A stretch of 64,000 nucleotides of DNA from a virus: the IMG/VR virus record IMGVR_UViG_3300032282_001105, positions 1 to 64,000 of that record; one strand, given 5' to 3'. Position 1 is the stretch's first letter. Every line of letters begins with the position of its first letter. Positions 1 to 64,000 of this stretch are shown here, one piece after another. A program made the translations under genes and the position numbers. The notes below the pieces were generated by a model. The model saw nothing but the letters and a program-made list of their open reading frames with translations. It was not told the origin of the DNA and did not search any database.

Positions 1-61
1 CACCCAATGGACTCATCTGTCCTGATTGATTAACTCTAGTAAAGTGTTTTTTGTATGTCAT
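1..61 (-). CDS. Unidentified protein, N-terminal fragment cut by the left window edge
   Basis: An ATG at 61 on the minus strand opens a frame of 20 codons that stays open to the window edge (begins MTYKKHFTRV, continues NQSGQMSPLG). A late-promoter-like CTAAATACT lies just upstream at 85-77, which would give a leader of about 12 bases, similar to the other late genes here. There is no clear Shine-Dalgarno sequence. It follows the tape-measure gene in the same direction, so a tail or neck role is possible, but I do not recognise the protein. Confidence 0.5.
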   Translation of the reverse strand, partial: MTYKKHFTRVNQSGQMSPLG

Positions 62-76
62 AATGAAGGTCTATTC

Positions 77-85
77 AGTATTTAG
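77..85 (-). promoter_or_regulatory. Late-promoter-like element CTAAATACT
   Basis: The minus strand reads CTAAATACT at 85-77, the same nine bases as at 2894-2886 (minus) and 43242-43250 (plus), each just upstream of a gene start. It shares the TAAATA core with the T4 late promoter TATAAATA and would drive the gene starting at 61. It lies directly against the stop codon of the tape-measure gene. Confidence 0.5.
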
Positions 86-2860
86 TTAAACTTTTGAATA
101 CTGCAATAATTCACTTTGTATACTATTGCTATCAGACTGGGCGTCAATCAAGGTATCCATTTTAGCAACAAATTCTCTCATTAAGTCAACTAGTTCGCTA
201 TTATCAACTGGGGCGGCATTGCTACCAAACATATCCCCTGCAGGAGTATTAGCTAGCTTATCTAATATTGAATCTTTAGTTAGTCGTTTAATAAGTTCAT
301 TACCGTGTAACGTAGCTGAGTATCCAGATTCTGGCCCTTCTGCAATACCTTCTAGGCTAGCACTAACTTTGCCACTATCTCTTAATAAACTAACAACAGT
401 TGGTGCCCTATTACCTACTTGCCCGTACCATTTACTTTGTTCTAAGTTTTGTGCGGCACCTTTAGTGTCACCTTCTTCAAGTTGCTTCTTAAGCTTAGGC
501 CATTTACTAATCCAACTTGGGCCCATATTGAATGTCAAATCTGTTAATGCTCCTTGACCTCTACCATCTAGTTTACCAAATCCAGGAATATTCATAGCGG
601 CACTTCTATGGTGAGCATAGTCTTTTTCAAACATTGCCATCACTTCTTCATCACTAAACTCTCTGTTCATTTCAGGTGGTAATGATTTACCATCACCAAT
701 CAAGTGGCCTACACCAACAGTCCATAATCCTAAACTATCCTGGTAAGGTCTATTTCTCTTACCTTCGTGTTTAATAATCATTGCTTTGATTTCTTCGTCA
801 CTCATACCAGCACTACTAACTTTAACTTTTGGTGGGGGCATACCTTTCATATCGTCTGAACTAGCGCCGGTTGCTTTACTAGAAGCGTCTACTCCTCCAC
901 CATCTGTTCCACCACTAGTTAGTACTCCCATATTTTGATACAAACCCATACCTGCACCAACTAAGCCACCTACAACCGCTCCGGCTGCTGTTCCTAAACC
1001 AGGCACTACACTACCTACCATTGCTCCCATACCTGCATAACTTGCGGCTTGACTTGCAATATCTAATCCAGCACCGGTTTTTGCGTGACCTTCACTCTTA
1101 GCATAGTCAGCACCCATACCTAATGCGGCGCCACCTAATGCGGCTGCACCACCTTTTAATAATCCTCCGCCAATCCGTTTCATTGCGCCACCTTTACTAG
1201 GGGCACCTTTACCAGGACCAACATCTCCGGTTCCACTGACAGATTCTATAGCTTTTCCTACAGTTGCTTTTGCGGCCATTGCACCTAATGCAACTGCGGC
1301 TACCCCGGCTGCGGCAGTTAAGGCTGCGGCAGCGGCTGTAGTAGCATTGAATCCTTGCATCAATGGATTTACTGAAGCTACTAAATCATCTAAACCAATC
1401 TTAGCCTTACGCTCAAGTTCAGTTAGTTCATTACGTGCTATTTGTGCCGCATCTTGGGCCGCAACACCTTTATTTAAAGAATTTTCTTGTATCTTATTTC
1501 TTGATTCGGCTGCGGCTGCAACTTCACTCTCTACACCTTCACGTTTATTAATGTAGTCTAATGCTTTTTCATCTAAACCAGTTGCCTTTTTGAAGTCCTC
1601 ACTTAAAGCCAATGACGCTTGATTACCATCAGTCATTGTTTCTGCGGCTTTTTTGTAAGCATCATTAAATTGACCAGATTGATATGTGTTTTCTTTGGCT
1701 GCTTGAATCTGCTTCTCTATATCAACTCCAAGAACTGCAAACTGTGAACTTGCAGGAGTAATAGCTCCTGTTAAATATTGTAACTGAACTGCCGCTGTTT
1801 TAGTAGGATCACCTAACTTAGTAACGTCATTTATAAGTTTGTTAGCACCTTCTTTTTCAGCCTCAATGCGGGCCATTTCTTCTTTGTTACCAGACTCTTG
1901 TGCCGCTTTGAGTTGTTTAGCCCATTTGTTTTCTTGTAATTTCCATTCATAAGTAGCACGTGCTACTTCCATATCCTTCTTGGATTCTTCAATACTCTTA
2001 CCGGTTATAGAACTTAGTTCATATAAGTTTTTAGTATAATCTAATGAAGCTTTTTGTAATCCTGCACTAGTTTTTAGTTGACCGCTTAGTACACCACCGG
2101 AACGTTCCATCATTCCAATATAGTCAGCTTGTGCTTGTATACGTTCTTGGTCATTCAAACCTAAACGTTGAAACTCCATTCTAGTTGTTTTGGTGACAGC
2201 AATCATTTCACCAAATACTTTTACTCCATCAGCAGATGTAGCCCCCAAGCGTGTTAATCCACCGCTCATAGAACTCATTGGCTTTATCATCTTATCTAAT
2301 TGGTCTGATGCTAAGCCTGCATCTATACCCATTTTACGTATACCTTCAGCAGTAAATGAGTTCATTGCACCCATTTTACTAATTGCGTCAGTAGCTTTTA
2401 GTGTGTCATCTGCTTGCTTCAATGCCATCTCGGCAGCTTTAGTAACACCTTTTACTAGTGCGCCGGCTGCTAGCCCAAGTGGACCAAAGTTTTTGCCCCA
2501 AGCTAGTGCGGCACTGCCGGCACTACTCAATGCGTTATTGTATTTTGCAAATTCTCCGGTACCATTTAATAAGGCACTGGCAAAACTATCAAGTGCTTGA
2601 GTACTTTTACTCATAGCTTCATTCAAGTTAGCTTGCCTTCTTTGCATCTCAGTTTTAGCAAAAGCATCTGCTTGTTGACGTTCAGTACCTTCTTTAAGAG
2701 ATTTGTTATATTTGTCTAATCCGTCTTTGACTGTAGTGGTTCCAGCGGCTATTCCACCTACTTGACTTAAACCCTGCATAACGGTTGGCAAAATTCTAGC
2801 CATATCGTTCAATGACTCATTTATTTGATTAAGTGCATTTTGATCTAAATTTTCTGCCAT
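86..2860 (-). CDS. Tape-measure-like tail protein with C-terminal T4-type lysozyme domain
   Basis: 924 residues. The first ~480 residues are mostly Ala/Lys/Glu-rich helix with coiled-coil character, followed by Ala/Gly-rich, membrane-like stretches (about 515-545 and 575-655), the usual look of a tail tape measure. Residues ~690-840 match T4 lysozyme (GH24): Glu699 in HEGKRNRPYQD, Asp708, and Thr714 in TVGVGH reproduce the Glu11/Asp20/Thr26 spacing of T4 lysozyme, so the domain looks active. In T4 the tail lysozyme is inserted in spike protein gp5; here the spike gene (15573-18815) shows no such domain. A role in setting tail length and cutting peptidoglycan on ejection is inferred. It could instead be a separate virion lysin with a long scaffold. 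A late-type promoter precedes it. Confidence 0.75.
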   Translation of the reverse strand: MAENLDQNALNQINESLNDMARILPTVMQGLSQVGGIAAGTTTVKDGLDKYNKSLKEGTERQQADAFAKTEMQRRQANLNEAMSKSTQALDSFASALLNGTGEFAKYNNALSSAGSAALAWGKNFGPLGLAAGALVKGVTKAAEMALKQADDTLKATDAISKMGAMNSFTAEGIRKMGIDAGLASDQLDKMIKPMSSMSGGLTRLGATSADGVKVFGEMIAVTKTTRMEFQRLGLNDQERIQAQADYIGMMERSGGVLSGQLKTSAGLQKASLDYTKNLYELSSITGKSIEESKKDMEVARATYEWKLQENKWAKQLKAAQESGNKEEMARIEAEKEGANKLINDVTKLGDPTKTAAVQLQYLTGAITPASSQFAVLGVDIEKQIQAAKENTYQSGQFNDAYKKAAETMTDGNQASLALSEDFKKATGLDEKALDYINKREGVESEVAAAAESRNKIQENSLNKGVAAQDAAQIARNELTELERKAKIGLDDLVASVNPLMQGFNATTAAAAALTAAAGVAAVALGAMAAKATVGKAIESVSGTGDVGPGKGAPSKGGAMKRIGGGLLKGGAAALGGAALGMGADYAKSEGHAKTGAGLDIASQAASYAGMGAMVGSVVPGLGTAAGAVVGGLVGAGMGLYQNMGVLTSGGTDGGGVDASSKATGASSDDMKGMPPPKVKVSSAGMSDEEIKAMIIKHEGKRNRPYQDSLGLWTVGVGHLIGDGKSLPPEMNREFSDEEVMAMFEKDYAHHRSAAMNIPGFGKLDGRGQGALTDLTFNMGPSWISKWPKLKKQLEEGDTKGAAQNLEQSKWYGQVGNRAPTVVSLLRDSGKVSASLEGIAEGPESGYSATLHGNELIKRLTKDSILDKLANTPAGDMFGSNAAPVDNSELVDLMREFVAKMDTLIDAQSDSNSIQSELLQYSKV

Positions 2861-2871
2861 GTTTTTTACCC

Positions 2872-2895
2872 ACTAAATATTATGTAGTATTTAGT
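2872..2895. promoter_or_regulatory. Back-to-back late promoter pair between divergent tail genes
   Basis: ACTAAATA at 2872-2879 and TATTTAGT at 2888-2895 form an inverted repeat, so each strand carries a CTAAATA core. The minus-strand copy sits ~26 bases before the tape-measure start at 2860. The plus-strand copy sits ~50 bases before the gp26-like start at 2931. This looks like a compact divergent late promoter for two baseplate/tail genes. No host-type promoter was evident here. Confidence 0.5.
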
Positions 2896-2930
2896 ATTGG
2901 GCAAACGCCCGTTTTTAATCAAGGACAACA

Positions 2931-3761
2931 ATGACTATACAAAACAACCCACTAAAGCAATATTTCCGTAGACCTTCAATTTATTTGAAACTACCTAGCG
3001 GTGGTAAAATGTATGCACCTGGTGTAGTAAATATTCCAGAATCCGGTGAGCTTCCTGTATACCCGATGACAGCGATTGATGAAATTACTTCAAAGACTCC
3101 GGATGCGTTATATAACGGTACTGCAATGTCTGATATTATAAAAAGCTGTATACCTGATATCAAAGATCCGTGGGCCATTAATAGTGTTGATTTAGATGCA
3201 GTATTGATTGCAATACGTTCGGCTGCGGATGGTAACGATATGTCTATCACATCTGGATGCCCTAGCTGTAAAGAAATTGCAGAATATGCAGTAAATTTAG
3301 TGGGAATTTTAAGTCAATTGAGGGCAGCCGACTATGATAAAGAGTTGACTATAAATGACTTATCTATAAAGTTTAGACCATTAACTTATAAAGAAATAAA
3401 TGAAGCCGGTACTAGTCAAATGGAAGCCCAACGAATTTTTATAAGTTTAGAAAAAGAAGAAAATGAACAAGTTAGAATGGAAAAAACTCAACAGGCTTTA
3501 AAATATATCACTGAAATAACAATGAATATATTATCAAAAACTATTACACATATTAAAACTCCCTCAGCATTTGTAGAAGAAATTGAATATATTTTAGATT
3601 TCTTGCATAACTGTGATAAGGACACCTATATTGCTATTAGAGATTATAATACAAATTTAAAAGCACAGGCTGAAATTAAACCATTAAAAATTAAATGTAT
3701 TCATTGCCAACACGAATATGAACAGCAGTTTACATTGAATACATCCGATTTTTTCGGATGA
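2931..3761 (+). CDS. gp26: gp26-like baseplate hub assembly protein
   Basis: 276 residues. The N-terminal pattern (RRPSIYLKLPSGGKMY, then a segment around residues 40-90 on a target site and integer set of positions) is typical of the T4 gp26 / T4 baseplate protein family of large phages. Two CxxC pairs, SGCPSCKE near residue 110 and IKCIHCQHE near 260, could bind one zinc ion. In T4, gp26 helps assemble the central hub of the baseplate. Its stop overlaps the start of the next gene in an ATGA, so the two are probably translated together. It lies opposite the tape-measure gene with a shared divergent promoter region. Family assignment is by pattern recognition, not alignment. Confidence 0.65.
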   Translation: MTIQNNPLKQYFRRPSIYLKLPSGGKMYAPGVVNIPESGELPVYPMTAIDEITSKTPDALYNGTAMSDIIKSCIPDIKDPWAINSVDLDAVLIAIRSAADGNDMSITSGCPSCKEIAEYAVNLVGILSQLRAADYDKELTINDLSIKFRPLTYKEINEAGTSQMEAQRIFISLEKEENEQVRMEKTQQALKYITEITMNILSKTITHIKTPSAFVEEIEYILDFLHNCDKDTYIAIRDYNTNLKAQAEIKPLKIKCIHCQHEYEQQFTLNTSDFFG

Positions 3762-3985
3762 AGCTTCTACACCTTGACCACGAGGGTGTAAAGAAGCTGA
3801 TAGATAATATGGAAGAAGAGTGTGCCGGTATTAAGAAAAATGCTCTTAGTATGAGTTGGTATATGAGAGGTGGTGTAACATATGAAGATGTGTTAAATAT
3901 GTCCTCTGAGGAAAGAGCAGAAATTAAGAAAATTATTGATAGCAATCTGGAAGTTACTAAGAAATCACAGATGCCATTCTTCTAA
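3758..3985 (+). CDS. Small hub/tape-measure accessory protein (unrecognised)
   Basis: 75 residues, helical, no signal peptide or membrane segment. Motifs SMSWYMRGGVTYEDVLNMS and a C-terminal KKSQMPFF look like a conserved small protein found beside hub genes in T4-like phages, but I cannot name it with certainty. It starts inside the stop codon of the gp26-like gene (ATGA overlap), implying coupled translation and a joint role. By position it could be an equivalent of T4 gp51 or a tape-measure chaperone; it is much shorter than T4 gp51. It is the last gene before the convergent junction. Confidence 0.6.
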   Translation: MKLLHLDHEGVKKLIDNMEEECAGIKKNALSMSWYMRGGVTYEDVLNMSSEERAEIKKIIDSNLEVTKKSQMPFF

Positions 3986-4504
3986 TCAAACCCGTAACTG
4001 TTCATTTATCACATCGGGTTATTATATTGTTTCTTTGTAAAGATGAACTTCGTTCATCTAAGAACTCACTTCGTTCGTTCTTATTGTTTACGGTTATCTA
4101 TTGTTTTTTATTCTAATTTTAATACGGACTATATTGCCGCTTTGAAGCCATGGTAGTGCTAATCAGCACTACCAATGGTAAAGGTTGTTTGCACGCCCGT
4201 CATCCAGTGTTATCTATTCCCCACTTAGTCAGCTATTTGATGCTACTAAATGCTACCGGTTGCTCTGTAAAGTATATGGGATTGTAGTTGAATTTACGCA
4301 CTTTATTGTGTTTCATTCAGCAACGCACATTCTATTGATTCAAGATAAAATATCAATAGACTTGTTGAAGGTTCGCTTTGTCGATTGCCTTCTCGGTATT
4401 CCGTGTATATCGCTATACACGCTTACTCCAGATCCGTCAGCACAGCACAATCTGTACAAACTCAAGGAGGTCTCCCAACGGAGACAACAAATTTTTACTA
4501 TAAA
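3986..4504. other. Gene-free, hairpin-rich convergent junction
   Basis: 519 bases between the ends of a plus-strand and a minus-strand unit, with no credible gene. It contains a row of inverted repeats: AACCCG/CGGGTT (3989-4020, long loop), GATGAAC/GTTCATC (4042-4058), TAAGAAC/GTTCTTA (4059-4083), GGTAGTGCT/AGCACTACC extended by CCAT/ATGG (4148-4178), TCTATTGAT/ATCAATAGA (4331-4360), CGTGTATA/TATACACG (4402-4421) and GTCTCC/GGAGAC (4470-4485). Possible roles are two-way transcription termination, a structured RNA or a replication-related site; nothing decides between them. Confidence 0.7.
4470..4496 (+). terminator. Possible terminator hairpin at convergent junction
   Basis: A perfect 6-bp stem GTCTCC/GGAGAC with a 4-base loop is followed after eight bases by a short run of five T. 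The stem is short and the T run is displaced, so this is only a weak candidate terminator for the plus-strand gp26 unit. Confidence 0.3.
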
Positions 4505-5071
4505 TTAGGTATTGATTGTGAGGATGTTGTTATTTGTAACAGTTTGATTTGACGTGGTGTCTATTGAGCCTGAATATGTTTTTAATAATTGACTGTTATG
4601 TATAAAGAAACTGTCAAATTCTGTTATTATCCAATCACCATTTTTGGGACTAGTATAATATAAGAAATTGTCAGTAACCCAAGTATGCTTGCTTTCTACG
4701 GCAATATATCGACCTTTACGATTGAACTTCATAAAAAGAATATTACAATCGTCAGGATCGGCTACATCCATGAGTTGTTCTAGCCAAGCATCTATTACTT
4801 TACATTCCCCTGAAAGTAATAAATGAAATGGAAAATCAGCATAAAACTTACATTCTACATTCATCTTAGTAAAAGTCTGTCCAGGAACAATGTCCCCTTT
4901 GAAACTTCTAATCTGACCTTCGTGTAGTATTTGGGTTCTTGACTGATTTTTGCCACCGATGTAAGCACCTGAACCGGGAGCACGAATGAATGATTCACCG
5001 TACTTCTCTGAAAGATATTTAGCAATTTCTCGCTCAAAACCGGAACCTTTTGCTTTTTGTGGACTTGGCAT
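4505..5071 (-). CDS. RecB/Hjc-like PD-(D/E)XK nuclease, probable Holliday junction resolvase
   Basis: 188 residues. Residues ~8-80 show the resolvase-type nuclease core: KGSGFEREIAKYL, then RAPGSGA, then GDIVP and VECK. The glutamate in FERE, the aspartate of GDIVP and the E-x-K of VECK are the expected metal-binding and catalytic residues of PD-(D/E)XK enzymes. The remainder is less characteristic. It would cut branched DNA made by gp46/gp47-driven recombination-dependent replication, replacing the unrelated T4 gp49. It lies 40 bases downstream of the gp55-gp47-gp46-SDR-radical SAM unit. A GATAAGTA element (5084-5077) abuts its start. A different restriction-like nuclease role is possible. 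Confidence 0.7.
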   Translation of the reverse strand: MPSPQKAKGSGFEREIAKYLSEKYGESFIRAPGSGAYIGGKNQSRTQILHEGQIRSFKGDIVPGQTFTKMNVECKFYADFPFHLLLSGECKVIDAWLEQLMDVADPDDCNILFMKFNRKGRYIAVESKHTWVTDNFLYYTSPKNGDWIITEFDSFFIHNSQLLKTYSGSIDTTSNQTVTNNNILTINT

Positions 5072-5076
5072 ACTAC

Positions 5077-5084
5077 TACTTATC
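5077..5084 (-). promoter_or_regulatory. Possible late-promoter variant GATAAGTA
   Basis: Minus strand reads GATAAGTA six bases upstream of the nuclease ATG, the same variant found at 22700-22707. If used like a T4 late promoter, transcription would begin at or next to the start codon, giving an almost leaderless message. It may be chance. Confidence 0.25.
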
Positions 5085-5111
5085 GTTAATTTCTCTTGTT
5101 ATAATTTATTG

Positions 5112-6215
5112 TTAATTCGTTAAAAATCCAACAGCATAATCCTCAGTAACCAATGAACAATTGCATTTCTGTTCACATTCTACCCAGGCTTTTGATTTAT
5201 TATCAAAACTGTCAAATAAATGAGACCAAATGTCATCATTCAATACTTCTTCTAAGGATCTGTTGTATAAATTGAGTTTATCTCTGTATACCTGATGAAA
5301 ACTATCTTCGAATTTTATTGTTTTTCTATCTGTTTGTAAAGATACATATGGGTAACTAACCCAACTGCAAGGATGTATCACACCATCAGCACTTACATAT
5401 AAACCACGATTACCAATGGTACACATTGGGGTAACCATTTTATAATAAGTGTTTGACATACGTTTGTATAATTTCATATTGTGACTCATATAATCTTCGT
5501 TGTGTTGTTCTCTACCTGAAATATTTCTAAAATGTCTTTCATATCTATGTGTCTTGCTAATAAATTCTATTCTAGGTTCAAGTGAATCACTTTCTCCGCC
5601 ATACGCTTCTCCATACTTACTACCAAATTTAGTACTGTAGGTTAATTGTACCCCATCACATCCCATTTCTTTTGCTTGATTGTGTATATCTTCTAAATGG
5701 TCTTGATTAAATGAAAATACAATAGTAGCCCAATATACAAATGCTGAACTTTTCTTGCACATAATATCCATACCTTGCATTATGGAATCCCAATTACTAC
5801 CTACACGATATAAATTATTAGACGTTTGGTCATATCCATCAATGCTAAAATTCACAGTATCATACTCATTGCTAATACTGGCAAACCGTTCCCACCATTC
5901 AGCTTTTCTATAACTACCATTTGTAATTGTAAACACGTGTATCTTTGGATTGTGAGTCTTAATGTATTCTACAATATCTAAATATTGACTAGCATAGATT
6001 GGATCACCTACATCACCGCACATTGTAATACGTTTAACCTGTGTCTTTAATAACTCAGGTGGCAATACTTTTTGAAAAAAATCTAATGTTAATTCTTTAT
6101 TCATCCAAGGCACGGGAGCTGTATCATTTCTGGGACAGCGTGGACATTTGAGTGTACACTTACCACTTACTTCAAAATGCCAATGATATAATTGCCAAGG
6201 ATATCTTAACTTCAT
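5112..6215 (-). CDS. Radical SAM protein with C-terminal cysteine-rich (SPASM-like) domain
   Basis: 367 residues. CTLKCPRC near residues 17-24 is the CxxxCxxC motif that binds the SAM-cleaving 4Fe-4S cluster. MCGDVGDP replaces the usual GGEP. The C-terminal part has MCTIG, a G-IHPCSW segment and a CEQKCNC cluster, the layout of a SPASM/twitch domain carrying extra Fe-S clusters. SPASM enzymes often modify peptides or other polymers. This differs from the ten radical SAM enzymes at 47006-60166, whose extra cysteines lie before the core. It overlaps the dehydrogenase upstream by four bases and is in the gp46/gp47 unit, so it is probably expressed with replication genes. Substrate unknown. Confidence 0.8.
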   Translation of the reverse strand: MKLRYPWQLYHWHFEVSGKCTLKCPRCPRNDTAPVPWMNKELTLDFFQKVLPPELLKTQVKRITMCGDVGDPIYASQYLDIVEYIKTHNPKIHVFTITNGSYRKAEWWERFASISNEYDTVNFSIDGYDQTSNNLYRVGSNWDSIMQGMDIMCKKSSAFVYWATIVFSFNQDHLEDIHNQAKEMGCDGVQLTYSTKFGSKYGEAYGGESDSLEPRIEFISKTHRYERHFRNISGREQHNEDYMSHNMKLYKRMSNTYYKMVTPMCTIGNRGLYVSADGVIHPCSWVSYPYVSLQTDRKTIKFEDSFHQVYRDKLNLYNRSLEEVLNDDIWSHLFDSFDNKSKAWVECEQKCNCSLVTEDYAVGFLTN

Positions 6216-6817
6216 GGTGCAATCTCTATAAACTTAATAGAATTATCAAATAATACTTCTACTAATTGTGTAACAACTTCATCTACTGTTAAGTGCGGGT
6301 TTGAGTATATGTCATTAAACCGTTCTTCGTGCCCTTTATATCTACTACGATTGAAATTTGTTTTTGTCAAACCTAATCTAACTTCTAATATGTTTGCTTT
6401 AGGATACTCTACTTGAAGCATATTAGTAAATGACTCTAACGCTTTCTTGGTCAAACTATATGCTAAATTGTTTGCATAATATTTTTTGTTATTAGTGCTG
6501 GTAACGTTAACAATCTTACAATTTATGTTATTTTTTAATGCTTTCTGTGATAGTAATACGGGTGCAACTAAATTAGTATTAATAATGTTAACAATCTCAT
6601 TAGTATTATGTTTTGTAAACTCTATCTTACCACCTATATCAGTGCCAGCACAATTAATCAACATATCAACTGTTGGCATAACAAAATTAGAAACTTGTTC
6701 TGTGTTGGACAAGTCTAACTCGGATCTAGATAATCCTACAACCGTATAAGATTTAGATAAAGACAACATTAGTCCTTGCCCTACTCCACTAGATGACCCT
6801 GTAATTAATATGTTCAT
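6212..6817 (-). CDS. Short-chain dehydrogenase/reductase
   Basis: 201 residues, somewhat shorter than the common ~250. The N-terminus has the NAD(P)-binding glycine motif ITGSSSGVGQG, followed by the INCAG motif near residue 55, a serine in NVTSTNN, and the catalytic AYSLTKKAL (YxxxK). All expected catalytic elements of a classical short-chain dehydrogenase are present. It overlaps gp46 upstream and the radical SAM gene downstream by four bases each, so the three are co-translated. It probably reduces or oxidises a small molecule, perhaps a nucleotide sugar, or acts with the radical SAM enzyme; the sequence does not show the substrate. Confidence 0.85.
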   Translation of the reverse strand: MNILITGSSSGVGQGLMLSLSKSYTVVGLSRSELDLSNTEQVSNFVMPTVDMLINCAGTDIGGKIEFTKHNTNEIVNIINTNLVAPVLLSQKALKNNINCKIVNVTSTNNKKYYANNLAYSLTKKALESFTNMLQVEYPKANILEVRLGLTKTNFNRSRYKGHEERFNDIYSNPHLTVDEVVTQLVEVLFDNSIKFIEIAP

Positions 6818-8886
6818 TCGATATCAACCGCATTGCTATAACTTGTAAAGCCGTTTTCTTTAACAACTTTCAATACATTAGGCACACGCCCTGCTAGTTC
6901 TTCTCTGTGTGATACAAGCCAAATACTTTTCTGTCGTCTACGTGACATATCTTTGAGAATTGCTAAACTGTTCTCAACACCCATTGTGTCAAGACCACTG
7001 TCAATCAACTCGTCAATAAACAATGTGTTGATCGGTGAATACAATGATTCCCACACATCACGGAAAGCAAAACTCAAACCAAGAATCAATCGGTTGCGTT
7101 CACCACGACTTAAATTATCAAAGTCAAGTTCACGACCCAATTCTGTAATCTCAACCTGCAAGTCATTCTTAAAGATAACCTGATGCGGTAGACCAATCTT
7201 ATCTAAGTAATGAGTCAATCGTGCGTTTAGATAACTCAAGTTCTGGTCAATAATCTTCTTACGAACAAAACTATCTTTGCTAGTTAACAAATCTAACAAG
7301 AATTTTTGATGTTCCATTGTACGTGTCAATCTATTGATAGCTTCAAAGTCAATAGCTTGTAGTGCTTGCGTTTCCATCTCAACTACTTGTTCGCTATATG
7401 GATCCGTCTCTTGTGACTTGTTGTCAATCTGATTTAGAATGTTTGCAATCTCACTTGAATGTTTGACTGCTTCTGCTTCTGTATCATAATGAGTAACCGG
7501 TTGAGGACCTAACTCAATAGATGTTAACTCGCTGAGTTGTTCTCTAAATGGATTAGATTCTTGTTTCTTATCTTCCCATATTTTCTTCAAGTTAGACACA
7601 TCACCACTATGACGAATAGCTTCTGCTTCGGTATTATATGTTGGAGTAGGCTTAGGCCCTAATTCAGTAACCAATGACTGATTGATTGACAATTGACTTT
7701 CAAGTTCAGCCAACTCAGCACGGGCATTCTCAAGTACTGTAGTCTTTTCTAATGTAACTTCTAAATGTTTATCATCGTGGAAGTCTTGACCACAAGCATA
7801 ACATTTATGATCCTCAAGTTCTTTAACTTCCCGAACCAATTTGTCAATTAATTTTTTTTCTTTTGCAATACTTTTGGTTAGGGTATCAATTATTGTTGCT
7901 ATAGATTTTTGTTCAGCGGCATCGTGTAGCCAATCTTTTAAGTCACTCCACGCTTTAAGTTCAGCTTCAATGTCATATGCATTTTTAAGTGAGTAGGCTT
8001 TATGTGCTACTGAAACGTCACTGTCATGTTTTTGTTGCCAAGCGGTAGAACGAGCAACTAACGCATTGTATGCATCTTGCTGTTCTTTCTGTTTAGTCCA
8101 AACGTTTAAATCTTTATGTGCTTGTAACTCTACTTCAATGTTAATTTTACTTAGTTCATCATACTGTAGTGCAAGACTGGTTAAGTCTTCATCGTGCTTC
8201 TTCAACCATAATGTCTGTCTGCGTTTCAATGCATCAATCTGTTCCTTGACACGTTTGTTAGCTTCTTCAATAGCTTTAACTCTAAAATCTTCTTGTTGAA
8301 TATCATCTTTACTTTTACGAATCATCTCTTTGATGATTTCGGCTTTCTCAGATAACAATGTAATACCCATTAATTGCTCAATGATATCTTTCTGGTCATT
8401 GCTTTTTAATGCCAAGAATGGTTCACTGTAAGTATTCAATACGACAATGTGACGGAACATATCGGCTGACATATTGATAACTTTTTCAATTGCTGCCTGT
8501 GTTTCTTTGTTCTCACCTTGTTGATCCTCAGAAGCTTTATCCTGAATATCATTTACATAGAATTTAAGAATGTTTGGCTTACGACCACGCTCAATCTTAT
8601 AGTTTGTACCATTGACATTGAACGTCAATGTAACCATCATACTTTTACCATTTGTACGATTAACTAAGTTATCTTTACGAATGTTATTAATGGGTGTACC
8701 AAACAATGCATAACTAAGACCCTGAATCAGGGTTGTCTTACCTGTACCATTACGAGCACCGTCACCTCCTAAGTCTAAGTTCTCACCTAGAATTAATGTT
8801 AAGTCTTTCTTGTCAAAGTCTACTGCTTGTGTGACTGCACCGATACTTAAAAAATTGCGTAATGTAATGTCTTGTAATGTAATCAT
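6814..8886 (-). CDS. gp46: gp46 recombination endonuclease subunit (Rad50/SbcC-like ATPase)
   Basis: 690 residues. Walker A GARNGTGKTT (~43-52), long coiled coil with a zinc-hook CYAC at residues 362-365, ABC signature LSRGERNR, Walker B TLFIDELID and the switch histidine in LVSHREE: a complete SMC-type ATPase. With gp47 it forms the complex that resects DNA ends for recombination-dependent replication in T4-like phages, acting in the cytoplasm on phage DNA. It overlaps gp47 by four bases (ATGA), fitting equal production of the two partners. Size is slightly above T4 gp46. Assignment is secure from motifs and pairing. Confidence 0.95.
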   Translation of the reverse strand: MITLQDITLRNFLSIGAVTQAVDFDKKDLTLILGENLDLGGDGARNGTGKTTLIQGLSYALFGTPINNIRKDNLVNRTNGKSMMVTLTFNVNGTNYKIERGRKPNILKFYVNDIQDKASEDQQGENKETQAAIEKVINMSADMFRHIVVLNTYSEPFLALKSNDQKDIIEQLMGITLLSEKAEIIKEMIRKSKDDIQQEDFRVKAIEEANKRVKEQIDALKRRQTLWLKKHDEDLTSLALQYDELSKINIEVELQAHKDLNVWTKQKEQQDAYNALVARSTAWQQKHDSDVSVAHKAYSLKNAYDIEAELKAWSDLKDWLHDAAEQKSIATIIDTLTKSIAKEKKLIDKLVREVKELEDHKCYACGQDFHDDKHLEVTLEKTTVLENARAELAELESQLSINQSLVTELGPKPTPTYNTEAEAIRHSGDVSNLKKIWEDKKQESNPFREQLSELTSIELGPQPVTHYDTEAEAVKHSSEIANILNQIDNKSQETDPYSEQVVEMETQALQAIDFEAINRLTRTMEHQKFLLDLLTSKDSFVRKKIIDQNLSYLNARLTHYLDKIGLPHQVIFKNDLQVEITELGRELDFDNLSRGERNRLILGLSFAFRDVWESLYSPINTLFIDELIDSGLDTMGVENSLAILKDMSRRRQKSIWLVSHREELAGRVPNVLKVVKENGFTSYSNAVDIE

Positions 8887-9899
8887 AAGTTGTTATAAAT
8901 GTCCAAAAGAATCTTCTTATCAAAATTATTTGATTCAATTGAGTTAATCTGGTCAATAATAATTTGGTCAACACTTTCGAACTTTAATCCGTCTGCTGTT
9001 TGACCGTTCTCATTCATATCTGCCTTCATAGGTATCAATGCCATTTCTCTTAGTTTATGTTCTGGTATCCAAGTCTCACGCAAATAGTTAGCCTCTTCAT
9101 ATGAGATTTCAACATCAAGATGTACTCTAACATGGCTGTCAATCAATAGCAAGCCCTCAGGGTTTTCTAATATATCACTTAATTTGTGTACACGGAATAC
9201 AGGCTGTCTTGGCCAAGTATGAAATACAGGCTCACCGCCCCATTCTAATATCATCATACCACGTGCGTCATCACCTGCGTCAGCATAGTTATGTGGGAAA
9301 GCATTACCAATATACCAAATGTTCTTACGTGCTTGTCGTTTATGAAAATGACCACTGAATACTTTCTCAAAGCCAGTCATATGGTCTTCGTTAATCTCAC
9401 CGTGATCGGGCATCTCAACCATAGCGTTCATATAGAATCTTGGAAGTTCAAAATGACCAAACATATATTTGCCACTCATCTTTTGTAGTTTCTTGTAATC
9501 ATCTTGTACAAGCCATGGTGCAATAACTACATCTCCTTGTTGGAAGAAGTCGTTGATGATTTGTACGTTTGGTAGATGTTTAGCCCACTCAACGCTATGA
9601 ATGTCCCTGCGGTCACGATAATAAAGATCGTGGTTGCCTGGGATAAAATATACAGTATCAAAGCTAGCATTTAATTTCTCCAGAGCCTGTAGCCCAAATT
9701 GTAATGTATGAATGTTAATACTTGCACGATGATGATTATAATCGCCCAAAAAGAAACAGGTTTCACAATTCTCTTTCTTTGCTTTGGCTATAAACCAATC
9801 AACGAAATCAGAACAGTCTTGGTTATGTTGTAAGCTGTTTGACTTTAATCCAAAATGAATATCAGTGAACACAGCGGCTTTTTTGAAAAGGTTACTCAT
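8883..9899 (-). CDS. gp47: gp47 recombination endonuclease subunit (Mre11/SbcD-like)
   Basis: 338 residues from the ATG at 9899; a longer open frame reaches back to 10013, but it would run into gp55 and the conserved sequence begins at MSNLFKKAAVFTDIHFG. Metallophosphoesterase motifs occur in order: TDIHFG, FFLGDYNHHR, IPGNHDLYY, MFGHFE, and FSGHFHKRQ. These bind the two metal ions of the nuclease. It partners gp46 in DNA end processing. It lies between gp55 and gp46 in one minus-strand unit. Confidence 0.95.
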   Translation of the reverse strand: MSNLFKKAAVFTDIHFGLKSNSLQHNQDCSDFVDWFIAKAKKENCETCFFLGDYNHHRASINIHTLQFGLQALEKLNASFDTVYFIPGNHDLYYRDRRDIHSVEWAKHLPNVQIINDFFQQGDVVIAPWLVQDDYKKLQKMSGKYMFGHFELPRFYMNAMVEMPDHGEINEDHMTGFEKVFSGHFHKRQARKNIWYIGNAFPHNYADAGDDARGMMILEWGGEPVFHTWPRQPVFRVHKLSDILENPEGLLLIDSHVRVHLDVEISYEEANYLRETWIPEHKLREMALIPMKADMNENGQTADGLKFESVDQIIIDQINSIESNNFDKKILLDIYNNL

Positions 9900-9948
9900 T
9901 TGTTTATTATATAAGAAAGCCGTCACATTAGCAACGGCTTTGGTTAAA

Positions 9949-10854
9949 TTATTCTTCGTACACAGTAGAACTAGTTCCAATGCCCTGTCGTGACCAACTA
10001 GGATTGAGACCATTGATTTCTAAAATATCATCACGTATGTTTTGATTTCGCTTCTCAGTATTCAATACACGGCAAAAGCTATTAGTTATAGCGGCTGTAT
10101 AATAAGCGAATGGGTTAGCTGATTTTGCTTCATTGAAACGTAGACCAACATAGGTTAGTTGTAAGATAGCACTGTTACGCATTTCGTCATTATATGTATA
10201 CCCACGCCAATTATATTTCATTGCGTATTTTTCGCACATCATAATATACATACGGGCAAGTTTGTTTGTGATTTTACCATGATCTTTATTAAAGATACCT
10301 GTTTCCAAATCACCTTCCCAATGACTTTTACCCACACATTTGAATGTATTATTTGAATCTATTTTGTAATGTTGGAATGGGGGAAAGTTAACTTTAACGT
10401 GAACCATATCGTCTACTTCTGCTTTTGTGGTATTATCTTCTAAGTCAGCAAATATTTCGTCTGGATCTGGTTCTTCAAAATCAAAGATATCCTTTGCTGT
10501 TTTCTTTTTAACTGTTTTACGTGGTTGTTTCGGGGCAACCGGAACGTGATCCCAAGTCATTACACGAAATACTAAATCTGTAATTTCTATGGAATCTGGG
10601 CTAACTGCATCTTTACTACCTTGTTCTAAACTAAGACGTAGTGCTCGGGTTTCTTTTGCTTGCTGAATTGTTTCTTGTTTGAAAGCATATTCTAAACTGT
10701 CTTCCATACTAGATTGAGGCATATCTACGATGAAGTCATATCTGTGATAACTTGGGTCTGTGAAGTAGCAATATGCGTTTTTGCTTTCGTGAATCTCTTT
10801 TAGAATGTCTTTATTGTTTAGATAGTTGACAGGTTTGCGTGAGGGTAGGGACAT
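9949..10854 (-). CDS. gp55: gp55-like late transcription sigma factor
   Basis: 301 residues. The segment ~195-265, with NWRGYTYNDEMRNSAI and NPFAYYTAAITNSFCRVLN, matches the region-2-like core of T4 gp55, which replaces the host sigma factor and recognises the single late element TATAAATA. The ~190-residue N-terminal part, with an acidic/basic middle, makes it longer than T4 gp55 (185 residues). GGAG lies seven bases before the ATG, and a perfect TATAAT promoter lies just upstream. It heads the gp55-gp47-gp46 unit. The many TAAATA-type elements before tail genes in this window are its likely targets. gp33 and the gp45 clamp, which act with it in T4, are not in the window. Confidence 0.85.
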   Translation of the reverse strand: MSLPSRKPVNYLNNKDILKEIHESKNAYCYFTDPSYHRYDFIVDMPQSSMEDSLEYAFKQETIQQAKETRALRLSLEQGSKDAVSPDSIEITDLVFRVMTWDHVPVAPKQPRKTVKKKTAKDIFDFEEPDPDEIFADLEDNTTKAEVDDMVHVKVNFPPFQHYKIDSNNTFKCVGKSHWEGDLETGIFNKDHGKITNKLARMYIMMCEKYAMKYNWRGYTYNDEMRNSAILQLTYVGLRFNEAKSANPFAYYTAAITNSFCRVLNTEKRNQNIRDDILEINGLNPSWSRQGIGTSSTVYEE

Positions 10855-10879
10855 AGTTCTCCGTTATTATGTTGATGTA

Positions 10880-10908
10880 ATTATAGCATTATTGTTGCAG
10901 AATAGCAA
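10880..10908 (-). promoter_or_regulatory. Host sigma70-type promoter for the gp55 unit, with overlapping dyad
   Basis: On the minus strand TTGCTA (10908-10903) and TATAAT (10885-10880) are separated by exactly 17 bases, a near-ideal housekeeping promoter. Transcription would start ~20 bases upstream of the gp55 ATG at 10854. GTTGC/GCAAC (10894-10909) forms a small dyad over the -35 and spacer that could be an operator or chance. Confidence 0.7.
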
Positions 10909-10942
10909 CGATTTTGTGATGAAAAGGGTAAAAATACTAGTT

Positions 10943-10950
10943 TATTTAGT
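10943..10950 (-). promoter_or_regulatory. Possible minus-strand late promoter ACTAAATA
   Basis: The minus strand reads ACTAAATA at 10950-10943, back to back with the plus-strand GATAAATA at 10952-10959 (TATTTA and TAAATA separated by five bases). It would make a longer leader to gp55, possibly sustaining it late. Arrangement resembles 2872-2895. Confidence 0.35.
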
Positions 10951-10951
10951 A

Positions 10952-10959
10952 GATAAATA
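10952..10959 (+). promoter_or_regulatory. Late promoter GATAAATA for the tail module
   Basis: GATAAATA differs from the T4 late consensus by one base and lies 23 bases before the first structural gene start at 10982, with AAGGA between as ribosome-binding site. No -35 is needed for gp55 promoters. Confidence 0.6.
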
Positions 10960-10981
10960 TAAGTAAGGATAACAACATATT

Positions 10982-12610
10982 ATGTCACAATATACGAGTA
11001 CGCAATCCACAGCAGGTGGGTTAGTTATTAATGCAGTATTAAATTCTGTAAATAATACAATAACTTACACAGCATCCGCCCCTAACGGTGCGACTGCAAC
11101 CTATACTGCACCTGCGGCAGAGGCTGGAAATTCTGTTACAATTGTTAATGCTCTACGAACACCTTTACGAAATCAAAATGTACCGGGTACCGTTTACAAT
11201 GGAATAGGCACTGCATTAGAGAGTGTACAAGTATCAACTACCCAGCAAGCAACTCAGGCACAAGTTACTGCTGTTGCTACAGGAAATCCTCCACCCGCAG
11301 AATCAGCGCCCATTCCAGTAGCAACAGCAAATAATCCAAACACAACACCTACTCCGTCTATTCCACCAGTAGAAAACGCAACAGCACCATCTACTGGACA
11401 AAATGCCGACGCAGCCTTCCAAGAAGCTAACGCATCACCACAACAACTTATCGACCCTAATAATGATCCTAATACTAATATTGGTGTAGAGGTACAAAAT
11501 ACAGGATTTGAACCATTACAAGAACCTCCTATTACTAATGATGGAGATGAGTTTAGTGGGATAGATGAACAAGTACAAAGGCAAAAAGATTTAGAAGATG
11601 GGTCACTAGAATTTGCTGGTATAGATGACCAAATAGCCGCAAATGAAAACGCATTGCAAGAACCACCACAGTTGACGGATGAAGAAATAGCACAACAGAT
11701 ACAACAAGCAGGGCAGGGATCTGATACAGAAGAAAGTGTATTTGATCCTACCGGTAATGGTGGTGCACCTCAAGGTATATCAACTGCATTAAACAACACC
11801 CGTAGTACGGCAACAAAACAAGATAGTGCTAACTTTCAACAAAAGCCAGATTGGCGTGCAAGATTAAGTCTAGCACCAAACGCAAACTATTTGTACAAAG
11901 TACCAAAAGGACAAGCAGGTATATTAGCACCATTGCAAGCAACAGATGGAGTTATATTCCCGTATACACCTGGCATATCAGTAACATACAGTGCGGGTTA
12001 TGACCCAAGTGAATTAATACACAGTAACTACAAAGTTTATCAATATAAAGGTAGTAGTGTAGATACAGTTTCAATAACCGGTGATTTTACTGCCCAAGAT
12101 ACTAATGAAGCTAATTATATGTTAGCAGTAATACATTTCTTCCGTAGTGTCACAAAGATGTTTTATGGACAGGATCAGAACCCCAATAATGGTGTACCCC
12201 CACCGTTATGTTATTTAAGTGGGTTTGGAGCATATACTTTTGATGCTCATCCGTTAGTTGTAACTAACTTTACATATACTACACCGACTGATGTAGATTA
12301 TATACGTGCAGGTAGTCAGACTAATCAACCGGGTGTAAATGTAGCACAACAAAATAGTATAGTAAATAGCTTTGTACCAAGTGTACTACGAACTGCTATG
12401 AATGGCTTGGCTCCTAAATTACCAAACTTCTCAACACAGAACTCACTTATTAACTCTGATGCAACCTATGTACCTACAAAATTACAATTACAAATCACTT
12501 GTATACCTATCGTTACTAGAAACGATATCAGTAACAAGTTCAGTCTCAAAGAATATGCGACTGGTGCATTATTACGAGGAAGTAAACGATCAGGTGGAGG
12601 TATTTGGTAA
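10982..12610 (+). CDS. Tail tube cap / tube initiator candidate (gp48/gp54-like)
   Basis: 542 residues. Residues 1-285 are low-complexity, rich in Ala, Asn, Thr, Gln and Pro, without a recognisable fold. The C-terminal ~260 residues form a conserved globular part with AVIHFFRSVTKMFYGQD, FDAHPLVVTNFTY and, near the end, a PTKLQLQITCIPIVTRNDIS strand pattern. The order and spacing of these resemble the C-terminal part of T4 gp48, which caps the baseplate hub and starts the tail tube. Position just before gp53, hub and spike genes fits. The following gene starts within its stop codon (TAATG). It could alternatively be a tail tube protein variant; the identification is an inference from pattern and place. 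Confidence 0.5.
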   Translation: MSQYTSTQSTAGGLVINAVLNSVNNTITYTASAPNGATATYTAPAAEAGNSVTIVNALRTPLRNQNVPGTVYNGIGTALESVQVSTTQQATQAQVTAVATGNPPPAESAPIPVATANNPNTTPTPSIPPVENATAPSTGQNADAAFQEANASPQQLIDPNNDPNTNIGVEVQNTGFEPLQEPPITNDGDEFSGIDEQVQRQKDLEDGSLEFAGIDDQIAANENALQEPPQLTDEEIAQQIQQAGQGSDTEESVFDPTGNGGAPQGISTALNNTRSTATKQDSANFQQKPDWRARLSLAPNANYLYKVPKGQAGILAPLQATDGVIFPYTPGISVTYSAGYDPSELIHSNYKVYQYKGSSVDTVSITGDFTAQDTNEANYMLAVIHFFRSVTKMFYGQDQNPNNGVPPPLCYLSGFGAYTFDAHPLVVTNFTYTTPTDVDYIRAGSQTNQPGVNVAQQNSIVNSFVPSVLRTAMNGLAPKLPNFSTQNSLINSDATYVPTKLQLQITCIPIVTRNDISNKFSLKEYATGALLRGSKRSGGGIW

Positions 12611-12921
12611 TGTCTAATAATGCTTTATATCCAGCATCAAGTCCATATTTTGCTACCGGTGTAGTAAATGGTAGATTTTTAGATGTATTAGTAGATAGAC
12701 CTATTCCTAAGTTAGGTAGTGATAGATATTGGGAAATCACAAACACATATAACTTACGTCCTGATATGCTAGCATATGACTTGTATAGTAATGCTAAGTT
12801 ATGGTGGGTATTTGCAAGTAGGAATCCAAACACATTGAAAGATCCCTTCTTTGATTTTACTGCAGGTACAAGTATCTATTTACCTGAAGCTTCTACATTA
12901 AAACAAATATTAGGTTTATAA
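12610..12921 (+). CDS. gp53: gp53-like baseplate wedge protein
   Basis: 103 residues from the ATG at 12610, which shares its A with the TAA of the preceding gene. DRYWEITNTYNLRPDMLAYDLYSNAKLWWVFASRNP is split into the usual pattern of the gp53/LysM-like family: a 'Y..RPD..AYDLY' helix followed by a WW-F and RNP motif. T4 gp53 joins wedges to the hub during baseplate assembly. It is shorter than T4 gp53 (196 residues) and seems to keep only the core. It sits between the tube cap candidate and the hub candidate; the next ATG follows its stop immediately. Confidence 0.6.
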   Translation: MSNNALYPASSPYFATGVVNGRFLDVLVDRPIPKLGSDRYWEITNTYNLRPDMLAYDLYSNAKLWWVFASRNPNTLKDPFFDFTAGTSIYLPEASTLKQILGL

Positions 12922-15573
12922 ATGGCAATTGAAACAGATGAGCTAGGTAATATAATATCTTCTACGCCTGATAAAAATGATTTAGGCGGGACGGATGGTG
13001 ACGGTGAATATAGTTATGATAAAGCTTATGCTGCCAACCTAACTACTAAAGAAAACAATGCTACTGCTACTGGTAGCAATGAGATGGAAACTCTCAATGA
13101 AAGTTATGCTGGTCAAACTCAAACAGGTAAAGCACAGAAGCCTGCAGGCAATAGTGTAGTTGATAAAGGTGTTGGGAAATCAGCAAAGCCCGGATCACGC
13201 TTACAAAACCCATTAGGTAACTTTAGTAGTTATACATATCAATTAAGTTTGTATATGATTACACCTGATGCATATCAAGCATTTAATTTATCAGGCAGAA
13301 AAAACATTAACTCATTATCTGCTACAGACGCTAGCGGGCAAGCAACTAATGGTGGTGCATTTTTAGTTGCACAATCAGGTGGTATCAATAATAAAACAAG
13401 TCGCAGAGCACCCGGATTTGAGTTAGATTATTACATAGATGATTTAAAAATAAAATCAGCTATTAATGGTAAAAATACACAATCAACATCTAATGTTACT
13501 TCTTTATCTTTTAGTATATATGAGCCATACGGCTTTTCATTTATTACTAAACTAAAACGAGCAAAAGAAGCTTTACAAAAAAATAGTAAAATAAAAAATT
13601 ATGATAAAGCAATGAATGCAAGTAAACAGTTTTTTGTTTTAGGTATTAGATTTCAAGGTTATGATAAGAATGGTAATATAGCAAATGCCAGCGAAGTATT
13701 TTCAGATGATACACTAAACACCAGTCCAGATGCTAGTGGTGTATATGAAAGATTTTATGATATTTTATTTACTGGAATGAAATTCAAAATCAACGGTGGT
13801 GCTACTACTTATAATATAACAGCTAATGTTATTGCAACTAATGTTGCTTTAGGTACGGCACGAGGAATGATAGATAATAATATTCCAGTTGTTGCTGGAA
13901 ATGTCAAAGAAGCATTAGACGGTGATGGTGATGGTATAACTAGTATATTGAAAACAGTAAATGAAACACAAAAAGCACTATTCGATCAAAAAGCAATAGA
14001 GATACCTAATGTTTATAAAGTTAGATTTTTAGGAGATACAGACCTTATTCAGAATGCAAGTCTTGTAAGTAAAGCTGACCCAGACAAAGCTAAACTGCCT
14101 ATGAGTCGGGCAGATAACTTGGGTGAAGTAAATGAAAAAACTAGTGTTAATGCGGTTCCTGATAATACAAAAAGATTGATAACTATAAAAAAAGATACGC
14201 CTATAACTCAAGCTATCAATAGTATTATAAAACAGAGCACATATATGGAAGATGCTCTCAAAGTAATAGTAGTGGCAAGCACCGAGCCAGATGGTGATAC
14301 TAATAGTCCTGAAGTAGTTACTAAAAAAGATGTTCCACCTGTTAAGTGGTATAACTTAAGTACAGAAGTTAAATGTTTAGGATTTGATACTAAAGTAGGT
14401 GACTTTGCATACGAGATAACATATGTTATTCAACCATATGAAACTCCTGCAGCCGCATCACCTTATACAAAATCTAGTAAGTACTATGGTCCGCATAAAC
14501 GATATGAGTATTGGTTTACTGGTAAGAATAGTGAAATACTATCTTACGAACAAACAATGGATAATACTTATTTCAATGTAACGTTGAATAAAGCAGGTGA
14601 TCCTGCAAGTCAAGGCGGAGGAACTGATTCTCCTGTATATGCGGGCAAGAAACAAAACCAAGAAAGTACAGGTAGATTGGATACTGGTATGGAAGCGCAA
14701 AATGCGTATATGACTAGTTTGTTTGATCCCGGAGCGTATGCCAAAGCTAAAATTAGTATATTAGGAGATCCTGATTATCTTACACAAGAAACACCAAGTA
14801 GTATTAATGATGTTTACAGACAGTTTTACAAAAGTGACGGGTTCACTATCAATCCAAATGGTGGACACGTGTTTATTGAAATAGATTTTAAAGAGGCAGT
14901 AGACTATAAAAATAGTGACGGTTTAATGGATATCAACTCATCAATATACTTTTGGAACTATCCACCAGCAGTAGCTAATAAAATCAAAGGTGTAAGTTAT
15001 ATGGTATTAGAAATAGAACACACCTTTAAGGGCGGCAAATTTGAACAAACATTGAACTGTACCATCAATACATTCCCAGGAGTATTGGGTACACCAGCAG
15101 AAGCACTTGGTGGCAGAGCAAATGCAACAAATGCAACAGGTGCAAGAACCGGAGTTGCATTAACGGCAGAAACAGCAAATACTGCACGTTCAGCCTTTGC
15201 AGCCAATGATCCTAGAAGAATTGACCTATCAAGTTCAGATGTACGCACTAGCACTAGCGAGGGCGGTGATGGCCCAACACCAAGTAGTGGTAGTAGTACA
15301 TCTTCATCCTCTGGTTTTATGCAAGATGATGCAACTGGTGTAGATGCGGCAATAGCGTTACAACAGTTACCGGATAATATGGAACTTTTCTATAGCAGTA
15401 CACCAATACCAACAACAACAGAAAATACAGCACAAGGTGTTGCAAATGATGATAGTGTACAAACTGCAGGACAAACACAAAATGGTGTTGCTAACTCACA
15501 AAGCCCGGACGCAGGCAGAGAAACAGAAAACACTACATTACTTACTGGTTCAAGACCAGGTGAAGGTGCATAA
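12922..15573 (+). CDS. Baseplate hub structural protein candidate (gp27-like)
   Basis: 883 residues. The N-terminal ~95 residues and C-terminal ~170 are low-complexity (Thr, Ser, Gly, Ala, Asn) and probably flexible. The middle has strand-rich segments such as YTYQLSLYMITPDAYQAF (~100-118), ELDYYIDDLKIKSAING, SFSIYEPYGFSFITKLKRA and YYGPHKRYEYWFTGKNSEI (~520). These look like the tube-like domains of hub proteins (T4 gp27, gpD type). Position directly before the gp5-type spike, with a TAATG overlap, strongly suggests it is the hub on which the spike sits. The direct family match is not certain. Confidence 0.5.
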   Translation: MAIETDELGNIISSTPDKNDLGGTDGDGEYSYDKAYAANLTTKENNATATGSNEMETLNESYAGQTQTGKAQKPAGNSVVDKGVGKSAKPGSRLQNPLGNFSSYTYQLSLYMITPDAYQAFNLSGRKNINSLSATDASGQATNGGAFLVAQSGGINNKTSRRAPGFELDYYIDDLKIKSAINGKNTQSTSNVTSLSFSIYEPYGFSFITKLKRAKEALQKNSKIKNYDKAMNASKQFFVLGIRFQGYDKNGNIANASEVFSDDTLNTSPDASGVYERFYDILFTGMKFKINGGATTYNITANVIATNVALGTARGMIDNNIPVVAGNVKEALDGDGDGITSILKTVNETQKALFDQKAIEIPNVYKVRFLGDTDLIQNASLVSKADPDKAKLPMSRADNLGEVNEKTSVNAVPDNTKRLITIKKDTPITQAINSIIKQSTYMEDALKVIVVASTEPDGDTNSPEVVTKKDVPPVKWYNLSTEVKCLGFDTKVGDFAYEITYVIQPYETPAAASPYTKSSKYYGPHKRYEYWFTGKNSEILSYEQTMDNTYFNVTLNKAGDPASQGGGTDSPVYAGKKQNQESTGRLDTGMEAQNAYMTSLFDPGAYAKAKISILGDPDYLTQETPSSINDVYRQFYKSDGFTINPNGGHVFIEIDFKEAVDYKNSDGLMDINSSIYFWNYPPAVANKIKGVSYMVLEIEHTFKGGKFEQTLNCTINTFPGVLGTPAEALGGRANATNATGARTGVALTAETANTARSAFAANDPRRIDLSSSDVRTSTSEGGDGPTPSSGSSTSSSSGFMQDDATGVDAAIALQQLPDNMELFYSSTPIPTTTENTAQGVANDDSVQTAGQTQNGVANSQSPDAGRETENTTLLTGSRPGEGA

Positions 15574-18500
15574 TGGCAAATAATATCTTTAAACCAAAAG
15601 GCGCAACAAGCTCAGGTAAATTAGGAGCCGGGGGAGCAGTCGTTAGTCCTGTACCAGTATTCGGCGTAGTAAAAGATAATATCGACCCTATTCGTTCAGG
15701 TCGATTAAGAGTTTATATCAGTGACATGGGAGGTACAGACCCTGATGACAGTAACAGTTGGGTTACTGTAAGTTATATGACACCTTTCTATGGTCTGACT
15801 GAAGGCACTGGTGATAAGACAGGCTATGGGACATATCTACAAAACCCTGTTAGTTATGGTATGTGGTCAAGCCCACCTGACATTGGTACAACTGTTATTT
15901 GTATATTCATAAATGGTGATACTAACTATGGATATTGGATTGGATGTGTGCCAGAACCAGAAGCATTGTATATGGTGCCTGCAAACGGGTCAACTGAAAC
16001 AGCAGTTCTTAATGCTAGTGAATCAAACAGTTACGGTGGTGCAAAAAAGTTACCAGTAACTAATATCAATACAAATAATAATGAAATCAATGAGAGTGCT
16101 ACATTTTTTAATGAACCCAAACCAGTCAACAGTTATCTTGCAGGTGTATTAAATCAGCAGGGATTAATTAGAGATACAATTAGGGGTACGATTGGTACAA
16201 GTGCTCAACGTGAAAGTCCTAGTCGTGTTGGTTGGGGCGTCAATACTCCGGGTAGACCTATCTATGAAGGTGGCTTTACAGATGAAACAATTGCAGATGC
16301 CGCAACTGGTTCAGGTCAACAGAGCAGTTTAAAAATAACTTCACGCAGGGTTGGTCATAGTATTGTAATGGATGATGGTGACTTACTTGGTAGAGACCAA
16401 TTAGTAAGATTGCGTAGTAGTTTAGGACATCAAATATTAATGAGTGATGATGGGCAATGTTTATTCATCATTCACGCTAACGGACAAAGTTGGGTTGAGT
16501 TAGGTAAAGAAGGTACAATTGATATGTACGCTACTAACTCAGTAAATATTAGAACACAGGGTGATTTAAACTTACACGCTGATAACAATATTAATATGCA
16601 CGCCAAGAAAGATTTTAATCTTTATGGTGAAAATGTAACAATTAATAGTGATAAGAAAACTGATTTTAGAATAGGTACTGATTACAGCATACAATCATTA
16701 GGTAAGTATACACTAAAAGTTGGCGCAGGTATGAGTCTATCATCTGCAGGAGAAGCAAGTGTTGCTAGTTCTGCGGCTACATTTATTAATGGTAGTAAAG
16801 TTAATTTGAATACCGGTAGTGCTGGACTTGTACCAGCAGATGTTAAACCATTAACAACCATAGCACATACCGATACACTATATGACCCAACAAAAGGTTG
16901 GGCGGCAGCACCAAGTGCTTTATTAAGTATTACAAGTCGAGCACCTGCACACAGTCCTTGGAATAGTGCAAATCAAGGGGTAGATGTTAAAGTAGATAAC
17001 AATGCAAGTGCAAACTTCCCAAGTGCTCCTGCACCAGCAGTAGCTACTGCAAATGCGTCAGTACCCGGAACACCACCTGTACCAGTTACAGCGGCAGCGG
17101 CAGCGACTGTACCAGTTACTGGTGCGATTAGTAAAGCAGTTCCAGCAATACCGACAGCGGCATTGGTAAGCCAAACTGCGGCAACAGCCGCATCAGGTAT
17201 AGCTAAAGATGCAGTAGCTAAAGGTGCAGGAGTAGTACAGACAGCAACCGGAGCTGTAGGCTCGGTAGGCAAGCTAGCACAAAGTCCAGAACAAATGGAG
17301 GCAGCCGGTATATTAAAATCTGGATCAGCAGTATTAATTGCATCACTAATTTCTCAAGGAAAAACTATTGAAGAAGCAATGACTGACAACTTGTTTACAG
17401 GTATGCCAGGAGCAGAGAATTTACAAGCCTATATAGCTAGTACTACTTCTCAAGTTAAAGCACAGGTTGCCAACTTCCAACAAGCACAAACTAAACTTAC
17501 ACAAGCCGGAGTTATTACCGGTAATGAAGATGCTAGTCAAATTACAGGAGCGATTAATGCAGTAAGTGGTGTAGGGATAGACGCCACTGTTGATTTAATA
17601 AAAACTGCATCTAATGGAAATGGATTTGGTGTATCAGGTGTTGTGAGTACGGCAGTAGGAGCTACAAATAAAGTATTAGGCGATGTAAAATCATTAGTAT
17701 CATCTGGTAACTATGCCGCAAATATGGCTACTAAAATGACCGGAGGGCTTACTTCATTAACAACGTCATTAGATGGATTGAAGAAAACAATAGGCGGAGG
17801 TGTAGCAGGGCTATTAGATAGTGCAAAAGGAATTGCCGCTGGAGCATTTGCCGCAATAACAAAAGGCTTCCCGTCTTTAAAAGCTGGCGTCCCTCAAAAC
17901 TTAAAACAGATTGCTGATAAAGCAACAAATGATATCCAATCAGCTGGAACAAATGCAAGCGATGTGGCAAGTATAGTTAAATCAGCCGCATCAGCTTCAG
18001 GAATAGATGTTGCGGCTATAGCTTCAGGTAAAGCATCGTCAGCTATCAATGGTTTAGATAGTATTAACACAGCAGTGGCTACGGCTGTAGGATCTACTAC
18101 AAATGTAGTAACTGCATTGGAAAATGCAGAAAGTGCAGTTAGTGCAACATTACCCGCAAGCGTTGCAAGTGGCTTGAACAATTTGCCAGGCGCACAAAAT
18201 GCAGTATCAACTGTAATTAAGGGTGGAGTTTCCGCAGTTAATTTAGTGCCCGGAGTAACCGGTATTAAGAATTCAATAAAAGATATTACAGCATCAGTCA
18301 CTACTGGAAGCGGTGCAGCCAATGCATTAGTTAATCAATTAAAACAACCTGGAATATCACTATTTCAAAAAGCAAGTCTTGGATTGAGTCCAGCCGCACT
18401 TACTTTATTAGAAAACTCTATAGCACAAATAAGCTCAGAGGGCGGAACACAAATTAAACCACCAACAGTTGGAACTAGTACGGATAACACTAGACCTGCT

Positions 18501-18815
18501 TTAGCAAGTCAATTACAGAATCTATTTAATAATGCAAAGATTCAAGTTCCTAATTATGGTGGTAATCCTGCAACGACAGGAGAGACTGCAGGAACAGCCG
18601 CACTAGACAAAGCAACAGAAAGATTAGAAAAAATAAGAGAGGTCGCCGCAGAAAGTAGACAACAACGAGTTGTAGTAAGTCAAGCAAATATTGCTTATGT
18701 AAAAGCAGTAGAAGAATTACCTGCAGGAGATCCGGGTATTGAAGCAGCCGCAGAAAAAGTCAAAACAGAAAGACTAATATTGAGCGAGATAGCTGACAGG
18801 CTTTTAAAGTTATAA
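15573..18815 (+). CDS. gp5: gp5-like baseplate spike protein with long Ala-rich C-terminal extension
   Basis: 1080 residues. Residues ~25-135 are a gp5 N-terminal OB fold (GVVKDNIDPIRSGRLRVYI, then SSPPDIGTTVICIFINGD). Residues ~240-400 are a beta-helix needle (RRVGHSIVMDDGD, GHQILMSDDGQ, then short repeats such as DLNLHADNNINMHAKKDFN). No lysozyme domain lies between them, unlike T4 gp5; that domain is in the tape-measure gene here. From ~450 to the end there are ~630 extra residues, Ala/Gly/Val-rich and helical, resembling a tape measure more than a spike, ending in a charged coiled coil (~1000-1080). The function of this extension is unknown. Confidence 0.75.
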   Translation: MANNIFKPKGATSSGKLGAGGAVVSPVPVFGVVKDNIDPIRSGRLRVYISDMGGTDPDDSNSWVTVSYMTPFYGLTEGTGDKTGYGTYLQNPVSYGMWSSPPDIGTTVICIFINGDTNYGYWIGCVPEPEALYMVPANGSTETAVLNASESNSYGGAKKLPVTNINTNNNEINESATFFNEPKPVNSYLAGVLNQQGLIRDTIRGTIGTSAQRESPSRVGWGVNTPGRPIYEGGFTDETIADAATGSGQQSSLKITSRRVGHSIVMDDGDLLGRDQLVRLRSSLGHQILMSDDGQCLFIIHANGQSWVELGKEGTIDMYATNSVNIRTQGDLNLHADNNINMHAKKDFNLYGENVTINSDKKTDFRIGTDYSIQSLGKYTLKVGAGMSLSSAGEASVASSAATFINGSKVNLNTGSAGLVPADVKPLTTIAHTDTLYDPTKGWAAAPSALLSITSRAPAHSPWNSANQGVDVKVDNNASANFPSAPAPAVATANASVPGTPPVPVTAAAAATVPVTGAISKAVPAIPTAALVSQTAATAASGIAKDAVAKGAGVVQTATGAVGSVGKLAQSPEQMEAAGILKSGSAVLIASLISQGKTIEEAMTDNLFTGMPGAENLQAYIASTTSQVKAQVANFQQAQTKLTQAGVITGNEDASQITGAINAVSGVGIDATVDLIKTASNGNGFGVSGVVSTAVGATNKVLGDVKSLVSSGNYAANMATKMTGGLTSLTTSLDGLKKTIGGGVAGLLDSAKGIAAGAFAAITKGFPSLKAGVPQNLKQIADKATNDIQSAGTNASDVASIVKSAASASGIDVAAIASGKASSAINGLDSINTAVATAVGSTTNVVTALENAESAVSATLPASVASGLNNLPGAQNAVSTVIKGGVSAVNLVPGVTGIKNSIKDITASVTTGSGAANALVNQLKQPGISLFQKASLGLSPAALTLLENSIAQISSEGGTQIKPPTVGTSTDNTRPALASQLQNLFNNAKIQVPNYGGNPATTGETAGTAALDKATERLEKIREVAAESRQQRVVVSQANIAYVKAVEELPAGDPGIEAAAEKVKTERLILSEIADRLLKL

Positions 18816-18818
18816 ATA
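18811..18818 (+). promoter_or_regulatory. Perfect T4-type late promoter TATAAATA
   Basis: Exact TATAAATA, overlapping the stop codon of the spike gene and 17 bases before the gp25 start at 18835. Expected start of transcription is near 18824, giving a leader of about 11 bases that includes AGGA. Confidence 0.7.
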
Positions 18819-18834
18819 TAGTATAGGATAAAAT

Positions 18835-19284
18835 ATGCCAACATACGTAGGATTCTCAACAATTGGTGCTAATGAACCCAAAACAACCAATGCCAGTACT
18901 GGCATAGACGGTGGTACAGGTGGTGTACTAAAGCCAACTATACCGGGTAAAAAGTATCGTATTGTTGATGAAGCATTAGTTGTTAGAGATTTTGTCAACT
19001 CATTAAACATACAACAAGGTCAAAAAGTTGGTAATCCGGGATATGGTTCTACTATTTGGAGTTATATTTTTGAGCCAAATGATGCTGATACTCAGTTAAA
19101 AATTGAAAATGAAATACGTAGGATCGCTAGCAATGATCCTAGATTGATTGTCAATACTGTAAAGAGTTATACTCAGGATAATGGTATATTACTTGAAGTA
19201 GAATTAGCTATTGCACCCTTCAATAATGCTGAAATATTGAGTGTTTTCTTCAATAATTTAACTAATACTGCTAGCTTACAATAA
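18835..19284 (+). CDS. gp25: gp25-like baseplate wedge protein
   Basis: 149 residues. The core from ~50 (VVRDFVNSLNIQQGQKVGNP, GYGSTIWSYIFEPND) is the gp25/GPW lysozyme-like wedge family; the IFEP stretch corresponds to the conserved E-P-R loop. gp25 joins gp6 and gp53 in the wedge core of contractile tails. Length is close to T4 gp25 (132) with a small Gly/Thr-rich N-terminal extension. It has its own perfect late promoter and is followed by gp6, the usual order. Confidence 0.85.
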   Translation: MPTYVGFSTIGANEPKTTNASTGIDGGTGGVLKPTIPGKKYRIVDEALVVRDFVNSLNIQQGQKVGNPGYGSTIWSYIFEPNDADTQLKIENEIRRIASNDPRLIVNTVKSYTQDNGILLEVELAIAPFNNAEILSVFFNNLTNTASLQ

Positions 19285-19307
19285 CAAAAACCGTAGTTTT
19301 CATTTAA

Positions 19308-19315
19308 GATAAATA
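19308..19315 (+). promoter_or_regulatory. Late promoter GATAAATA before gp6
   Basis: GATAAATA 17 bases upstream of the gp6 ATG, with AGAG as a weak ribosome-binding site. TTTAAG/CTTAAA flank it as a small AT-rich inverted repeat that may be chance. Confidence 0.6.
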
Positions 19316-19332
19316 CTTAAAAGAGAATAACT

Positions 19333-22300
19333 ATGGCTACAAGTTCAAGACAATCAGCAATATTTGGTGTTCAGAATTGGCAACAAATCTATCAAACTTT
19401 TCGTGAAGCCGATTTCAAAAGCTACGATTATGAGACCCTGCGTAAGAGTTTCATTGACTATCTACGTACATACTATCCTGAAACATTCAATGATTACATT
19501 GAATCCAGCGAATTTATTGCTCTATTAGACGTTATTGCGTTTATGGGACAAGGTCTTGCCTTTCGCAATGACTTAAATACACGTGAAAACTTTATTGATA
19601 CGGCTGAACGTAGAGATAGTGTTGTTAAACTAGCTAACTTAGTAAGCTATAATCCAAAAAGAAACATTGCAGGACAAGGCTATCTTAAAGTAACAAACAT
19701 TAGTACCACCGAAAACATTACAGATATCAATGGTATCAATTTAAGTAACCAAACTATTCTTTGGAATGATCCTGCAAATGCTAGTTGGTTAGAACAATTT
19801 AACACTATTATTAATGCTACATTGATTAATAGTCAACGTGTTGGTCGTCCTGGAAACAGCCAAGACTTATTGGGCATAAAGACAGACGAGTACAGTATCA
19901 ATATTCCTCCTGCTAGTTTGCCCATCGTACCATTCAGTAGTACTGTGGATACTATCAATATGAATTTTGAATTAGTTAGTGCGACTAGTTTGGATCAAGA
20001 TTATGTTTATGAAATTCCTCCTGCACCAAGTGGCAAGATGAATATGATGTATCGTAACGACAAATTAGGTTACGGTAGTCCAAATACAGGATTCTTCTTT
20101 TATTTTAAACAGGGCACATTACAGACTTATGATTTTAATTTAGCCCAACAGATTAGTAACCAAGTAGTTGATATTGACATTCAAGGTATTAACAATACTG
20201 ATACTTGGTTATATCAAATCAATGCTAGCAATGGTGGTAGAACATTGTGGAGATTAGTAGACAGCGTTTATGCAAATGCAAGTTTACAAACAGAGACTAG
20301 TTATAAAAAGGTATTCTCTGTTGTTTCACGATTCAATGACCAAGTTAGTTACACTTTCGGTGATGGAGTATTTTCCGAAGCTCCAGTTGGAACGTTTAGA
20401 GCATATGTACGTGGCGGTAATGCATTGACATATACTATCGACCCAACTGAAATGCAGGGGATTCAAGTAACAATACAGTATATTAGTAGAGTAGGACGAA
20501 CAGAAGCACTTACAATAGGATTATCATTACAAACACCAGCTTCAACAGCGCAAGCCAGAGAATCATTAGCAAACATTAAACTACGTGCTCCTGCTCGATA
20601 TTATACTCAAAATAGAATGGTTAATGGTGAAGATTATACAAATTTCCCATATACATTATACAGTTCAATTATTAAAAGTGCCGCTATTAATCGCAGTTCT
20701 ATTGGCGTGTCTAAAAACTTAGACCTACTTGATCCTACAGGAAAATACTCCAGCACGAATTCATTTGCAGGTGACGGTGGCTTATATCAAAATAGTGATA
20801 ATGGTAACTTACCGTTAACTATCAATAACACCGGCGACATTATTCAGTTTTTAACTGATAACCTTGCAGTGGCGTTAGCAGACAATAGAGCAAAGCAATA
20901 TTACTTACAAAATTATCCACGCTATAATATTAATACAGCATCTGGTGATGGTACAGTATATTGGAATACAAGTACAGTAGATGCAAATAGTATCACTGGT
21001 TACTTTTATAATATAGATGGTTCATCTAATCTACCAATTGCTACTGGTACATATAATACTCATAATATGAAGTATGTAACTAAAAGTGCATTAATTAAAG
21101 TTACTGCACCAACTGGTGCTTACTTTGACGAGAACAATCGATTGGTATACGGTATTGCAAGCCCAAGTGATACATTATTCTATTGGACAACTGTATTGAA
21201 TGTTATTGGTGATGGTTATAATAATGGTATAGGAAATTTTAGTAATGGTTCAGGACCAGTTACATTGAATGGTTTTGTACCACAAGGTGCGATTATTTCG
21301 CAGGTTATTCCTGCTTTCCAAAACACATTGCCATCTACAGTTATTACTGAAGCTAGAATCAAAATGGAATTGAATCAAAGTTTCAGCTTGATATTTAATA
21401 ACTCATTATTAATTACTCAGGATCGTTGGAGTATTGATGTGTATAATGCCACTGGGTGGTTTATAAACTTTAATAGTGTAGGAAATAACAAATACCAAAT
21501 TGCATATAGGTCGTTGCGTTATTACTTTGGTAGTGTTGCAGATACACGTTTCTGGTATGAAACTGGTAAGTTAGTATATGATCCATTTACAGGTAAGATA
21601 CTAGCTGACTACGTTAAAGTATTGCCATCTAATACACAGCCTGACAGTAATTATCCTTTAGCAAGACCGGTACAGATGAATGTAATTGGTCAGACAGTAG
21701 AGAGTGACGGTTATGTAAATGATTTTGAAGTTGAAGTAGCAAGTATAGATGTAAACAATAAAGAAATTGTAACAGACCCTGACTTCTTCCAAACAGTTAC
21801 AGGATATACAACTGGTGGAAATAACACAGGTATATATACTTTCTTTGAATTAATTCAAGATGCAATAAACTTATCACGTTATCAATTGATTGCAACAAGT
21901 GATGTTGTATATCAATACCCAACGTTATCAAATGTTGAAGTAGTAAAATATGAATATCCATTAGGACAGATTTTCTATGCTTATAGTGATAATATTTTTT
22001 ACACTACAGTACAAGATACTAGCGTTACCACACCGTATTACATAGTAGTTGAACAACCACAATATAGTATGCAGCCAGGCAGACAAGCATTGGCATACCA
22101 ATATAGACACAATAGTAATAATACAACACGTATTGATCCTGCCACAACAAACATTATTGATTTATATTTGGTAACACAATCATATTATACTCAATATCAA
22201 AATTGGATACAAGACACAACTGGCACAGTACCTAAACCAAACGTACCTACTATCAATGAATTACAGCAGGCATATGGTAATTTAGATCAGTATAAAATGC

Positions 22301-22704
22301 TATCTGATAGTGTAATACCTAACAGTGTTCGTTTTGTTCCTTTGTTTGGAACAAAAGCACCTGCTCAGTTACAAGGTACAGTTAAGGTAATCAAATCACA
22401 ATCAACGAATGCAAGTGATAGTGAGATTCGTAGTGCTGTACTATCAGCTATGAATAGTTATTTTAATATTAACAACTGGAGCTTTGGAGACACGTTTTAT
22501 TTTAGTGAATTAAGTGCATACTTACACGCACAGTTAGGTGATATAGTAAGCTCAGTCGTATTAGTACCAAACGATCCTACAATGTCATTTGGAGATTTGT
22601 ATGAAATTAAGTCAGCACCATTTGAAATTTTTGTCAATGGTGCAACAGCAAATGATGTGGTTGTGATTGCGGCTTTAACTCCAGTGCAATTACAAATAAG
22701 ATAA
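19333..22704 (+). CDS. gp6: gp6-like baseplate wedge protein
   Basis: 1123 residues, against 660 for T4 gp6. The N-terminal ~130 residues (FIDYLRTYYPETFNDYIESS, FIALLDVIAFMGQGLAFRND, VKLANLVSYNPKRNIAGQG) are the classic gp6/J-like wedge start, and NMVNGEDYTNFPYTLYSSII-type sequence near 430 plus the end (SSVVLVPNDP) also match the family. gp6 forms the inner ring that holds wedges together and triggers sheath contraction. The extra ~450 residues are strand-rich insertions in the middle. It follows gp25 and precedes the giant structural protein. Confidence 0.85.
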   Translation: MATSSRQSAIFGVQNWQQIYQTFREADFKSYDYETLRKSFIDYLRTYYPETFNDYIESSEFIALLDVIAFMGQGLAFRNDLNTRENFIDTAERRDSVVKLANLVSYNPKRNIAGQGYLKVTNISTTENITDINGINLSNQTILWNDPANASWLEQFNTIINATLINSQRVGRPGNSQDLLGIKTDEYSINIPPASLPIVPFSSTVDTINMNFELVSATSLDQDYVYEIPPAPSGKMNMMYRNDKLGYGSPNTGFFFYFKQGTLQTYDFNLAQQISNQVVDIDIQGINNTDTWLYQINASNGGRTLWRLVDSVYANASLQTETSYKKVFSVVSRFNDQVSYTFGDGVFSEAPVGTFRAYVRGGNALTYTIDPTEMQGIQVTIQYISRVGRTEALTIGLSLQTPASTAQARESLANIKLRAPARYYTQNRMVNGEDYTNFPYTLYSSIIKSAAINRSSIGVSKNLDLLDPTGKYSSTNSFAGDGGLYQNSDNGNLPLTINNTGDIIQFLTDNLAVALADNRAKQYYLQNYPRYNINTASGDGTVYWNTSTVDANSITGYFYNIDGSSNLPIATGTYNTHNMKYVTKSALIKVTAPTGAYFDENNRLVYGIASPSDTLFYWTTVLNVIGDGYNNGIGNFSNGSGPVTLNGFVPQGAIISQVIPAFQNTLPSTVITEARIKMELNQSFSLIFNNSLLITQDRWSIDVYNATGWFINFNSVGNNKYQIAYRSLRYYFGSVADTRFWYETGKLVYDPFTGKILADYVKVLPSNTQPDSNYPLARPVQMNVIGQTVESDGYVNDFEVEVASIDVNNKEIVTDPDFFQTVTGYTTGGNNTGIYTFFELIQDAINLSRYQLIATSDVVYQYPTLSNVEVVKYEYPLGQIFYAYSDNIFYTTVQDTSVTTPYYIVVEQPQYSMQPGRQALAYQYRHNSNNTTRIDPATTNIIDLYLVTQSYYTQYQNWIQDTTGTVPKPNVPTINELQQAYGNLDQYKMLSDSVIPNSVRFVPLFGTKAPAQLQGTVKVIKSQSTNASDSEIRSAVLSAMNSYFNINNWSFGDTFYFSELSAYLHAQLGDIVSSVVLVPNDPTMSFGDLYEIKSAPFEIFVNGATANDVVVIAALTPVQLQIR

Positions 22705-22707
22705 GTA
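22700..22707 (+). promoter_or_regulatory. Late-promoter variant GATAAGTA before the giant gene
   Basis: GATAAGTA, followed by TATATA, overlaps the gp6 stop codon and lies 31 bases before the ATG at 22731, with GAGAG as ribosome-binding site. One base away from GATAAATA. Confidence 0.4.
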
Positions 22708-22730
22708 TATATAACAACTAGAGAGTTATA

Positions 22731-25700
22731 ATGGCAGCACGAATTAGAACACTAAATTTTTTACCAGATATATTCCAAACACCTACTAATGCACAATTTT
22801 TAGGTGCAACACTGGATCAAATTGTTGACCAACCCAACACGATGCGAATCGAGGGTTACATTGGTAGTAAATTTGGTTATGGAATTAATGCCAAAGATAA
22901 TTATGTAATTGAACCTACAAAAGTACGCACAGACTATCAATTAGATCCGGGTGTAGTTTTTACAAAAACAAATACAAGTACTGCTAAAGATTTCATAAGC
23001 TATCCAGGTATCATTGACGCATTAAAATTAGAAGGTGCAATTACAGATAACAATGATAGATTGTTTAATAGTCAATTCTATTCTTGGGATAGTTTTACTA
23101 ACTTAGATAAGATTATTAACTTTAATCAATACTATTGGTTGCCAACAGGTGCACCGGCAGTTAACATATCAACTGACATTGTTTATACCGCAACAGATTA
23201 TACTGTTCAAAGTTTGCCTAATGGATATAAAATCTCTAGTGATGTTAATCCAGGTGGAACGACTAACCCAACATTAACATTGATTCGTGGCGGCACATAC
23301 ACGTTTACAGTAAATCAATCTAGTGAATTTTGGATTCAAGGTAAACCTGGCATTACTGGATATGATCCACAACAACCAAACATACAAACACGTGATGTAT
23401 TAGGTGTAGAAAATAACGGCACTTCTACTGGAGTAGTCGTATTCACTGTACCATATAAAGATGCACAAAATGAATATAATTTCCCGGGTAATAATTTAGT
23501 AGATGTTGTATCTACATTACCTTTCGACCAAATCAATGGTCAATTATTAAGTGATGTTGGCAATATAGATGGTGTGACAGGCCTTGAAGGGCTTACTGTT
23601 ATGTTCTATAACACTGGCAGCCCTTTTTTAGTTTCAGCAGGATCGTTTGTAGTAGGAACTACTTATACGATTACAGATTTAGGTGATACCACGCAACTTC
23701 AATGGAATACTATTGCCGGAACAAGTAGTGTTACATATGCAGTAGGTGATAGTTTTATTGCAGCCGCAGTTGGTACTGGTACAGGCACAGCAAAAGCATT
23801 AACTGGATATGTTTCTAAATTTTATGATACTACATTGTATGATGAGGATGGTGGAGTAAGTTATACTCCTCCGGGTACAACAGCAGATTTTAATAATTAT
23901 GAAGGTGGATACTACACAGATATCTATTCTACTTTCTATACTATAACGTATGAAGGCTCTGCTTCTGATCCAGTGTTACGTTTAGTACCATCAACTGCTA
24001 TTCCAACAAGTCAAAAAATCACAGTTACCTACGGTACACAATGGAAAGCAAGAAACTTCTATCGTACTACAGTTGGTACTATTAATCTTATTCCGTACCT
24101 AAGTGCTATACTTGATACATTATATTATCAGGATAGTGTTAGTGTAAATAAAGTAGGTATTATTAGATTAATTGAAAATAATTCTACTAATCAAATAGAT
24201 ATCAATGATATATTAGGTAGGGAACAATATACCAGTCCAAATGGTGTAGTATTTACTAATGGACTAAAAGTTTCTTTTTCTGGCGATATATTCCCTACAA
24301 GTTATAAAACAGGGGAATATTATGTAGAAGGTGTTGGTACTGCAATAGAATTAATTGATACTTCTACACTTATTGCTCCAGAACCTTTTACTGAAGGTTC
24401 GTATATTCCATACGATACATTGCCTTATGATGACGGTAATTACGACAGCACCTTGTATGTCCCTGTATATCAGGATTATATAACTATTGCAAGAAATAGT
24501 ATAGACAAAAATGCTTGGTCAAGAAGTAATCGTTGGTTTCACATTGATGTTATCAATGCCACTGCTACATATAACAATAATCCAGATATAGCAACTGTAT
24601 ATGCAACACAGTACAATAAAGCAAAACGCCCTATCATTGAGTTCTATCCTAACTTAAGATTATTTGATAACGGTATAATAGGTAAGGCACCTATTGATTT
24701 CTTTGATGATAGAACAACAGACGCATTTACATATGTAGCTGGTCAAGAAAACTATTGGCCAGATGTTGAAGTATTTACTGCTTATACTGCCGCAATTGCC
24801 GGAGTTACTGGAGATACAACAACTACTATAACTGTTTTAGAAAATGACGTTACCGGAACATTCCAAGTAGGTCAATTTATTAGTGATACAACTAATCAAT
24901 TACCAAGCAATACTCAAATCACTGATATAGCATCTGCTACAGTCGATGGAGTAACAACACTAACTCTTACAGTTGAATGGATTACACCTGCTAATGTAGG
25001 TACAGTTACAGATGCATCACTTGTTGCAGATGATGTATCAAACGACAACTATTCATTATATGATGGTGCAAGAATCGTATTCTCAGTTGATACTAATCCA
25101 GAAGTTAAAAACAAAATTTACGTTGTAAGATTATCTGACATTGCAGGTGATGGAACAAAAGTAATAACACTTACCGAAGCAGATGATGGATTGGTGTTAC
25201 CATTAGAATGTACATTTGCTTTTAAAGGCTTTAACAATCAAGGTAAAGATTTTTATTTTGATGGTGTTGAATGGTTCTTAGCACAACTAAAAACTACTGT
25301 AAATCAAGCACCGTACTTTGATATATTTGATAATGATGGTATTAGTTTTGGTAACACAGATGTTTATGTAGGTACTTCATTCAAAGGTAATAAATTATTC
25401 AGTTATGGAATTGGTAGTGGTATAAAAGATATTGTATTGGGTTTCCCACTACGTTATAGTTCTGTAAATAACGTAGGTGACATTAGTTTTGATGTCCCTT
25501 TAAATAGCGCAACCTTTAATTATGTTAACGGTACAACTCCTAAAACACAGCAAGTTAATACAGGTTATGTATATAATTACACGTCGGGTACAAATGTAGT
25601 TAGACAATTGGGATGGCAAACTGCTGTTGCAGAAAGTCGTCAATATCAAATATTTTCTTTTAACTATGTTGCATCTGAAGCGACAACAACCTATACTTGT

Positions 25701-28700
25701 GATATAGCTGCCGAAACAAACACAGTATGGCCTAATATTCAAGTTTATGTTAATAACGTTCTACAGGCAAAAGATACCTACACATATACAATTAATGCAA
25801 ACTCTACCGTTGTTAATTTTACAGTTCCTGATCCCTCAATTGATACAATTGTAGAGATAACGTTATTAAGTGACCAAGTAAGTAAAACTGCATACTATCA
25901 AGTACCTATTAATTTACAAAATAACCCATTTAATGCAGATGTTACAGTTGTAAATGTTGGTGATATTCGTGGTCAATATCAAAGTATTTTCTATAATAAT
26001 CCAAACACAACTGGAGTTGTATTTGGTGCAAACAACTATCGTGACTTGGGTAATCTTGTGCCGTGGGGCACTAAGATAATTCAAAATAGTGCGTCATTGG
26101 TATTACCAGGCTCATTGTTAAGATTACAAAATCATAACTTAATTAATTCAATACAATATAGTAGTCAGCAATATATAAATTTTAAATCATTGTTAGTATA
26201 TACTATAGATAAAACAGAATACAATGTTCGTCAATCTCCTGCAACTATATTAGATGATGCATTGGATCAAATCACATCAAATAAAACTAATACAGAACCT
26301 TTCTTCTGGAGTGATATGTTACCAAGTAAGGCGGCATATGTTACTAATACTTATACATTTGCTAACTCATTGGATGTAAGTATCTATCCTTTAACAAGAA
26401 TTTATAATTATAGTACTGCTAATTATTATGGCGTGTTGGTATATTTGACAACAACAGTAGGTAATATTACTACTACTGTACAGCTCATTATTAACCAAGA
26501 TTATACAATAAGTACAGATAGTCCTTCTCTTACTATTACTAAAGATTTAGCACCCGGCGATATTATAACCATTAGAGAATATAATCAAACATTCGGTAGT
26601 TATGTTCCAAACACTCCTACTAAACTAGGACTATATCCTTCATTCATACCTTCAGTAGTACTTGATTCTGATTATTCACAGCCTACATACTTTATTCAAG
26701 GACACGATGGATCTTACAATAAACTATACGGTGATTATATTGATGGTTATTTAATTGACTTTAGAGATCAGGCTTTATTAGAGTTTGAAAAACGAGTTTA
26801 TAATAATTTAAAACTATCAGATATTGTTCCTGTTACTGAGTATGATGTTATTCCGGGCTTCTTTAGAACGACCAATTATTCATATGATGAAATATTACAG
26901 ATATACAGTCAATATTTCTTAAATTGGGTTGGGCAGAATAGACTTGAATATAAGAAACAATTCTATCAACCTAATGATGAATTCAGTTATAACTATACTC
27001 AATCTGGCAATAAGATTAATGGTCAAGCTTTTGAACAAGGCTTCTGGAGAGGTATATACGAATATTTCTATGACACTAGCACACCAAATTTAACTCCTTG
27101 GGAAATGATTGGTTTTAGTAATGAACCTACTTGGTGGACAAGTCGTTATGGTGCATCCCCGTATACAAGTGACAACTTAGTATTATGGGGTGATATGGCA
27201 GCAGGTATTAACTGGAACAACGGTGATCCAATCGTATTACCACAGTTTATCAGAGAACAGTTGTTAGAAGTTATTCCTGTTGATAGTGCCGGTAACTTGT
27301 TATCACCGTTTGATGCGGTGATGGGTAACTACAATCAAAAAACATTCCGTAACAATTGGGTGGTTGGAGATGTAGGCCCAGTTGAGTTCAGTTATCGTAG
27401 AAGTAGTAGTTGGCCTTTCGATTTAATGAAGATTCTTGCCCTTACTAAACCTGCTCAATTCTTTAACTTAGGGTTTGATGTAGATAACTACAAATACAGT
27501 AGTGAGTTTAATCAATTTTTGGTTAACAATCGTAGTCACTTAGTGATTAGTGATGTTGCTATATATGGTAACGGAACAGCAAAAACAAGTTATGTTAACT
27601 GGATAGTTGATTATGAAAAACAAGCTGGTATTACTGCCACAGAAAATATCACTGAGCTATTCGATAACTTAGATGTACGATTAATTTATAGATTAGCTGG
27701 ATTCAGTGATAAGAGTTTGCTTGGCTTCTTTGTTGAAAAAGGTACTCCTAACAGTAGAAACGCTTCACTGTTAATACCTGACGAAAGTTATAGTGTAATC
27801 TTATATGATAATGTACCTATATCTACTATAATTTATAGTGGTGTGGTCGTACAAAGCACAAGTACCGGCTGGAAAGTATTTGGTAATTCACAAGATACTG
27901 CGTATTTCACAACAGTAACACCAAAAATTAACGGTAATTATAACAAAGTAACAGTGGGTAACCAGTCTGTACAAATTGCCAATGACTACACAGAAACAAA
28001 AATTAATATAGTACCGTATGGCACTGAGTTTGTTGATATACAATCATTGAGTCAGTTCATTGCAAGTTACGGACAATTCTTGTTAACACAGGGTGTATTG
28101 TTTGACCAAATTGAATCTGGTATAGATGTTAATTGGCGTCAGATGATTACAGAATTATTATATTGGATACAATCAGGTTGGGAAAATGGTAGCTTAATTA
28201 ACTTGAATCCGGCTGCAAATTTAATTACTATTAATAAAGAAAGTCACGTAGTTCAACCTTTGACATTACAAAAACAAAACTTCATATTGAATCAAAACTT
28301 CTATCCAATACAAAGTACCGACTTGTCTGTTAACCGTGATAGCACATTTTTCAGCGCAAGACCGTTAAATGAAGGTGACACTGTTGCATATGGTCAATTC
28401 AATATTAGCAATTTTGAACATGGTATTGTTTTTGATAATGTAACATTATTCAATGATGTGTTATATAACTTAACAACAGGTTTAAGACAGAATCGTATTC
28501 TAACAAGAGGTACTAAGTCCGCAGATTGGAATGGTACTATTGATGCACAAGGCTTTATTCTTAACCAAGACAACATTGAAGAATGGAGTCCAAATCAGAA
28601 ATATACAAGAGGCAGTATTGTTAAGTATAAAAACAAGTATTGGTTTGCATTAAAAGTATTAAATGCAAAAGATATATTTGAAGAACAATATTGGAAAGAA

Positions 28701-31700
28701 ACAGATTATAATGAAATTCAGAAGGGCTTGTTACCAAATAGTTCAACACGTTCATATGAATCTACGTTGTTTTATGATACAAACAAAGCTAACTTAGACC
28801 AAGATAGTGATTTACTAAGCTGGTCATTGATTGGCTATCGTCCACGTGATTATCTAGCTTTAGCGGATCTCACAGATATTACTCAAGTTAATGTTTATAA
28901 GAACCTTATCAAAGAAAAAGGTACAAGAGTTGCTACTGATACGTTTAGAGGATTAACGTTACCCCAAGGTGGTATCGATTATGATATCTATGAAAACTGG
29001 GCGATTAAGACTGGTGAGTTTGGCGGTGTATTAAACAATAACTTTGTTGACTTCCGATTAAATCAAAATGTATTAACAAGTAATCCTAGCATTGTAGGAT
29101 TAACTAATGGAACATTCACGACCGGAGTACAACAAGAAGTACCAACATATTCTATATTCAATTATGGAAGACCTGTCAATAGTCCTAATGTATTACCTAC
29201 ACTACCTTCTGATACTCCAAACAGATTATTACCAGATGCAGGATATGCAAACTTTAACGATATTAAAATATCATCATATTACTATAATGGATTGAATACT
29301 GCGGTTACTCCTCTGTCACAGTTATATGTAAATGAGTATGTATGGTTAGCTGATTACAATAGTACTTGGCAAGTATATACTCCTACAAGTGCTGGACAAG
29401 TTATTGGCGCAGTAAATAATTTAAACGGCACAGTAACTATTCAGTTTGCAACGCAACATAATTTAACCAAATATCAACCGTTTGCTATTGTTAATTTTAA
29501 TAGCAACATTAATGGATACCGTATTGTTGCAAGTGTAGTAGACGCTTTTAGAATAACAATAGCATTAAACATATCTCCATCTATTACTGGTATTACTGGT
29601 AACGGAGTAGCATTTAAATTCTCATCACAACGTGTTGCTACACCTAGCGATATTAACAATTTACCATTACTAGATAGCGAATTTGTAAAAAATAAAGTTT
29701 GGGTTGATGAAAATAATGATGGATCTTGGGCTGTATATAGTAAGAGTTTAAATTATGTATTCAATGATGAATTACTAAAAACAGGATCATCAACATACGG
29801 CAGTGCTGTAGCACAAACTTCTGCATTGGGATATTTAATTACTGATGCTACTGCAGGTAAAGCATATCGTTATAGTTATAATGTAGTTTTTGATACTTAT
29901 AGTATTGTTCAAACACTCGACCACGATGTATCTTTTGGTACTAGTATTACATATACCGATGATATATTTGTAATCAGTGAACCAACTAGCGGGTCACCTA
30001 AAGTTTATGTTTATCAATTAGAACAAACAACATTAGTTGACCAACTTAACTTGATTCAAACAATTACAGCAGAAGACGGTTCAACAAATTGGGGTAGTGC
30101 AATATCTGTATCCGGCGATAAGAATTGGTTATATATATCTGCTACTGATTTGAATAGAGTTTATGTTTATCGCAAATCTAACCCAAATACATATTCAGCT
30201 GGAACATTCACTGTAGGTAAATCGTACACCATTACCTCATTGGGTACTACTACACAAAATGAGTGGAATATTATTGCTGGAACTAATTTGAATCCAGAGC
30301 CGGTAGTGTATTCTGTTGGTAGCAGTTTTGTTTGTGCAGATCCCGGTACTGGATCCGGCACAGCAACGGATATTACATATGTTCAAGTAACTTACCTGTC
30401 AACAACACTCTCTCCGGGTGATAATTTTGGTTACGCACTTGCTACAAATTACTATGGTAACACCGTAGTTACAAGTGCACCAGAAAAAGATACAATTGTT
30501 GCTGATTTAGGTACTGCATACTCCTTTGAAAGAATAGTGCAAAATTTTGAGGCGTCTTATAATAGTTTACCATTTACGCCACAAACGTTTAGTTTGATAT
30601 TCACTCCGAATACAACGCCTGTCACGGTTACTGCTACTAATTCAGGTACAGACCGTTTTACTTGTGCTAGTAGTGCAAGTTTAGTAGTCGGAGATCCTAT
30701 TGTCTTTACGGGGACAGTATTTGGTGGAGTGTCATTGAATACTGTATATTATGTATTAGCTAAACCAACAGGTACTACATTCACTGTATCTACTGAACTC
30801 GGCGGTTCAATATTACAACTGACTACAGATAGTGGTTCTATGATTGCTGTTCAACAAACTGAACCAATATTTGTTAGCGTTAACGGAACATTGATTGATG
30901 ATAGCAATTACGGAGTAACAAACTCGTCTATCAATATCTACTCATCATTAACAGCAGGTGATATCATTACTGTCAGTGGTTCTGAATTTGTCTTAACACA
31001 GGAATTTGCATCAGTAGATTCTAACCCAGAAGTTGGTACAAACTTTGGTTATAGTTTAGATGTAGATAATTATGCGAATGAAATATTGATTGGTGCACCG
31101 TTTGAAATCAATAGTCAAAATGAAGAAGGTGCTGTTTATCGTTATACTAATAGCGGTGGCAGTTATGGTATAGTAACTGGAACTACTGAATGTAATGTTC
31201 TTACACCTGTTACTATACTAGTCAACGGTTACTCAGTATTAATTCCTGCAGGAAATGCTTCTACTGTCGCAAGTGCTATTGCTTCAGCCAAAATTACTAA
31301 TGTTACTGCATCCGCTTCTGCTAATAATATTTTAACTATTCAAGTTATAAGTGTTGACTTAGCATATATCAATGCTAAGTTAACCGTATCAGTTTTAGAT
31401 GCTACTGTACTAGATCAATTAGGTATCCAGTTATATACACAAACACAATTAATCAATGATCCACATAGTCAAGGTAGAACTCAGTTTGGTAGCACAATCA
31501 AGTTTAATGAAAGTGGATCGTTTGTAGTAAGTGCTCCGGCATCAGCAAGATATTCTGACACTACATTTGATGCAAGTGATGATGAAAATTATAACAATGA
31601 CACATTGTTTGATAATAATACAACACAGTGGATAGATTCATTTAACAATGCCGGTGCAGTATATATGTATGATTACTTGCCAGTATATAATGAATCTGTA

Positions 31701-34700
31701 ATTAATTCAGGTGCATACGTATATGCACAAAGCGTCAATGCATTAAATGAAAATTATGGTAGTCAACCATATTATGGCACTGCATTAGATTTTAACAATA
31801 ATTATGTAGTTATTGGAACACCTAACTTTAGACCAAGTTATAACAATGGTCAAGTAATTATATACAACAATGCATCTGGTGAAACAGATTGGTCTGTGTA
31901 TCGTAATTCTGCACCAATCGTTAATACTGATGCAATACAAAACGTTCAGTTGTATAGTGTAACTACGAACAATACATTAGATAATTTAGATTATATTGAT
32001 CCATTACAGGGTAAAATACTAGGTGCAGTTAGTGAAAATTTAGATATTACATCTAATGCCGATCCTGCTAATTACAACAGTCCTGATGCAACAAACAAAG
32101 GGTCTACTATTTGGGGAGCCGAAGAATTAGGAAAATTATGGTTTGATACCTCAACTACAAAATTTGTAAATTATCATCAGAGCGATGATGTTGTTTATAA
32201 TAGTGTATGGTGGGGTCGTGTTTTCCCCGGTAGTGATGTAAGAGTTTATAGCTGGATCACAAGTGATGTACTGCCTATATTATATCAAGGCCCTGGTACA
32301 CCTAGAAGCCTAGATAATTATGTTATTCAATATAGATTAAACAGTACTGGAACGATTGTACCTATATATTATTATTGGGTAAGAAATACGAATATTGTAT
32401 TCAATCAATTAGGAAAAACTTTATCAGATACTATTTGCGAATCGTACATTGCTACACCAATATCAACTGGCATATCATATATGGCGCCAATACAACCAAA
32501 TGTATTTGGTTTATATAATTGTGGTAGCAACATTAATAACACTGATACTGCATTACATATTGGTTTTGCAACAGGTACAAATGATGATGTTTCACATAGC
32601 GTTTACAGTTTAATTCGTTCTAATTATGCTGATGATTTCTTGCCAGGATTACCTGGCATAGGTGACACACTAGTTCCTGAATCCTTATATAACAGAATGT
32701 TAGAAAGTTTTAGTGGAGTAGATCAGACCGGTGCAGTTGTACCTGATCCATACTTACCAAAACCAGTACAGTCAGGTATATTAGTTCGACCTCGTCAAAG
32801 TTTCTTCTATAATAGATTTAAAGGTCTAGAAAATTATCTTACATATGCAAATGAAGTATTTGCATTGTATCCTTTAGCTGAAACAAGTAGTTTGAAATTC
32901 TTGTTTACTGAAGGTCAAATCAATAAATCGACTGATCCGGTATATAATACTGACCCGTTAACACCTTATTATAGCACTAGTCCCTGGACAGGCCCGATTG
33001 AATTGTTTTACAATACACAAGATTACTGGGAACTAGTTAACTGGTGGGCTCCTGGCTATGATAACAATACTAGATCCGCAATGTTAGTTGAATCTTATTA
33101 TGATTTAGCTCCTATCAATGCTCAGATAGGTTTGATTGTTACTGTTAATAAAAACGGTGAAGGTCTACAAGAAACTTATATATATGACGGTGCAGAATGG
33201 GTTCGTATTGGTTTACAAAGTGGCACCATACAATTTAAGAGTTCTTTATGGGATTATGCTGAAGCACGTTTGGGTTTTGGTGATAATTTCTTTGACACAA
33301 CACCGTTTGATACCTTCCCTAGTGAAGAAACACGTTATATCATTCGTGCATTGAACGAAGAATTACCTAGTAACTTATTATTATATAGAAATAAATTGTT
33401 AACATTGATGTTCCAATATATTGTAAGTGAAACAATTGAAAGTCAAAATTATCTACCTTGGTTGAACAAAACCTCATTCATTGATGTTGCACACACTATA
33501 CGTGAATTATTACCTCTAGAAGTATTCCAAAGTGATAATCAAGAATTCTTATCAGGCTATTTAAATGAAGCCAAGCCATTCCACGTTGTCATCAAAGATT
33601 TCTTATTCAAATATACAGGAACAGATGTATATGAAGGTGAAATAACTGATTTTGATTTACCTGCTCAATACAATACACAATACCAACAATACATTACTCC
33701 TGAACTAGTGTATGCTAATCCAAGTGGTATTAATCAATACTTGCCAAATGATCCTATCTGGCAAACTCAACCTTATATTAATTGGTTTAACAATCAAGGT
33801 TTAAGTATTACTGGTGTAAATAATTATCCTATTACAATATTAGCCTCATATATTTCAGAAAATAGTGGCTCGATAGTTGTAGACAACGTATATGGATTTC
33901 CAACAATAGGCACTATTTTAATAGGTGATGAAGAAATTTCTTATTCAAGTGTTGATAGAGCATATAGCACGTTAAATGGATTGACACGTGGTGTAAACGA
34001 TACACCTATATCAAATCATATTCCGGGTGAGCAAATTATCATTGATTTACCTCCTGTATTATTATTAAATGGCGGAAGAGGGTATGCAAATCCCCCTAAA
34101 GTTACCGCGTATATTGATACATCTATATACCCAGAACCAAGACGTGCGGCTATATTACAACCAGTAATGAGCTTAGATACAATTTTAAGAATTGATGTAG
34201 TAGATCCGGGTGATGGTTACCAAGTATTACCTGAAATAGTAATTGAACCAAGTGTAGTCATTACATTTGCTAGTACAGAAGTAGGAGTATTAACAAATAC
34301 AATTACGCTACAAACTCAGTTTGTTCAAACCGGTGACCTAGTTCGATATTATACTGGCATAGATACTACACCAATTGGTGGAGTAGATGATGGTCAATAT
34401 TATTATATTGCTGTATTAGAAACATCTCCGTTTTATGTTATTGCATTATATACTTCATATGCTGATGCATTGCAGGATCGTGACAGAGTGATATTTACAG
34501 ATGAAGGATCCGGAAATAATAATAACATTGCAGTAAGTGCAAGAGCAAGTTGTGTGTCAACTTCTGTCCCTATTAGAGAAAATAATATTACTCTACGATT
34601 TGATAGAACGACATATAACTCACCAATTACAGAATGGACACCAAATAATTTTTATGGTAGTTTCTATGCAGGTTTATTTAATAACAGCACTCAGGTTGCA

Positions 34701-37700
34701 AGTTCTAGTATTTTATTAGAAGCCACTCAGCCTCCTATCAATACTATTTTAGCTAGTGGTCAGGGTGCAACATTTGAAATACAAAGCGTAGTTAATGACC
34801 AAGTAGTAACATGGTCATCATTTATTCGTTCAGTAAGTGAAACAACAGCATCGGATGATTCTATCACTTTATCATATAGTAGTACAGAGCCAAATGCATC
34901 TGGATCAACTATTGGTTTTTATGTTGGAATGCCAGTTATGTTTGCCGGAGCAGTGGGTTTAAGCAACATAGAAAATGATATAACTTATTATGTTAAGTCT
35001 ATCGTTGACGAAGCTAATTTTACTATATCTGAAACAGTTGGTGGTCCAACATTTGCATTGAATGATGAAGTAATTAGCATTGCTGGTTTATCTTGTTATG
35101 CGGGTGAAGTAACAAATACTGCGATAGTAACAATAGCATATCCTGGAATATTGAATGTCACTACAACAGAACAAACAACTAACTTTATTACATCACCGTT
35201 ATTAGCTAGTGGTTCAGGTGGTACTGCTGGATTCTATGTTGGTTTACCTGTATATTTTGTAGGTGATGTATTTGGTGGAGTCATTGAGAATGATCCATAT
35301 TACATTATAACAATTATTGACGATGAGACATTTACTATATCAAAAGAGAATGATCCGTTAGTTTTAGACGTTACTGCTACATCATCTACTGGAAATGTAG
35401 TAACTGTATCTTCAACTCTACAACTAGCAGTTAATGATCCTATCATCTTCACTGGTGATACGTTTGGTAGTAACATTGTTGCAGGTACTGTATATTATGT
35501 TAGAAGTATAGTATCCGGTGGTATTACTATTGCTAGTGTATTAAACGGTGGTGCAGTTCCATTAACAACTGCTTCAGGTTCTTGCACATTAACTAGTCAA
35601 GCAACAGCATTGCAGTTAACAACTGTAAATAACGGCTCAATGACAATGAATGTTGGATTACCGGTAAGTCCAGGACAAATTAATGGACAACAGTTTACAT
35701 TCTATCAAACAGAATCATCTATTGCTACAGGTGTAACAGGTACTAATGGTAACTTAATTATACGAAATACTGTTGCTAGTACTGATAACGGCAATGCATT
35801 GTTCATATCATACTTGGATGGTGGTACAACAAATATGTACACTAACTTACCGTTCCAATTAGATGATACGATAGGTGGATTGTCTGCTAACACAACTTAC
35901 TATGTTTTATCATTAGAAAATATATCAGTTAATGTAACTAGTACAAGTTCTTCTGGTACTATAACTTGTGCTTCTACTATTGGTTTTTATGAAGATATGC
36001 CGGTATATTTTACCGGAGCAGTGTTTGGTGGAATAGACGATTTCAATATTTATTACATCAAAACAATCAATAGTCTAAACACGTTTACAATGTCTACTAC
36101 TATTGGTGGAAGCACATTTGTACCAACTACTGATAATGGTTTAATGACGTTAACCGTTGATGATCCTTATATTACTGTTAGTGCTACTCCAAGTGGTAGT
36201 GCAATAACTCTATCCGAAGAAATAAAAGAAGTAATACTAACTCAATACCCAACAGCAGTTCCATCATTCAATATAGGAACTTCATTGGGTGGTTATACAG
36301 TAGAGATTGTTGCAGACGGTGAGGGATATACATTTGACAATACGATTACTATTCCAGGAACAAGTTTAGGTGGAACGACCCCGACAAATGACCTCGTACT
36401 AACAGTTAATGGTATTTATGTTATTGTTGCAAATCCTGACTTTATATATTATCCTGATCCAGATTTCTTGTTACCATTAGTATCTGATGGAACTATTACA
36501 AGTGTGATTGGTTCAGGAACTCCTGTCAACATTGTAAATCAATATTACTTGAAAGTTATATCTGCAACACAATGTGAAGTTTATTCTGATCCATTAATGC
36601 AACTTCCAGTAAGTGGTATAGGATTCCCATATAACGCAGAAGATTATGCGTTATTACCTGAGCCGTTCTACTTTGACCAATCGATTGTTAAGTATAATAA
36701 TCAAGTATGGCAATGTGTTATTAGTAACAATGATAGTGAATTTATCTTAGGTAAATGGGAACTACTGGTCAGCGGTGATAGGAAACTTAATGAGTTAGAC
36801 CGTATTGTTGGTTATTATCAACCTACTGTAAATATGCCTGGGGTAGACTTAACTCAATTGGTCACTGGAATTACTTATCCTAATGGAACTTACAAAGATA
36901 ACGCTTTTGCTCCAGAGGATCAATATACATTAGATACTATTTTAGAAGATAAGCCGTTTGGTGAAATTGGTGAGACTATATACAATGTACAAGGTGATCC
37001 ATTCCAAGCAGGTTATGGACCAGAAGAATTAGTACCAGGAGTGGTTACTGATAACCTAGCAATGATTGTTACAACTAGACCGGGAACTAATTGGGATGCA
37101 GAAATATATCAAAATGTAGGTTTCAATGTAGTATCAACCGAAGTAACACCTACATCAGGTCAACAGGAATTCTCATTCAGTCTTATTGTAGAGAATCCGG
37201 CAAATATGGCATTATTTGATATTAATAATGCTACCAATTTAAGCACTAGAATATATGAGTATTCAGTTGATTGGGTTAATAAAGTTATAACTTTAGATAC
37301 TGCATTAGCATCAAATCATAATTTGCGTATAGATTTATATGAAGTTGGTAATGGAGATCAGTTAGTAAAATCTAATTCACAAGTCATACCGTTTATTGAC
37401 AATGAAACAACTGGTTTTGTTGAGATGCCATTAGGTTGTAATTATTCTGCTAACATATACAGTGGTTCTGGAATAATTAGACCAAATACAGATCCTAAAC
37501 AAGTTACTGCAACTGAAACTGATGCATTAGATAACGGTATCGTGTGTGATAGTGTGGACTATTTTGCACTTAATGCACCTATAACATTCCAAGGTGCTGT
37601 ATTTGGAAATATAGTTGCTGGAACTCAGTACTACATTAAAACAATTAGTACTATTACTAATAAAATAACTGTTTCAGAAACTATTGTTACTGGTATACCA

Positions 37701-39884
37701 GGACCTACTTTTATTGTTAGCTCTGATACAGGTACAATGTTAGTAAACATTCAATCATCTAATGGACTAGTTTGGTCAGATCCTATTGTAGTACACAACG
37801 GAACTAATCTTGTATTGGGTGAACAGGGTATTGTTACTGAAACAATTAGTGGTACTAATAAGATTGTAGTTAACTCTACAGACCATTATGAAGTAGATGA
37901 TACCGTTGTGTTTAGTAATGCTATTGATGACCCTGATGGAACATTTGTTGGTTGTGGTCTAGTATCACAACAAATATATTACATTACTTCTATTACAGGT
38001 AATCAGTTTACAGTATCAAACACAATGGGCGGAGCAAATGTAACATTGAATGATGCAACTGGTATTGCGTTATGTATAACTAATGATTATGCTATTTCTA
38101 TTGTTGAACAGGGTATAACTGCTAAATTTGTATTTGCTAATCAATATAATCAGAATGATGATTTTGTTGTACTATCAGTGTTTGGAGAGACAGCACCGTT
38201 ACAATACGGATATACATTACCAGTATTAGAACAGTTTACTGCAACTGCGGGTCAAACTGTTTTCAACTTATCTAACTATGTAACTGGTGACAATCCAGAT
38301 AACGCAATTGTAGAAATAAATGGCCTACGTTTAAATGATACTGCTTATACAATTAGTGATCTAACTGATACATTAACATTAAATAGTGGTGCAACCTTAG
38401 GTGATATTGTTGCTGTAACTAGTTATAACTTAACAGATCGTCAATACTTAAATACTCAATATGGTATTACAGGTAAAACAGTATCTACTATTCAAACTAT
38501 TAACAATCAAATTACAAGTCCGTTGGTAACAACAGTTGTAACTGCTACATCATCTATTGGCAACTTCTTAACGTGTGTTGACACTAGTAGCTTTATTGAT
38601 AACCAAACTATTATATTCCAAGGCGTAGGTATAGGTAATGTATTAACAAATGGTACTGTGTATTATGTAAAATCTGTGACGTTCCCGTATGACGGCACAT
38701 TTACTATTTCTCAAACCTTAGGTGGCCCGACATTTGATCCAGGTACTGGTTCAGGTAATATGCTAACTACTGTTGGCGGACAACCTGCAGTTCGTGTAAC
38801 TACTGCATCTGCACACGGAATAACTGCACCAACTGGATCGGATCAATTATTTAGAATTTCAGGAACACAGGGTTCTGTGCAACTGAATAATAATACATAT
38901 TATGTTCACGTAATTAGTCCAACTGAAGTTGATTTATATACTATTCAACCTTATAACTCAGCTATCAATGCAACAAACTATCCAGTGACTCAAATATCAA
39001 CTTGGACAGGTGGCGGGTATATTTTTGAGGATGAATCATTTGTTATTGTTAATGATTGGGATCAAACTAATGTTGATAGATTGTGGGTTACGGTTAACGG
39101 AAAACGTGTACCATCAAGTTCATTGTATCTAAATGCTAATAACAACCTAACTATTTCAACTCAAATAATATCAAGTGATATTGTTATCATTACAAGTATG
39201 ATGCCCACAGCTACTCCAAATCAGTTGGTGTATATTCAAACAGTTAATAAGAACGGAACACAGACTGTGTTCAGAGCAAATTCATTAACTAGAACTTGGT
39301 TAACATATGGCTTACAAGATGTAGATACTGTGTTATATGTAGAAGATGTGTCTAAGATAACTGAGTCTATTACGCAGAGTGTGACTGCTCCTACTGTAGT
39401 AGATGATACTATGAGCATAGGACTTGAGGGAGACAAGAATACTATTTCACAGGTTATTGTTTATAATAATAGTACAAATGCTACAATAGATCCTGCAAAT
39501 TATGGAATTGTTATTGAAGATGTTGCTCCTATTTTAGTAATAGATATTGACCCATTGTCTCCATCTATTACTGTAGGGGATTCTTTAACTATAACAGTAA
39601 TTGTGGGCAATTTAGTTTATATTAACGGTGAGCAGATACGCTTCACTACTGTAGATTTTATTAATAATACATTGTCTGGTTTACAACGTGGTTATAACGG
39701 AACTGGCAAACAGGTATATATTCCTAAATATACAGAAGTTTACAGTGTATTAACTTCTAATATTTTACCGAGTGTTTACATAGATCAAAGTTGGAACTCA
39801 TTTAACTATAATCCTATAGAGGGTGATCCACTACAGATTAGCACGACAGTTCCTGCTATTTTCTTAAATGCTGATGTTCCTTGA
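22731..39884 (+). CDS. Giant 5717-residue baseplate/tail structural protein with embedded beta-propeller
   Basis: One uninterrupted 17.2-kb frame. Start LPDIFQTPTNAQFLGATLD suggests a baseplate-attached N-terminus; place after gp6 is where T4 has gp7. In order: a cupredoxin-like beta-sandwich without copper ligands (~180-255); a GxxYxI module (~302-357); long conserved strand-rich regions; seven FG-GAP-like blades with insertions (~2356-3050); a well-conserved domain (~3070-3690); then at least seven ~75-residue YYxI/GG modules (~4030-5350) and 'VxVNG' fibre-like modules to the end. No signal peptide or obvious enzyme. Probably a wedge-to-fibre arm or host-binding scaffold. Whether it works intact or is cut is unknown. 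Confidence 0.8.
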   Translation: MAARIRTLNFLPDIFQTPTNAQFLGATLDQIVDQPNTMRIEGYIGSKFGYGINAKDNYVIEPTKVRTDYQLDPGVVFTKTNTSTAKDFISYPGIIDALKLEGAITDNNDRLFNSQFYSWDSFTNLDKIINFNQYYWLPTGAPAVNISTDIVYTATDYTVQSLPNGYKISSDVNPGGTTNPTLTLIRGGTYTFTVNQSSEFWIQGKPGITGYDPQQPNIQTRDVLGVENNGTSTGVVVFTVPYKDAQNEYNFPGNNLVDVVSTLPFDQINGQLLSDVGNIDGVTGLEGLTVMFYNTGSPFLVSAGSFVVGTTYTITDLGDTTQLQWNTIAGTSSVTYAVGDSFIAAAVGTGTGTAKALTGYVSKFYDTTLYDEDGGVSYTPPGTTADFNNYEGGYYTDIYSTFYTITYEGSASDPVLRLVPSTAIPTSQKITVTYGTQWKARNFYRTTVGTINLIPYLSAILDTLYYQDSVSVNKVGIIRLIENNSTNQIDINDILGREQYTSPNGVVFTNGLKVSFSGDIFPTSYKTGEYYVEGVGTAIELIDTSTLIAPEPFTEGSYIPYDTLPYDDGNYDSTLYVPVYQDYITIARNSIDKNAWSRSNRWFHIDVINATATYNNNPDIATVYATQYNKAKRPIIEFYPNLRLFDNGIIGKAPIDFFDDRTTDAFTYVAGQENYWPDVEVFTAYTAAIAGVTGDTTTTITVLENDVTGTFQVGQFISDTTNQLPSNTQITDIASATVDGVTTLTLTVEWITPANVGTVTDASLVADDVSNDNYSLYDGARIVFSVDTNPEVKNKIYVVRLSDIAGDGTKVITLTEADDGLVLPLECTFAFKGFNNQGKDFYFDGVEWFLAQLKTTVNQAPYFDIFDNDGISFGNTDVYVGTSFKGNKLFSYGIGSGIKDIVLGFPLRYSSVNNVGDISFDVPLNSATFNYVNGTTPKTQQVNTGYVYNYTSGTNVVRQLGWQTAVAESRQYQIFSFNYVASEATTTYTCDIAAETNTVWPNIQVYVNNVLQAKDTYTYTINANSTVVNFTVPDPSIDTIVEITLLSDQVSKTAYYQVPINLQNNPFNADVTVVNVGDIRGQYQSIFYNNPNTTGVVFGANNYRDLGNLVPWGTKIIQNSASLVLPGSLLRLQNHNLINSIQYSSQQYINFKSLLVYTIDKTEYNVRQSPATILDDALDQITSNKTNTEPFFWSDMLPSKAAYVTNTYTFANSLDVSIYPLTRIYNYSTANYYGVLVYLTTTVGNITTTVQLIINQDYTISTDSPSLTITKDLAPGDIITIREYNQTFGSYVPNTPTKLGLYPSFIPSVVLDSDYSQPTYFIQGHDGSYNKLYGDYIDGYLIDFRDQALLEFEKRVYNNLKLSDIVPVTEYDVIPGFFRTTNYSYDEILQIYSQYFLNWVGQNRLEYKKQFYQPNDEFSYNYTQSGNKINGQAFEQGFWRGIYEYFYDTSTPNLTPWEMIGFSNEPTWWTSRYGASPYTSDNLVLWGDMAAGINWNNGDPIVLPQFIREQLLEVIPVDSAGNLLSPFDAVMGNYNQKTFRNNWVVGDVGPVEFSYRRSSSWPFDLMKILALTKPAQFFNLGFDVDNYKYSSEFNQFLVNNRSHLVISDVAIYGNGTAKTSYVNWIVDYEKQAGITATENITELFDNLDVRLIYRLAGFSDKSLLGFFVEKGTPNSRNASLLIPDESYSVILYDNVPISTIIYSGVVVQSTSTGWKVFGNSQDTAYFTTVTPKINGNYNKVTVGNQSVQIANDYTETKINIVPYGTEFVDIQSLSQFIASYGQFLLTQGVLFDQIESGIDVNWRQMITELLYWIQSGWENGSLINLNPAANLITINKESHVVQPLTLQKQNFILNQNFYPIQSTDLSVNRDSTFFSARPLNEGDTVAYGQFNISNFEHGIVFDNVTLFNDVLYNLTTGLRQNRILTRGTKSADWNGTIDAQGFILNQDNIEEWSPNQKYTRGSIVKYKNKYWFALKVLNAKDIFEEQYWKETDYNEIQKGLLPNSSTRSYESTLFYDTNKANLDQDSDLLSWSLIGYRPRDYLALADLTDITQVNVYKNLIKEKGTRVATDTFRGLTLPQGGIDYDIYENWAIKTGEFGGVLNNNFVDFRLNQNVLTSNPSIVGLTNGTFTTGVQQEVPTYSIFNYGRPVNSPNVLPTLPSDTPNRLLPDAGYANFNDIKISSYYYNGLNTAVTPLSQLYVNEYVWLADYNSTWQVYTPTSAGQVIGAVNNLNGTVTIQFATQHNLTKYQPFAIVNFNSNINGYRIVASVVDAFRITIALNISPSITGITGNGVAFKFSSQRVATPSDINNLPLLDSEFVKNKVWVDENNDGSWAVYSKSLNYVFNDELLKTGSSTYGSAVAQTSALGYLITDATAGKAYRYSYNVVFDTYSIVQTLDHDVSFGTSITYTDDIFVISEPTSGSPKVYVYQLEQTTLVDQLNLIQTITAEDGSTNWGSAISVSGDKNWLYISATDLNRVYVYRKSNPNTYSAGTFTVGKSYTITSLGTTTQNEWNIIAGTNLNPEPVVYSVGSSFVCADPGTGSGTATDITYVQVTYLSTTLSPGDNFGYALATNYYGNTVVTSAPEKDTIVADLGTAYSFERIVQNFEASYNSLPFTPQTFSLIFTPNTTPVTVTATNSGTDRFTCASSASLVVGDPIVFTGTVFGGVSLNTVYYVLAKPTGTTFTVSTELGGSILQLTTDSGSMIAVQQTEPIFVSVNGTLIDDSNYGVTNSSINIYSSLTAGDIITVSGSEFVLTQEFASVDSNPEVGTNFGYSLDVDNYANEILIGAPFEINSQNEEGAVYRYTNSGGSYGIVTGTTECNVLTPVTILVNGYSVLIPAGNASTVASAIASAKITNVTASASANNILTIQVISVDLAYINAKLTVSVLDATVLDQLGIQLYTQTQLINDPHSQGRTQFGSTIKFNESGSFVVSAPASARYSDTTFDASDDENYNNDTLFDNNTTQWIDSFNNAGAVYMYDYLPVYNESVINSGAYVYAQSVNALNENYGSQPYYGTALDFNNNYVVIGTPNFRPSYNNGQVIIYNNASGETDWSVYRNSAPIVNTDAIQNVQLYSVTTNNTLDNLDYIDPLQGKILGAVSENLDITSNADPANYNSPDATNKGSTIWGAEELGKLWFDTSTTKFVNYHQSDDVVYNSVWWGRVFPGSDVRVYSWITSDVLPILYQGPGTPRSLDNYVIQYRLNSTGTIVPIYYYWVRNTNIVFNQLGKTLSDTICESYIATPISTGISYMAPIQPNVFGLYNCGSNINNTDTALHIGFATGTNDDVSHSVYSLIRSNYADDFLPGLPGIGDTLVPESLYNRMLESFSGVDQTGAVVPDPYLPKPVQSGILVRPRQSFFYNRFKGLENYLTYANEVFALYPLAETSSLKFLFTEGQINKSTDPVYNTDPLTPYYSTSPWTGPIELFYNTQDYWELVNWWAPGYDNNTRSAMLVESYYDLAPINAQIGLIVTVNKNGEGLQETYIYDGAEWVRIGLQSGTIQFKSSLWDYAEARLGFGDNFFDTTPFDTFPSEETRYIIRALNEELPSNLLLYRNKLLTLMFQYIVSETIESQNYLPWLNKTSFIDVAHTIRELLPLEVFQSDNQEFLSGYLNEAKPFHVVIKDFLFKYTGTDVYEGEITDFDLPAQYNTQYQQYITPELVYANPSGINQYLPNDPIWQTQPYINWFNNQGLSITGVNNYPITILASYISENSGSIVVDNVYGFPTIGTILIGDEEISYSSVDRAYSTLNGLTRGVNDTPISNHIPGEQIIIDLPPVLLLNGGRGYANPPKVTAYIDTSIYPEPRRAAILQPVMSLDTILRIDVVDPGDGYQVLPEIVIEPSVVITFASTEVGVLTNTITLQTQFVQTGDLVRYYTGIDTTPIGGVDDGQYYYIAVLETSPFYVIALYTSYADALQDRDRVIFTDEGSGNNNNIAVSARASCVSTSVPIRENNITLRFDRTTYNSPITEWTPNNFYGSFYAGLFNNSTQVASSSILLEATQPPINTILASGQGATFEIQSVVNDQVVTWSSFIRSVSETTASDDSITLSYSSTEPNASGSTIGFYVGMPVMFAGAVGLSNIENDITYYVKSIVDEANFTISETVGGPTFALNDEVISIAGLSCYAGEVTNTAIVTIAYPGILNVTTTEQTTNFITSPLLASGSGGTAGFYVGLPVYFVGDVFGGVIENDPYYIITIIDDETFTISKENDPLVLDVTATSSTGNVVTVSSTLQLAVNDPIIFTGDTFGSNIVAGTVYYVRSIVSGGITIASVLNGGAVPLTTASGSCTLTSQATALQLTTVNNGSMTMNVGLPVSPGQINGQQFTFYQTESSIATGVTGTNGNLIIRNTVASTDNGNALFISYLDGGTTNMYTNLPFQLDDTIGGLSANTTYYVLSLENISVNVTSTSSSGTITCASTIGFYEDMPVYFTGAVFGGIDDFNIYYIKTINSLNTFTMSTTIGGSTFVPTTDNGLMTLTVDDPYITVSATPSGSAITLSEEIKEVILTQYPTAVPSFNIGTSLGGYTVEIVADGEGYTFDNTITIPGTSLGGTTPTNDLVLTVNGIYVIVANPDFIYYPDPDFLLPLVSDGTITSVIGSGTPVNIVNQYYLKVISATQCEVYSDPLMQLPVSGIGFPYNAEDYALLPEPFYFDQSIVKYNNQVWQCVISNNDSEFILGKWELLVSGDRKLNELDRIVGYYQPTVNMPGVDLTQLVTGITYPNGTYKDNAFAPEDQYTLDTILEDKPFGEIGETIYNVQGDPFQAGYGPEELVPGVVTDNLAMIVTTRPGTNWDAEIYQNVGFNVVSTEVTPTSGQQEFSFSLIVENPANMALFDINNATNLSTRIYEYSVDWVNKVITLDTALASNHNLRIDLYEVGNGDQLVKSNSQVIPFIDNETTGFVEMPLGCNYSANIYSGSGIIRPNTDPKQVTATETDALDNGIVCDSVDYFALNAPITFQGAVFGNIVAGTQYYIKTISTITNKITVSETIVTGIPGPTFIVSSDTGTMLVNIQSSNGLVWSDPIVVHNGTNLVLGEQGIVTETISGTNKIVVNSTDHYEVDDTVVFSNAIDDPDGTFVGCGLVSQQIYYITSITGNQFTVSNTMGGANVTLNDATGIALCITNDYAISIVEQGITAKFVFANQYNQNDDFVVLSVFGETAPLQYGYTLPVLEQFTATAGQTVFNLSNYVTGDNPDNAIVEINGLRLNDTAYTISDLTDTLTLNSGATLGDIVAVTSYNLTDRQYLNTQYGITGKTVSTIQTINNQITSPLVTTVVTATSSIGNFLTCVDTSSFIDNQTIIFQGVGIGNVLTNGTVYYVKSVTFPYDGTFTISQTLGGPTFDPGTGSGNMLTTVGGQPAVRVTTASAHGITAPTGSDQLFRISGTQGSVQLNNNTYYVHVISPTEVDLYTIQPYNSAINATNYPVTQISTWTGGGYIFEDESFVIVNDWDQTNVDRLWVTVNGKRVPSSSLYLNANNNLTISTQIISSDIVIITSMMPTATPNQLVYIQTVNKNGTQTVFRANSLTRTWLTYGLQDVDTVLYVEDVSKITESITQSVTAPTVVDDTMSIGLEGDKNTISQVIVYNNSTNATIDPANYGIVIEDVAPILVIDIDPLSPSITVGDSLTITVIVGNLVYINGEQIRFTTVDFINNTLSGLQRGYNGTGKQVYIPKYTEVYSVLTSNILPSVYIDQSWNSFNYNPIEGDPLQISTTVPAIFLNADVP
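23634..23803 (+). repeat. GxxYxI beta-module, copy 1 (in giant protein)
   Basis: Encodes SAGSFVVGTTYTITDLGDTT ... GTGTGTAKAL, a ~55-residue module. Close relatives are at 30194-30372 in the same gene and twice at 41502-41814 in the downstream fibre gene. Confidence 0.7.
29796..31880 (+). repeat. Seven FG-GAP-like beta-propeller blades within the giant protein
   Basis: Seven stretches share the pattern aromatic-G-x-(A/S)-h, then a strand ending in h(I/S)(A/T)xP or similar, then GxhYhY. Openings: YGSAV (~29796), FGTSI (~29934), WGSAI (~30088), FGYAL (~30424), FGYSL (~31043), FGSTI (~31485) and YGTAL (~31774). Examples of closings are GAVYRY and GAVYMY. Three insertions interrupt the set: a GxxYxI module, a YYxI module with a VNG strand pair, and a ~90-residue Ala/Val-rich domain. 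Seven is the blade number of integrin alpha-type propellers. Confidence 0.65.
30194..30372 (+). repeat. GxxYxI beta-module, copy 2 (inserted between propeller blades)
   Basis: Encodes SAGTFTVGKSYTITSLGTTT ... GTGSGTATDI. It sits between blades three and four of the propeller, showing that it has moved as a unit. Confidence 0.7.
34840..38780 (+). repeat. Series of ~75-residue YYxI/GG beta-modules in the giant protein
   Basis: At least seven copies, near 34840, 35180, 35370, 35930, 37505, 37830 and 38535, with a further copy near 30625. Common pattern: a Thr/Ser-rich strand, 'h-(F/V)-x-G-x-h-h-G', 'YY(V/I)-x-(S/T)-I', 'xFT(I/M)S-x-T-h-GG' and a closing 'GxM-L'. Copies differ strongly in protein sequence, so they are old or selected for variety. 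Such modules are typical of fibre or host-facing parts. Confidence 0.65.
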
Positions 39885-39886
39885 AA

Positions 39887-39894
39887 GATAAATA
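39887..39894 (+). promoter_or_regulatory. Late promoter GATAAATA downstream of the giant gene
   Basis: GATAAATA five bases before the ATG of the 49-codon gene. By T4 spacing, transcription would start at about the first base of that ATG, so this message may be leaderless for the small gene and serve mainly the 40049 gene. Confidence 0.55.
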
Positions 39895-39899
39895 AGTAA

Positions 39900-40049
39900 A
39901 TGAATAATACTACAGAAAATAAACCTGAAACTAAACCGGAAGTTGGACCAAAACCCAACGAATCCGGAGGTTTCTATTTTTCATCTTTTCTAAAAATAAC
40001 GGATCCAAACACAAAAGAAGTTTTGGTTCAAACACGGGGCGATAACTAA
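39900..40049 (+). CDS. 49-residue small protein related to the N-terminus of the next gene product
   Basis: ATG at 39900 to TAA at 40047-40049; the following gene's ATG shares the last A (TAATG). The first ~20 residues are Pro/Lys/Glu-rich; the rest reads SGGFYFSSFLKITDPNTKEV and ends in TRGDN. The FLKI-DPN--E--V pattern recurs in residues ~12-30 of the next protein (GFLKIYDPNNGEIFVD), so the two look like relatives, one cut short. The late promoter immediately in front and the tight overlap argue that it is real. Likely a minor virion or baseplate component; no known family assigned. Confidence 0.6.
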   Translation: MNNTTENKPETKPEVGPKPNESGGFYFSSFLKITDPNTKEVLVQTRGDN

Positions 40050-40669
40050 TGTCAGTAATAACACTATCATATAAAGTAGAGGGTTTCTTAAAGATATACG
40101 ACCCTAACAACGGCGAAATATTCGTTGATAAGAAAAATGCTATTAATTACGAAAATATGTCAGAAGCAATTGCTGACACATTAAGCAGTCGTGGATACGG
40201 TGAAATTTATCAGATGGCGTTCGGGAACGGTGGTGCAAGCGTAGATGAAACAGGTGTTATCACATATCTACCCCCGAATACTACTGGCCAAAATGCGGCT
40301 CTGTACAATCAGACCTATGCTAAAATCGTTGACGATACCAGTGTTTTTAACCTAGATCCAACAAGAAACAAGATGACAGTTAGTCACACTACTGGTAAGG
40401 TTTATACTGACATTTTAGTACAATGTTTGCTTGACTACGGTGAGCCTTCTGGCCAAGCGGCATTTGACAACAGCACACAAACTGATTCCAGCTATATTTT
40501 TGATGAATTGGGTCTATTAGCTAACTACGGCACTGATAGTAATGGAAACGTTATAACAAGATTATTAACTCACGTTATTTTCCACCCAGTCCAAAAGAGT
40601 TTAAATAGACAGATTCAAATAGATTATACCGTTAGAATCCAAGCATTGACAAACTTAGTCACAATTTAA
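40049..40669 (+). CDS. Virion structural protein of T4-like phages (unassigned)
   Basis: 206 residues, strand-rich, no signal peptide or membrane segment. The N-terminus (VEGFLKIYDPNNGEIFVDKK, NYENMSEAIADTLSSRG) and the middle YQMAFGNGGASVD look like a conserved tail/virion protein family encoded between baseplate and fibre genes of aquatic T4-like phages. It shares a TAATG overlap with the 49-residue gene and is followed by a late promoter. A baseplate or fibre-connecting role is inferred from place only. Confidence 0.55.
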   Translation: MSVITLSYKVEGFLKIYDPNNGEIFVDKKNAINYENMSEAIADTLSSRGYGEIYQMAFGNGGASVDETGVITYLPPNTTGQNAALYNQTYAKIVDDTSVFNLDPTRNKMTVSHTTGKVYTDILVQCLLDYGEPSGQAAFDNSTQTDSSYIFDELGLLANYGTDSNGNVITRLLTHVIFHPVQKSLNRQIQIDYTVRIQALTNLVTI

Positions 40670-40677
40670 GATAAATA
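40670..40677 (+). promoter_or_regulatory. Late promoter GATAAATA before the fibre gene
   Basis: GATAAATA right after the stop of the 40049 gene and 32 bases before the ATG at 40702; CGGAG lies between as ribosome-binding site. Confidence 0.6.
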
Positions 40678-40701
40678 AAAGAGACCCCGGAGTAATTAAA
40701 C

Positions 40702-42258
40702 ATGGCATATACAATCAAAAAGAGTAATGGTACGACACTGACAACCATTGCTGATGGTACTATTAATACGACTAGTACTTCATTGGGCCTACCAGGCAGA
40801 AACTATGCAGGTTATGGTAACACATTAGACACAAACTTTGTACATCAATTAGAAAATTTTGCAAACACTGCACCTCCTGCAAACCCATTGACAGGTCAAT
40901 TATGGTATAATACTAATTCTAATACATTGTACGTATGCCCAACAGACGGTTTAACAGATGCAAATGCTTGGGTTACATTAGCAACTACTTCAGCAAATTC
41001 AACGACTACTTTTGGTGCAGTTCAGGTTACAGGTAACGTAACTGCTAATAATATTACTGCAAACAATACAGTTACTGGTGCAACAGGTGCTTTCACTAAT
41101 ATTTCAGTCACTTCTACCGCTAATATCGCATCAGGTACTGCAAACATCGGTACCGGTAACATCACTTCTTTATTCACAAATTCTATCAGCACAAGTTCAC
41201 AAGCAAATAATGGAACATTAACTGGTGTATGGACTGCTAATGGTGCAGGAACAGCTAACAGTGTAGCTGGTACAAGTATGTGGGTTACAGGTGGTAACCT
41301 TATGGTATCCTCTAGTGGTGCTTACAATTTTGGTCTTAAAATTGCAAATGCTAACTGCATCATGGATTTTAGCGGTAATCCTATCACGTTCAGTGGTAGT
41401 TATAATGATAGTAATGTTGCCGCATACTTACCAGTATTTGGGGGTAATATTCTTGCTAACACTGTTACCGCTACACGTATTTCGGGTAGAGCACAGCCTA
41501 GTGTTACTGCTGGGTCATTTGTTGTCGGTCAAGTGTATATTATTGCTACCATTGGTACTACTGACTTTACATTAATTGGCGCGGCATCCAACACATCTGG
41601 TGTACAGTTTACTGCTACGGGTATAGGTACAGGTACAGGTACAGCATACTCATTGTCTGCTGTTGCGGCAACTGCATTAGTTGCCGGTTATTCTTATCAA
41701 ATTGCAACCGTTGGCTCTGGCACTAACTGGACAAGTATAGGTGCATCATCTGGCGCGGTTGGGGTACAATTTACAGCTACTAGCGCCGGTACAGGCTCTG
41801 GGACAGCATACCCAATCAACTCGTTCTCGGGTATATGGGCACTGAGTGCAGGATCACGTTTAACTGCAACATACGCTGACTTAGCAGAACGATTTGAAGC
41901 TGATGCCTATTACGATGCTGGTACTGTTGTTGAACTTGGTGGAAATAATGAGATTACCGCAGTTCAATATGAATTAAGTGACGAAGTATTTGGGGTAGTA
42001 TCTGACACAGCAGCCTACTTAATGAATGCTGGAGCAGGTAATGACATAACGCATCCTCCAATTGCAGTTGGTGGTCGTGTAAAAGTTAAAGTTACAGGTA
42101 AAGTTAAAAAAGGCCAGCGTTTAGTAAGCGCCGGTAATGGTATGGCTCGTGCCGCAAATGCAGGTGAAGCCACATCATTCAATGTAATCGGTCGTGCTTT
42201 AGAAAATAAAACTACAGACGATTTAGGGGCCGTAGAAGCCTTTGTTAAAATAAATTAA
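40702..42258 (+). CDS. Tail fibre-like structural protein with tandem GxxYxI modules
   Basis: 518 residues. N-terminus TIKKSNGTTLTTIADGTINT followed by NFANTAPPANPLTGQLWYNT is a common start of phage fibre-type proteins that display many modules. Residues ~95-190 are repetitive strands rich in Thr/Asn. Residues ~267-370 contain two GxxYxI modules. The last ~130 residues (DLAERFEADAYYDAGTVVEL, then VGGRVKVKVTGKVKKGQRLV) resemble a C-terminal domain, of the kind seen at fibre ends and sometimes linked to self-cleavage or folding. Probable short or side tail fibre. It is upstream of the modification cluster and a candidate target of it. Confidence 0.6.
   Translation: MAYTIKKSNGTTLTTIADGTINTTSTSLGLPGRNYAGYGNTLDTNFVHQLENFANTAPPANPLTGQLWYNTNSNTLYVCPTDGLTDANAWVTLATTSANSTTTFGAVQVTGNVTANNITANNTVTGATGAFTNISVTSTANIASGTANIGTGNITSLFTNSISTSSQANNGTLTGVWTANGAGTANSVAGTSMWVTGGNLMVSSSGAYNFGLKIANANCIMDFSGNPITFSGSYNDSNVAAYLPVFGGNILANTVTATRISGRAQPSVTAGSFVVGQVYIIATIGTTDFTLIGAASNTSGVQFTATGIGTGTGTAYSLSAVAATALVAGYSYQIATVGSGTNWTSIGASSGAVGVQFTATSAGTGSGTAYPINSFSGIWALSAGSRLTATYADLAERFEADAYYDAGTVVELGGNNEITAVQYELSDEVFGVVSDTAAYLMNAGAGNDITHPPIAVGGRVKVKVTGKVKKGQRLVSAGNGMARAANAGEATSFNVIGRALENKTTDDLGAVEAFVKIN
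41502..41814 (+). repeat. Two tandem GxxYxI beta-modules in the fibre gene
   Basis: First copy: VTAGSFVVGQVYIIATIGTT ... TGIGTGTGTAYSL; second copy: TALVAGYSYQIATVGSGTNW ... TSAGTGSGTAYPI. They are more alike to each other and to the copies in the giant protein than to their surroundings. Confidence 0.75.
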
Positions 42259-42267
42259 GGAAAAGAA

Positions 42268-43218
42268 ATGAGTTACGCACAATACGGGACAATTCAAGCA
42301 TCAGACTACAACACGCTAGTTTACTCTGCGGGTACTACAGCGAATGCGCTTAACACAGTATGGTCTACTGGCAGTGCCGCATTTGGATATGGTCAAACAG
42401 CGGAGGCAAACGTTGCAATTGGCGATACTATCACAGCTAGTAAATGGTCTAATCTTGTTACTAAAACAGCAAACGCCGCAACACATCAAGGCTCAAGTAT
42501 TACTGCTGTCACAGCGCCTGCATCTGGTGGAACAATTACTTATTTGTCTGCTGTTCCTACAAACTTACAAACAATTTATACAAATAAGTTAAATGCTTCA
42601 ACACAAAGTAGTACTACATCAAATGCAGTAGTATCAGGTGCTACGTGGTCAAGCCTTGCAACATTCACTCATACAGCAACATTTGCGAATGGTGATGCGG
42701 CACGTTATTTCTTTAACTCAGGCGGTCAATTAGCAATTACAGTAGCAAATGCCAATAATACCGCAGGCATTAATTTGTTATTGAATAACTTATGTACCAA
42801 CGTTGGTACTGTTGTATTGAGTTCTGTTACTAGTGGTTCTGCAACTATTGCAGGTACATCATACAATGGTGTTACTAAAGTTGGTGGCGGTGGTAATGCC
42901 CCTACTGTGTCAACAAACAGCGGTTACTATGCTTGGACAACTAGTAATGCTAACGTGTTTACACAAACAGCAAGTACTGGTCCTGCAAGTTATTTAGGTA
43001 CATTTATCCGAGTTATTGTTAAAACTAATGGCCCGGTTGGTTCAAACGGTGACGTTGGTAACGTTGTTACTATCTATACAGTTTGGGATGAAATTCCAGA
43101 TGGTTTAACAGTTGGTACAGGATCTACAACTACATTAACTGTACGTCCACCAGAAGTTACTAATATCGCTAACACTTGGGGAACTATTTCTCTAGCTGGC
43201 TCAGTAACGCAAGCATAA
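42268..43218 (+). CDS. Virion structural protein, probable fibre or appendage component
   Basis: 316 residues, Thr/Ser/Asn/Ala-rich and strand-rich. N-terminus YAQYGTIQASDYNTLV and ~50-60 IGDTITASKWSNLVTK are typical of a structural protein found beside fibre genes in aquatic T4-like phages; the middle has FANGDAARYFFNSGGQLAIT. No enzyme motif, signal peptide or membrane segment. It begins nine bases after the fibre gene with AAGGAAAAGA as ribosome-binding site. Its high Ser/Thr content would suit O-linked decoration, which is speculation. Confidence 0.55.
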   Translation: MSYAQYGTIQASDYNTLVYSAGTTANALNTVWSTGSAAFGYGQTAEANVAIGDTITASKWSNLVTKTANAATHQGSSITAVTAPASGGTITYLSAVPTNLQTIYTNKLNASTQSSTTSNAVVSGATWSSLATFTHTATFANGDAARYFFNSGGQLAITVANANNTAGINLLLNNLCTNVGTVVLSSVTSGSATIAGTSYNGVTKVGGGGNAPTVSTNSGYYAWTTSNANVFTQTASTGPASYLGTFIRVIVKTNGPVGSNGDVGNVVTIYTVWDEIPDGLTVGTGSTTTLTVRPPEVTNIANTWGTISLAGSVTQA

Positions 43219-43230
43219 TTTTTTGACATC

Positions 43231-43276
43231 TTGGTATCCATCTAAATACTCTTAGGAGAACATAGATGGATACCAA
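43231..43276 (+). promoter_or_regulatory. 14-bp inverted repeat that can hide a start codon in read-through RNA
   Basis: TTGGTATCCATCTA (43231-43244) is perfectly complementary to TAGATGGATACCAA (43263-43276). The right arm contains the ATG at 43266; the 18-base loop contains the AGGAG ribosome-binding site. The late promoter CTAAATACT (43242-43250) overlaps the inner end of the left arm, so RNA started there lacks the left arm, whereas RNA read through from upstream can fold. T4 genes e, soc and 49 are controlled in this way. Confidence 0.6.
43242..43250 (+). promoter_or_regulatory. Late promoter CTAAATACT at the head of the modification cluster
   Basis: Same nine bases as the minus-strand elements at 85-77 and 2894-2886. 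By T4 spacing, transcription starts near 43254, exactly at AGGAG, 12 bases before the ATG at 43266. It is the only late-type element I see before the ~20-kb co-directional gene cluster. Confidence 0.6.
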
Positions 43277-43571
43277 AACCTTACTTACTGAGGCGAAAGC
43301 TAGATTCAATCTCAACAGTGCAAAAGCACAATTAAAAGACAAATATGATGGCAAGCTTATTATTGCCAGTCAAGGTGGCTTGTGGAAAGCTGACCAACAA
43401 ACAATTAATTTCTTATCTAGTTTTGATACCGAAACTGTAATTTTAATAGATACTTTTGATAGTCCTGTAACTGTTGATAGAGTTGCATTATTAGATAAAT
43501 TGAAAAATTTATATTCCGATGTAATGACAGCTTGGCACGATGAATATAAAGAGATAGAGAATACACGATGA
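43266..43571 (+). CDS. Small conserved fibre-cluster protein (unknown function)
   Basis: 101 residues, soluble, mixed helix/strand. KARFNLNSAKAQLKDKYDGK and LIIASQGGLWKADQQTINFL resemble a small protein regularly encoded just after fibre genes in T4-like aquatic phages, perhaps a fibre assembly helper. I cannot name a biochemical role. Start region lies in a 14-bp inverted repeat with its own late promoter, so its synthesis may be limited to late infection. Its stop overlaps the next ATG (ATGA). Confidence 0.6.
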   Translation: MDTKTLLTEAKARFNLNSAKAQLKDKYDGKLIIASQGGLWKADQQTINFLSSFDTETVILIDTFDSPVTVDRVALLDKLKNLYSDVMTAWHDEYKEIENTR

Positions 43572-44371
43572 GCAGAGGTGCAATATTATTTGCGTTCAAC
43601 TCACCTAAATTTGACTATTATAAAATGGCGGTTGCAACAGCAAAAAGAGTTAATCACTTTTTGGATATACCAGTCACTGTTGTGACTGACAAATCTTCTG
43701 TATCTAATGACCTGTATCAATTTGATAAAACAATATTAGTTGAACCCGATAAAAGCAATAATAGGGATTGGGGAATGTGGATTAATAAAGGGCGATATCA
43801 AGCATATGAATTAAGCCCATATGACGAAACACTATTACTTGATACTGACTATATGGTCAATTCAAATAAAACATTAGATATCTTTAATTATTATGATGAC
43901 TTCTCCTGTCACAATAAAACAAACTTTTTGATGCAACCGAGCTTACCGCAAGAAGTACTAAGCGTCTATAGCTTTGAAACATTGTGGGCAACCGTTGTTG
44001 CATTTAAAAAATCAAACCGTGCTAAACAGATATTTGATTGTTTGGAAATGATTCAAAAGAATTTCAATCATTATGCAGAGATACACGGTTTTGTGTCTGG
44101 TACATATAGAAATGATTATGCACTAACATTAGCATTAAGAATAGTTAACGGTCATTCTTCAATTAAAAGAGATTTCATTCCCTGGAATTTAGTTCATTTG
44201 GGACAACGAAATGTACATATCTATCGAAATAATGATGACGAATTCAATACAGAATATACCGTTACATATGATAATCATCAGCGTGGCAAAATTCGTAAAG
44301 AATACATTACTATTAAAGATTTCGATTTCCACGTAATGAATAAAGATAATTTTCTGGAGTTAATAGAATGA
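43568..44371 (+). CDS. GT-A-type glycosyltransferase-like protein 1
   Basis: 267 residues. Begins with a Rossmann-like strand (GAILFAFNSPKFDYYKMAVA), then IPVTVVTDK, and YDETLLLDTDYMV with a DxD motif at residues 92-94, the usual metal and nucleotide-sugar site of GT-A enzymes. Length fits a single-domain GT8-like enzyme. Overlaps both neighbours in ATGA junctions. It is a paralogue of the next protein. It would transfer a sugar from a nucleotide sugar; acceptor could be a fibre protein or a small carrier, which the sequence does not show. Confidence 0.65.
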   Translation: MSRGAILFAFNSPKFDYYKMAVATAKRVNHFLDIPVTVVTDKSSVSNDLYQFDKTILVEPDKSNNRDWGMWINKGRYQAYELSPYDETLLLDTDYMVNSNKTLDIFNYYDDFSCHNKTNFLMQPSLPQEVLSVYSFETLWATVVAFKKSNRAKQIFDCLEMIQKNFNHYAEIHGFVSGTYRNDYALTLALRIVNGHSSIKRDFIPWNLVHLGQRNVHIYRNNDDEFNTEYTVTYDNHQRGKIRKEYITIKDFDFHVMNKDNFLELIE

Positions 44372-45141
44372 CAAGAGGCTTTGTAATTATGGCACAAAAC
44401 ACAGAAAAAACAGACTATGTTAAATGTGCTAAAGCTTTAGAACTAAGCATTAAACGTGTTATGCCAAATGCAAATGTAACTATCATAACAACAGATATGT
44501 TACCACACGGAGATGTTGTCCCTGATAGTGATTGGAAACTAGCTAACGATTGGCAAGTATATGAAGCAAGCCCGTATGATGAAACTATTAAACTAGAAGC
44601 AGATATGTTCATACCAAGAAATATTGAACATTGGTTTGATATTTTAAGTATACAGGACGTGGTGCTTTGTACAAAAATACGTAATTATAAAAGTGAGATA
44701 TCAACTAATCGGTCTTATAGAAAGTTCATAGATGATAACAATTTACCTGATGTATATAATGCAATTACATATTTTAAAAAATCAGAAACAGCAGAACAGT
44801 TTTTTAATACAGTAAGAAATATATTTGAAAATTGGGAAGACTATAAAACAATATTAAGATGCAAACCACAGGAAGAAGTATCTACTGATTGGGCATACGC
44901 TATAGCTAGTCATTTAATCGGTAGAGAAAAAACGACTCTTCCCAATTTTGATGAATTGTCAATGGTACATATGAAGCAGTATATTAATGGAACTAACACA
45001 GAAGATTGGACTGATACTTTAATATATGAATGTTTATCGGATGTTATTAGAGTAAACACATATACACAGATGTATCCATTCCACTATCATTCAAAGTCAT
45101 TTAGTGATAAAATACTAGAGAGGTACAAATGGAACACATAA
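44368..45141 (+). CDS. GT-A-type glycosyltransferase-like protein 2
   Basis: 257 residues, similar in layout to the preceding protein: TRGFVIMAQNTEKTDYVKCA, ANVTIITTD and YDETIKLEADMFI. The metal motif is ExD (77-79) instead of DxD, so activity may be altered or the acidic residue may serve equally. Starts at ATGA overlapping the previous stop; the next gene begins 13 bases before its end. The pair probably arose by duplication. Confidence 0.6.
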   Translation: MTRGFVIMAQNTEKTDYVKCAKALELSIKRVMPNANVTIITTDMLPHGDVVPDSDWKLANDWQVYEASPYDETIKLEADMFIPRNIEHWFDILSIQDVVLCTKIRNYKSEISTNRSYRKFIDDNNLPDVYNAITYFKKSETAEQFFNTVRNIFENWEDYKTILRCKPQEEVSTDWAYAIASHLIGREKTTLPNFDELSMVHMKQYINGTNTEDWTDTLIYECLSDVIRVNTYTQMYPFHYHSKSFSDKILERYKWNT

Positions 45142-45461
45142 TTATATGGGAACCAAAACCGTTAGAAAAGCCTGAATTTAGATTATATTATGATGATAAA
45201 GGTAAGGCACTTTTTTATAGTTGTGAAAAACCTGAAGGCAATTACATTGTTATTGATGCTACAACGTATGCAATTGGTAAACCCGATGTAAGAGTCATTG
45301 ATGGAAAAATCTCAACAGTTACACCCGAAGCAGTTGTTTCAAAATTAATGCCAAGCGATGAAGGTGTTACCTGTACTGAAGAAGATATAAGTATAGTGGT
45401 TGATGATAACTATACAGAAAAAACTATTAAATGGAAATTAACTACATATGAACTCGGATGA
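45129..45461 (+). CDS. Small unrecognised protein between glycosyltransferase genes
   Basis: 110 residues, soluble, strand-rich and acidic. Begins EHIIIWEPKPLEKPEFRLYY, with GNYIVIDATTY and GKPDVRVIDGK in the middle. I recall no family. It overlaps both neighbours by 13-14 bases in different frames, so it is translated with them. Could be an accessory or carrier protein of the glycosylation genes; that is only context. Confidence 0.55.
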   Translation: MEHIIIWEPKPLEKPEFRLYYDDKGKALFYSCEKPEGNYIVIDATTYAIGKPDVRVIDGKISTVTPEAVVSKLMPSDEGVTCTEEDISIVVDDNYTEKTIKWKLTTYELG

Positions 45462-46401
45462 TATTATTGATGTAGCAGATTTAGATTGCATTTATCTAAG
45501 CTACGATGAACCACAAAAAGAAGAATTCTGGCTTAAGATTAAACATATGGTGCCTTGGGCTAAACGTGTTGACAATGTTAAAGGTAGTGATGCCGCACAC
45601 AAAGCCGCAGGTGAAGCTAGTGATACTGAACGCTTCATTCTAATCGATGGCGATAATATGCCAGATGAATCATTCTTTAATATTCAACTTGATTTTACAG
45701 ATAAAGATGAGACATTCCGTAAAGCACAGTTTCGTTGGAAAGCAATTAACTCTATCAATGGATTACGCTATGGCAATGGTGGAATGAGTTCTTGGACAAA
45801 AACATATGTACGTGAAATGCAAACACACGAACATCAAACTGATGGTGATGAATCACGTATTGCTGATTTTTGCTTAGATAGCAAAGATAATTTGTATTGG
45901 GCAATGTATAACTGTTATTCAACAACGTATCCCAATCATACACCATTTCAAGCTTGGCGTGCAGGTTTCCGCGAAGGTGTGAAGATGAGTTTGAATCGCG
46001 GTCTACGTCCATCAGTAGATGAATTTAAAGAAACAGTAGCTACACGCAATCTAAACAATCTTACTGTTTGGCACAACATTGGGGCTGATGTTGAGAATGG
46101 TATGTGGGCTATATATGGTGCAAGACTTGGAACATATATGACTATGCTTACTGAATGGGATGTACATAATGTTCAATGGTTTGATAACTATATCACATTG
46201 TGGGAAGAACACGAACATAGAGATCCTGCAATTGAAGCCGAATTATTAGGCACAGCACTAAGCGATAAATTAGGTTTGCCTATGTGTATTCATAGCCCTG
46301 AACAAAGCAAATTCTTTAAGCGTCATTACAAGGCTGATTTTAAAAATAAAGATCCTCTTGTAACTGAAATGGATGTGATTCGTAGTATTGAGGGCTGGTG
46401 A
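45448..46401 (+). CDS. Glycosyltransferase-like protein 3 with DGD motif
   Basis: 317 residues. LDCIYLSYDEPQKEEFWLKI, VPWAKRVDNVKGSDAAHKAA and ERFILIDGDNMPD form the start of a GT-A-like fold with a DxD site at 67-69; the central part (FRKAQFRWKAINSINGLRYG, GGMSSW) is characteristic of a family often found in phage genomes next to fibre genes. Donor and acceptor unknown. Its stop overlaps the next ATG (TGATG). Confidence 0.6.
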   Translation: MNSDDIIDVADLDCIYLSYDEPQKEEFWLKIKHMVPWAKRVDNVKGSDAAHKAAGEASDTERFILIDGDNMPDESFFNIQLDFTDKDETFRKAQFRWKAINSINGLRYGNGGMSSWTKTYVREMQTHEHQTDGDESRIADFCLDSKDNLYWAMYNCYSTTYPNHTPFQAWRAGFREGVKMSLNRGLRPSVDEFKETVATRNLNNLTVWHNIGADVENGMWAIYGARLGTYMTMLTEWDVHNVQWFDNYITLWEEHEHRDPAIEAELLGTALSDKLGLPMCIHSPEQSKFFKRHYKADFKNKDPLVTEMDVIRSIEGW

Positions 46402-47009
46402 TGGAATGGTATACTCACCACTCGGACAAATATACTGAATGGAATTTATATTTAAATTCGATAGAGAAATATTTTAATGTATGTAAAGATAACACTGTTT
46501 TAGAAATAGCACCGTTGTTTGGTACACATACTAATTTAATTAAACATCACGGTGCTAAACAAATTACATTTGTTGAAATAAATGACAATGCAGTAAATGC
46601 GGCATTACCCAACACGCATCCAGATTGTGAACTAATTATAGGTGATATATTTTCATACTTGTCAACTCCTAAAAAATTTGACGTAGTTGTGTGTTGCGGA
46701 TTACTTTATCATCTGCACTCTCCGTTATATCTATTAGAATTGATTGCAAATAACATAGCACCTAAATTTATTATGTTAGAAACTTTTCCTTATAATCACG
46801 AAAAGATGCACCACGCTTTAGTAAAAATTGAAGAAAATGAATCGTTACCTGATTGGAAAACGTGTGGTATTAAACTTGGTTTGGATCAAGAAATTTTTAT
46901 AATTGCTATGAAAAATTTAGGGTATAAGTTAATAACAAGTGATACTAATATTACTAAGCCATCAAATCCTGATGCTGATTTGTTTTTAGGAGTGTTTGAA
47001 AAAATATGA
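46401..47009 (+). CDS. Class I SAM-dependent methyltransferase
   Basis: 202 residues from the ATG at 46401, which overlaps the upstream stop as TGATG; a GTG one codon earlier is possible. Motif I is TVLEIAPLFGTHTNLI (~32-47), motif II an acidic VEIND at ~61-65, and motif IV-like DVVVCCGLLYHL. The glycine-rich loop is partly altered (APLFGTH). It probably methylates a small molecule, sugar or protein in the same modification route. Its stop overlaps the first radical SAM gene (ATGA). No DNA methyltransferase motif (DPPY/NPPY) was seen. Confidence 0.75.
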   Translation: MEWYTHHSDKYTEWNLYLNSIEKYFNVCKDNTVLEIAPLFGTHTNLIKHHGAKQITFVEINDNAVNAALPNTHPDCELIIGDIFSYLSTPKKFDVVVCCGLLYHLHSPLYLLELIANNIAPKFIMLETFPYNHEKMHHALVKIEENESLPDWKTCGIKLGLDQEIFIIAMKNLGYKLITSDTNITKPSNPDADLFLGVFEKI

Positions 47010-48571
47010 GCGGAGAATACGACCAATTTGCTAGAGATATGCGTGACCGCTTGAATGCGGTCAGTCCATCTTTGTGTCTTGCTAAATGGCAACAGGTAAG
47101 TTTGCATTTACCTAGCGGACTAACACAAAGTTGCTATCATCCACCGACACATAAAATTCCATTAGAATTATTAGAAAGTAAACCCAGTACATTACATAAT
47201 ACTCCTATTAAAATACAAGAACGTAAGGAGATGCTTGCAGGTAAACGTCCTAGTGGTTGTGCTTATTGTTGGAAAGTAGAAGATGCAAAAAGTGATGACC
47301 CAAACGGTCATTTAAGTGATAGACATTATCGTAGTAGCGAATGGTGGAATGCCCCAACATTTGAAGAAGTAACACAAAACTCATTTGACTATGACGTAAC
47401 ACCTAGATATGTAGAAGTTAATTTCAATCAGGCCTGCAACTTCAAGTGTATGTATTGTAGCCCCCATCTTTCTACTAGTTGGGAAGAAGAAATTAAAAAA
47501 CACGGTGGTTATCAATTAACCAATATGGTTCATAATAATATAGAAGCACTTGAAAAAAGTGGATTGATGCCACTTAAAGTAGCAAACAAAGACAATCCAT
47601 ATGTTGACGCTTTCTGGAAATGGTTCCCTGAAATCTATCGCAAACTACGTGTGTTTAGAATGACAGGTGGTGAACCACTTATGGACAAGAACACATTCAA
47701 AGTGTTAGATTACGTGAATGAAAATCCTCACGGTCAGCTTGAGTTATCCATCACAAGCAATATGTGCCCGCCCGATCAGAAGTTATTTGATAAGTTTGTT
47801 GAAAAAGTCAAAGCTATTGAAACATTACGCACATACGAAGATAAAGAAAACTTTAATGAATTCAGCGGCAATCATTGGTATGTAGATAAAGGATTCAAAC
47901 ACTTTTGGTTGTTTGTATCACTTGACGGATTTGGTGAACAAGCTGAATATATGCGTACTGGTTTAGAGTTTGACCGAATGTTAAACAATGTACGTACTTT
48001 CTTACGTGAGACAAAATATTCTACTGTGAGCTTTATCAACACATTTAACATAATGTCTATACCAAGCTTACATAAATTTTTAGCTATGGTCTTAGAATTA
48101 CGTGCAGAGTTTGGTGGAAGAAGTCAAGTTGAGTTTGAGATTGCACCCGATCAAACTGATACTGAAAAAGAAAATAACATTGTTCACAAAGTTTACAAAC
48201 AAAAGAAGTTTCAACGTGTATTTTTTGACATTCCAATCTTACGATATCCGCCGTGGTTCAGTATACAGAACAGTGGACAATATGGCATTGATGAAGTAGA
48301 ACGTTGTTTAAAATATATGGAAGACAATGTACAAGATGATGACTATTTGGAAACATTCGAGGGTTTTAAACCATATGAGATATTGAAAATTAAGCGAGAC
48401 CTTGCTATAATGAAAGAATCTCTACCCCAAGAACAATTGTTACTAAATAAGAAGAACTTCTATATGTTTATTACTGAATATGATAGACGTAGACAAACGA
48501 ATTTTATGGAAACATTCCCCGAATTAAAAGGATATTGGAGAGAATGTATCAAAGCACATACCAAACATTAA
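47006..48571 (+). CDS. Radical SAM enzyme 1 of 10, N-terminal twitch-like domain (type A)
   Basis: 521 residues. N-terminal cysteine domain: C24 (CLAKW), C43 (CYHPP) and C85/C88 (CAYC), probably binding an auxiliary Fe-S cluster as in the N-terminal twitch radical SAM family. Core motif CNFKCMYC at 144-151 binds the SAM-cleaving cluster; TGGEPLM binds the SAM amino group. The rest of the barrel and a ~150-residue helical tail follow; ends with a YDRRRQTNFMETFPE segment that recurs in other members as 'R..NF...FPE'. It starts inside the methyltransferase stop (ATGA). It is the longest of the ten. Substrate unknown. Confidence 0.85.
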   Translation: MSGEYDQFARDMRDRLNAVSPSLCLAKWQQVSLHLPSGLTQSCYHPPTHKIPLELLESKPSTLHNTPIKIQERKEMLAGKRPSGCAYCWKVEDAKSDDPNGHLSDRHYRSSEWWNAPTFEEVTQNSFDYDVTPRYVEVNFNQACNFKCMYCSPHLSTSWEEEIKKHGGYQLTNMVHNNIEALEKSGLMPLKVANKDNPYVDAFWKWFPEIYRKLRVFRMTGGEPLMDKNTFKVLDYVNENPHGQLELSITSNMCPPDQKLFDKFVEKVKAIETLRTYEDKENFNEFSGNHWYVDKGFKHFWLFVSLDGFGEQAEYMRTGLEFDRMLNNVRTFLRETKYSTVSFINTFNIMSIPSLHKFLAMVLELRAEFGGRSQVEFEIAPDQTDTEKENNIVHKVYKQKKFQRVFFDIPILRYPPWFSIQNSGQYGIDEVERCLKYMEDNVQDDDYLETFEGFKPYEILKIKRDLAIMKESLPQEQLLLNKKNFYMFITEYDRRRQTNFMETFPELKGYWRECIKAHTKH

Positions 48572-48572
48572 A

Positions 48573-50027
48573 ATGTCATCAAAAAAATATAACGAATCTT
48601 TTTCAGAATACAAAGCAAGATTAATTGACCCAGTAAGTGAAAGCTTTTGTGCCGCTAAATGGCTCAATGCTACTATCTGGTTGGGTAATGGTCAAACAAC
48701 AAGTTGTCATCATCCACCTGGCCATCAGATTAATGCAGCCGAATTAGCAACTAATCCTACAGCAATTCACAATACACAACATAAAAAACTTATGCGTGAG
48801 ATGATGCAAATTGGCAAGAGACCAAAAGAATGTGAATACTGTTGGAAAATTGAAGATATGGAACGCGGTGCAATGAGCGACCGTGTTTATAAAACTGCGG
48901 TATTTGATGAAGCTGATATTAACAAAGCGGCACATAGTGATTGGCAAGATAACACAATGTTAAAAACATTGGAGATCAGTTTTGACCGTACGTGCAATTT
49001 TGCTTGTAGTTATTGTAATCCAAGTTTTAGTACAACGTGGGTAAAAGATATTAACAAGTTTGGTCCCTACAAAAACCTCGAGGGTGATGCAAGAGACCAT
49101 TTTAATAATGCCGCCGAGTCTGCTAAGCCTATACCAGATGAACAGAATCCATATACACAGGCTTTTTGGAAGTGGTGGGAAATGCCAAATGGTTTAGCTG
49201 ATAACCTAGAAGAAATACGTATTACAGGTGGTGAGCCATTAATGGCACCAGGCGTATGGAAATTATTCGAATGGTTCAGAGACAATCAACAACGTGTAAT
49301 GAATAGACCTGATGGTAAAGTTATGCGTTTTGCTATCAATACTAACTTAGTACCTAGCGATGAGATTATGGATAGACTTATACAACTAAGTCACTATGTG
49401 CCCCATTTAGAAATCTATACTAGCTGTGAGAGTTTTGGCCAACACGCACAATATATTCGTGACGGATTTGATTGGAACAAATGGATTCACAATTTACAAA
49501 GACTTCATAAAGAAAGTAATGTGAAAAAGACACATATGATGATGACTGTTAACAGTCTATGTCTTGCTAGTATTGTGCCTTTTATGGATCAAATGATTAC
49601 ATTTAAACAATTATATGATTCAATGTTCCCTATAATGACACTTAACATTTTACGATTTCCTAGTTTTCAGAGTTGTGTAGTGTTACCGGATCACATTAGA
49701 GAAAAATATAGAAATGAATTACAAATTTGGTTGAACAATCAGATACAAATGAATCTTCATAATAGTAAAGGTGAGCCTTTATTATTACAAATGGAACGTG
49801 AACACGTGCAAAGATTGATTGATTATTTGGATGTAGTGAAAACACCACATAGATATATGTCAGATATTGAAGTAACACGTAGAGATTTTAAACAATTCTA
49901 TCATCAATATGATATTCGTAGAGGTAAGAATTTTAGAGCAACTTTCCCTCCTGAGTTTGTGCAATTTTATGATAGTATAGATGCACAATTGTCCCCACCA
50001 GAACAAATACTATCCGGTATTAATTAA
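48573..50027 (+). CDS. Radical SAM enzyme 2 of 10, twitch-like N-terminus (type A)
   Basis: 484 residues. N-terminal cysteines C26, C45 (in SCHHPP), C87 and C90 (CEYCWKIED). Core CNFACSYC at 141-148 and TGGEPLM are intact. Very like the next protein through most of its length (shared stretches such as KTLEISFDRTCNFACSYCNP and LNILRFPSFQSC), so the two are probably tandem duplicates. C-terminal motif DIRRGKNFRATFPPEF. Starts one base after the previous stop. By family, it should perform SAM-dependent radical chemistry on a peptide, sugar or other small substrate. Confidence 0.85.
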   Translation: MSSKKYNESFSEYKARLIDPVSESFCAAKWLNATIWLGNGQTTSCHHPPGHQINAAELATNPTAIHNTQHKKLMREMMQIGKRPKECEYCWKIEDMERGAMSDRVYKTAVFDEADINKAAHSDWQDNTMLKTLEISFDRTCNFACSYCNPSFSTTWVKDINKFGPYKNLEGDARDHFNNAAESAKPIPDEQNPYTQAFWKWWEMPNGLADNLEEIRITGGEPLMAPGVWKLFEWFRDNQQRVMNRPDGKVMRFAINTNLVPSDEIMDRLIQLSHYVPHLEIYTSCESFGQHAQYIRDGFDWNKWIHNLQRLHKESNVKKTHMMMTVNSLCLASIVPFMDQMITFKQLYDSMFPIMTLNILRFPSFQSCVVLPDHIREKYRNELQIWLNNQIQMNLHNSKGEPLLLQMEREHVQRLIDYLDVVKTPHRYMSDIEVTRRDFKQFYHQYDIRRGKNFRATFPPEFVQFYDSIDAQLSPPEQILSGIN

Positions 50028-50039
50028 CAAGAGAAAATT

Positions 50040-51560
50040 ATGGCAAGAGATTATAGCAAAAAAGAAACATACAAAGAGTTTAAGATTAGAGTCATCGATG
50101 ATGTATCTAAAACATATTGTGGGGCTAAATGGTATAATGCTACCATATGGTTGGGACATGGGCAAACTACAAGTTGCCATCACCCACCGGCACACAAAAT
50201 TGATATTAAAGAGATTGAAACAAATCCTTCTGCTATTCATAATACCCCTCATAAAAAATTAATGCGTAAGTTAATGCAAGAGGGGGAACGCCCTAATGAG
50301 TGTGAATACTGCTGGAAAGTAGAAGATATGAACCGAGACGCAGTTTCGGATCGTGTATTTAAAACTCATATCTATTCTGATGAAGATATCTATGCTAGTG
50401 CCAAGATGCCGTGGAATGCTGATGTTGAATTAAAAACTTTAGAAATCAGTTTTGACCGTACGTGTAATTTTGCTTGCTCATACTGTAACCCTGCATTCAG
50501 TACTAGTTGGGTACGTGATATTAAAAAACACGGTTCTTACAAAAATATCTTGTCTGATGGCCGTGGTCACTTTATTGATACAGCACCTTGGGCGGCTAGT
50601 GCAGGTGAATCAGATGATGACAATCCATACATTCAAGCATTCTGGAAGTGGTGGAATAGTTCATTACAAGATAACTTAGAAGAAATTCGTATTACAGGTG
50701 GTGAGCCATTAATGGCTCCTTCTGTTTGGAAGCTGTTTGAATGGTTTAAAGATAATCCAGAGAAGGCTAAAAAATTACGATTTGCAGTTAATAGTAATTT
50801 AGTTCCTAAGAAAGAAATTTTAGATAAACTAATTGAGATGAGTCATTTTGTACCACACTTAGAGATTTATACGAGTGGTGAAGCAAAAGGCCCACATAGC
50901 GAATACATACGTGATGGTATGGAATATAAACAATGGTGGGAAAATCTACATAGATTACATACTGAGGGTAATATTCATTCTACACATATGATGATGACTA
51001 TCAATAGTTTGTGTCTTGCTAGTATTACTGAATTTATGGATGACGTATTAGAATTCAAACGTACACATAACACACGTAGTCCAACTATGAGTTTAAATAT
51101 TTTACGTTTCCCTAGTTTCCAAAGTTGTGCTATCTTACCAGATAGTATGAAACAGCATTATAAAGAAAAATTGCAAGCTTGGTATGATGAACAGTTAGCA
51201 AAAGATGAACGTGTTAACATTGGTTGGATGGCTCCTATTCTTACAGAGGGTGAAAAGAATCAAATTGAACGTTTGATTGAATATCTTGATGTAGTTAAAA
51301 CACCTCATCGTAATACAGCAGAACAACCTAAGTTATATAATGACTTCAGGGCATTCTATGAACAGTATGATGAACGTAGAGGTAAAAACTTTAGAGCTAC
51401 ATTCCCTCAAGATTATGTTGATTTCATTAATAGTTGTGAAATTATTGGCGGTGATAGTATTCGAGGCGAAGATCCTGCAACAACAGAAGCTGGTTATGTG
51501 AGTGATGAAGTAGCACACGGTTGGGATGTTGATAACGACAGTTTGGGAAAAAATGTTTAA
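50040..51560 (+). CDS. Radical SAM enzyme 3 of 10, twitch-like N-terminus (type A)
   Basis: 506 residues. Cysteines C27, C46 (SCHHPP), C88 and C91 (CEYCWKVED); core CNFACSYC at 142-149; TGGEPLM intact. Close paralogue of enzyme 2, with an extra acidic ~35-residue C-terminal tail (GEDPATTEAGYVSDEVAHGW). Both keep all catalytic cysteines, so the duplicate is not decaying. It has AAGAGAA before its ATG and ends in a TAATG overlap with enzyme 4. Confidence 0.85.
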   Translation: MARDYSKKETYKEFKIRVIDDVSKTYCGAKWYNATIWLGHGQTTSCHHPPAHKIDIKEIETNPSAIHNTPHKKLMRKLMQEGERPNECEYCWKVEDMNRDAVSDRVFKTHIYSDEDIYASAKMPWNADVELKTLEISFDRTCNFACSYCNPAFSTSWVRDIKKHGSYKNILSDGRGHFIDTAPWAASAGESDDDNPYIQAFWKWWNSSLQDNLEEIRITGGEPLMAPSVWKLFEWFKDNPEKAKKLRFAVNSNLVPKKEILDKLIEMSHFVPHLEIYTSGEAKGPHSEYIRDGMEYKQWWENLHRLHTEGNIHSTHMMMTINSLCLASITEFMDDVLEFKRTHNTRSPTMSLNILRFPSFQSCAILPDSMKQHYKEKLQAWYDEQLAKDERVNIGWMAPILTEGEKNQIERLIEYLDVVKTPHRNTAEQPKLYNDFRAFYEQYDERRGKNFRATFPQDYVDFINSCEIIGGDSIRGEDPATTEAGYVSDEVAHGWDVDNDSLGKNV

Positions 51561-52774
51561 TGGATAGTACTACATATTGTCCTATGCCATGGATGCATTT
51601 GCACGTTTCTGTAACAGGAGGTGTGCAACCTTGCTGTATTGGGAAACAAATAGGAGATATACAAAAAAATAGTTTAGAAGATATTTGGAATAATGATGAG
51701 ATGAAAGATATTCGTCTAAAGATGTTAAACAATGAAAAACCTAAACAATGTTCTGAATGCTATAATCGTGAAGATTTAGGCTCTGCGTCACTTAGAATAA
51801 CCTCAATACATAACTACGCAAATTTAGTTGACCCTATCAATGACACACAAGCTGATGGATCATTAACAGAAATGAAATTACGTTATGTTGATTTTAGATT
51901 CAATAATCTTTGTAATTTTAAATGTAGAATTTGTAACCCAGTGTACAGTTCAAACATAGGCTCAGAAATAGTAAACTTTCACAAAATAGATTTAATAAAC
52001 GTTGTCAATAAGAATGGTCCAATCCTATATGAGGAAATGAAAAAGCAATATGATAATGTTAAAAAGATATATTTTGCAGGTGGCGAACCTATTATGCAAC
52101 GGGAACATTTTCAAGTACTAAAAGATTTAATTGAAAGCGATAGAGCAAAAGACATTGAATTGATTTATAGCACTAATGGGAGTAGATTTAAAAATGGTTT
52201 GGGCAATATGTTTGAATATTGGTCTCATTTTAAAAAAGTAGAAATAGTATTCTCATTAGATGGATATGGTTCTGCCGCAGAATATTGGCGTTCGGGCACA
52301 AATTGGGAAGAAGTAGAAGAAAATATAAAACATACAAAAAACTATCCTAATATTGTAGTAAAAGTCAATAGCGTAATAGGTTGGCCTAATATTTTTAATT
52401 GGATTAATTTTATAAAATATGCGTTAGAGACAGAGTTAATTGACGATCTTTTAAGTGCAATTGAAGTTATCCCTATTAATGATCCATATTGTTATGCACT
52501 AAGCGGTGTTCCTGAATTTAAGAAAAAAGAAATTATCAATGAATTAGAAAAATTTAAATATTACGTATGGGCATTTGCTTCACGTGTAAAATATACAAAA
52601 CCCGCAGATTTATTAATGTGCATAGATGTTTTAATTAAAAGTGTAAACATTTCTGATACGCCATTTATAAAAAAACATTTCATAGTAAAAAATACAAAAC
52701 TAGATACTTGGAGGGGTGAAGATTTCTTTACCGCATTTCCAGAACACGAAGATATGAGACCTTATATAACATGA
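51560..52774 (+). CDS. Radical SAM enzyme 4 of 10, twitch-like N-terminus (type B)
   Basis: 404 residues. Type B cysteine domain: C7 (CPMPWMHLHV), paired C25-C26 (GVQPCCIG), C64 and C67 (CSEC). Core CNFKCRIC at 118-125; AGGEPIM. In type B the CC pair stands where type A has C-(H/Y)-H. The 'C-PW-H-...-G-x-x-PCC' start is a typical N-terminal twitch signature. It overlaps the upstream gene by one base and the downstream gene by four. Confidence 0.85.
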   Translation: MDSTTYCPMPWMHLHVSVTGGVQPCCIGKQIGDIQKNSLEDIWNNDEMKDIRLKMLNNEKPKQCSECYNREDLGSASLRITSIHNYANLVDPINDTQADGSLTEMKLRYVDFRFNNLCNFKCRICNPVYSSNIGSEIVNFHKIDLINVVNKNGPILYEEMKKQYDNVKKIYFAGGEPIMQREHFQVLKDLIESDRAKDIELIYSTNGSRFKNGLGNMFEYWSHFKKVEIVFSLDGYGSAAEYWRSGTNWEEVEENIKHTKNYPNIVVKVNSVIGWPNIFNWINFIKYALETELIDDLLSAIEVIPINDPYCYALSGVPEFKKKEIINELEKFKYYVWAFASRVKYTKPADLLMCIDVLIKSVNISDTPFIKKHFIVKNTKLDTWRGEDFFTAFPEHEDMRPYIT

Positions 52775-54153
52775 ATAAAATAGTACCTATATGGGAACAC
52801 GGACGAATTAGTCCAGATAGTCCTAATAAAGTTTTCTGTATGGCTCCTTGGACACATACTTACATATCACCTCAATCTGAACGTAGAATGTGTTGTGCTT
52901 CACGTGAGGAACATAGCTTTCAAAAGCAATATATTGATAGTAGCAATGATTCAAAGTATGGAGCTGTTACTGAGAGTAAAACAGCATTAGATGATTATAA
53001 TCCAGTTTCATTAAAAGAACATTGGAATAGTGATTATATGAAAAATATACGCCGCAAATTAATGGCTGGTGAAGAAATACCACAATGTGATGTATGTAAC
53101 AAAGACTTGTTAAGTCAAAGTTCATATCGTCAGTGGTTTACTGGTAATTTGTTTATGGATAAGATACAAGAGGCATTCGATAAAACAGATGATACTGGAC
53201 ATACAACTATGGAAGCAATCAGTTTTGATTATCGTTTCAGTAATCTATGTAATTTTAAATGTCGTATGTGCGGTGAACAATTAAGTTCTACTTGGGAAAC
53301 TGAGAAAAAGATTAACAATCTTTGGAGCCCAAAGAATCAATCATTTATGATTCCAGAAATTAAATCTGCTATGCAAACATTCCAAGATGAAGTCGTAGAG
53401 CCTGAATTCCGTGATGCGATTAGTCGTGGTATAGTAGAAGAATGCTATTGGGTAGGCGGTGAACCGTTAATGTACGATGTTCATTGGTGGGCATTAGAAG
53501 AAATGCTAAAGAACGGGTCAGCAAAAGATTGTTATATGCGTTATAATAGCAATTTAAGTCGTGTACAGTTCGGTCAAAAAAATCTATACGACTATCTACC
53601 TCACTTTAAAGATTGGTTAATGTGTGCAAGTATTGATGGCACGGGTAAGATAGGTGAATATATTCGTACAGGTTTAAAATGGGATCAATGGTTAGAAAAT
53701 TTTAAACAGGGACTTGAGTTACCGGGCGGTCATGATAAAATGATGATTGACTTGACCATCACAGGTCCGGGTATGTTCAGTCTTAAAGATTTGTTTGACT
53801 TAAGTCAGGAACTTGATGTACGTATTGAAACTAAGATTATGTTTGCCTTTCACGCAGATATAATGTTTACTGCAATGGCTTGGCCAAGACATATATTAAA
53901 TAATATAATTGATGATTTGCTAGCGTATATGGAGCCAAAAGCAACACGTAAACAAGAAACATTAATTAACACACTAAAGTCTATGAAAACTAGACAAAAT
54001 CACGAAGAAGCGTTTCCAGAAACATATAAAACGGCTGCATTGAATGGTAAAAATTGGCTAAAAAGATTGGAGATCATTCGCAAAGATACATATACTATTG
54101 AAGATATATATTCTGAAAATAAAGAACTAATAACATGGTGGAACAACATATGA
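52771..54153 (+). CDS. Radical SAM enzyme 5 of 10, twitch-like N-terminus (type B)
   Basis: 460 residues. Cysteines C23 (CMAPWTHTY), C41-C42 (RMCCASRE), C106 and C109 (CDVC), with a longer ~60-residue spacer than the other type B members. Core CNFKCRMC at 160-167; VGGEPLM. Position after the third core cysteine is Gly-Glu instead of the common Asn-Pro or Ser-Pro. Starts in an ATGA overlap with enzyme 4. Confidence 0.85.
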   Translation: MNKIVPIWEHGRISPDSPNKVFCMAPWTHTYISPQSERRMCCASREEHSFQKQYIDSSNDSKYGAVTESKTALDDYNPVSLKEHWNSDYMKNIRRKLMAGEEIPQCDVCNKDLLSQSSYRQWFTGNLFMDKIQEAFDKTDDTGHTTMEAISFDYRFSNLCNFKCRMCGEQLSSTWETEKKINNLWSPKNQSFMIPEIKSAMQTFQDEVVEPEFRDAISRGIVEECYWVGGEPLMYDVHWWALEEMLKNGSAKDCYMRYNSNLSRVQFGQKNLYDYLPHFKDWLMCASIDGTGKIGEYIRTGLKWDQWLENFKQGLELPGGHDKMMIDLTITGPGMFSLKDLFDLSQELDVRIETKIMFAFHADIMFTAMAWPRHILNNIIDDLLAYMEPKATRKQETLINTLKSMKTRQNHEEAFPETYKTAALNGKNWLKRLEIIRKDTYTIEDIYSENKELITWWNNI

Positions 54154-55412
54154 ACGAAACTAAAAAGGTATTTCCTATTAATACCGCAACTGCTTGTCAA
54201 TACAAATGGACTTGGAGTACAATCTATCTATCGCAGGGACAAACTAATAGTTGTCACCGAGTTGGTGGCGGGCATTTAGACGCTTGGAACTTTAAGAACT
54301 TTCATAACTTGCCCGAAAAAATACGTGATAGAAAATTGATGTTAGAGGGTAAATGGCCTGATAATGAATGTAACTATTGTAAACGTATTGAAGACGCGGG
54401 TGGACTAAGTGAACGTAACGGATACATTAATACGTTGGATATGGTTCCACCTGAATTGGATACTGATCCGACAGCAGTTGAAGTTACTCCTCGTATTTTA
54501 GAGATTTACTTTAGTAACTTGTGTAATCAGTCTTGTGTCTACTGTTCACCTATGTTCAGTTCTGTAATTGAGAATGAGTTACGTAAACACGGCCCGTTAA
54601 GCAAACGTTATTTCTTAGATGGTACTTGGGAACAAAATCCTTTATATGAACAGTGGAAGCGTGAGTTCTGGGAATGGATGCACGAAAACTCAACACACTT
54701 ATATGATTTCCAAGTACTTGGTGGTGAGCCAATGTTCCAACCAGAGTTTCAAGAGTGTTTAGACTTTTTTGAAGAAACAGAAAATCCTAACTTGAATTGG
54801 AAAATGTTTAGTAATTTAAAACACGACCATGAACAGTTTAAAGTAAAAATCAACAAGATGGCTTCATTAATTCAACGTAAGAAAATGAAACGTATTGAAA
54901 TTGTTGCTAGTATTGATTGCTGGGGAGATGAACAAGAATACGCTAGAAATGGTATGAGTTTAGCTAATTGGGAAAAGAACTTTAACTACTTGTTAGAAGT
55001 ACCTGAAATTAGTATATTCATTCAATCTACTATCTCTCCTATTACTGCACCTACTGCATATCAATTAGTAGATAAAGTAATTGAGTGGAATAAGAAAAAA
55101 CAAATTCATCAAGGTTGGAATGTTGTCGCTAACCCTCCATTCTTAGATCCAAGTGTGTTTGGTCATTACTTGACAGACTATATGGACAAGTTAGCAGAAT
55201 CAGCACAGTCATTGAAACGTCCGCATTTCCCTGACATTAGTTATTTGGATGGATTCGTAACTCAAATTAAGAGTGCACCGGTTAACCTTGAAATGATGCG
55301 TGAGTTAAGAGATTACTTAGATGGTCTTGATGCACGTAGAAATCAAAATTGGCGTAGTATCTATCCTTGGATGGATGAGATTATGACTAAAGAATTGGGA
55401 CCTAAAGAATGA
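54150..55412 (+). CDS. Radical SAM enzyme 6 of 10, twitch-like N-terminus (type A, divergent)
   Basis: 420 residues from the ATG at 54150, chosen because it forms the ATGA overlap seen across this operon; an ATG five codons earlier is possible. Cysteines C16 (CQYKW), C35 (SCHRVGGGH), C74 and C77 (CNYC). The histidine after C35 is kept but the usual HPP is lost. Core CNQSCVYC at 125-132; LGGEPMF. C-terminal GLDARRNQNWRSIYPW matches the shared end motif. Confidence 0.85.
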   Translation: MNETKKVFPINTATACQYKWTWSTIYLSQGQTNSCHRVGGGHLDAWNFKNFHNLPEKIRDRKLMLEGKWPDNECNYCKRIEDAGGLSERNGYINTLDMVPPELDTDPTAVEVTPRILEIYFSNLCNQSCVYCSPMFSSVIENELRKHGPLSKRYFLDGTWEQNPLYEQWKREFWEWMHENSTHLYDFQVLGGEPMFQPEFQECLDFFEETENPNLNWKMFSNLKHDHEQFKVKINKMASLIQRKKMKRIEIVASIDCWGDEQEYARNGMSLANWEKNFNYLLEVPEISIFIQSTISPITAPTAYQLVDKVIEWNKKKQIHQGWNVVANPPFLDPSVFGHYLTDYMDKLAESAQSLKRPHFPDISYLDGFVTQIKSAPVNLEMMRELRDYLDGLDARRNQNWRSIYPWMDEIMTKELGPKE

Positions 55413-56599
55413 GTACATACTGCTCACTTCCTTGGATACACTTAGCAACGCACCCTCACGGGGGTGCGACTCTTTGCTGTGTAAGTGACCATAGAAATGC
55501 GGCAAGTAGTGCAAGAAATTTTGAACCATTACGTTACTTAGATGTAAATTCATCTACGATTGACAACATAATGAATAGTGATTACTTTAAGCAAACCAGA
55601 TTGGAAATGCTGAATAATCAAGTTCCGCACGCCTGCCAACGTTGTTTTACTGAAGAATCAAATGGTGTACGCAGTAAGCGAGTAGAAGAAAATGAAAGAC
55701 TAGGTTTTACTGAAGATATGGCACGTGCTATTACACGAAGTGATGGTACTATTCCTGTTAATTTTAAATTTGTTGAGTTACGTTTGGGTAACCTGTGTAA
55801 TCTTAAATGTAGAACCTGTAACCCAATGAGTAGTACTAATTGGATTCAGCCATATCAAAAACTACAAGAAGAATTAAAGTTTGTTACTCACTATGATAGA
55901 AAGATTAACAGTTCTTGGACAGAGAGTGATGAATTCTGGGATGACTTATTTCAACATAGCGAAGATTTACAGTTAATATATGTTAACGGTGGTGAACCTA
56001 CATTGGTTGAAAAGCATTGGAAATATTTAGAAGAACTTATTAAACGTGGGTTAAACAAGCAAATTACCTTATGGTATAATATCAATATGACTAACTTGCC
56101 TGACGATCTTATTGAATTGTGGAAACAATTTAAAAAAGTTCAGGTTACTTGTAGTATAGATGATTTGGGTGAACGCAATGATTATATTCGTGCAGGATCT
56201 GAATGGGATACTATAATTAATAACTTAGATAAGATACAGTCTTATCCTTGGATTGAAGCTAGCGTATGTCAAACAGTAAGTTGGATGAATGTTTATTATA
56301 TCAATGATTTTATAAAATATATGCGTTCACGCAACCTGCACGTACATTTAAATTATGTATACGATCCGGAGTTTTTATCACTTAAAGCATTGCCTGTACA
56401 TTTGAAACAAATTGTATTAGATAGATGTACTGATTTAAACGAGTGGGAATTGAACAGCTTGCGTAGTCAATTTATTGACCAACCTGATATGACAGTATTT
56501 CGTCAAGGTGTTGAATATAACAATTGGTTAGACAATAACAATCGCACTTCATTTGCTAAAGTGTTTCCAGAATGGTATGAAATACTTAAAGGCGTTTAA
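55409..56599 (+). CDS. Radical SAM enzyme 7 of 10, twitch-like N-terminus (type B)
   Basis: 396 residues. Cysteines C5 (CSLPWIHLAT), C23-C24 (TLCCVSDH), C76 and C79 (CQRC). Core CNLKCRTC at 130-137; NGGEPTL. The opening 'HPHGG' segment and PW motif are the clearest N-terminal twitch signature in the set. Ends in NRTSFAKVFPEW, like the other members. ATGA overlap with enzyme 6 upstream; enzyme 8 begins directly after its stop. Confidence 0.85.
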   Translation: MSTYCSLPWIHLATHPHGGATLCCVSDHRNAASSARNFEPLRYLDVNSSTIDNIMNSDYFKQTRLEMLNNQVPHACQRCFTEESNGVRSKRVEENERLGFTEDMARAITRSDGTIPVNFKFVELRLGNLCNLKCRTCNPMSSTNWIQPYQKLQEELKFVTHYDRKINSSWTESDEFWDDLFQHSEDLQLIYVNGGEPTLVEKHWKYLEELIKRGLNKQITLWYNINMTNLPDDLIELWKQFKKVQVTCSIDDLGERNDYIRAGSEWDTIINNLDKIQSYPWIEASVCQTVSWMNVYYINDFIKYMRSRNLHVHLNYVYDPEFLSLKALPVHLKQIVLDRCTDLNEWELNSLRSQFIDQPDMTVFRQGVEYNNWLDNNNRTSFAKVFPEWYEILKGV

Positions 56600-57763
56600 A
56601 TGGATTTAACTAGATTTAAAGAGTGCCCTGCAATAAAAAATTCAGTATATGTAGATAATCAAAGCAAGGTAGCACCTTGCTGTTATTTTAAATCTAAACT
56701 ACCAATTGAAGTGTTAAGTGATTGGAACAACTACCAAACTGAGCTTGCAAAAATTGATATAGAGACAGGTTGTGAGCATTGCATTAAATTAGAAAATTCC
56801 GGAGTAGAAGAATCACATCGCAATCGTTTTGTGCATAGATATAAAAGTGTTCTTAAGAAAGATGAGCTAGAAATATCTATCAGTGTAGATAATGTATGCA
56901 ATCTTAAATGCACTACTTGCAATCCTATTAATAGTTCTTTATGGCTGGGTGACGCTATAAAATTAAACAGTTTAAACCCTAATTATAATTTAGATCAATT
57001 TTTATCAGGGTTTAAAGATGGGAACTTTAAGTTAGATATTTGTAAAAAGATAATTGAGTCATACGAAAAAGATATTACGGTTATTCTATATGGTGGAGAA
57101 CCCACAATCAATAACGCCGTCATTGACTTTTTAGAGTGGTTGACAGAATTACCTAATGCACATTTAATATCAATAACGTTTATAACAAATGGCACTACTG
57201 TTCCTAAAAATATTGAAAATTATATTAATAAATTTAAAATGATTGATATAAATTTAAGTCTTGATTCAATAAACGAAAGAAGCGATTTTTTGCGTTTCCG
57301 TAGTCAATGGAAAGAACTTGAACAGAACGCAATAGTTTATGATTTATTAGCTTTAAAGTATAAAAATTTTGAATATAGGATACATCTTACTTTATCATTG
57401 TTAAACGTTTATTATTTTTATGAATTTTGTAATTGGGTAAATAATACTTTAAACAACGTTGAAGTTATATTTACAAAGTTAATTGGACCTAGACACCTGT
57501 CTTTAGATTTATTGAATCCAAAACAAAAACAAATAGTGATAAATCATAATTTAAACTTACTTAATAAAATTGAATCTAAGGGTTTACAAAATATCAACCA
57601 GACAATTAAAAATTATGAACAAATGGTAGAAACTTACATAGCTGATGTATATAAAGATGGATTAACACCAACTTTAGATTTTTTAACTAACTTAGATGAT
57701 ATCCGATCTACTGCTTATAAAGTAACATTTCCTGAGATAGTAGAAATTTTAAATAATGAATAA
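56600..57763 (+). CDS. Radical SAM enzyme 8 of 10, twitch-like N-terminus (type B, shortest)
   Basis: 387 residues. Cysteines C9 (CPAIKNSVYV), C27-C28 (APCCYF), C58 and C61 (CEHC). Core CNLKCTTC at 100-107; YGGEPTI. It lacks the PW of other type B members and its DNA is more AT-rich to the eye, with many Asn/Ile/Lys codons, so it may have a separate history. Overlaps enzyme 9 by eight bases. Confidence 0.85.
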   Translation: MDLTRFKECPAIKNSVYVDNQSKVAPCCYFKSKLPIEVLSDWNNYQTELAKIDIETGCEHCIKLENSGVEESHRNRFVHRYKSVLKKDELEISISVDNVCNLKCTTCNPINSSLWLGDAIKLNSLNPNYNLDQFLSGFKDGNFKLDICKKIIESYEKDITVILYGGEPTINNAVIDFLEWLTELPNAHLISITFITNGTTVPKNIENYINKFKMIDINLSLDSINERSDFLRFRSQWKELEQNAIVYDLLALKYKNFEYRIHLTLSLLNVYYFYEFCNWVNNTLNNVEVIFTKLIGPRHLSLDLLNPKQKQIVINHNLNLLNKIESKGLQNINQTIKNYEQMVETYIADVYKDGLTPTLDFLTNLDDIRSTAYKVTFPEIVEILNNE

Positions 57764-58994
57764 GAAACTGTTACAAGACCTTAGAAATCAAACAAGTCAA
57801 ACATTATGTTTGGCTAAATTCCACGAATCTACTATATGGTTATACGAAAGTAAGATTGCAAGTTGCCATCATACACCTTTTCTGTTAACAGGCAATGATA
57901 CATTAACATTTTATAATCCTGAAGGTAGACGACAGCAACAGTATTCTATGCTTAAGGGTAATAAACCAGATGAATGCAACTATTGCTGGAAACTTGAAGC
58001 ACAAGATGTTGTTAGTGATAGAGAAAAGAAATCCCTAGCATTTAACTCATCATTAACAGCAGAACAATATTTAGATAAGACATATCCATTTAAACCCAAA
58101 GCACTTGAGCTTGCATTCCAGAACACGTGTAATTTAGCTTGTAGTTACTGTAGCCCTAGTTTTAGTACTGAATGGGAGAATGATATACGCTTGAAGGGCA
58201 ACTATGAGAATATCACTACTGATAAAAAGATGCATTACCAGCGCGGTATTGATAATCGCACTCCGGTAGATATGACATTGTTTTGGGAGTGGTTCAATGA
58301 TATTGCTCCTGAGTTAGAAAGTATACGTATCACAGGTGGCGAGCCACTATTACACGAAGATACATTTGCTACATTTGCTAAAATGATTGAGGTTAATCCT
58401 AATGTAGAATGTGTTGTGCATACAAATATGTGTCAGAAGCCATTGGTGGTACAACGTTTTATTGATGGTATCTCTAAGTTAAACAACGTAAGACTCAACA
58501 TAAGTAATGAAAGTGCAGGAGAGGTCGCAGAGTTTATACGTGATGGTATGGTATATAGTGATTGGCTTAGAAACGTAACTGAAGTAGCTAAAACAAAAGC
58601 TACTATGAGTATAAGCACTACAATAACACCTATATCATTACTAGCACTAGACCAATTATATTTGGATATTATTGATATACGCAAACAAACAGGTAAGAAA
58701 GTAGATATCTCAATTAACTTTGCTACATACCCTGAGTTTCAAAGCTTGGCTGCTTTGTCAAGTGAAGAACGTGCTTTCTATTTAAACAAGTATACTAAGT
58801 TTTTTGAATCTATTGATTCATTGTTATTAGATAGTGAACGACATTCTGTTCCTAGATTTTTAACAATGTTAGATCCTAAATTAACACATACAGACAACTT
58901 AGCATATAGAAAAGACTCTGACAGTTTTTTTAAACAATATGTAATTAGAAGAAACAAGTCAATCAATTTTGCAGAACAGATTGGAACAAGATGA
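57756..58994 (+). CDS. Radical SAM enzyme 9 of 10, twitch-like N-terminus (type A)
   Basis: 412 residues. Cysteines C18 (CLAKF), C37 (SCHHTP), C74 and C77 (CNYCWKLE). Core CNLACSYC at 125-132; TGGEPLL. Resembles enzymes 1-3 but with a shorter middle; ends in a VIRRNKSINFAEQ version of the shared end motif. ATGA overlap with enzyme 10. Confidence 0.85.
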   Translation: MNKKLLQDLRNQTSQTLCLAKFHESTIWLYESKIASCHHTPFLLTGNDTLTFYNPEGRRQQQYSMLKGNKPDECNYCWKLEAQDVVSDREKKSLAFNSSLTAEQYLDKTYPFKPKALELAFQNTCNLACSYCSPSFSTEWENDIRLKGNYENITTDKKMHYQRGIDNRTPVDMTLFWEWFNDIAPELESIRITGGEPLLHEDTFATFAKMIEVNPNVECVVHTNMCQKPLVVQRFIDGISKLNNVRLNISNESAGEVAEFIRDGMVYSDWLRNVTEVAKTKATMSISTTITPISLLALDQLYLDIIDIRKQTGKKVDISINFATYPEFQSLAALSSEERAFYLNKYTKFFESIDSLLLDSERHSVPRFLTMLDPKLTHTDNLAYRKDSDSFFKQYVIRRNKSINFAEQIGTR

Positions 58995-60166
58995 AAGACG
59001 CACCAAAGAATTTATGTAGTCTATTATGGACAGGGTTTAGCAATGAACCTGATGGTCGTGTTCAACCTTGTTGTCTATATAAAGGATACATTGAAGAAGA
59101 TGGAAAGCCAATGTATGTACAAACACATTCAGTAGATGAAATATTTCATAGTAAATATATGAAAAACTTGCGTACACAGTTTAGAAATAATGAGCGTCCT
59201 GCAGGATGTAGCACGTGTTGGACTGACGAAGATAACAACTATGACAGTAAACGTGTAATATATAACACCAAGATACATCATAATTTTGGTATTAATTGGA
59301 CAATTGAGCCAGTTGAAATAACAGAGTTTCAACTTATCATTAGCAATAGTTGTAATTTAAAGTGTCGCAGTTGCACACCAAGCCATAGTAGTCAATGGCA
59401 ACAAGAAATGAAAATGTTAACTGGGTCTACTGGTTACGAAATGCCACACGGACAGTCAGCAGAAGAAGCCGGTAAATTATGGTTAGATAGACATCGTTGG
59501 TACAAGAATCTAAAACGTTTAGAAGTTGTAGGTGGAGAACCATTCTATGTTAAACAATGGCATACTATGTTCAATGAGTTAATTGATTTGGGTTATAGTA
59601 AAAACATTGATATTACATTAACAACTAATTGTACACTATTCTTTCCTGAGTTGATAACTAGAATAGCTGAAAATTTTAAATCAGTTTCGATTGGTTTGAG
59701 TATAGATGGCATAGGATCAACGTATGAATATATGAGACATTTGGGTAAATGGCCAATCGTGTATGATAATATGAAAAAATATCACGAATTGACTGATAGA
59801 ATTAATATTCAGTTAAACCTGACTATTAGTTGGCTGAATGTATTAGAAGTACCGGAGTTACACGAATTGATTAGTAATGAATTCCCTAAATTTAAAATAT
59901 GGAACAATCTTGTACATTATCCTCAGCATCTTTGTGTATGGGCAATACCTGAAGAATTAAAGAAAGCAGTATCGGATAAGTGGGATAAATATCAATGGAA
60001 AAACGAGTATAAAGATACTATGCAAGGTGTATTAAATTATATGAATAGCAAATCAACTACAAATGAAGAATTCAAAAAGAATTTAAAAATAATTTATAAG
60101 ACCGATGAATTTAGAAAAGAAAACATCACACAATCTATACCAGCACTACAGGAATTTTTAAAGTGA
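58991..60166 (+). CDS. Radical SAM enzyme 10 of 10, twitch-like N-terminus (type B)
   Basis: 391 residues. Cysteines C9 (CSLLWTGFSN), C27-C28 (VQPCCLYKG), C73 and C76 (CSTC). Core CNLKCRSC at 121-128; VGGEPFY. EPDGRVQPCC is a textbook N-terminal twitch signature. It starts at an ATGA overlap and its stop contains the GTG start of the following hydrolase (GTGA), linking the radical SAM series to the SGNH and carbamoyl genes. Confidence 0.85.
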   Translation: MKDAPKNLCSLLWTGFSNEPDGRVQPCCLYKGYIEEDGKPMYVQTHSVDEIFHSKYMKNLRTQFRNNERPAGCSTCWTDEDNNYDSKRVIYNTKIHHNFGINWTIEPVEITEFQLIISNSCNLKCRSCTPSHSSQWQQEMKMLTGSTGYEMPHGQSAEEAGKLWLDRHRWYKNLKRLEVVGGEPFYVKQWHTMFNELIDLGYSKNIDITLTTNCTLFFPELITRIAENFKSVSIGLSIDGIGSTYEYMRHLGKWPIVYDNMKKYHELTDRINIQLNLTISWLNVLEVPELHELISNEFPKFKIWNNLVHYPQHLCVWAIPEELKKAVSDKWDKYQWKNEYKDTMQGVLNYMNSKSTTNEEFKKNLKIIYKTDEFRKENITQSIPALQEFLK

Positions 60167-60885
60167 AGAATATTTTAGTTTTAGGAGATAGTTTTTCATA
60201 TGGTCAGGGTTGTTCAGACAGACCCACAACACGTGACGCAATAAGGGAAATAACACCTAGTGAATATTGCTGGCCATCTTTATTACGTAATGAATTGGAT
60301 CCAAAAGAATACAGAGTAATTAATTTGAGTAAAACCGGAAACTCATTACCGGGTATATTTTTAGATTTAATTCACTATGATGCCCATCATTCAAGTACAG
60401 ACCCTGTAAACTTAATTATATTTTCAGTCACTTCATTTGATAGACTATTAGTGGCAGACTCTGTAAAGCCGGATCTTACTACTAATTGGGTATTGAGTCA
60501 GGAATTTGAACTGAATGTTATATCAAAAGAATATGAAAACGCTAAACTTAGTTTTTTAAAATATTTATGGAATGATTCGTTATTATCTTTAAATGCAATA
60601 GTATACATTCACGCATTTTTTAGTTATGCAAAACTAAAAAATATTAAATGTTTATGGAGTACACCTGATAAACCAAATTTATATGGACAGGATAATTGGG
60701 TAGACTTTGTAAATGATTACTTTTTCGAACACCTATATAATTATGATTTTTCAGGAGAATACAATGATGCGTTTAATAAAACGTGTATTGTAGAAGATGG
60801 TCACCCTAATAATTTAGGACATCAATTGTACTATGAAAAAATAGTAAGACCTAAGATAATAAATTATATAAAGGAAAATCTATGA
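60163..60885 (+). CDS. SGNH/GDSL-type hydrolase or acyltransferase-like protein 1
   Basis: 240 residues from a GTG start that overlaps the upstream stop (GTGA). The nucleophile motif is LGDSFSYGQG with Ser10; block II is NLSKTGNSLPG; the C-terminal EDGHPNNLGH supplies His214. The acidic partner is one position off the usual DxxHP (Glu211-x-x-His214), so the triad may use glutamate. SGNH proteins remove or add O-acyl groups on sugars and similar. No signal peptide, so it acts in the cytoplasm. Next gene begins in an ATGA overlap. Confidence 0.75.
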   Translation: MKNILVLGDSFSYGQGCSDRPTTRDAIREITPSEYCWPSLLRNELDPKEYRVINLSKTGNSLPGIFLDLIHYDAHHSSTDPVNLIIFSVTSFDRLLVADSVKPDLTTNWVLSQEFELNVISKEYENAKLSFLKYLWNDSLLSLNAIVYIHAFFSYAKLKNIKCLWSTPDKPNLYGQDNWVDFVNDYFFEHLYNYDFSGEYNDAFNKTCIVEDGHPNNLGHQLYYEKIVRPKIINYIKENL

Positions 60886-60986
60886 TTAATTGGATAAAAA
60901 ATTTATACTACAAAATAAAAATGGAAATTCGTTATCGCAAACGATTAAAAGAAATGAAAAAACGAGATCCATTCATATACAAATGA
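60882..60986 (+). CDS. 34-residue basic peptide linking the two SGNH genes
   Basis: ATG at 60882 overlaps the upstream stop as ATGA; its own stop at 60984-60986 overlaps the next in-frame ATG at 60983 as ATGA. The peptide begins MINWIKNLYYKIKM and ends KKRDPFIYK; 12 of 34 residues are Lys or Arg. The first ~13 residues are amphipathic. The two exact stop-start overlaps argue strongly for translation. It might bind membrane, nucleic acid or the neighbouring enzymes, or be a substrate; nothing in the sequence decides. Confidence 0.6.
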   Translation: MINWIKNLYYKIKMEIRYRKRLKEMKKRDPFIYK

Positions 60987-61819
60987 ACGAAAATTTTGCT
61001 AAATTAAATCTATTAAAATCATCTTCTATAGAAGATGTTAAACATTATTCTACAACCAATACTTCTACTGTAGGATTACCGGTAGGAGAAATAACGCAAT
61101 TTTTATATTACAGCCCCGGTGATATACAATATGCACATACTTGGGAATATGAACAATTTGATTATATGATAAATCATTTAGGTTTTAGAAATACTGAAAT
61201 ACCCAAAGAAACAGATATTGCAGTATTTGGTTGTAGCTTCACGTTTGGTTTAGGTTTACCTATAGAGATGATATGGCATACTATACTAGCAGACAGATTG
61301 AATACAAAGGTTGCTAATTATGGTGTTCCTGGAGCATCGATTAAGACAATAACTGATTTAGCAATGATAATAAGTAATCATACTAAAATTAATAAAGCTA
61401 TTTTTCTTTTACCTACATATAGTAGAATGCAAGTAGCAAAAACTAGCCCGTTTGAAGATGAGGTGAATTATCTTTCAATAATACCTAATCATAAATCAGA
61501 GTTATGTAAGAAATATGAAATAGAAGCAGAGTTATTAGTAAAATCTACTCCGGATGAAGAGATGTTTAAAGTGTTGAGAGATAGTGTATATTTGGTAGAC
61601 CATATTTTTAAAGAGAGAAACATTAAAACGTATTTCTCATCCTGGGATCCTGATACATATGAATTTTTAACATATATGGATTTGCAGGGTGTTTTGTTAC
61701 CTGATTGGACTAGTAAGGGAATGCAACAAGCAACTACTGATTTGGCCAGAGACAAATTACATCCGGGTCCAGTCCACCAACAACAGTTTGTAGACAAAAT
61801 CATAGATTATATCAAATGA
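60983..61819 (+). CDS. SGNH/GDSL-type hydrolase-like protein 2
   Basis: 278 residues from the ATG at 60983, chosen because it overlaps the stop of the 34-residue peptide; the open frame reaches upstream to a TTG at 60890 but that part is out-of-frame overlap with the peptide. IAVFGCSFTFGLGL carries the nucleophile serine (GxSxxxG), NYGVPGASI is block II, and DKLHPGPVHQ is the DxxH block. Complete catalytic triad. Different in sequence from SGNH protein 1. Likely an esterase or O-acyltransferase on a sugar-type substrate. Overlaps the carbamoyltransferase gene by four bases. Confidence 0.75.
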   Translation: MNENFAKLNLLKSSSIEDVKHYSTTNTSTVGLPVGEITQFLYYSPGDIQYAHTWEYEQFDYMINHLGFRNTEIPKETDIAVFGCSFTFGLGLPIEMIWHTILADRLNTKVANYGVPGASIKTITDLAMIISNHTKINKAIFLLPTYSRMQVAKTSPFEDEVNYLSIIPNHKSELCKKYEIEAELLVKSTPDEEMFKVLRDSVYLVDHIFKERNIKTYFSSWDPDTYEFLTYMDLQGVLLPDWTSKGMQQATTDLARDKLHPGPVHQQQFVDKIIDYIK

Positions 61820-63312
61820 ACTATATAGGAATATCTAGTGGGTTTCACGATGCCGCAATCAGCGTAATAGATGATGCTGGTAACATACTATTTGCCGGAC
61901 ATAGTGAACGTTACTCAAAACATAAACACGATAAACATTTGTGCTATGATATTGTTGAGGACGCATTAAAAAATTGTAATAGTAGAGATGTTGAAATTCA
62001 CTACTATGAACGTCCTTGGATGAAGTTCTTGCGCCAAGTTCGTTCGGGTGAAAAGCCTGCATTATCTAATTTATCTGTTAAAGAGGTTATAGGTACAGGA
62101 TTACTCCATAAATTACAAGATGGTCGTGGTGGAAAAGTATATACTCACAATCATCATCTAAGTCACGCTGCCGCAGGATTTCAAACTAGTCCTTATAAAG
62201 ATGCCACTGTAGTCGTTATTGATGCTATTGGTGAGTTTGATACTATTAGTATTTGGAATGCATATTACGATAAGAACGGTGTAGCAAAGTATAAGAAGTT
62301 ATGGGGACAACGTTATCCGGATAGTATTGGCTTATTTTATTCAGCAATGACACAACGTGCAGGATTAAAACCATTAGATGAAGAATATATCTTAATGGGA
62401 ATGGCTGCCTATGGTAACACAACTGCACTAGCAGAAATGTCTAACACACTAGTTAAATCCATTAAAGATATTACTTTCAAAGATAATTTACAAATAGGTG
62501 TATCTGAAAATTTCTTAGAAGGTACTAATGAAATGAACATTGCTACTAGTGCTCAATTGATTGCAGAACAGTTAATTACTTCAGTAATTAGTAAAGCACG
62601 TATGTTAGGTGGTAGTAAGAATTTAGTATATGGTGGTGGTGTAGCATTAAACTGTTTAGCAAATAGACTATTAGGAAACTTTTATGACAACATTTGGATT
62701 ATGCCTAATCCTGGCGATGCTGGCTCCAGTCTTGGTGCGGCTTGTCTTGGTTATGGTAAGGCTGTTAATTGGACTAGTGCTTTTCTTGGCAATGATATTC
62801 GTGGGGATTACCCTACCAATCGTATACTTGATAGTTTACTTTCCGTTAAAATCGTTGGAGTCGCTAGTGGACGAGCCGAGTTTGGCCCTAGGGCACTCGG
62901 GAACAGAAGCTTATTGGCCGACCCAAGGGGTAAAGAAATAAAGGATAAAGTAAATGAAATTAAACGTAGACAAAAATTCAGACCATTTGCGCCAGTCATT
63001 CTGGAGGAGTATGCTGATACTTACTTTGATATGCCTCATGGTTTCGATAACAGTAGGTATATGCAAGTCATCGCTCGTTGTAGGGTACCTGACTTATTTC
63101 CTGCTATCATTCATCACGATGGTACTAGTAGGGTACAGACTGTGCCAAAGGATGGCTCCGGGATAAGAGAACTATTAGAGAAGTGGTACGTACTAACAGG
63201 TTGCCCAATGTTACTCAACACAAGTTTAAATATTCGTGGAGAGCCAATGGTAAATGACCGAGATGATGCGGATCGCTTTGAAAAGTTATATAATATAAAG
63301 GTGATATCATAA
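61816..63312 (+). CDS. NodU/TobZ-type carbamoyltransferase
   Basis: 498 residues. ISSGFHDAAISVID, ERYSKHKHDKH and the HHLSHAAAGF metal site form the Kae1/YrdC-linked N-terminal carbamoylation domain; the C-terminal domain has the signature GRAEFGPRALGNRSLLADPR. Such enzymes use ATP and carbamoyl phosphate to place a carbamoyl group on a hydroxyl of a sugar or antibiotic. It is a little shorter than NodU. From ~62700 onward codon use shifts (AGG for Arg, CTT/CTC for Leu, GCC and GGG more often), suggesting a mosaic gene. Ends with a TAATG overlap with the oxygenase gene. Confidence 0.9.
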   Translation: MNYIGISSGFHDAAISVIDDAGNILFAGHSERYSKHKHDKHLCYDIVEDALKNCNSRDVEIHYYERPWMKFLRQVRSGEKPALSNLSVKEVIGTGLLHKLQDGRGGKVYTHNHHLSHAAAGFQTSPYKDATVVVIDAIGEFDTISIWNAYYDKNGVAKYKKLWGQRYPDSIGLFYSAMTQRAGLKPLDEEYILMGMAAYGNTTALAEMSNTLVKSIKDITFKDNLQIGVSENFLEGTNEMNIATSAQLIAEQLITSVISKARMLGGSKNLVYGGGVALNCLANRLLGNFYDNIWIMPNPGDAGSSLGAACLGYGKAVNWTSAFLGNDIRGDYPTNRILDSLLSVKIVGVASGRAEFGPRALGNRSLLADPRGKEIKDKVNEIKRRQKFRPFAPVILEEYADTYFDMPHGFDNSRYMQVIARCRVPDLFPAIIHHDGTSRVQTVPKDGSGIRELLEKWYVLTGCPMLLNTSLNIRGEPMVNDRDDADRFEKLYNIKVIS

Positions 63313-63938
63313 TGCAAATTTATCCCATAGATGATAAGAAAAGAATTTTTCAAATTATTGACTTGCTGGACCAAGAAACAGTTGATTGGATGAATACAGT
63401 TGATTGGCTGTCAATAAAAAATTACGAATTTGATTCAGGAGACCCAAAATATATTTTTCCTAGAAAAATACTAGATAGCGCAAATAGTGATGTTATCAAA
63501 TTAACTACGTCAATGCAAAACAAATTGTCAACTATTAATAATTTAATAGAAACTTCATTAAACGATATCAATATAAATTTATGGTTAGATGGTCCGGGAT
63601 TTAAAATGGCGGTTCATACTGATGAAGGAATAGAAAGAGTTGGTGTTATTGCCTCCCTACAATTGTATCTATTTGCTCCTAATGAAGATTATGGTACAGA
63701 ATTTTTTACTCCTAAAGAATTTTTTAATCCTAATGAAGATTATGATACGGTATTATTTGATAAATATAAAAGAATTCCGTTCAATTCATACTACAAGTTT
63801 AAGTCAATACCTAATACAGGTTATCTAATGCTTAATCATTTAAATGAAGATGGGTCATTGCCTATGCTATGGCACGGTATGTTAAATCCTGTACCCGAAG
63901 GATGTTATAGATTAAGCGCCTATTGGTATTTTAAATAA
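63312..63938 (+). CDS. 2-oxoglutarate/Fe(II) oxygenase-like protein
   Basis: 208 residues. NLWLDGPGFKMAVHTDEG gives the HxD iron ligands His102/Asp104; LWHGMLNPVPEGCYRLSAYW gives the third ligand His188 and Arg200, the expected 2-oxoglutarate anchor about twelve residues later. That order fits a small hydroxylase of the 2OG-Fe(II) class. It could hydroxylate a protein side chain, sugar or nucleobase. It starts inside the carbamoyltransferase stop codon and is the last complete gene; no further overlap follows. Confidence 0.7.
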   Translation: MQIYPIDDKKRIFQIIDLLDQETVDWMNTVDWLSIKNYEFDSGDPKYIFPRKILDSANSDVIKLTTSMQNKLSTINNLIETSLNDININLWLDGPGFKMAVHTDEGIERVGVIASLQLYLFAPNEDYGTEFFTPKEFFNPNEDYDTVLFDKYKRIPFNSYYKFKSIPNTGYLMLNHLNEDGSLPMLWHGMLNPVPEGCYRLSAYWYFK

Positions 63939-63947
63939 TTACATACT

Positions 63948-63955
63948 TATAAAAA
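63948..63955 (+). promoter_or_regulatory. Possible late-promoter-like TATAAAAA
   Basis: TATAAAAA lies 23 bases before the ATG at 63971 in the gap after the oxygenase gene. Two mismatch positions from the late consensus core; TACTTA/TAAGTA (63944-63965) flank it. Confidence 0.3.
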
Positions 63956-63970
63956 ACGCTAAGTAATTGT

Positions 63971-64000
63971 ATGCTAAGAGATGTATTTTATTTCGGAGAA
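63971..64000 (+). CDS. Unidentified protein, N-terminal fragment cut by the right window edge
   Basis: ATG at 63971 opens ten codons (MLRDVFYFGE) to the edge. The VFYFG beginning resembles the first strand of Rossmann or GT-like proteins often found in phage fibre/modification regions, but ten residues are not enough to assign it. Same strand as the cluster, so probably a continuation of it. Confidence 0.45.
   Translation, partial: MLRDVFYFGE

What the first reader, a model, noticed from the sequence alone, without database searches (positions are those of the whole stretch)
47006..60166. Ten consecutive, apparently intact radical SAM enzymes in a phage
Seen: ten adjacent genes, each with a complete CxxxCxxC core, an intact GGEP motif, and four or five extra cysteines in an N-terminal domain, joined by ATGA/TAATG overlaps or gaps of 0-12 bases. 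Known: N-terminal twitch radical SAM proteins occur in phages, but their reactions are largely unknown. Inferred: ten conserved copies with no decay point to ten different steps or targets, i.e. a multistep pathway. This is the best candidate for an undescribed system in the window.
Basis: partly seen in the sequence, partly recalled or inferred. Interest (0 to 1): 0.93.

Follow-up and report, generated by a model that had tools for sequence, protein, structure and literature searches.

The report
Phage array of ten tailoring enzymes
A large aquatic virus of bacteria carries ten different, well-kept copies of one iron-sulfur "radical" enzyme type in a single gene string beside its tail and sugar-adding genes, probably to chemically decorate a surface sugar chain; similar strings of 3 to 21 copies occur in many uncultured phages, and what they make is unknown.

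Summary
Ten adjacent ORFs (47006-60166) each exceed the NCBIfam cut-off for N-terminal-twitch radical SAM proteins (NF033640). All keep CxxxCxxC, GGEP and an N-terminal C-x18-C...CxxC set that aligns with BtrN's four-cysteine twitch domain. They are not assembly duplicates: most pairs share no more than 29% identity (R2/R3 58%). Each has its nearest relative in other, separately assembled phage contigs, and eight have close orthologues with few amino-acid changes.

Ten is not exceptional: 28 of 28 large related contigs carry 3-21 members, and a run of seven lies in a Bdellovibrionota chromosome. The array belongs to a longer co-directional module: giant virion-region protein, tail-fibre-like genes, two GT8-like glycosyltransferases, a GT-A-fold protein and a methyltransferase upstream; esterase-like genes and a carbamoyltransferase downstream. 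Past the window come an NDP-sugar epimerase and a C-methyltransferase. R1, R2/R3 and R5 are conserved in order (69 of 70 loci with all three); the rest swap between close relatives.

Best reading (about 0.5): a host-recognition-region glycan module in which the enzymes oxidise, epimerise or otherwise tailor different sugars. Protein modification is the main rival. Multiple radical SAM genes in such phages were reported in 2017 and 2020; a function was not.

The parts
22731..39884 (+). giant 5,717-aa virion-region protein downstream of the gp6-like baseplate wedge gene; anchors the module in the tail region
   Evidence: ORF; homologues keep this position in L090, L091, L093, L094; gp6-like neighbour at 19333-22704
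40049..42258 (+). two virion/tail-region proteins (40049-40669, phrog_11259; 40702-42258, weak virion structural hits)
   Evidence: 97.6% and 71% identical in L094, same order
42268..43218 (+). 316-aa protein of unknown function, conserved before the glycosyltransferases (50 of 161 loci)
43568..44371 (+). GT8/glycogenin-like glycosyltransferase a
   Evidence: profile of the family matches glycogenin structures, E 4e-5; 103 of 161 related loci
44368..45141 (+). GT8/glycogenin-like glycosyltransferase b
   Evidence: same family as the previous; 104 of 161 loci
45129..45461 (+). small 110-aa conserved protein of unknown function
   Evidence: 43 loci in its cluster
45448..46401 (+). GT-A-fold protein, most constant neighbour of the arrays; probable glycosyltransferase
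   Evidence: 120 of 161 loci; AlphaFold2 pLDDT 89; PDB fold matches dominated by GT-A transferases, E 1e-4 but TM only about 0.3
46398..47009 (+). class I SAM methyltransferase
   Evidence: Pfam Methyltransf_25 E 1.6e-6
47006..48571 (+). R1, N-terminal-twitch radical SAM (subfamily A, conserved core)
   Evidence: NF033640 286.8 bits; relative in L094 93.9% identical, dN/dS 0.045
48573..50027 (+). R2 (subfamily A, core; sister group of R3)
   Evidence: 295.8 bits; L090 76.6% identical, dN/dS 0.077
50040..51560 (+). R3 (subfamily A, core)
   Evidence: 306.0 bits; L009 86.6% identical
51560..52774 (+). R4 (subfamily B); no close orthologue in the loci fetched
   Evidence: 356.0 bits; SPASM Pfam hit at residues 7-68; best relative 40%
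52771..54153 (+). R5 (subfamily B, core)
   Evidence: 316.1 bits; L009 85%
54135..55412 (+). R6 (subfamily A); alternative start at 54150
   Evidence: 229.9 bits; L009/L170 78%
55409..56599 (+). R7 (subfamily B)
   Evidence: 356.6 bits; AlphaFold2 pLDDT 92.3; L009 77%
56600..57763 (+). R8 (subfamily B), weakest family score; no close orthologue in the loci fetched
   Evidence: 190.8 bits; best relative 35%
57756..58994 (+). R9 (subfamily A)
   Evidence: 232.6 bits; L009 78%
58991..60166 (+). R10 (subfamily B)
   Evidence: 306.1 bits; L009 69%
60163..60885 (+). SGNH/GDSL-like esterase (GDSFSYG), by eye; relatives follow arrays in L090 and L012
   Evidence: sequence; no Pfam hit
60890..61819 (+). 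second SGNH-like protein (GCSFTFG), by eye
   Evidence: sequence; relatives in L012, L011, L164; no Pfam hit
61816..63312 (+). NodU/CmcH-type O-carbamoyltransferase
   Evidence: Pfam Carbam_trans_C 1.8e-47 and _N 2.4e-32; 54 of 161 loci
63312..63938 (+). possible 2-oxoglutarate/Fe(II) oxygenase-like protein, by eye only
   Evidence: sequence; no Pfam hit
63971..64000 (+). start of a 1,567-aa repeat protein with a GT-A-like C-terminus that runs past the window (contig 63971-68674); then NDP-sugar epimerase, C-methyltransferase and a GT-like gene (by eye)
   Evidence: on L089 (contig 60001-72305)

Best explanation
It is the tailoring section of a glycan-synthesis module that lies beside the tail-fibre genes of a large T4-related phage (a host-recognition-type variable island). 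Inferred mechanism: the GT8-like and GT-A proteins and the sugar-nucleotide enzymes build a short glycan on the infected cell's surface or on the phage's own tail protein. Each N-terminal-twitch radical SAM enzyme uses its core [4Fe-4S] cluster and SAM to make a 5'-deoxyadenosyl radical, removes one hydrogen from a particular sugar (or sugar nucleotide), and passes the leftover electron to the four-cysteine auxiliary cluster, as BtrN is thought to do. The result would be an oxidised, epimerised or deoxygenated sugar that methyl, carbamoyl and acyl-modifying enzymes then finish. R1, R2/R3 and R5 would do the common steps and the exchangeable copies would give phage-specific decoration, for superinfection exclusion, receptor masking or host range. 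Shown: family membership, intact motifs, the twitch match, the conserved module, sugar enzymes alongside, sequence constraint on eight copies, and exchange of the others. Inferred: cluster binding, catalysis, that the substrate is a sugar, and the biological role.
For: Family and motifs. The N-terminal 70 residues align with the C-terminal twitch of BtrN, a cyclitol dehydrogenase, including all four cysteines (four-Cys auxiliary cluster and two-electron oxidation from PMC9012708). Constant neighbours are glycosyltransferases: GT8-like in 103-104 and the GT-A protein in 120 of 161 loci. Others are carbamoyltransferase in 54 loci, NDP-sugar epimerase and sugar-type C-methyltransferase and, in relatives, UDP-glucose dehydrogenase, NeuB, aminotransferase, SAM synthetase and 2OG oxygenases. 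Phosphomannomutase, galactosyltransferase and APS kinase appear among sampled neighbours, whereas control stretches of the same contigs show mainly capsid, DNA and RNA genes. Position beside fibre genes is kept; published pelagimyophage host recognition clusters hold tail fibres, GT8 enzymes and radical SAM cassettes (PMC7029224). Core conserved, remainder exchanged.
Against: No substrate is shown. Fold search of R7 puts peptide-modifying enzymes (anSME, CteB, SkfB) above sugar or nucleotide enzymes, although only the shared barrel aligns. In a Bdellovibrionota-type chromosome a run of seven sits between mfd and ATP-synthase genes with no glycosyltransferase beside it, so the enzymes need not depend on a glycan locus. 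Bacterial neighbours are mixed, including amino-acid-type enzymes. The GT-A call rests on weak fold matches. Esterase and oxygenase calls downstream are by eye.
Confidence: 0.5

Rival explanations
1. Protein maturation: the enzymes modify residues of a virion protein (the giant 5,717-aa protein, the fibre proteins, or the 1,567-aa W-H-P-D repeat protein), as SPASM enzymes do in sulfatases and ribosomal peptides, toughening or altering the fibre.
For: Closest folds are peptide-acting enzymes anSME, CteB, SkfB, EpeE and sequence profiles hit SkfB and CteB. The array is next to fibre genes. The repeat protein offers many equal sites and recurs in 48 loci.
Against: No precursor-like small gene lies between the copies (gaps of 12 bases or less). 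Sugar enzymes recur nearby, and profiles also match BtrN, BlsE and viperin. The barrel fold does not separate peptide from sugar enzymes.
Confidence: 0.22
2. Small-molecule pathway: the array makes or alters a low-molecular-weight metabolite (natural-product-like) useful during infection; phage glycan genes are bystanders in the same island.
For: Bacterial copies neighbour aminotransferase V, proline racemase, PALP, WelO5-type and Asp/Asn hydroxylases and carbamoyltransferases, as in natural-product clusters; twitch relatives include BtrN and MoaA.
Against: No carrier-protein, ligase or export genes were identified beside the window's array; the tight link with glycosyltransferases across more than 100 loci is left unexplained.
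Confidence: 0.13
3. A gene-family expansion largely kept by drift and recombination, with few active enzymes and no ten distinct roles.
For: R2/R3 overlap in sequence (58%); the copy number varies from 3 to 21; 22 of 659 relatives lack GGEP.
Against: All ten in the window keep all motifs; eight of ten have orthologues with little amino-acid change against heavy synonymous change; deep branches rather than recent copies.
Confidence: 0.08
4. DNA base hypermodification: radical SAM, carbamoyl- and glycosyl-transferases build a modified base against host restriction.
For: From general knowledge, some phage base-modification clusters use radical SAM enzymes and carbamoyltransferases; a 2OG-like gene is nearby (by eye).
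Against: The module sits among tail genes and is highly variable in copy set; no base-modification enzyme was recognised among the neighbours scanned, though this was not searched for specifically.
Confidence: 0.05

Closest known systems
NCBIfam NF033640, twitch domain-containing radical SAM protein (N_Twi_rSAM)
   Same: All ten are full-length members over the curated cut-off.
   Different: The model names no reaction; what stands out here is the number side by side and the conserved module around them.
Host recognition cluster of pelagimyophages and cyanomyophages (PMC7029224)
   Same: Variable island among structural genes with tail fibres, GT8 glycosyltransferases and radical SAM cassettes.
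   Different: The window's gp6 is nearest to RaK2-like jumbo phages among cultured phages (about 33%). R3, the GT-A protein and GT8 b have no match in the cultured-phage collection, which includes HTVC008M. Radical SAM genes here dominate the island.
T4-like environmental genome TARA_ERS488813_N000010 (PMC5332604)
   Same: 183 kb T4-like marine phage with 12 radical SAM genes and Fe-S genes.
   Different: The paper reads the genes as Fe-S metabolism and gives no cluster anatomy or subfamily in the text read; I could not align its genome.
BtrN (2-deoxy-scyllo-inosamine dehydrogenase; PDB 4M7T)
   Same: Twitch domain with four cysteines aligned to all four in the array.
   Different: In BtrN the twitch follows the radical SAM core; here it precedes it, and overall similarity is low.
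Vibrio phages K566/K567
   Same: Cultured-phage-collection records with up to five related genes, several close together.
   Different: About 22-25% identity; not in the same glycosyltransferase module.

Membership tests
N_Twi_rSAM (NF033640) | score above the curated 170-bit cut-off over the full model | tested here: met
   ten of ten, 190.8-356.6 bits
N_Twi_rSAM (NF033640) | radical SAM core with CxxxCxxC and GGEP | tested here: met
   ten of ten
N_Twi_rSAM (NF033640) | twitch-type auxiliary cluster site N-terminal to the core | tested here: met
   C-x18-C...CxxC in all ten; profile residues 5-77 align to BtrN twitch 185-258, i-E 1.6e-5
N_Twi_rSAM (NF033640) | binds two [4Fe-4S] clusters and cleaves SAM | not testable with these tools
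   needs purified protein
BtrN-like dehydrogenases | twitch domain C-terminal to the core, acting on an amino-cyclitol alcohol | tested here: not met
   twitch is N-terminal; substrate not testable. The claim is only that it may work like BtrN.
SPASM radical SAM enzymes | C-terminal SPASM domain with two auxiliary clusters | tested here: not met
   Pfam SPASM hits fall at the N-terminus of R4, R5, R7, R10 only; no cysteine-rich C-terminus
Ribosomal peptide (RiPP) maturation system | short precursor-peptide gene next to the enzyme | tested here: inconclusive
   no free space between copies; the 110-aa gene at 45129 is conserved but was not examined for leader/core features
Host recognition cluster of T4-like marine phages | variable island with tail fibres and glycosyltransferases in the structural region | tested here: met
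Host recognition cluster of T4-like marine phages | lies between VrlC and gp14 | tested here: inconclusive
   giant protein is on the left as VrlC would be, but it was not identified as VrlC; gp14 was not identified in the contig
DNA base-hypermodification cluster | base hydroxylase or hydroxymethylase plus base-targeting transferases | not tested
   no specific search was run

The most novel reading that the evidence does not exclude
A combinatorial radical-enzyme decoration system: a fixed core (R1, R2/R3, R5) plus an exchangeable library of up to about twenty paralogous radical SAM enzymes, each specific for a different sugar position, gives each phage lineage its own unusual surface or virion glycan, driven by competition between phages for the same hosts.
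Probability: 0.3. Interest if true: 0.86.

Novelty: new variant of a known kind. Interest (0 to 1): 0.62.

Why it matters
A curated enzyme family without a known reaction is here in dense arrays, in natural sets that differ from phage to phage. If the copies tailor sugars, this is a large untapped set of radical glycan chemistry and a new way for phages to change surfaces; if they act on virion proteins, it is a new kind of phage protein maturation. Either answer would give the NF033640 family a function, and a conserved core of three genes (R1, R3, R5) makes the test small enough to do.

Tried and rejected
Assembly duplication: rejected. Recent tandem duplication inside this phage: rejected, nearest neighbour of each copy is a non-window sequence. 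Ten as an exceptional number: rejected, 3-21 per large contig. Cultured-phage counterparts of the module: searches with R3, the GT-A protein and GT8 b gave no match; R4, R5 and R7 gave only weak Vibrio or marine hits. PDB sequence-profile search for the 45448 protein and for the 380-aa neighbour family found nothing useful. Promoter and terminator scans were uninformative: promoters at or below chance, terminators only slightly above. A Pfam scan of the giant protein failed because my second piece was out of frame and was not repeated. Own-genome search showed only one further, distant radical SAM protein in the contig. Iron-sulfur carrier PF01521 is over cut-off in 15 of 28 large contigs, so Fe-S support is common but not universal.
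Full report
Observation. Ten consecutive ORFs on the + strand, 47006-60166, are all members of NCBIfam NF033640 (twitch domain-containing radical SAM protein), with scores of 190.8-356.6 bits against a cut-off of 170. I call them R1 to R10. All ten keep the CN-x2-C-x2-C core and GGEP. Before the core there are four cysteines in R1, R2, R3, R6 and R9 and five in R4, R5, R7, R8 and R10. The distance from the first cysteine to its matching second ligand is 19 residues in all ten, followed by a CxxC. Genes overlap by ATGA or TAATG or are 0-12 bases apart, with overlaps of 8 and 19 bases at two junctions.

Not an artefact. Within the set the best pairwise identities are 29% or lower except R2/R3 at 58%. 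Similar runs occur in many independent IMG/VR contigs. In a 171-sequence tree the nearest neighbour of every window copy is a non-window sequence, with support of 0.865-1.0. Subfamily A (R1, R2, R3, R6, R9) sits in one clade of 55 tips (0.988); R4, R5, R7, R8 and R10 fall outside it. For eight copies an orthologue of 69-94% identity exists. dN/dS is 0.045 for R1 and 0.077 for R2; for R3, R5, R6, R7, R9 and R10 synonymous sites are saturated and pN is 0.09-0.20. R4 and R8 have only relatives of 40% and 35%, and the dN/dS of about 0.4 there is not informative.

How common. Two viral scans returned 160 loci, both cut at the 80-locus limit, and a third, with R6, two more. From these I collected 659 distinct family members; all have CxxxCxxC and 637 have GGEP. 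Of 28 large contigs chosen from these loci all had 3-21 matches; two contigs of 342-347 kb had 21. The choice was not random: they were selected for having the family. The contig with the closest R1 (352 kb, 94% identity) has 13 matches over about 20 kb, 12 of them over the cut-off, with a few other genes between. In a bacterial collection the family occurs widely in Bdellovibrionota and Flavobacteriales bins; one run of seven lies between mfd and ATP-synthase genes and so is chromosomal. Some other 'bacterial' contigs carry the phage glycosyltransferases and are probably phage (L177, L180, L188, L194, L199, L201, L202, L205, L239).

The module. The array is part of a longer co-directional string. 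Left: giant 5,717-aa protein, two virion-region proteins, a 316-aa protein, two GT8/glycogenin-like glycosyltransferases (E 4e-5), a 110-aa protein, a GT-A-fold protein and a methyltransferase. The GT-A assignment rests on a good AlphaFold2 model (pLDDT 89) whose PDB matches are dominated by GT-A transferases, but with TM near 0.3. Right: two SGNH-like proteins (by eye), an O-carbamoyltransferase, a possible 2OG oxygenase (by eye), then, past the window, a 1,567-aa repeat protein whose C-terminus resembles the GT-A protein, an NDP-sugar epimerase, and a C-methyltransferase of the sugar-modifying type. The left-hand order is kept in L090, L091, L093 and L094, and the GT-A protein occurs in 120 of 161 loci. 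R1, R2/R3 and R5 occur together in 70 of 151 loci and in that order in 69, with a 40% identity threshold.

Neighbourhood control. Among 110 non-redundant neighbours of viral arrays the Pfam hits include other radical SAM proteins, carbamoyltransferase, SAM synthetase, phosphomannomutase, galactosyltransferase, APS kinase, 2OG and Asp/Asn hydroxylases and lectin-like domains. 110 genes from distant stretches of the same kind of contigs gave mainly capsid, replication, nuclease and other functions. Only the top 25 families are printed and the counts are small, so this is a qualitative contrast. In bacterial loci the neighbours are mixed, with radical SAM (14 of 116), glycosyltransferases, aminotransferases, hydroxylases and carbamoyltransferases; carbamoyltransferase relatives appear within the fetched stretch in about ten loci.

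Mechanism. A deeper profile of the family aligns its N-terminus with the C-terminal twitch of BtrN, matching all four cysteines (first seen). In BtrN the auxiliary cluster has four cysteine ligands and the reaction is a two-electron oxidation of a cyclitol alcohol; the cluster is thought to accept the electron (PMC9012708). So the order of domains is permuted but the cluster site is of the fully ligated type. The AlphaFold2 model of R7 is confident (92.3); its nearest solved folds are anSME, CteB and SkfB, then viperin-like enzymes, BlsE and MoaA. Only the barrel aligns, so this does not decide between peptide and sugar. Combining the twitch type with the glycosyltransferase and sugar-nucleotide context, I rate sugar or glycan tailoring most likely (0.5), virion protein modification next (0.22).

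What phage. gp46/47-like, gp6-like and lysozyme-bearing tail genes place it among T4-related myoviruses. The gp6-like protein is nearest, among cultured phages, to RaK2-like jumbo phages at about 33%. The nearest relative by R1 is a 352-kb contig, so the 72-kb record is probably a fragment of a jumbo phage (inference).

Prior knowledge. A 2017 study of marine viral genomes reported a T4-like genome with 12 radical SAM genes (PMC5332604). A 2020 study described the host recognition cluster of pelagimyophages with GT8 enzymes and radical SAM cassettes and proposed host surface modification for the glycosyltransferases (PMC7029224). A third paper noted radical SAM enrichment in Tasman Sea viruses (PMC7150976). 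I found no paper in the library that names the twitch family in phages or gives a function. The finding is therefore a new variant of a known kind: the presence of such genes is known; the subfamily, the conserved core, the exchange of copies and the numbers up to 21 are what this check adds.

Limits. The loci were fetched with queries from this array, so frequencies are conditional on that. Orthology rests on best hits and one FastTree run. No expression, cluster or activity data exist. Some annotations on the right-hand side are by eye.

Noticed in passing
window 5112-6215 (-) and 6212-6817 (-): An eleventh, distant radical SAM gene and a short-chain dehydrogenase-like gene sit next to gp46/47-like genes; relatives of this radical SAM type (24-31%) recur in 19 loci, several just after N_Twi arrays.
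   Followed up: partly
contig 63971-68674 (L089:3971-8674): 1,567-aa protein with many W-H-P-D...PPYIYxFG repeats and a GT-A-like C-terminus; relatives in 48 loci; no Pfam hit. Function unexplained.
   Followed up: partly
G003 (352-kb relative), contig 86249-87130 (L267): A gene that looks like a bacterial outer-membrane porin with a signal peptide, a few kb beyond the module; might hint at a betaproteobacterial host and surface remodelling. By eye only.
   Followed up: no
L184 (Bdellovibrionota-type bin), 8659-18441: Seven N-terminal-twitch radical SAM genes in a row in a chromosome between mfd and ATP-synthase genes, with no glycosyltransferase beside them.
   Followed up: partly
set of 659 relatives: 22 relatives have no GGEP motif at all, suggesting altered SAM binding or decayed copies elsewhere in the family.
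   Followed up: no
L122:8273-9370 and eight other loci of its cluster: Some phages carry their own S-adenosylmethionine synthetase beside the array, in keeping with high SAM demand.
   Followed up: partly
L076:12428-14584: A B12-binding radical SAM gene (719 aa; nine loci) occurs next to N_Twi arrays in relatives.
   Followed up: no
window 86-2860 (-): Tape-measure/endolysin-like protein with a lysozyme-like stretch near its C-terminus.
   Followed up: no
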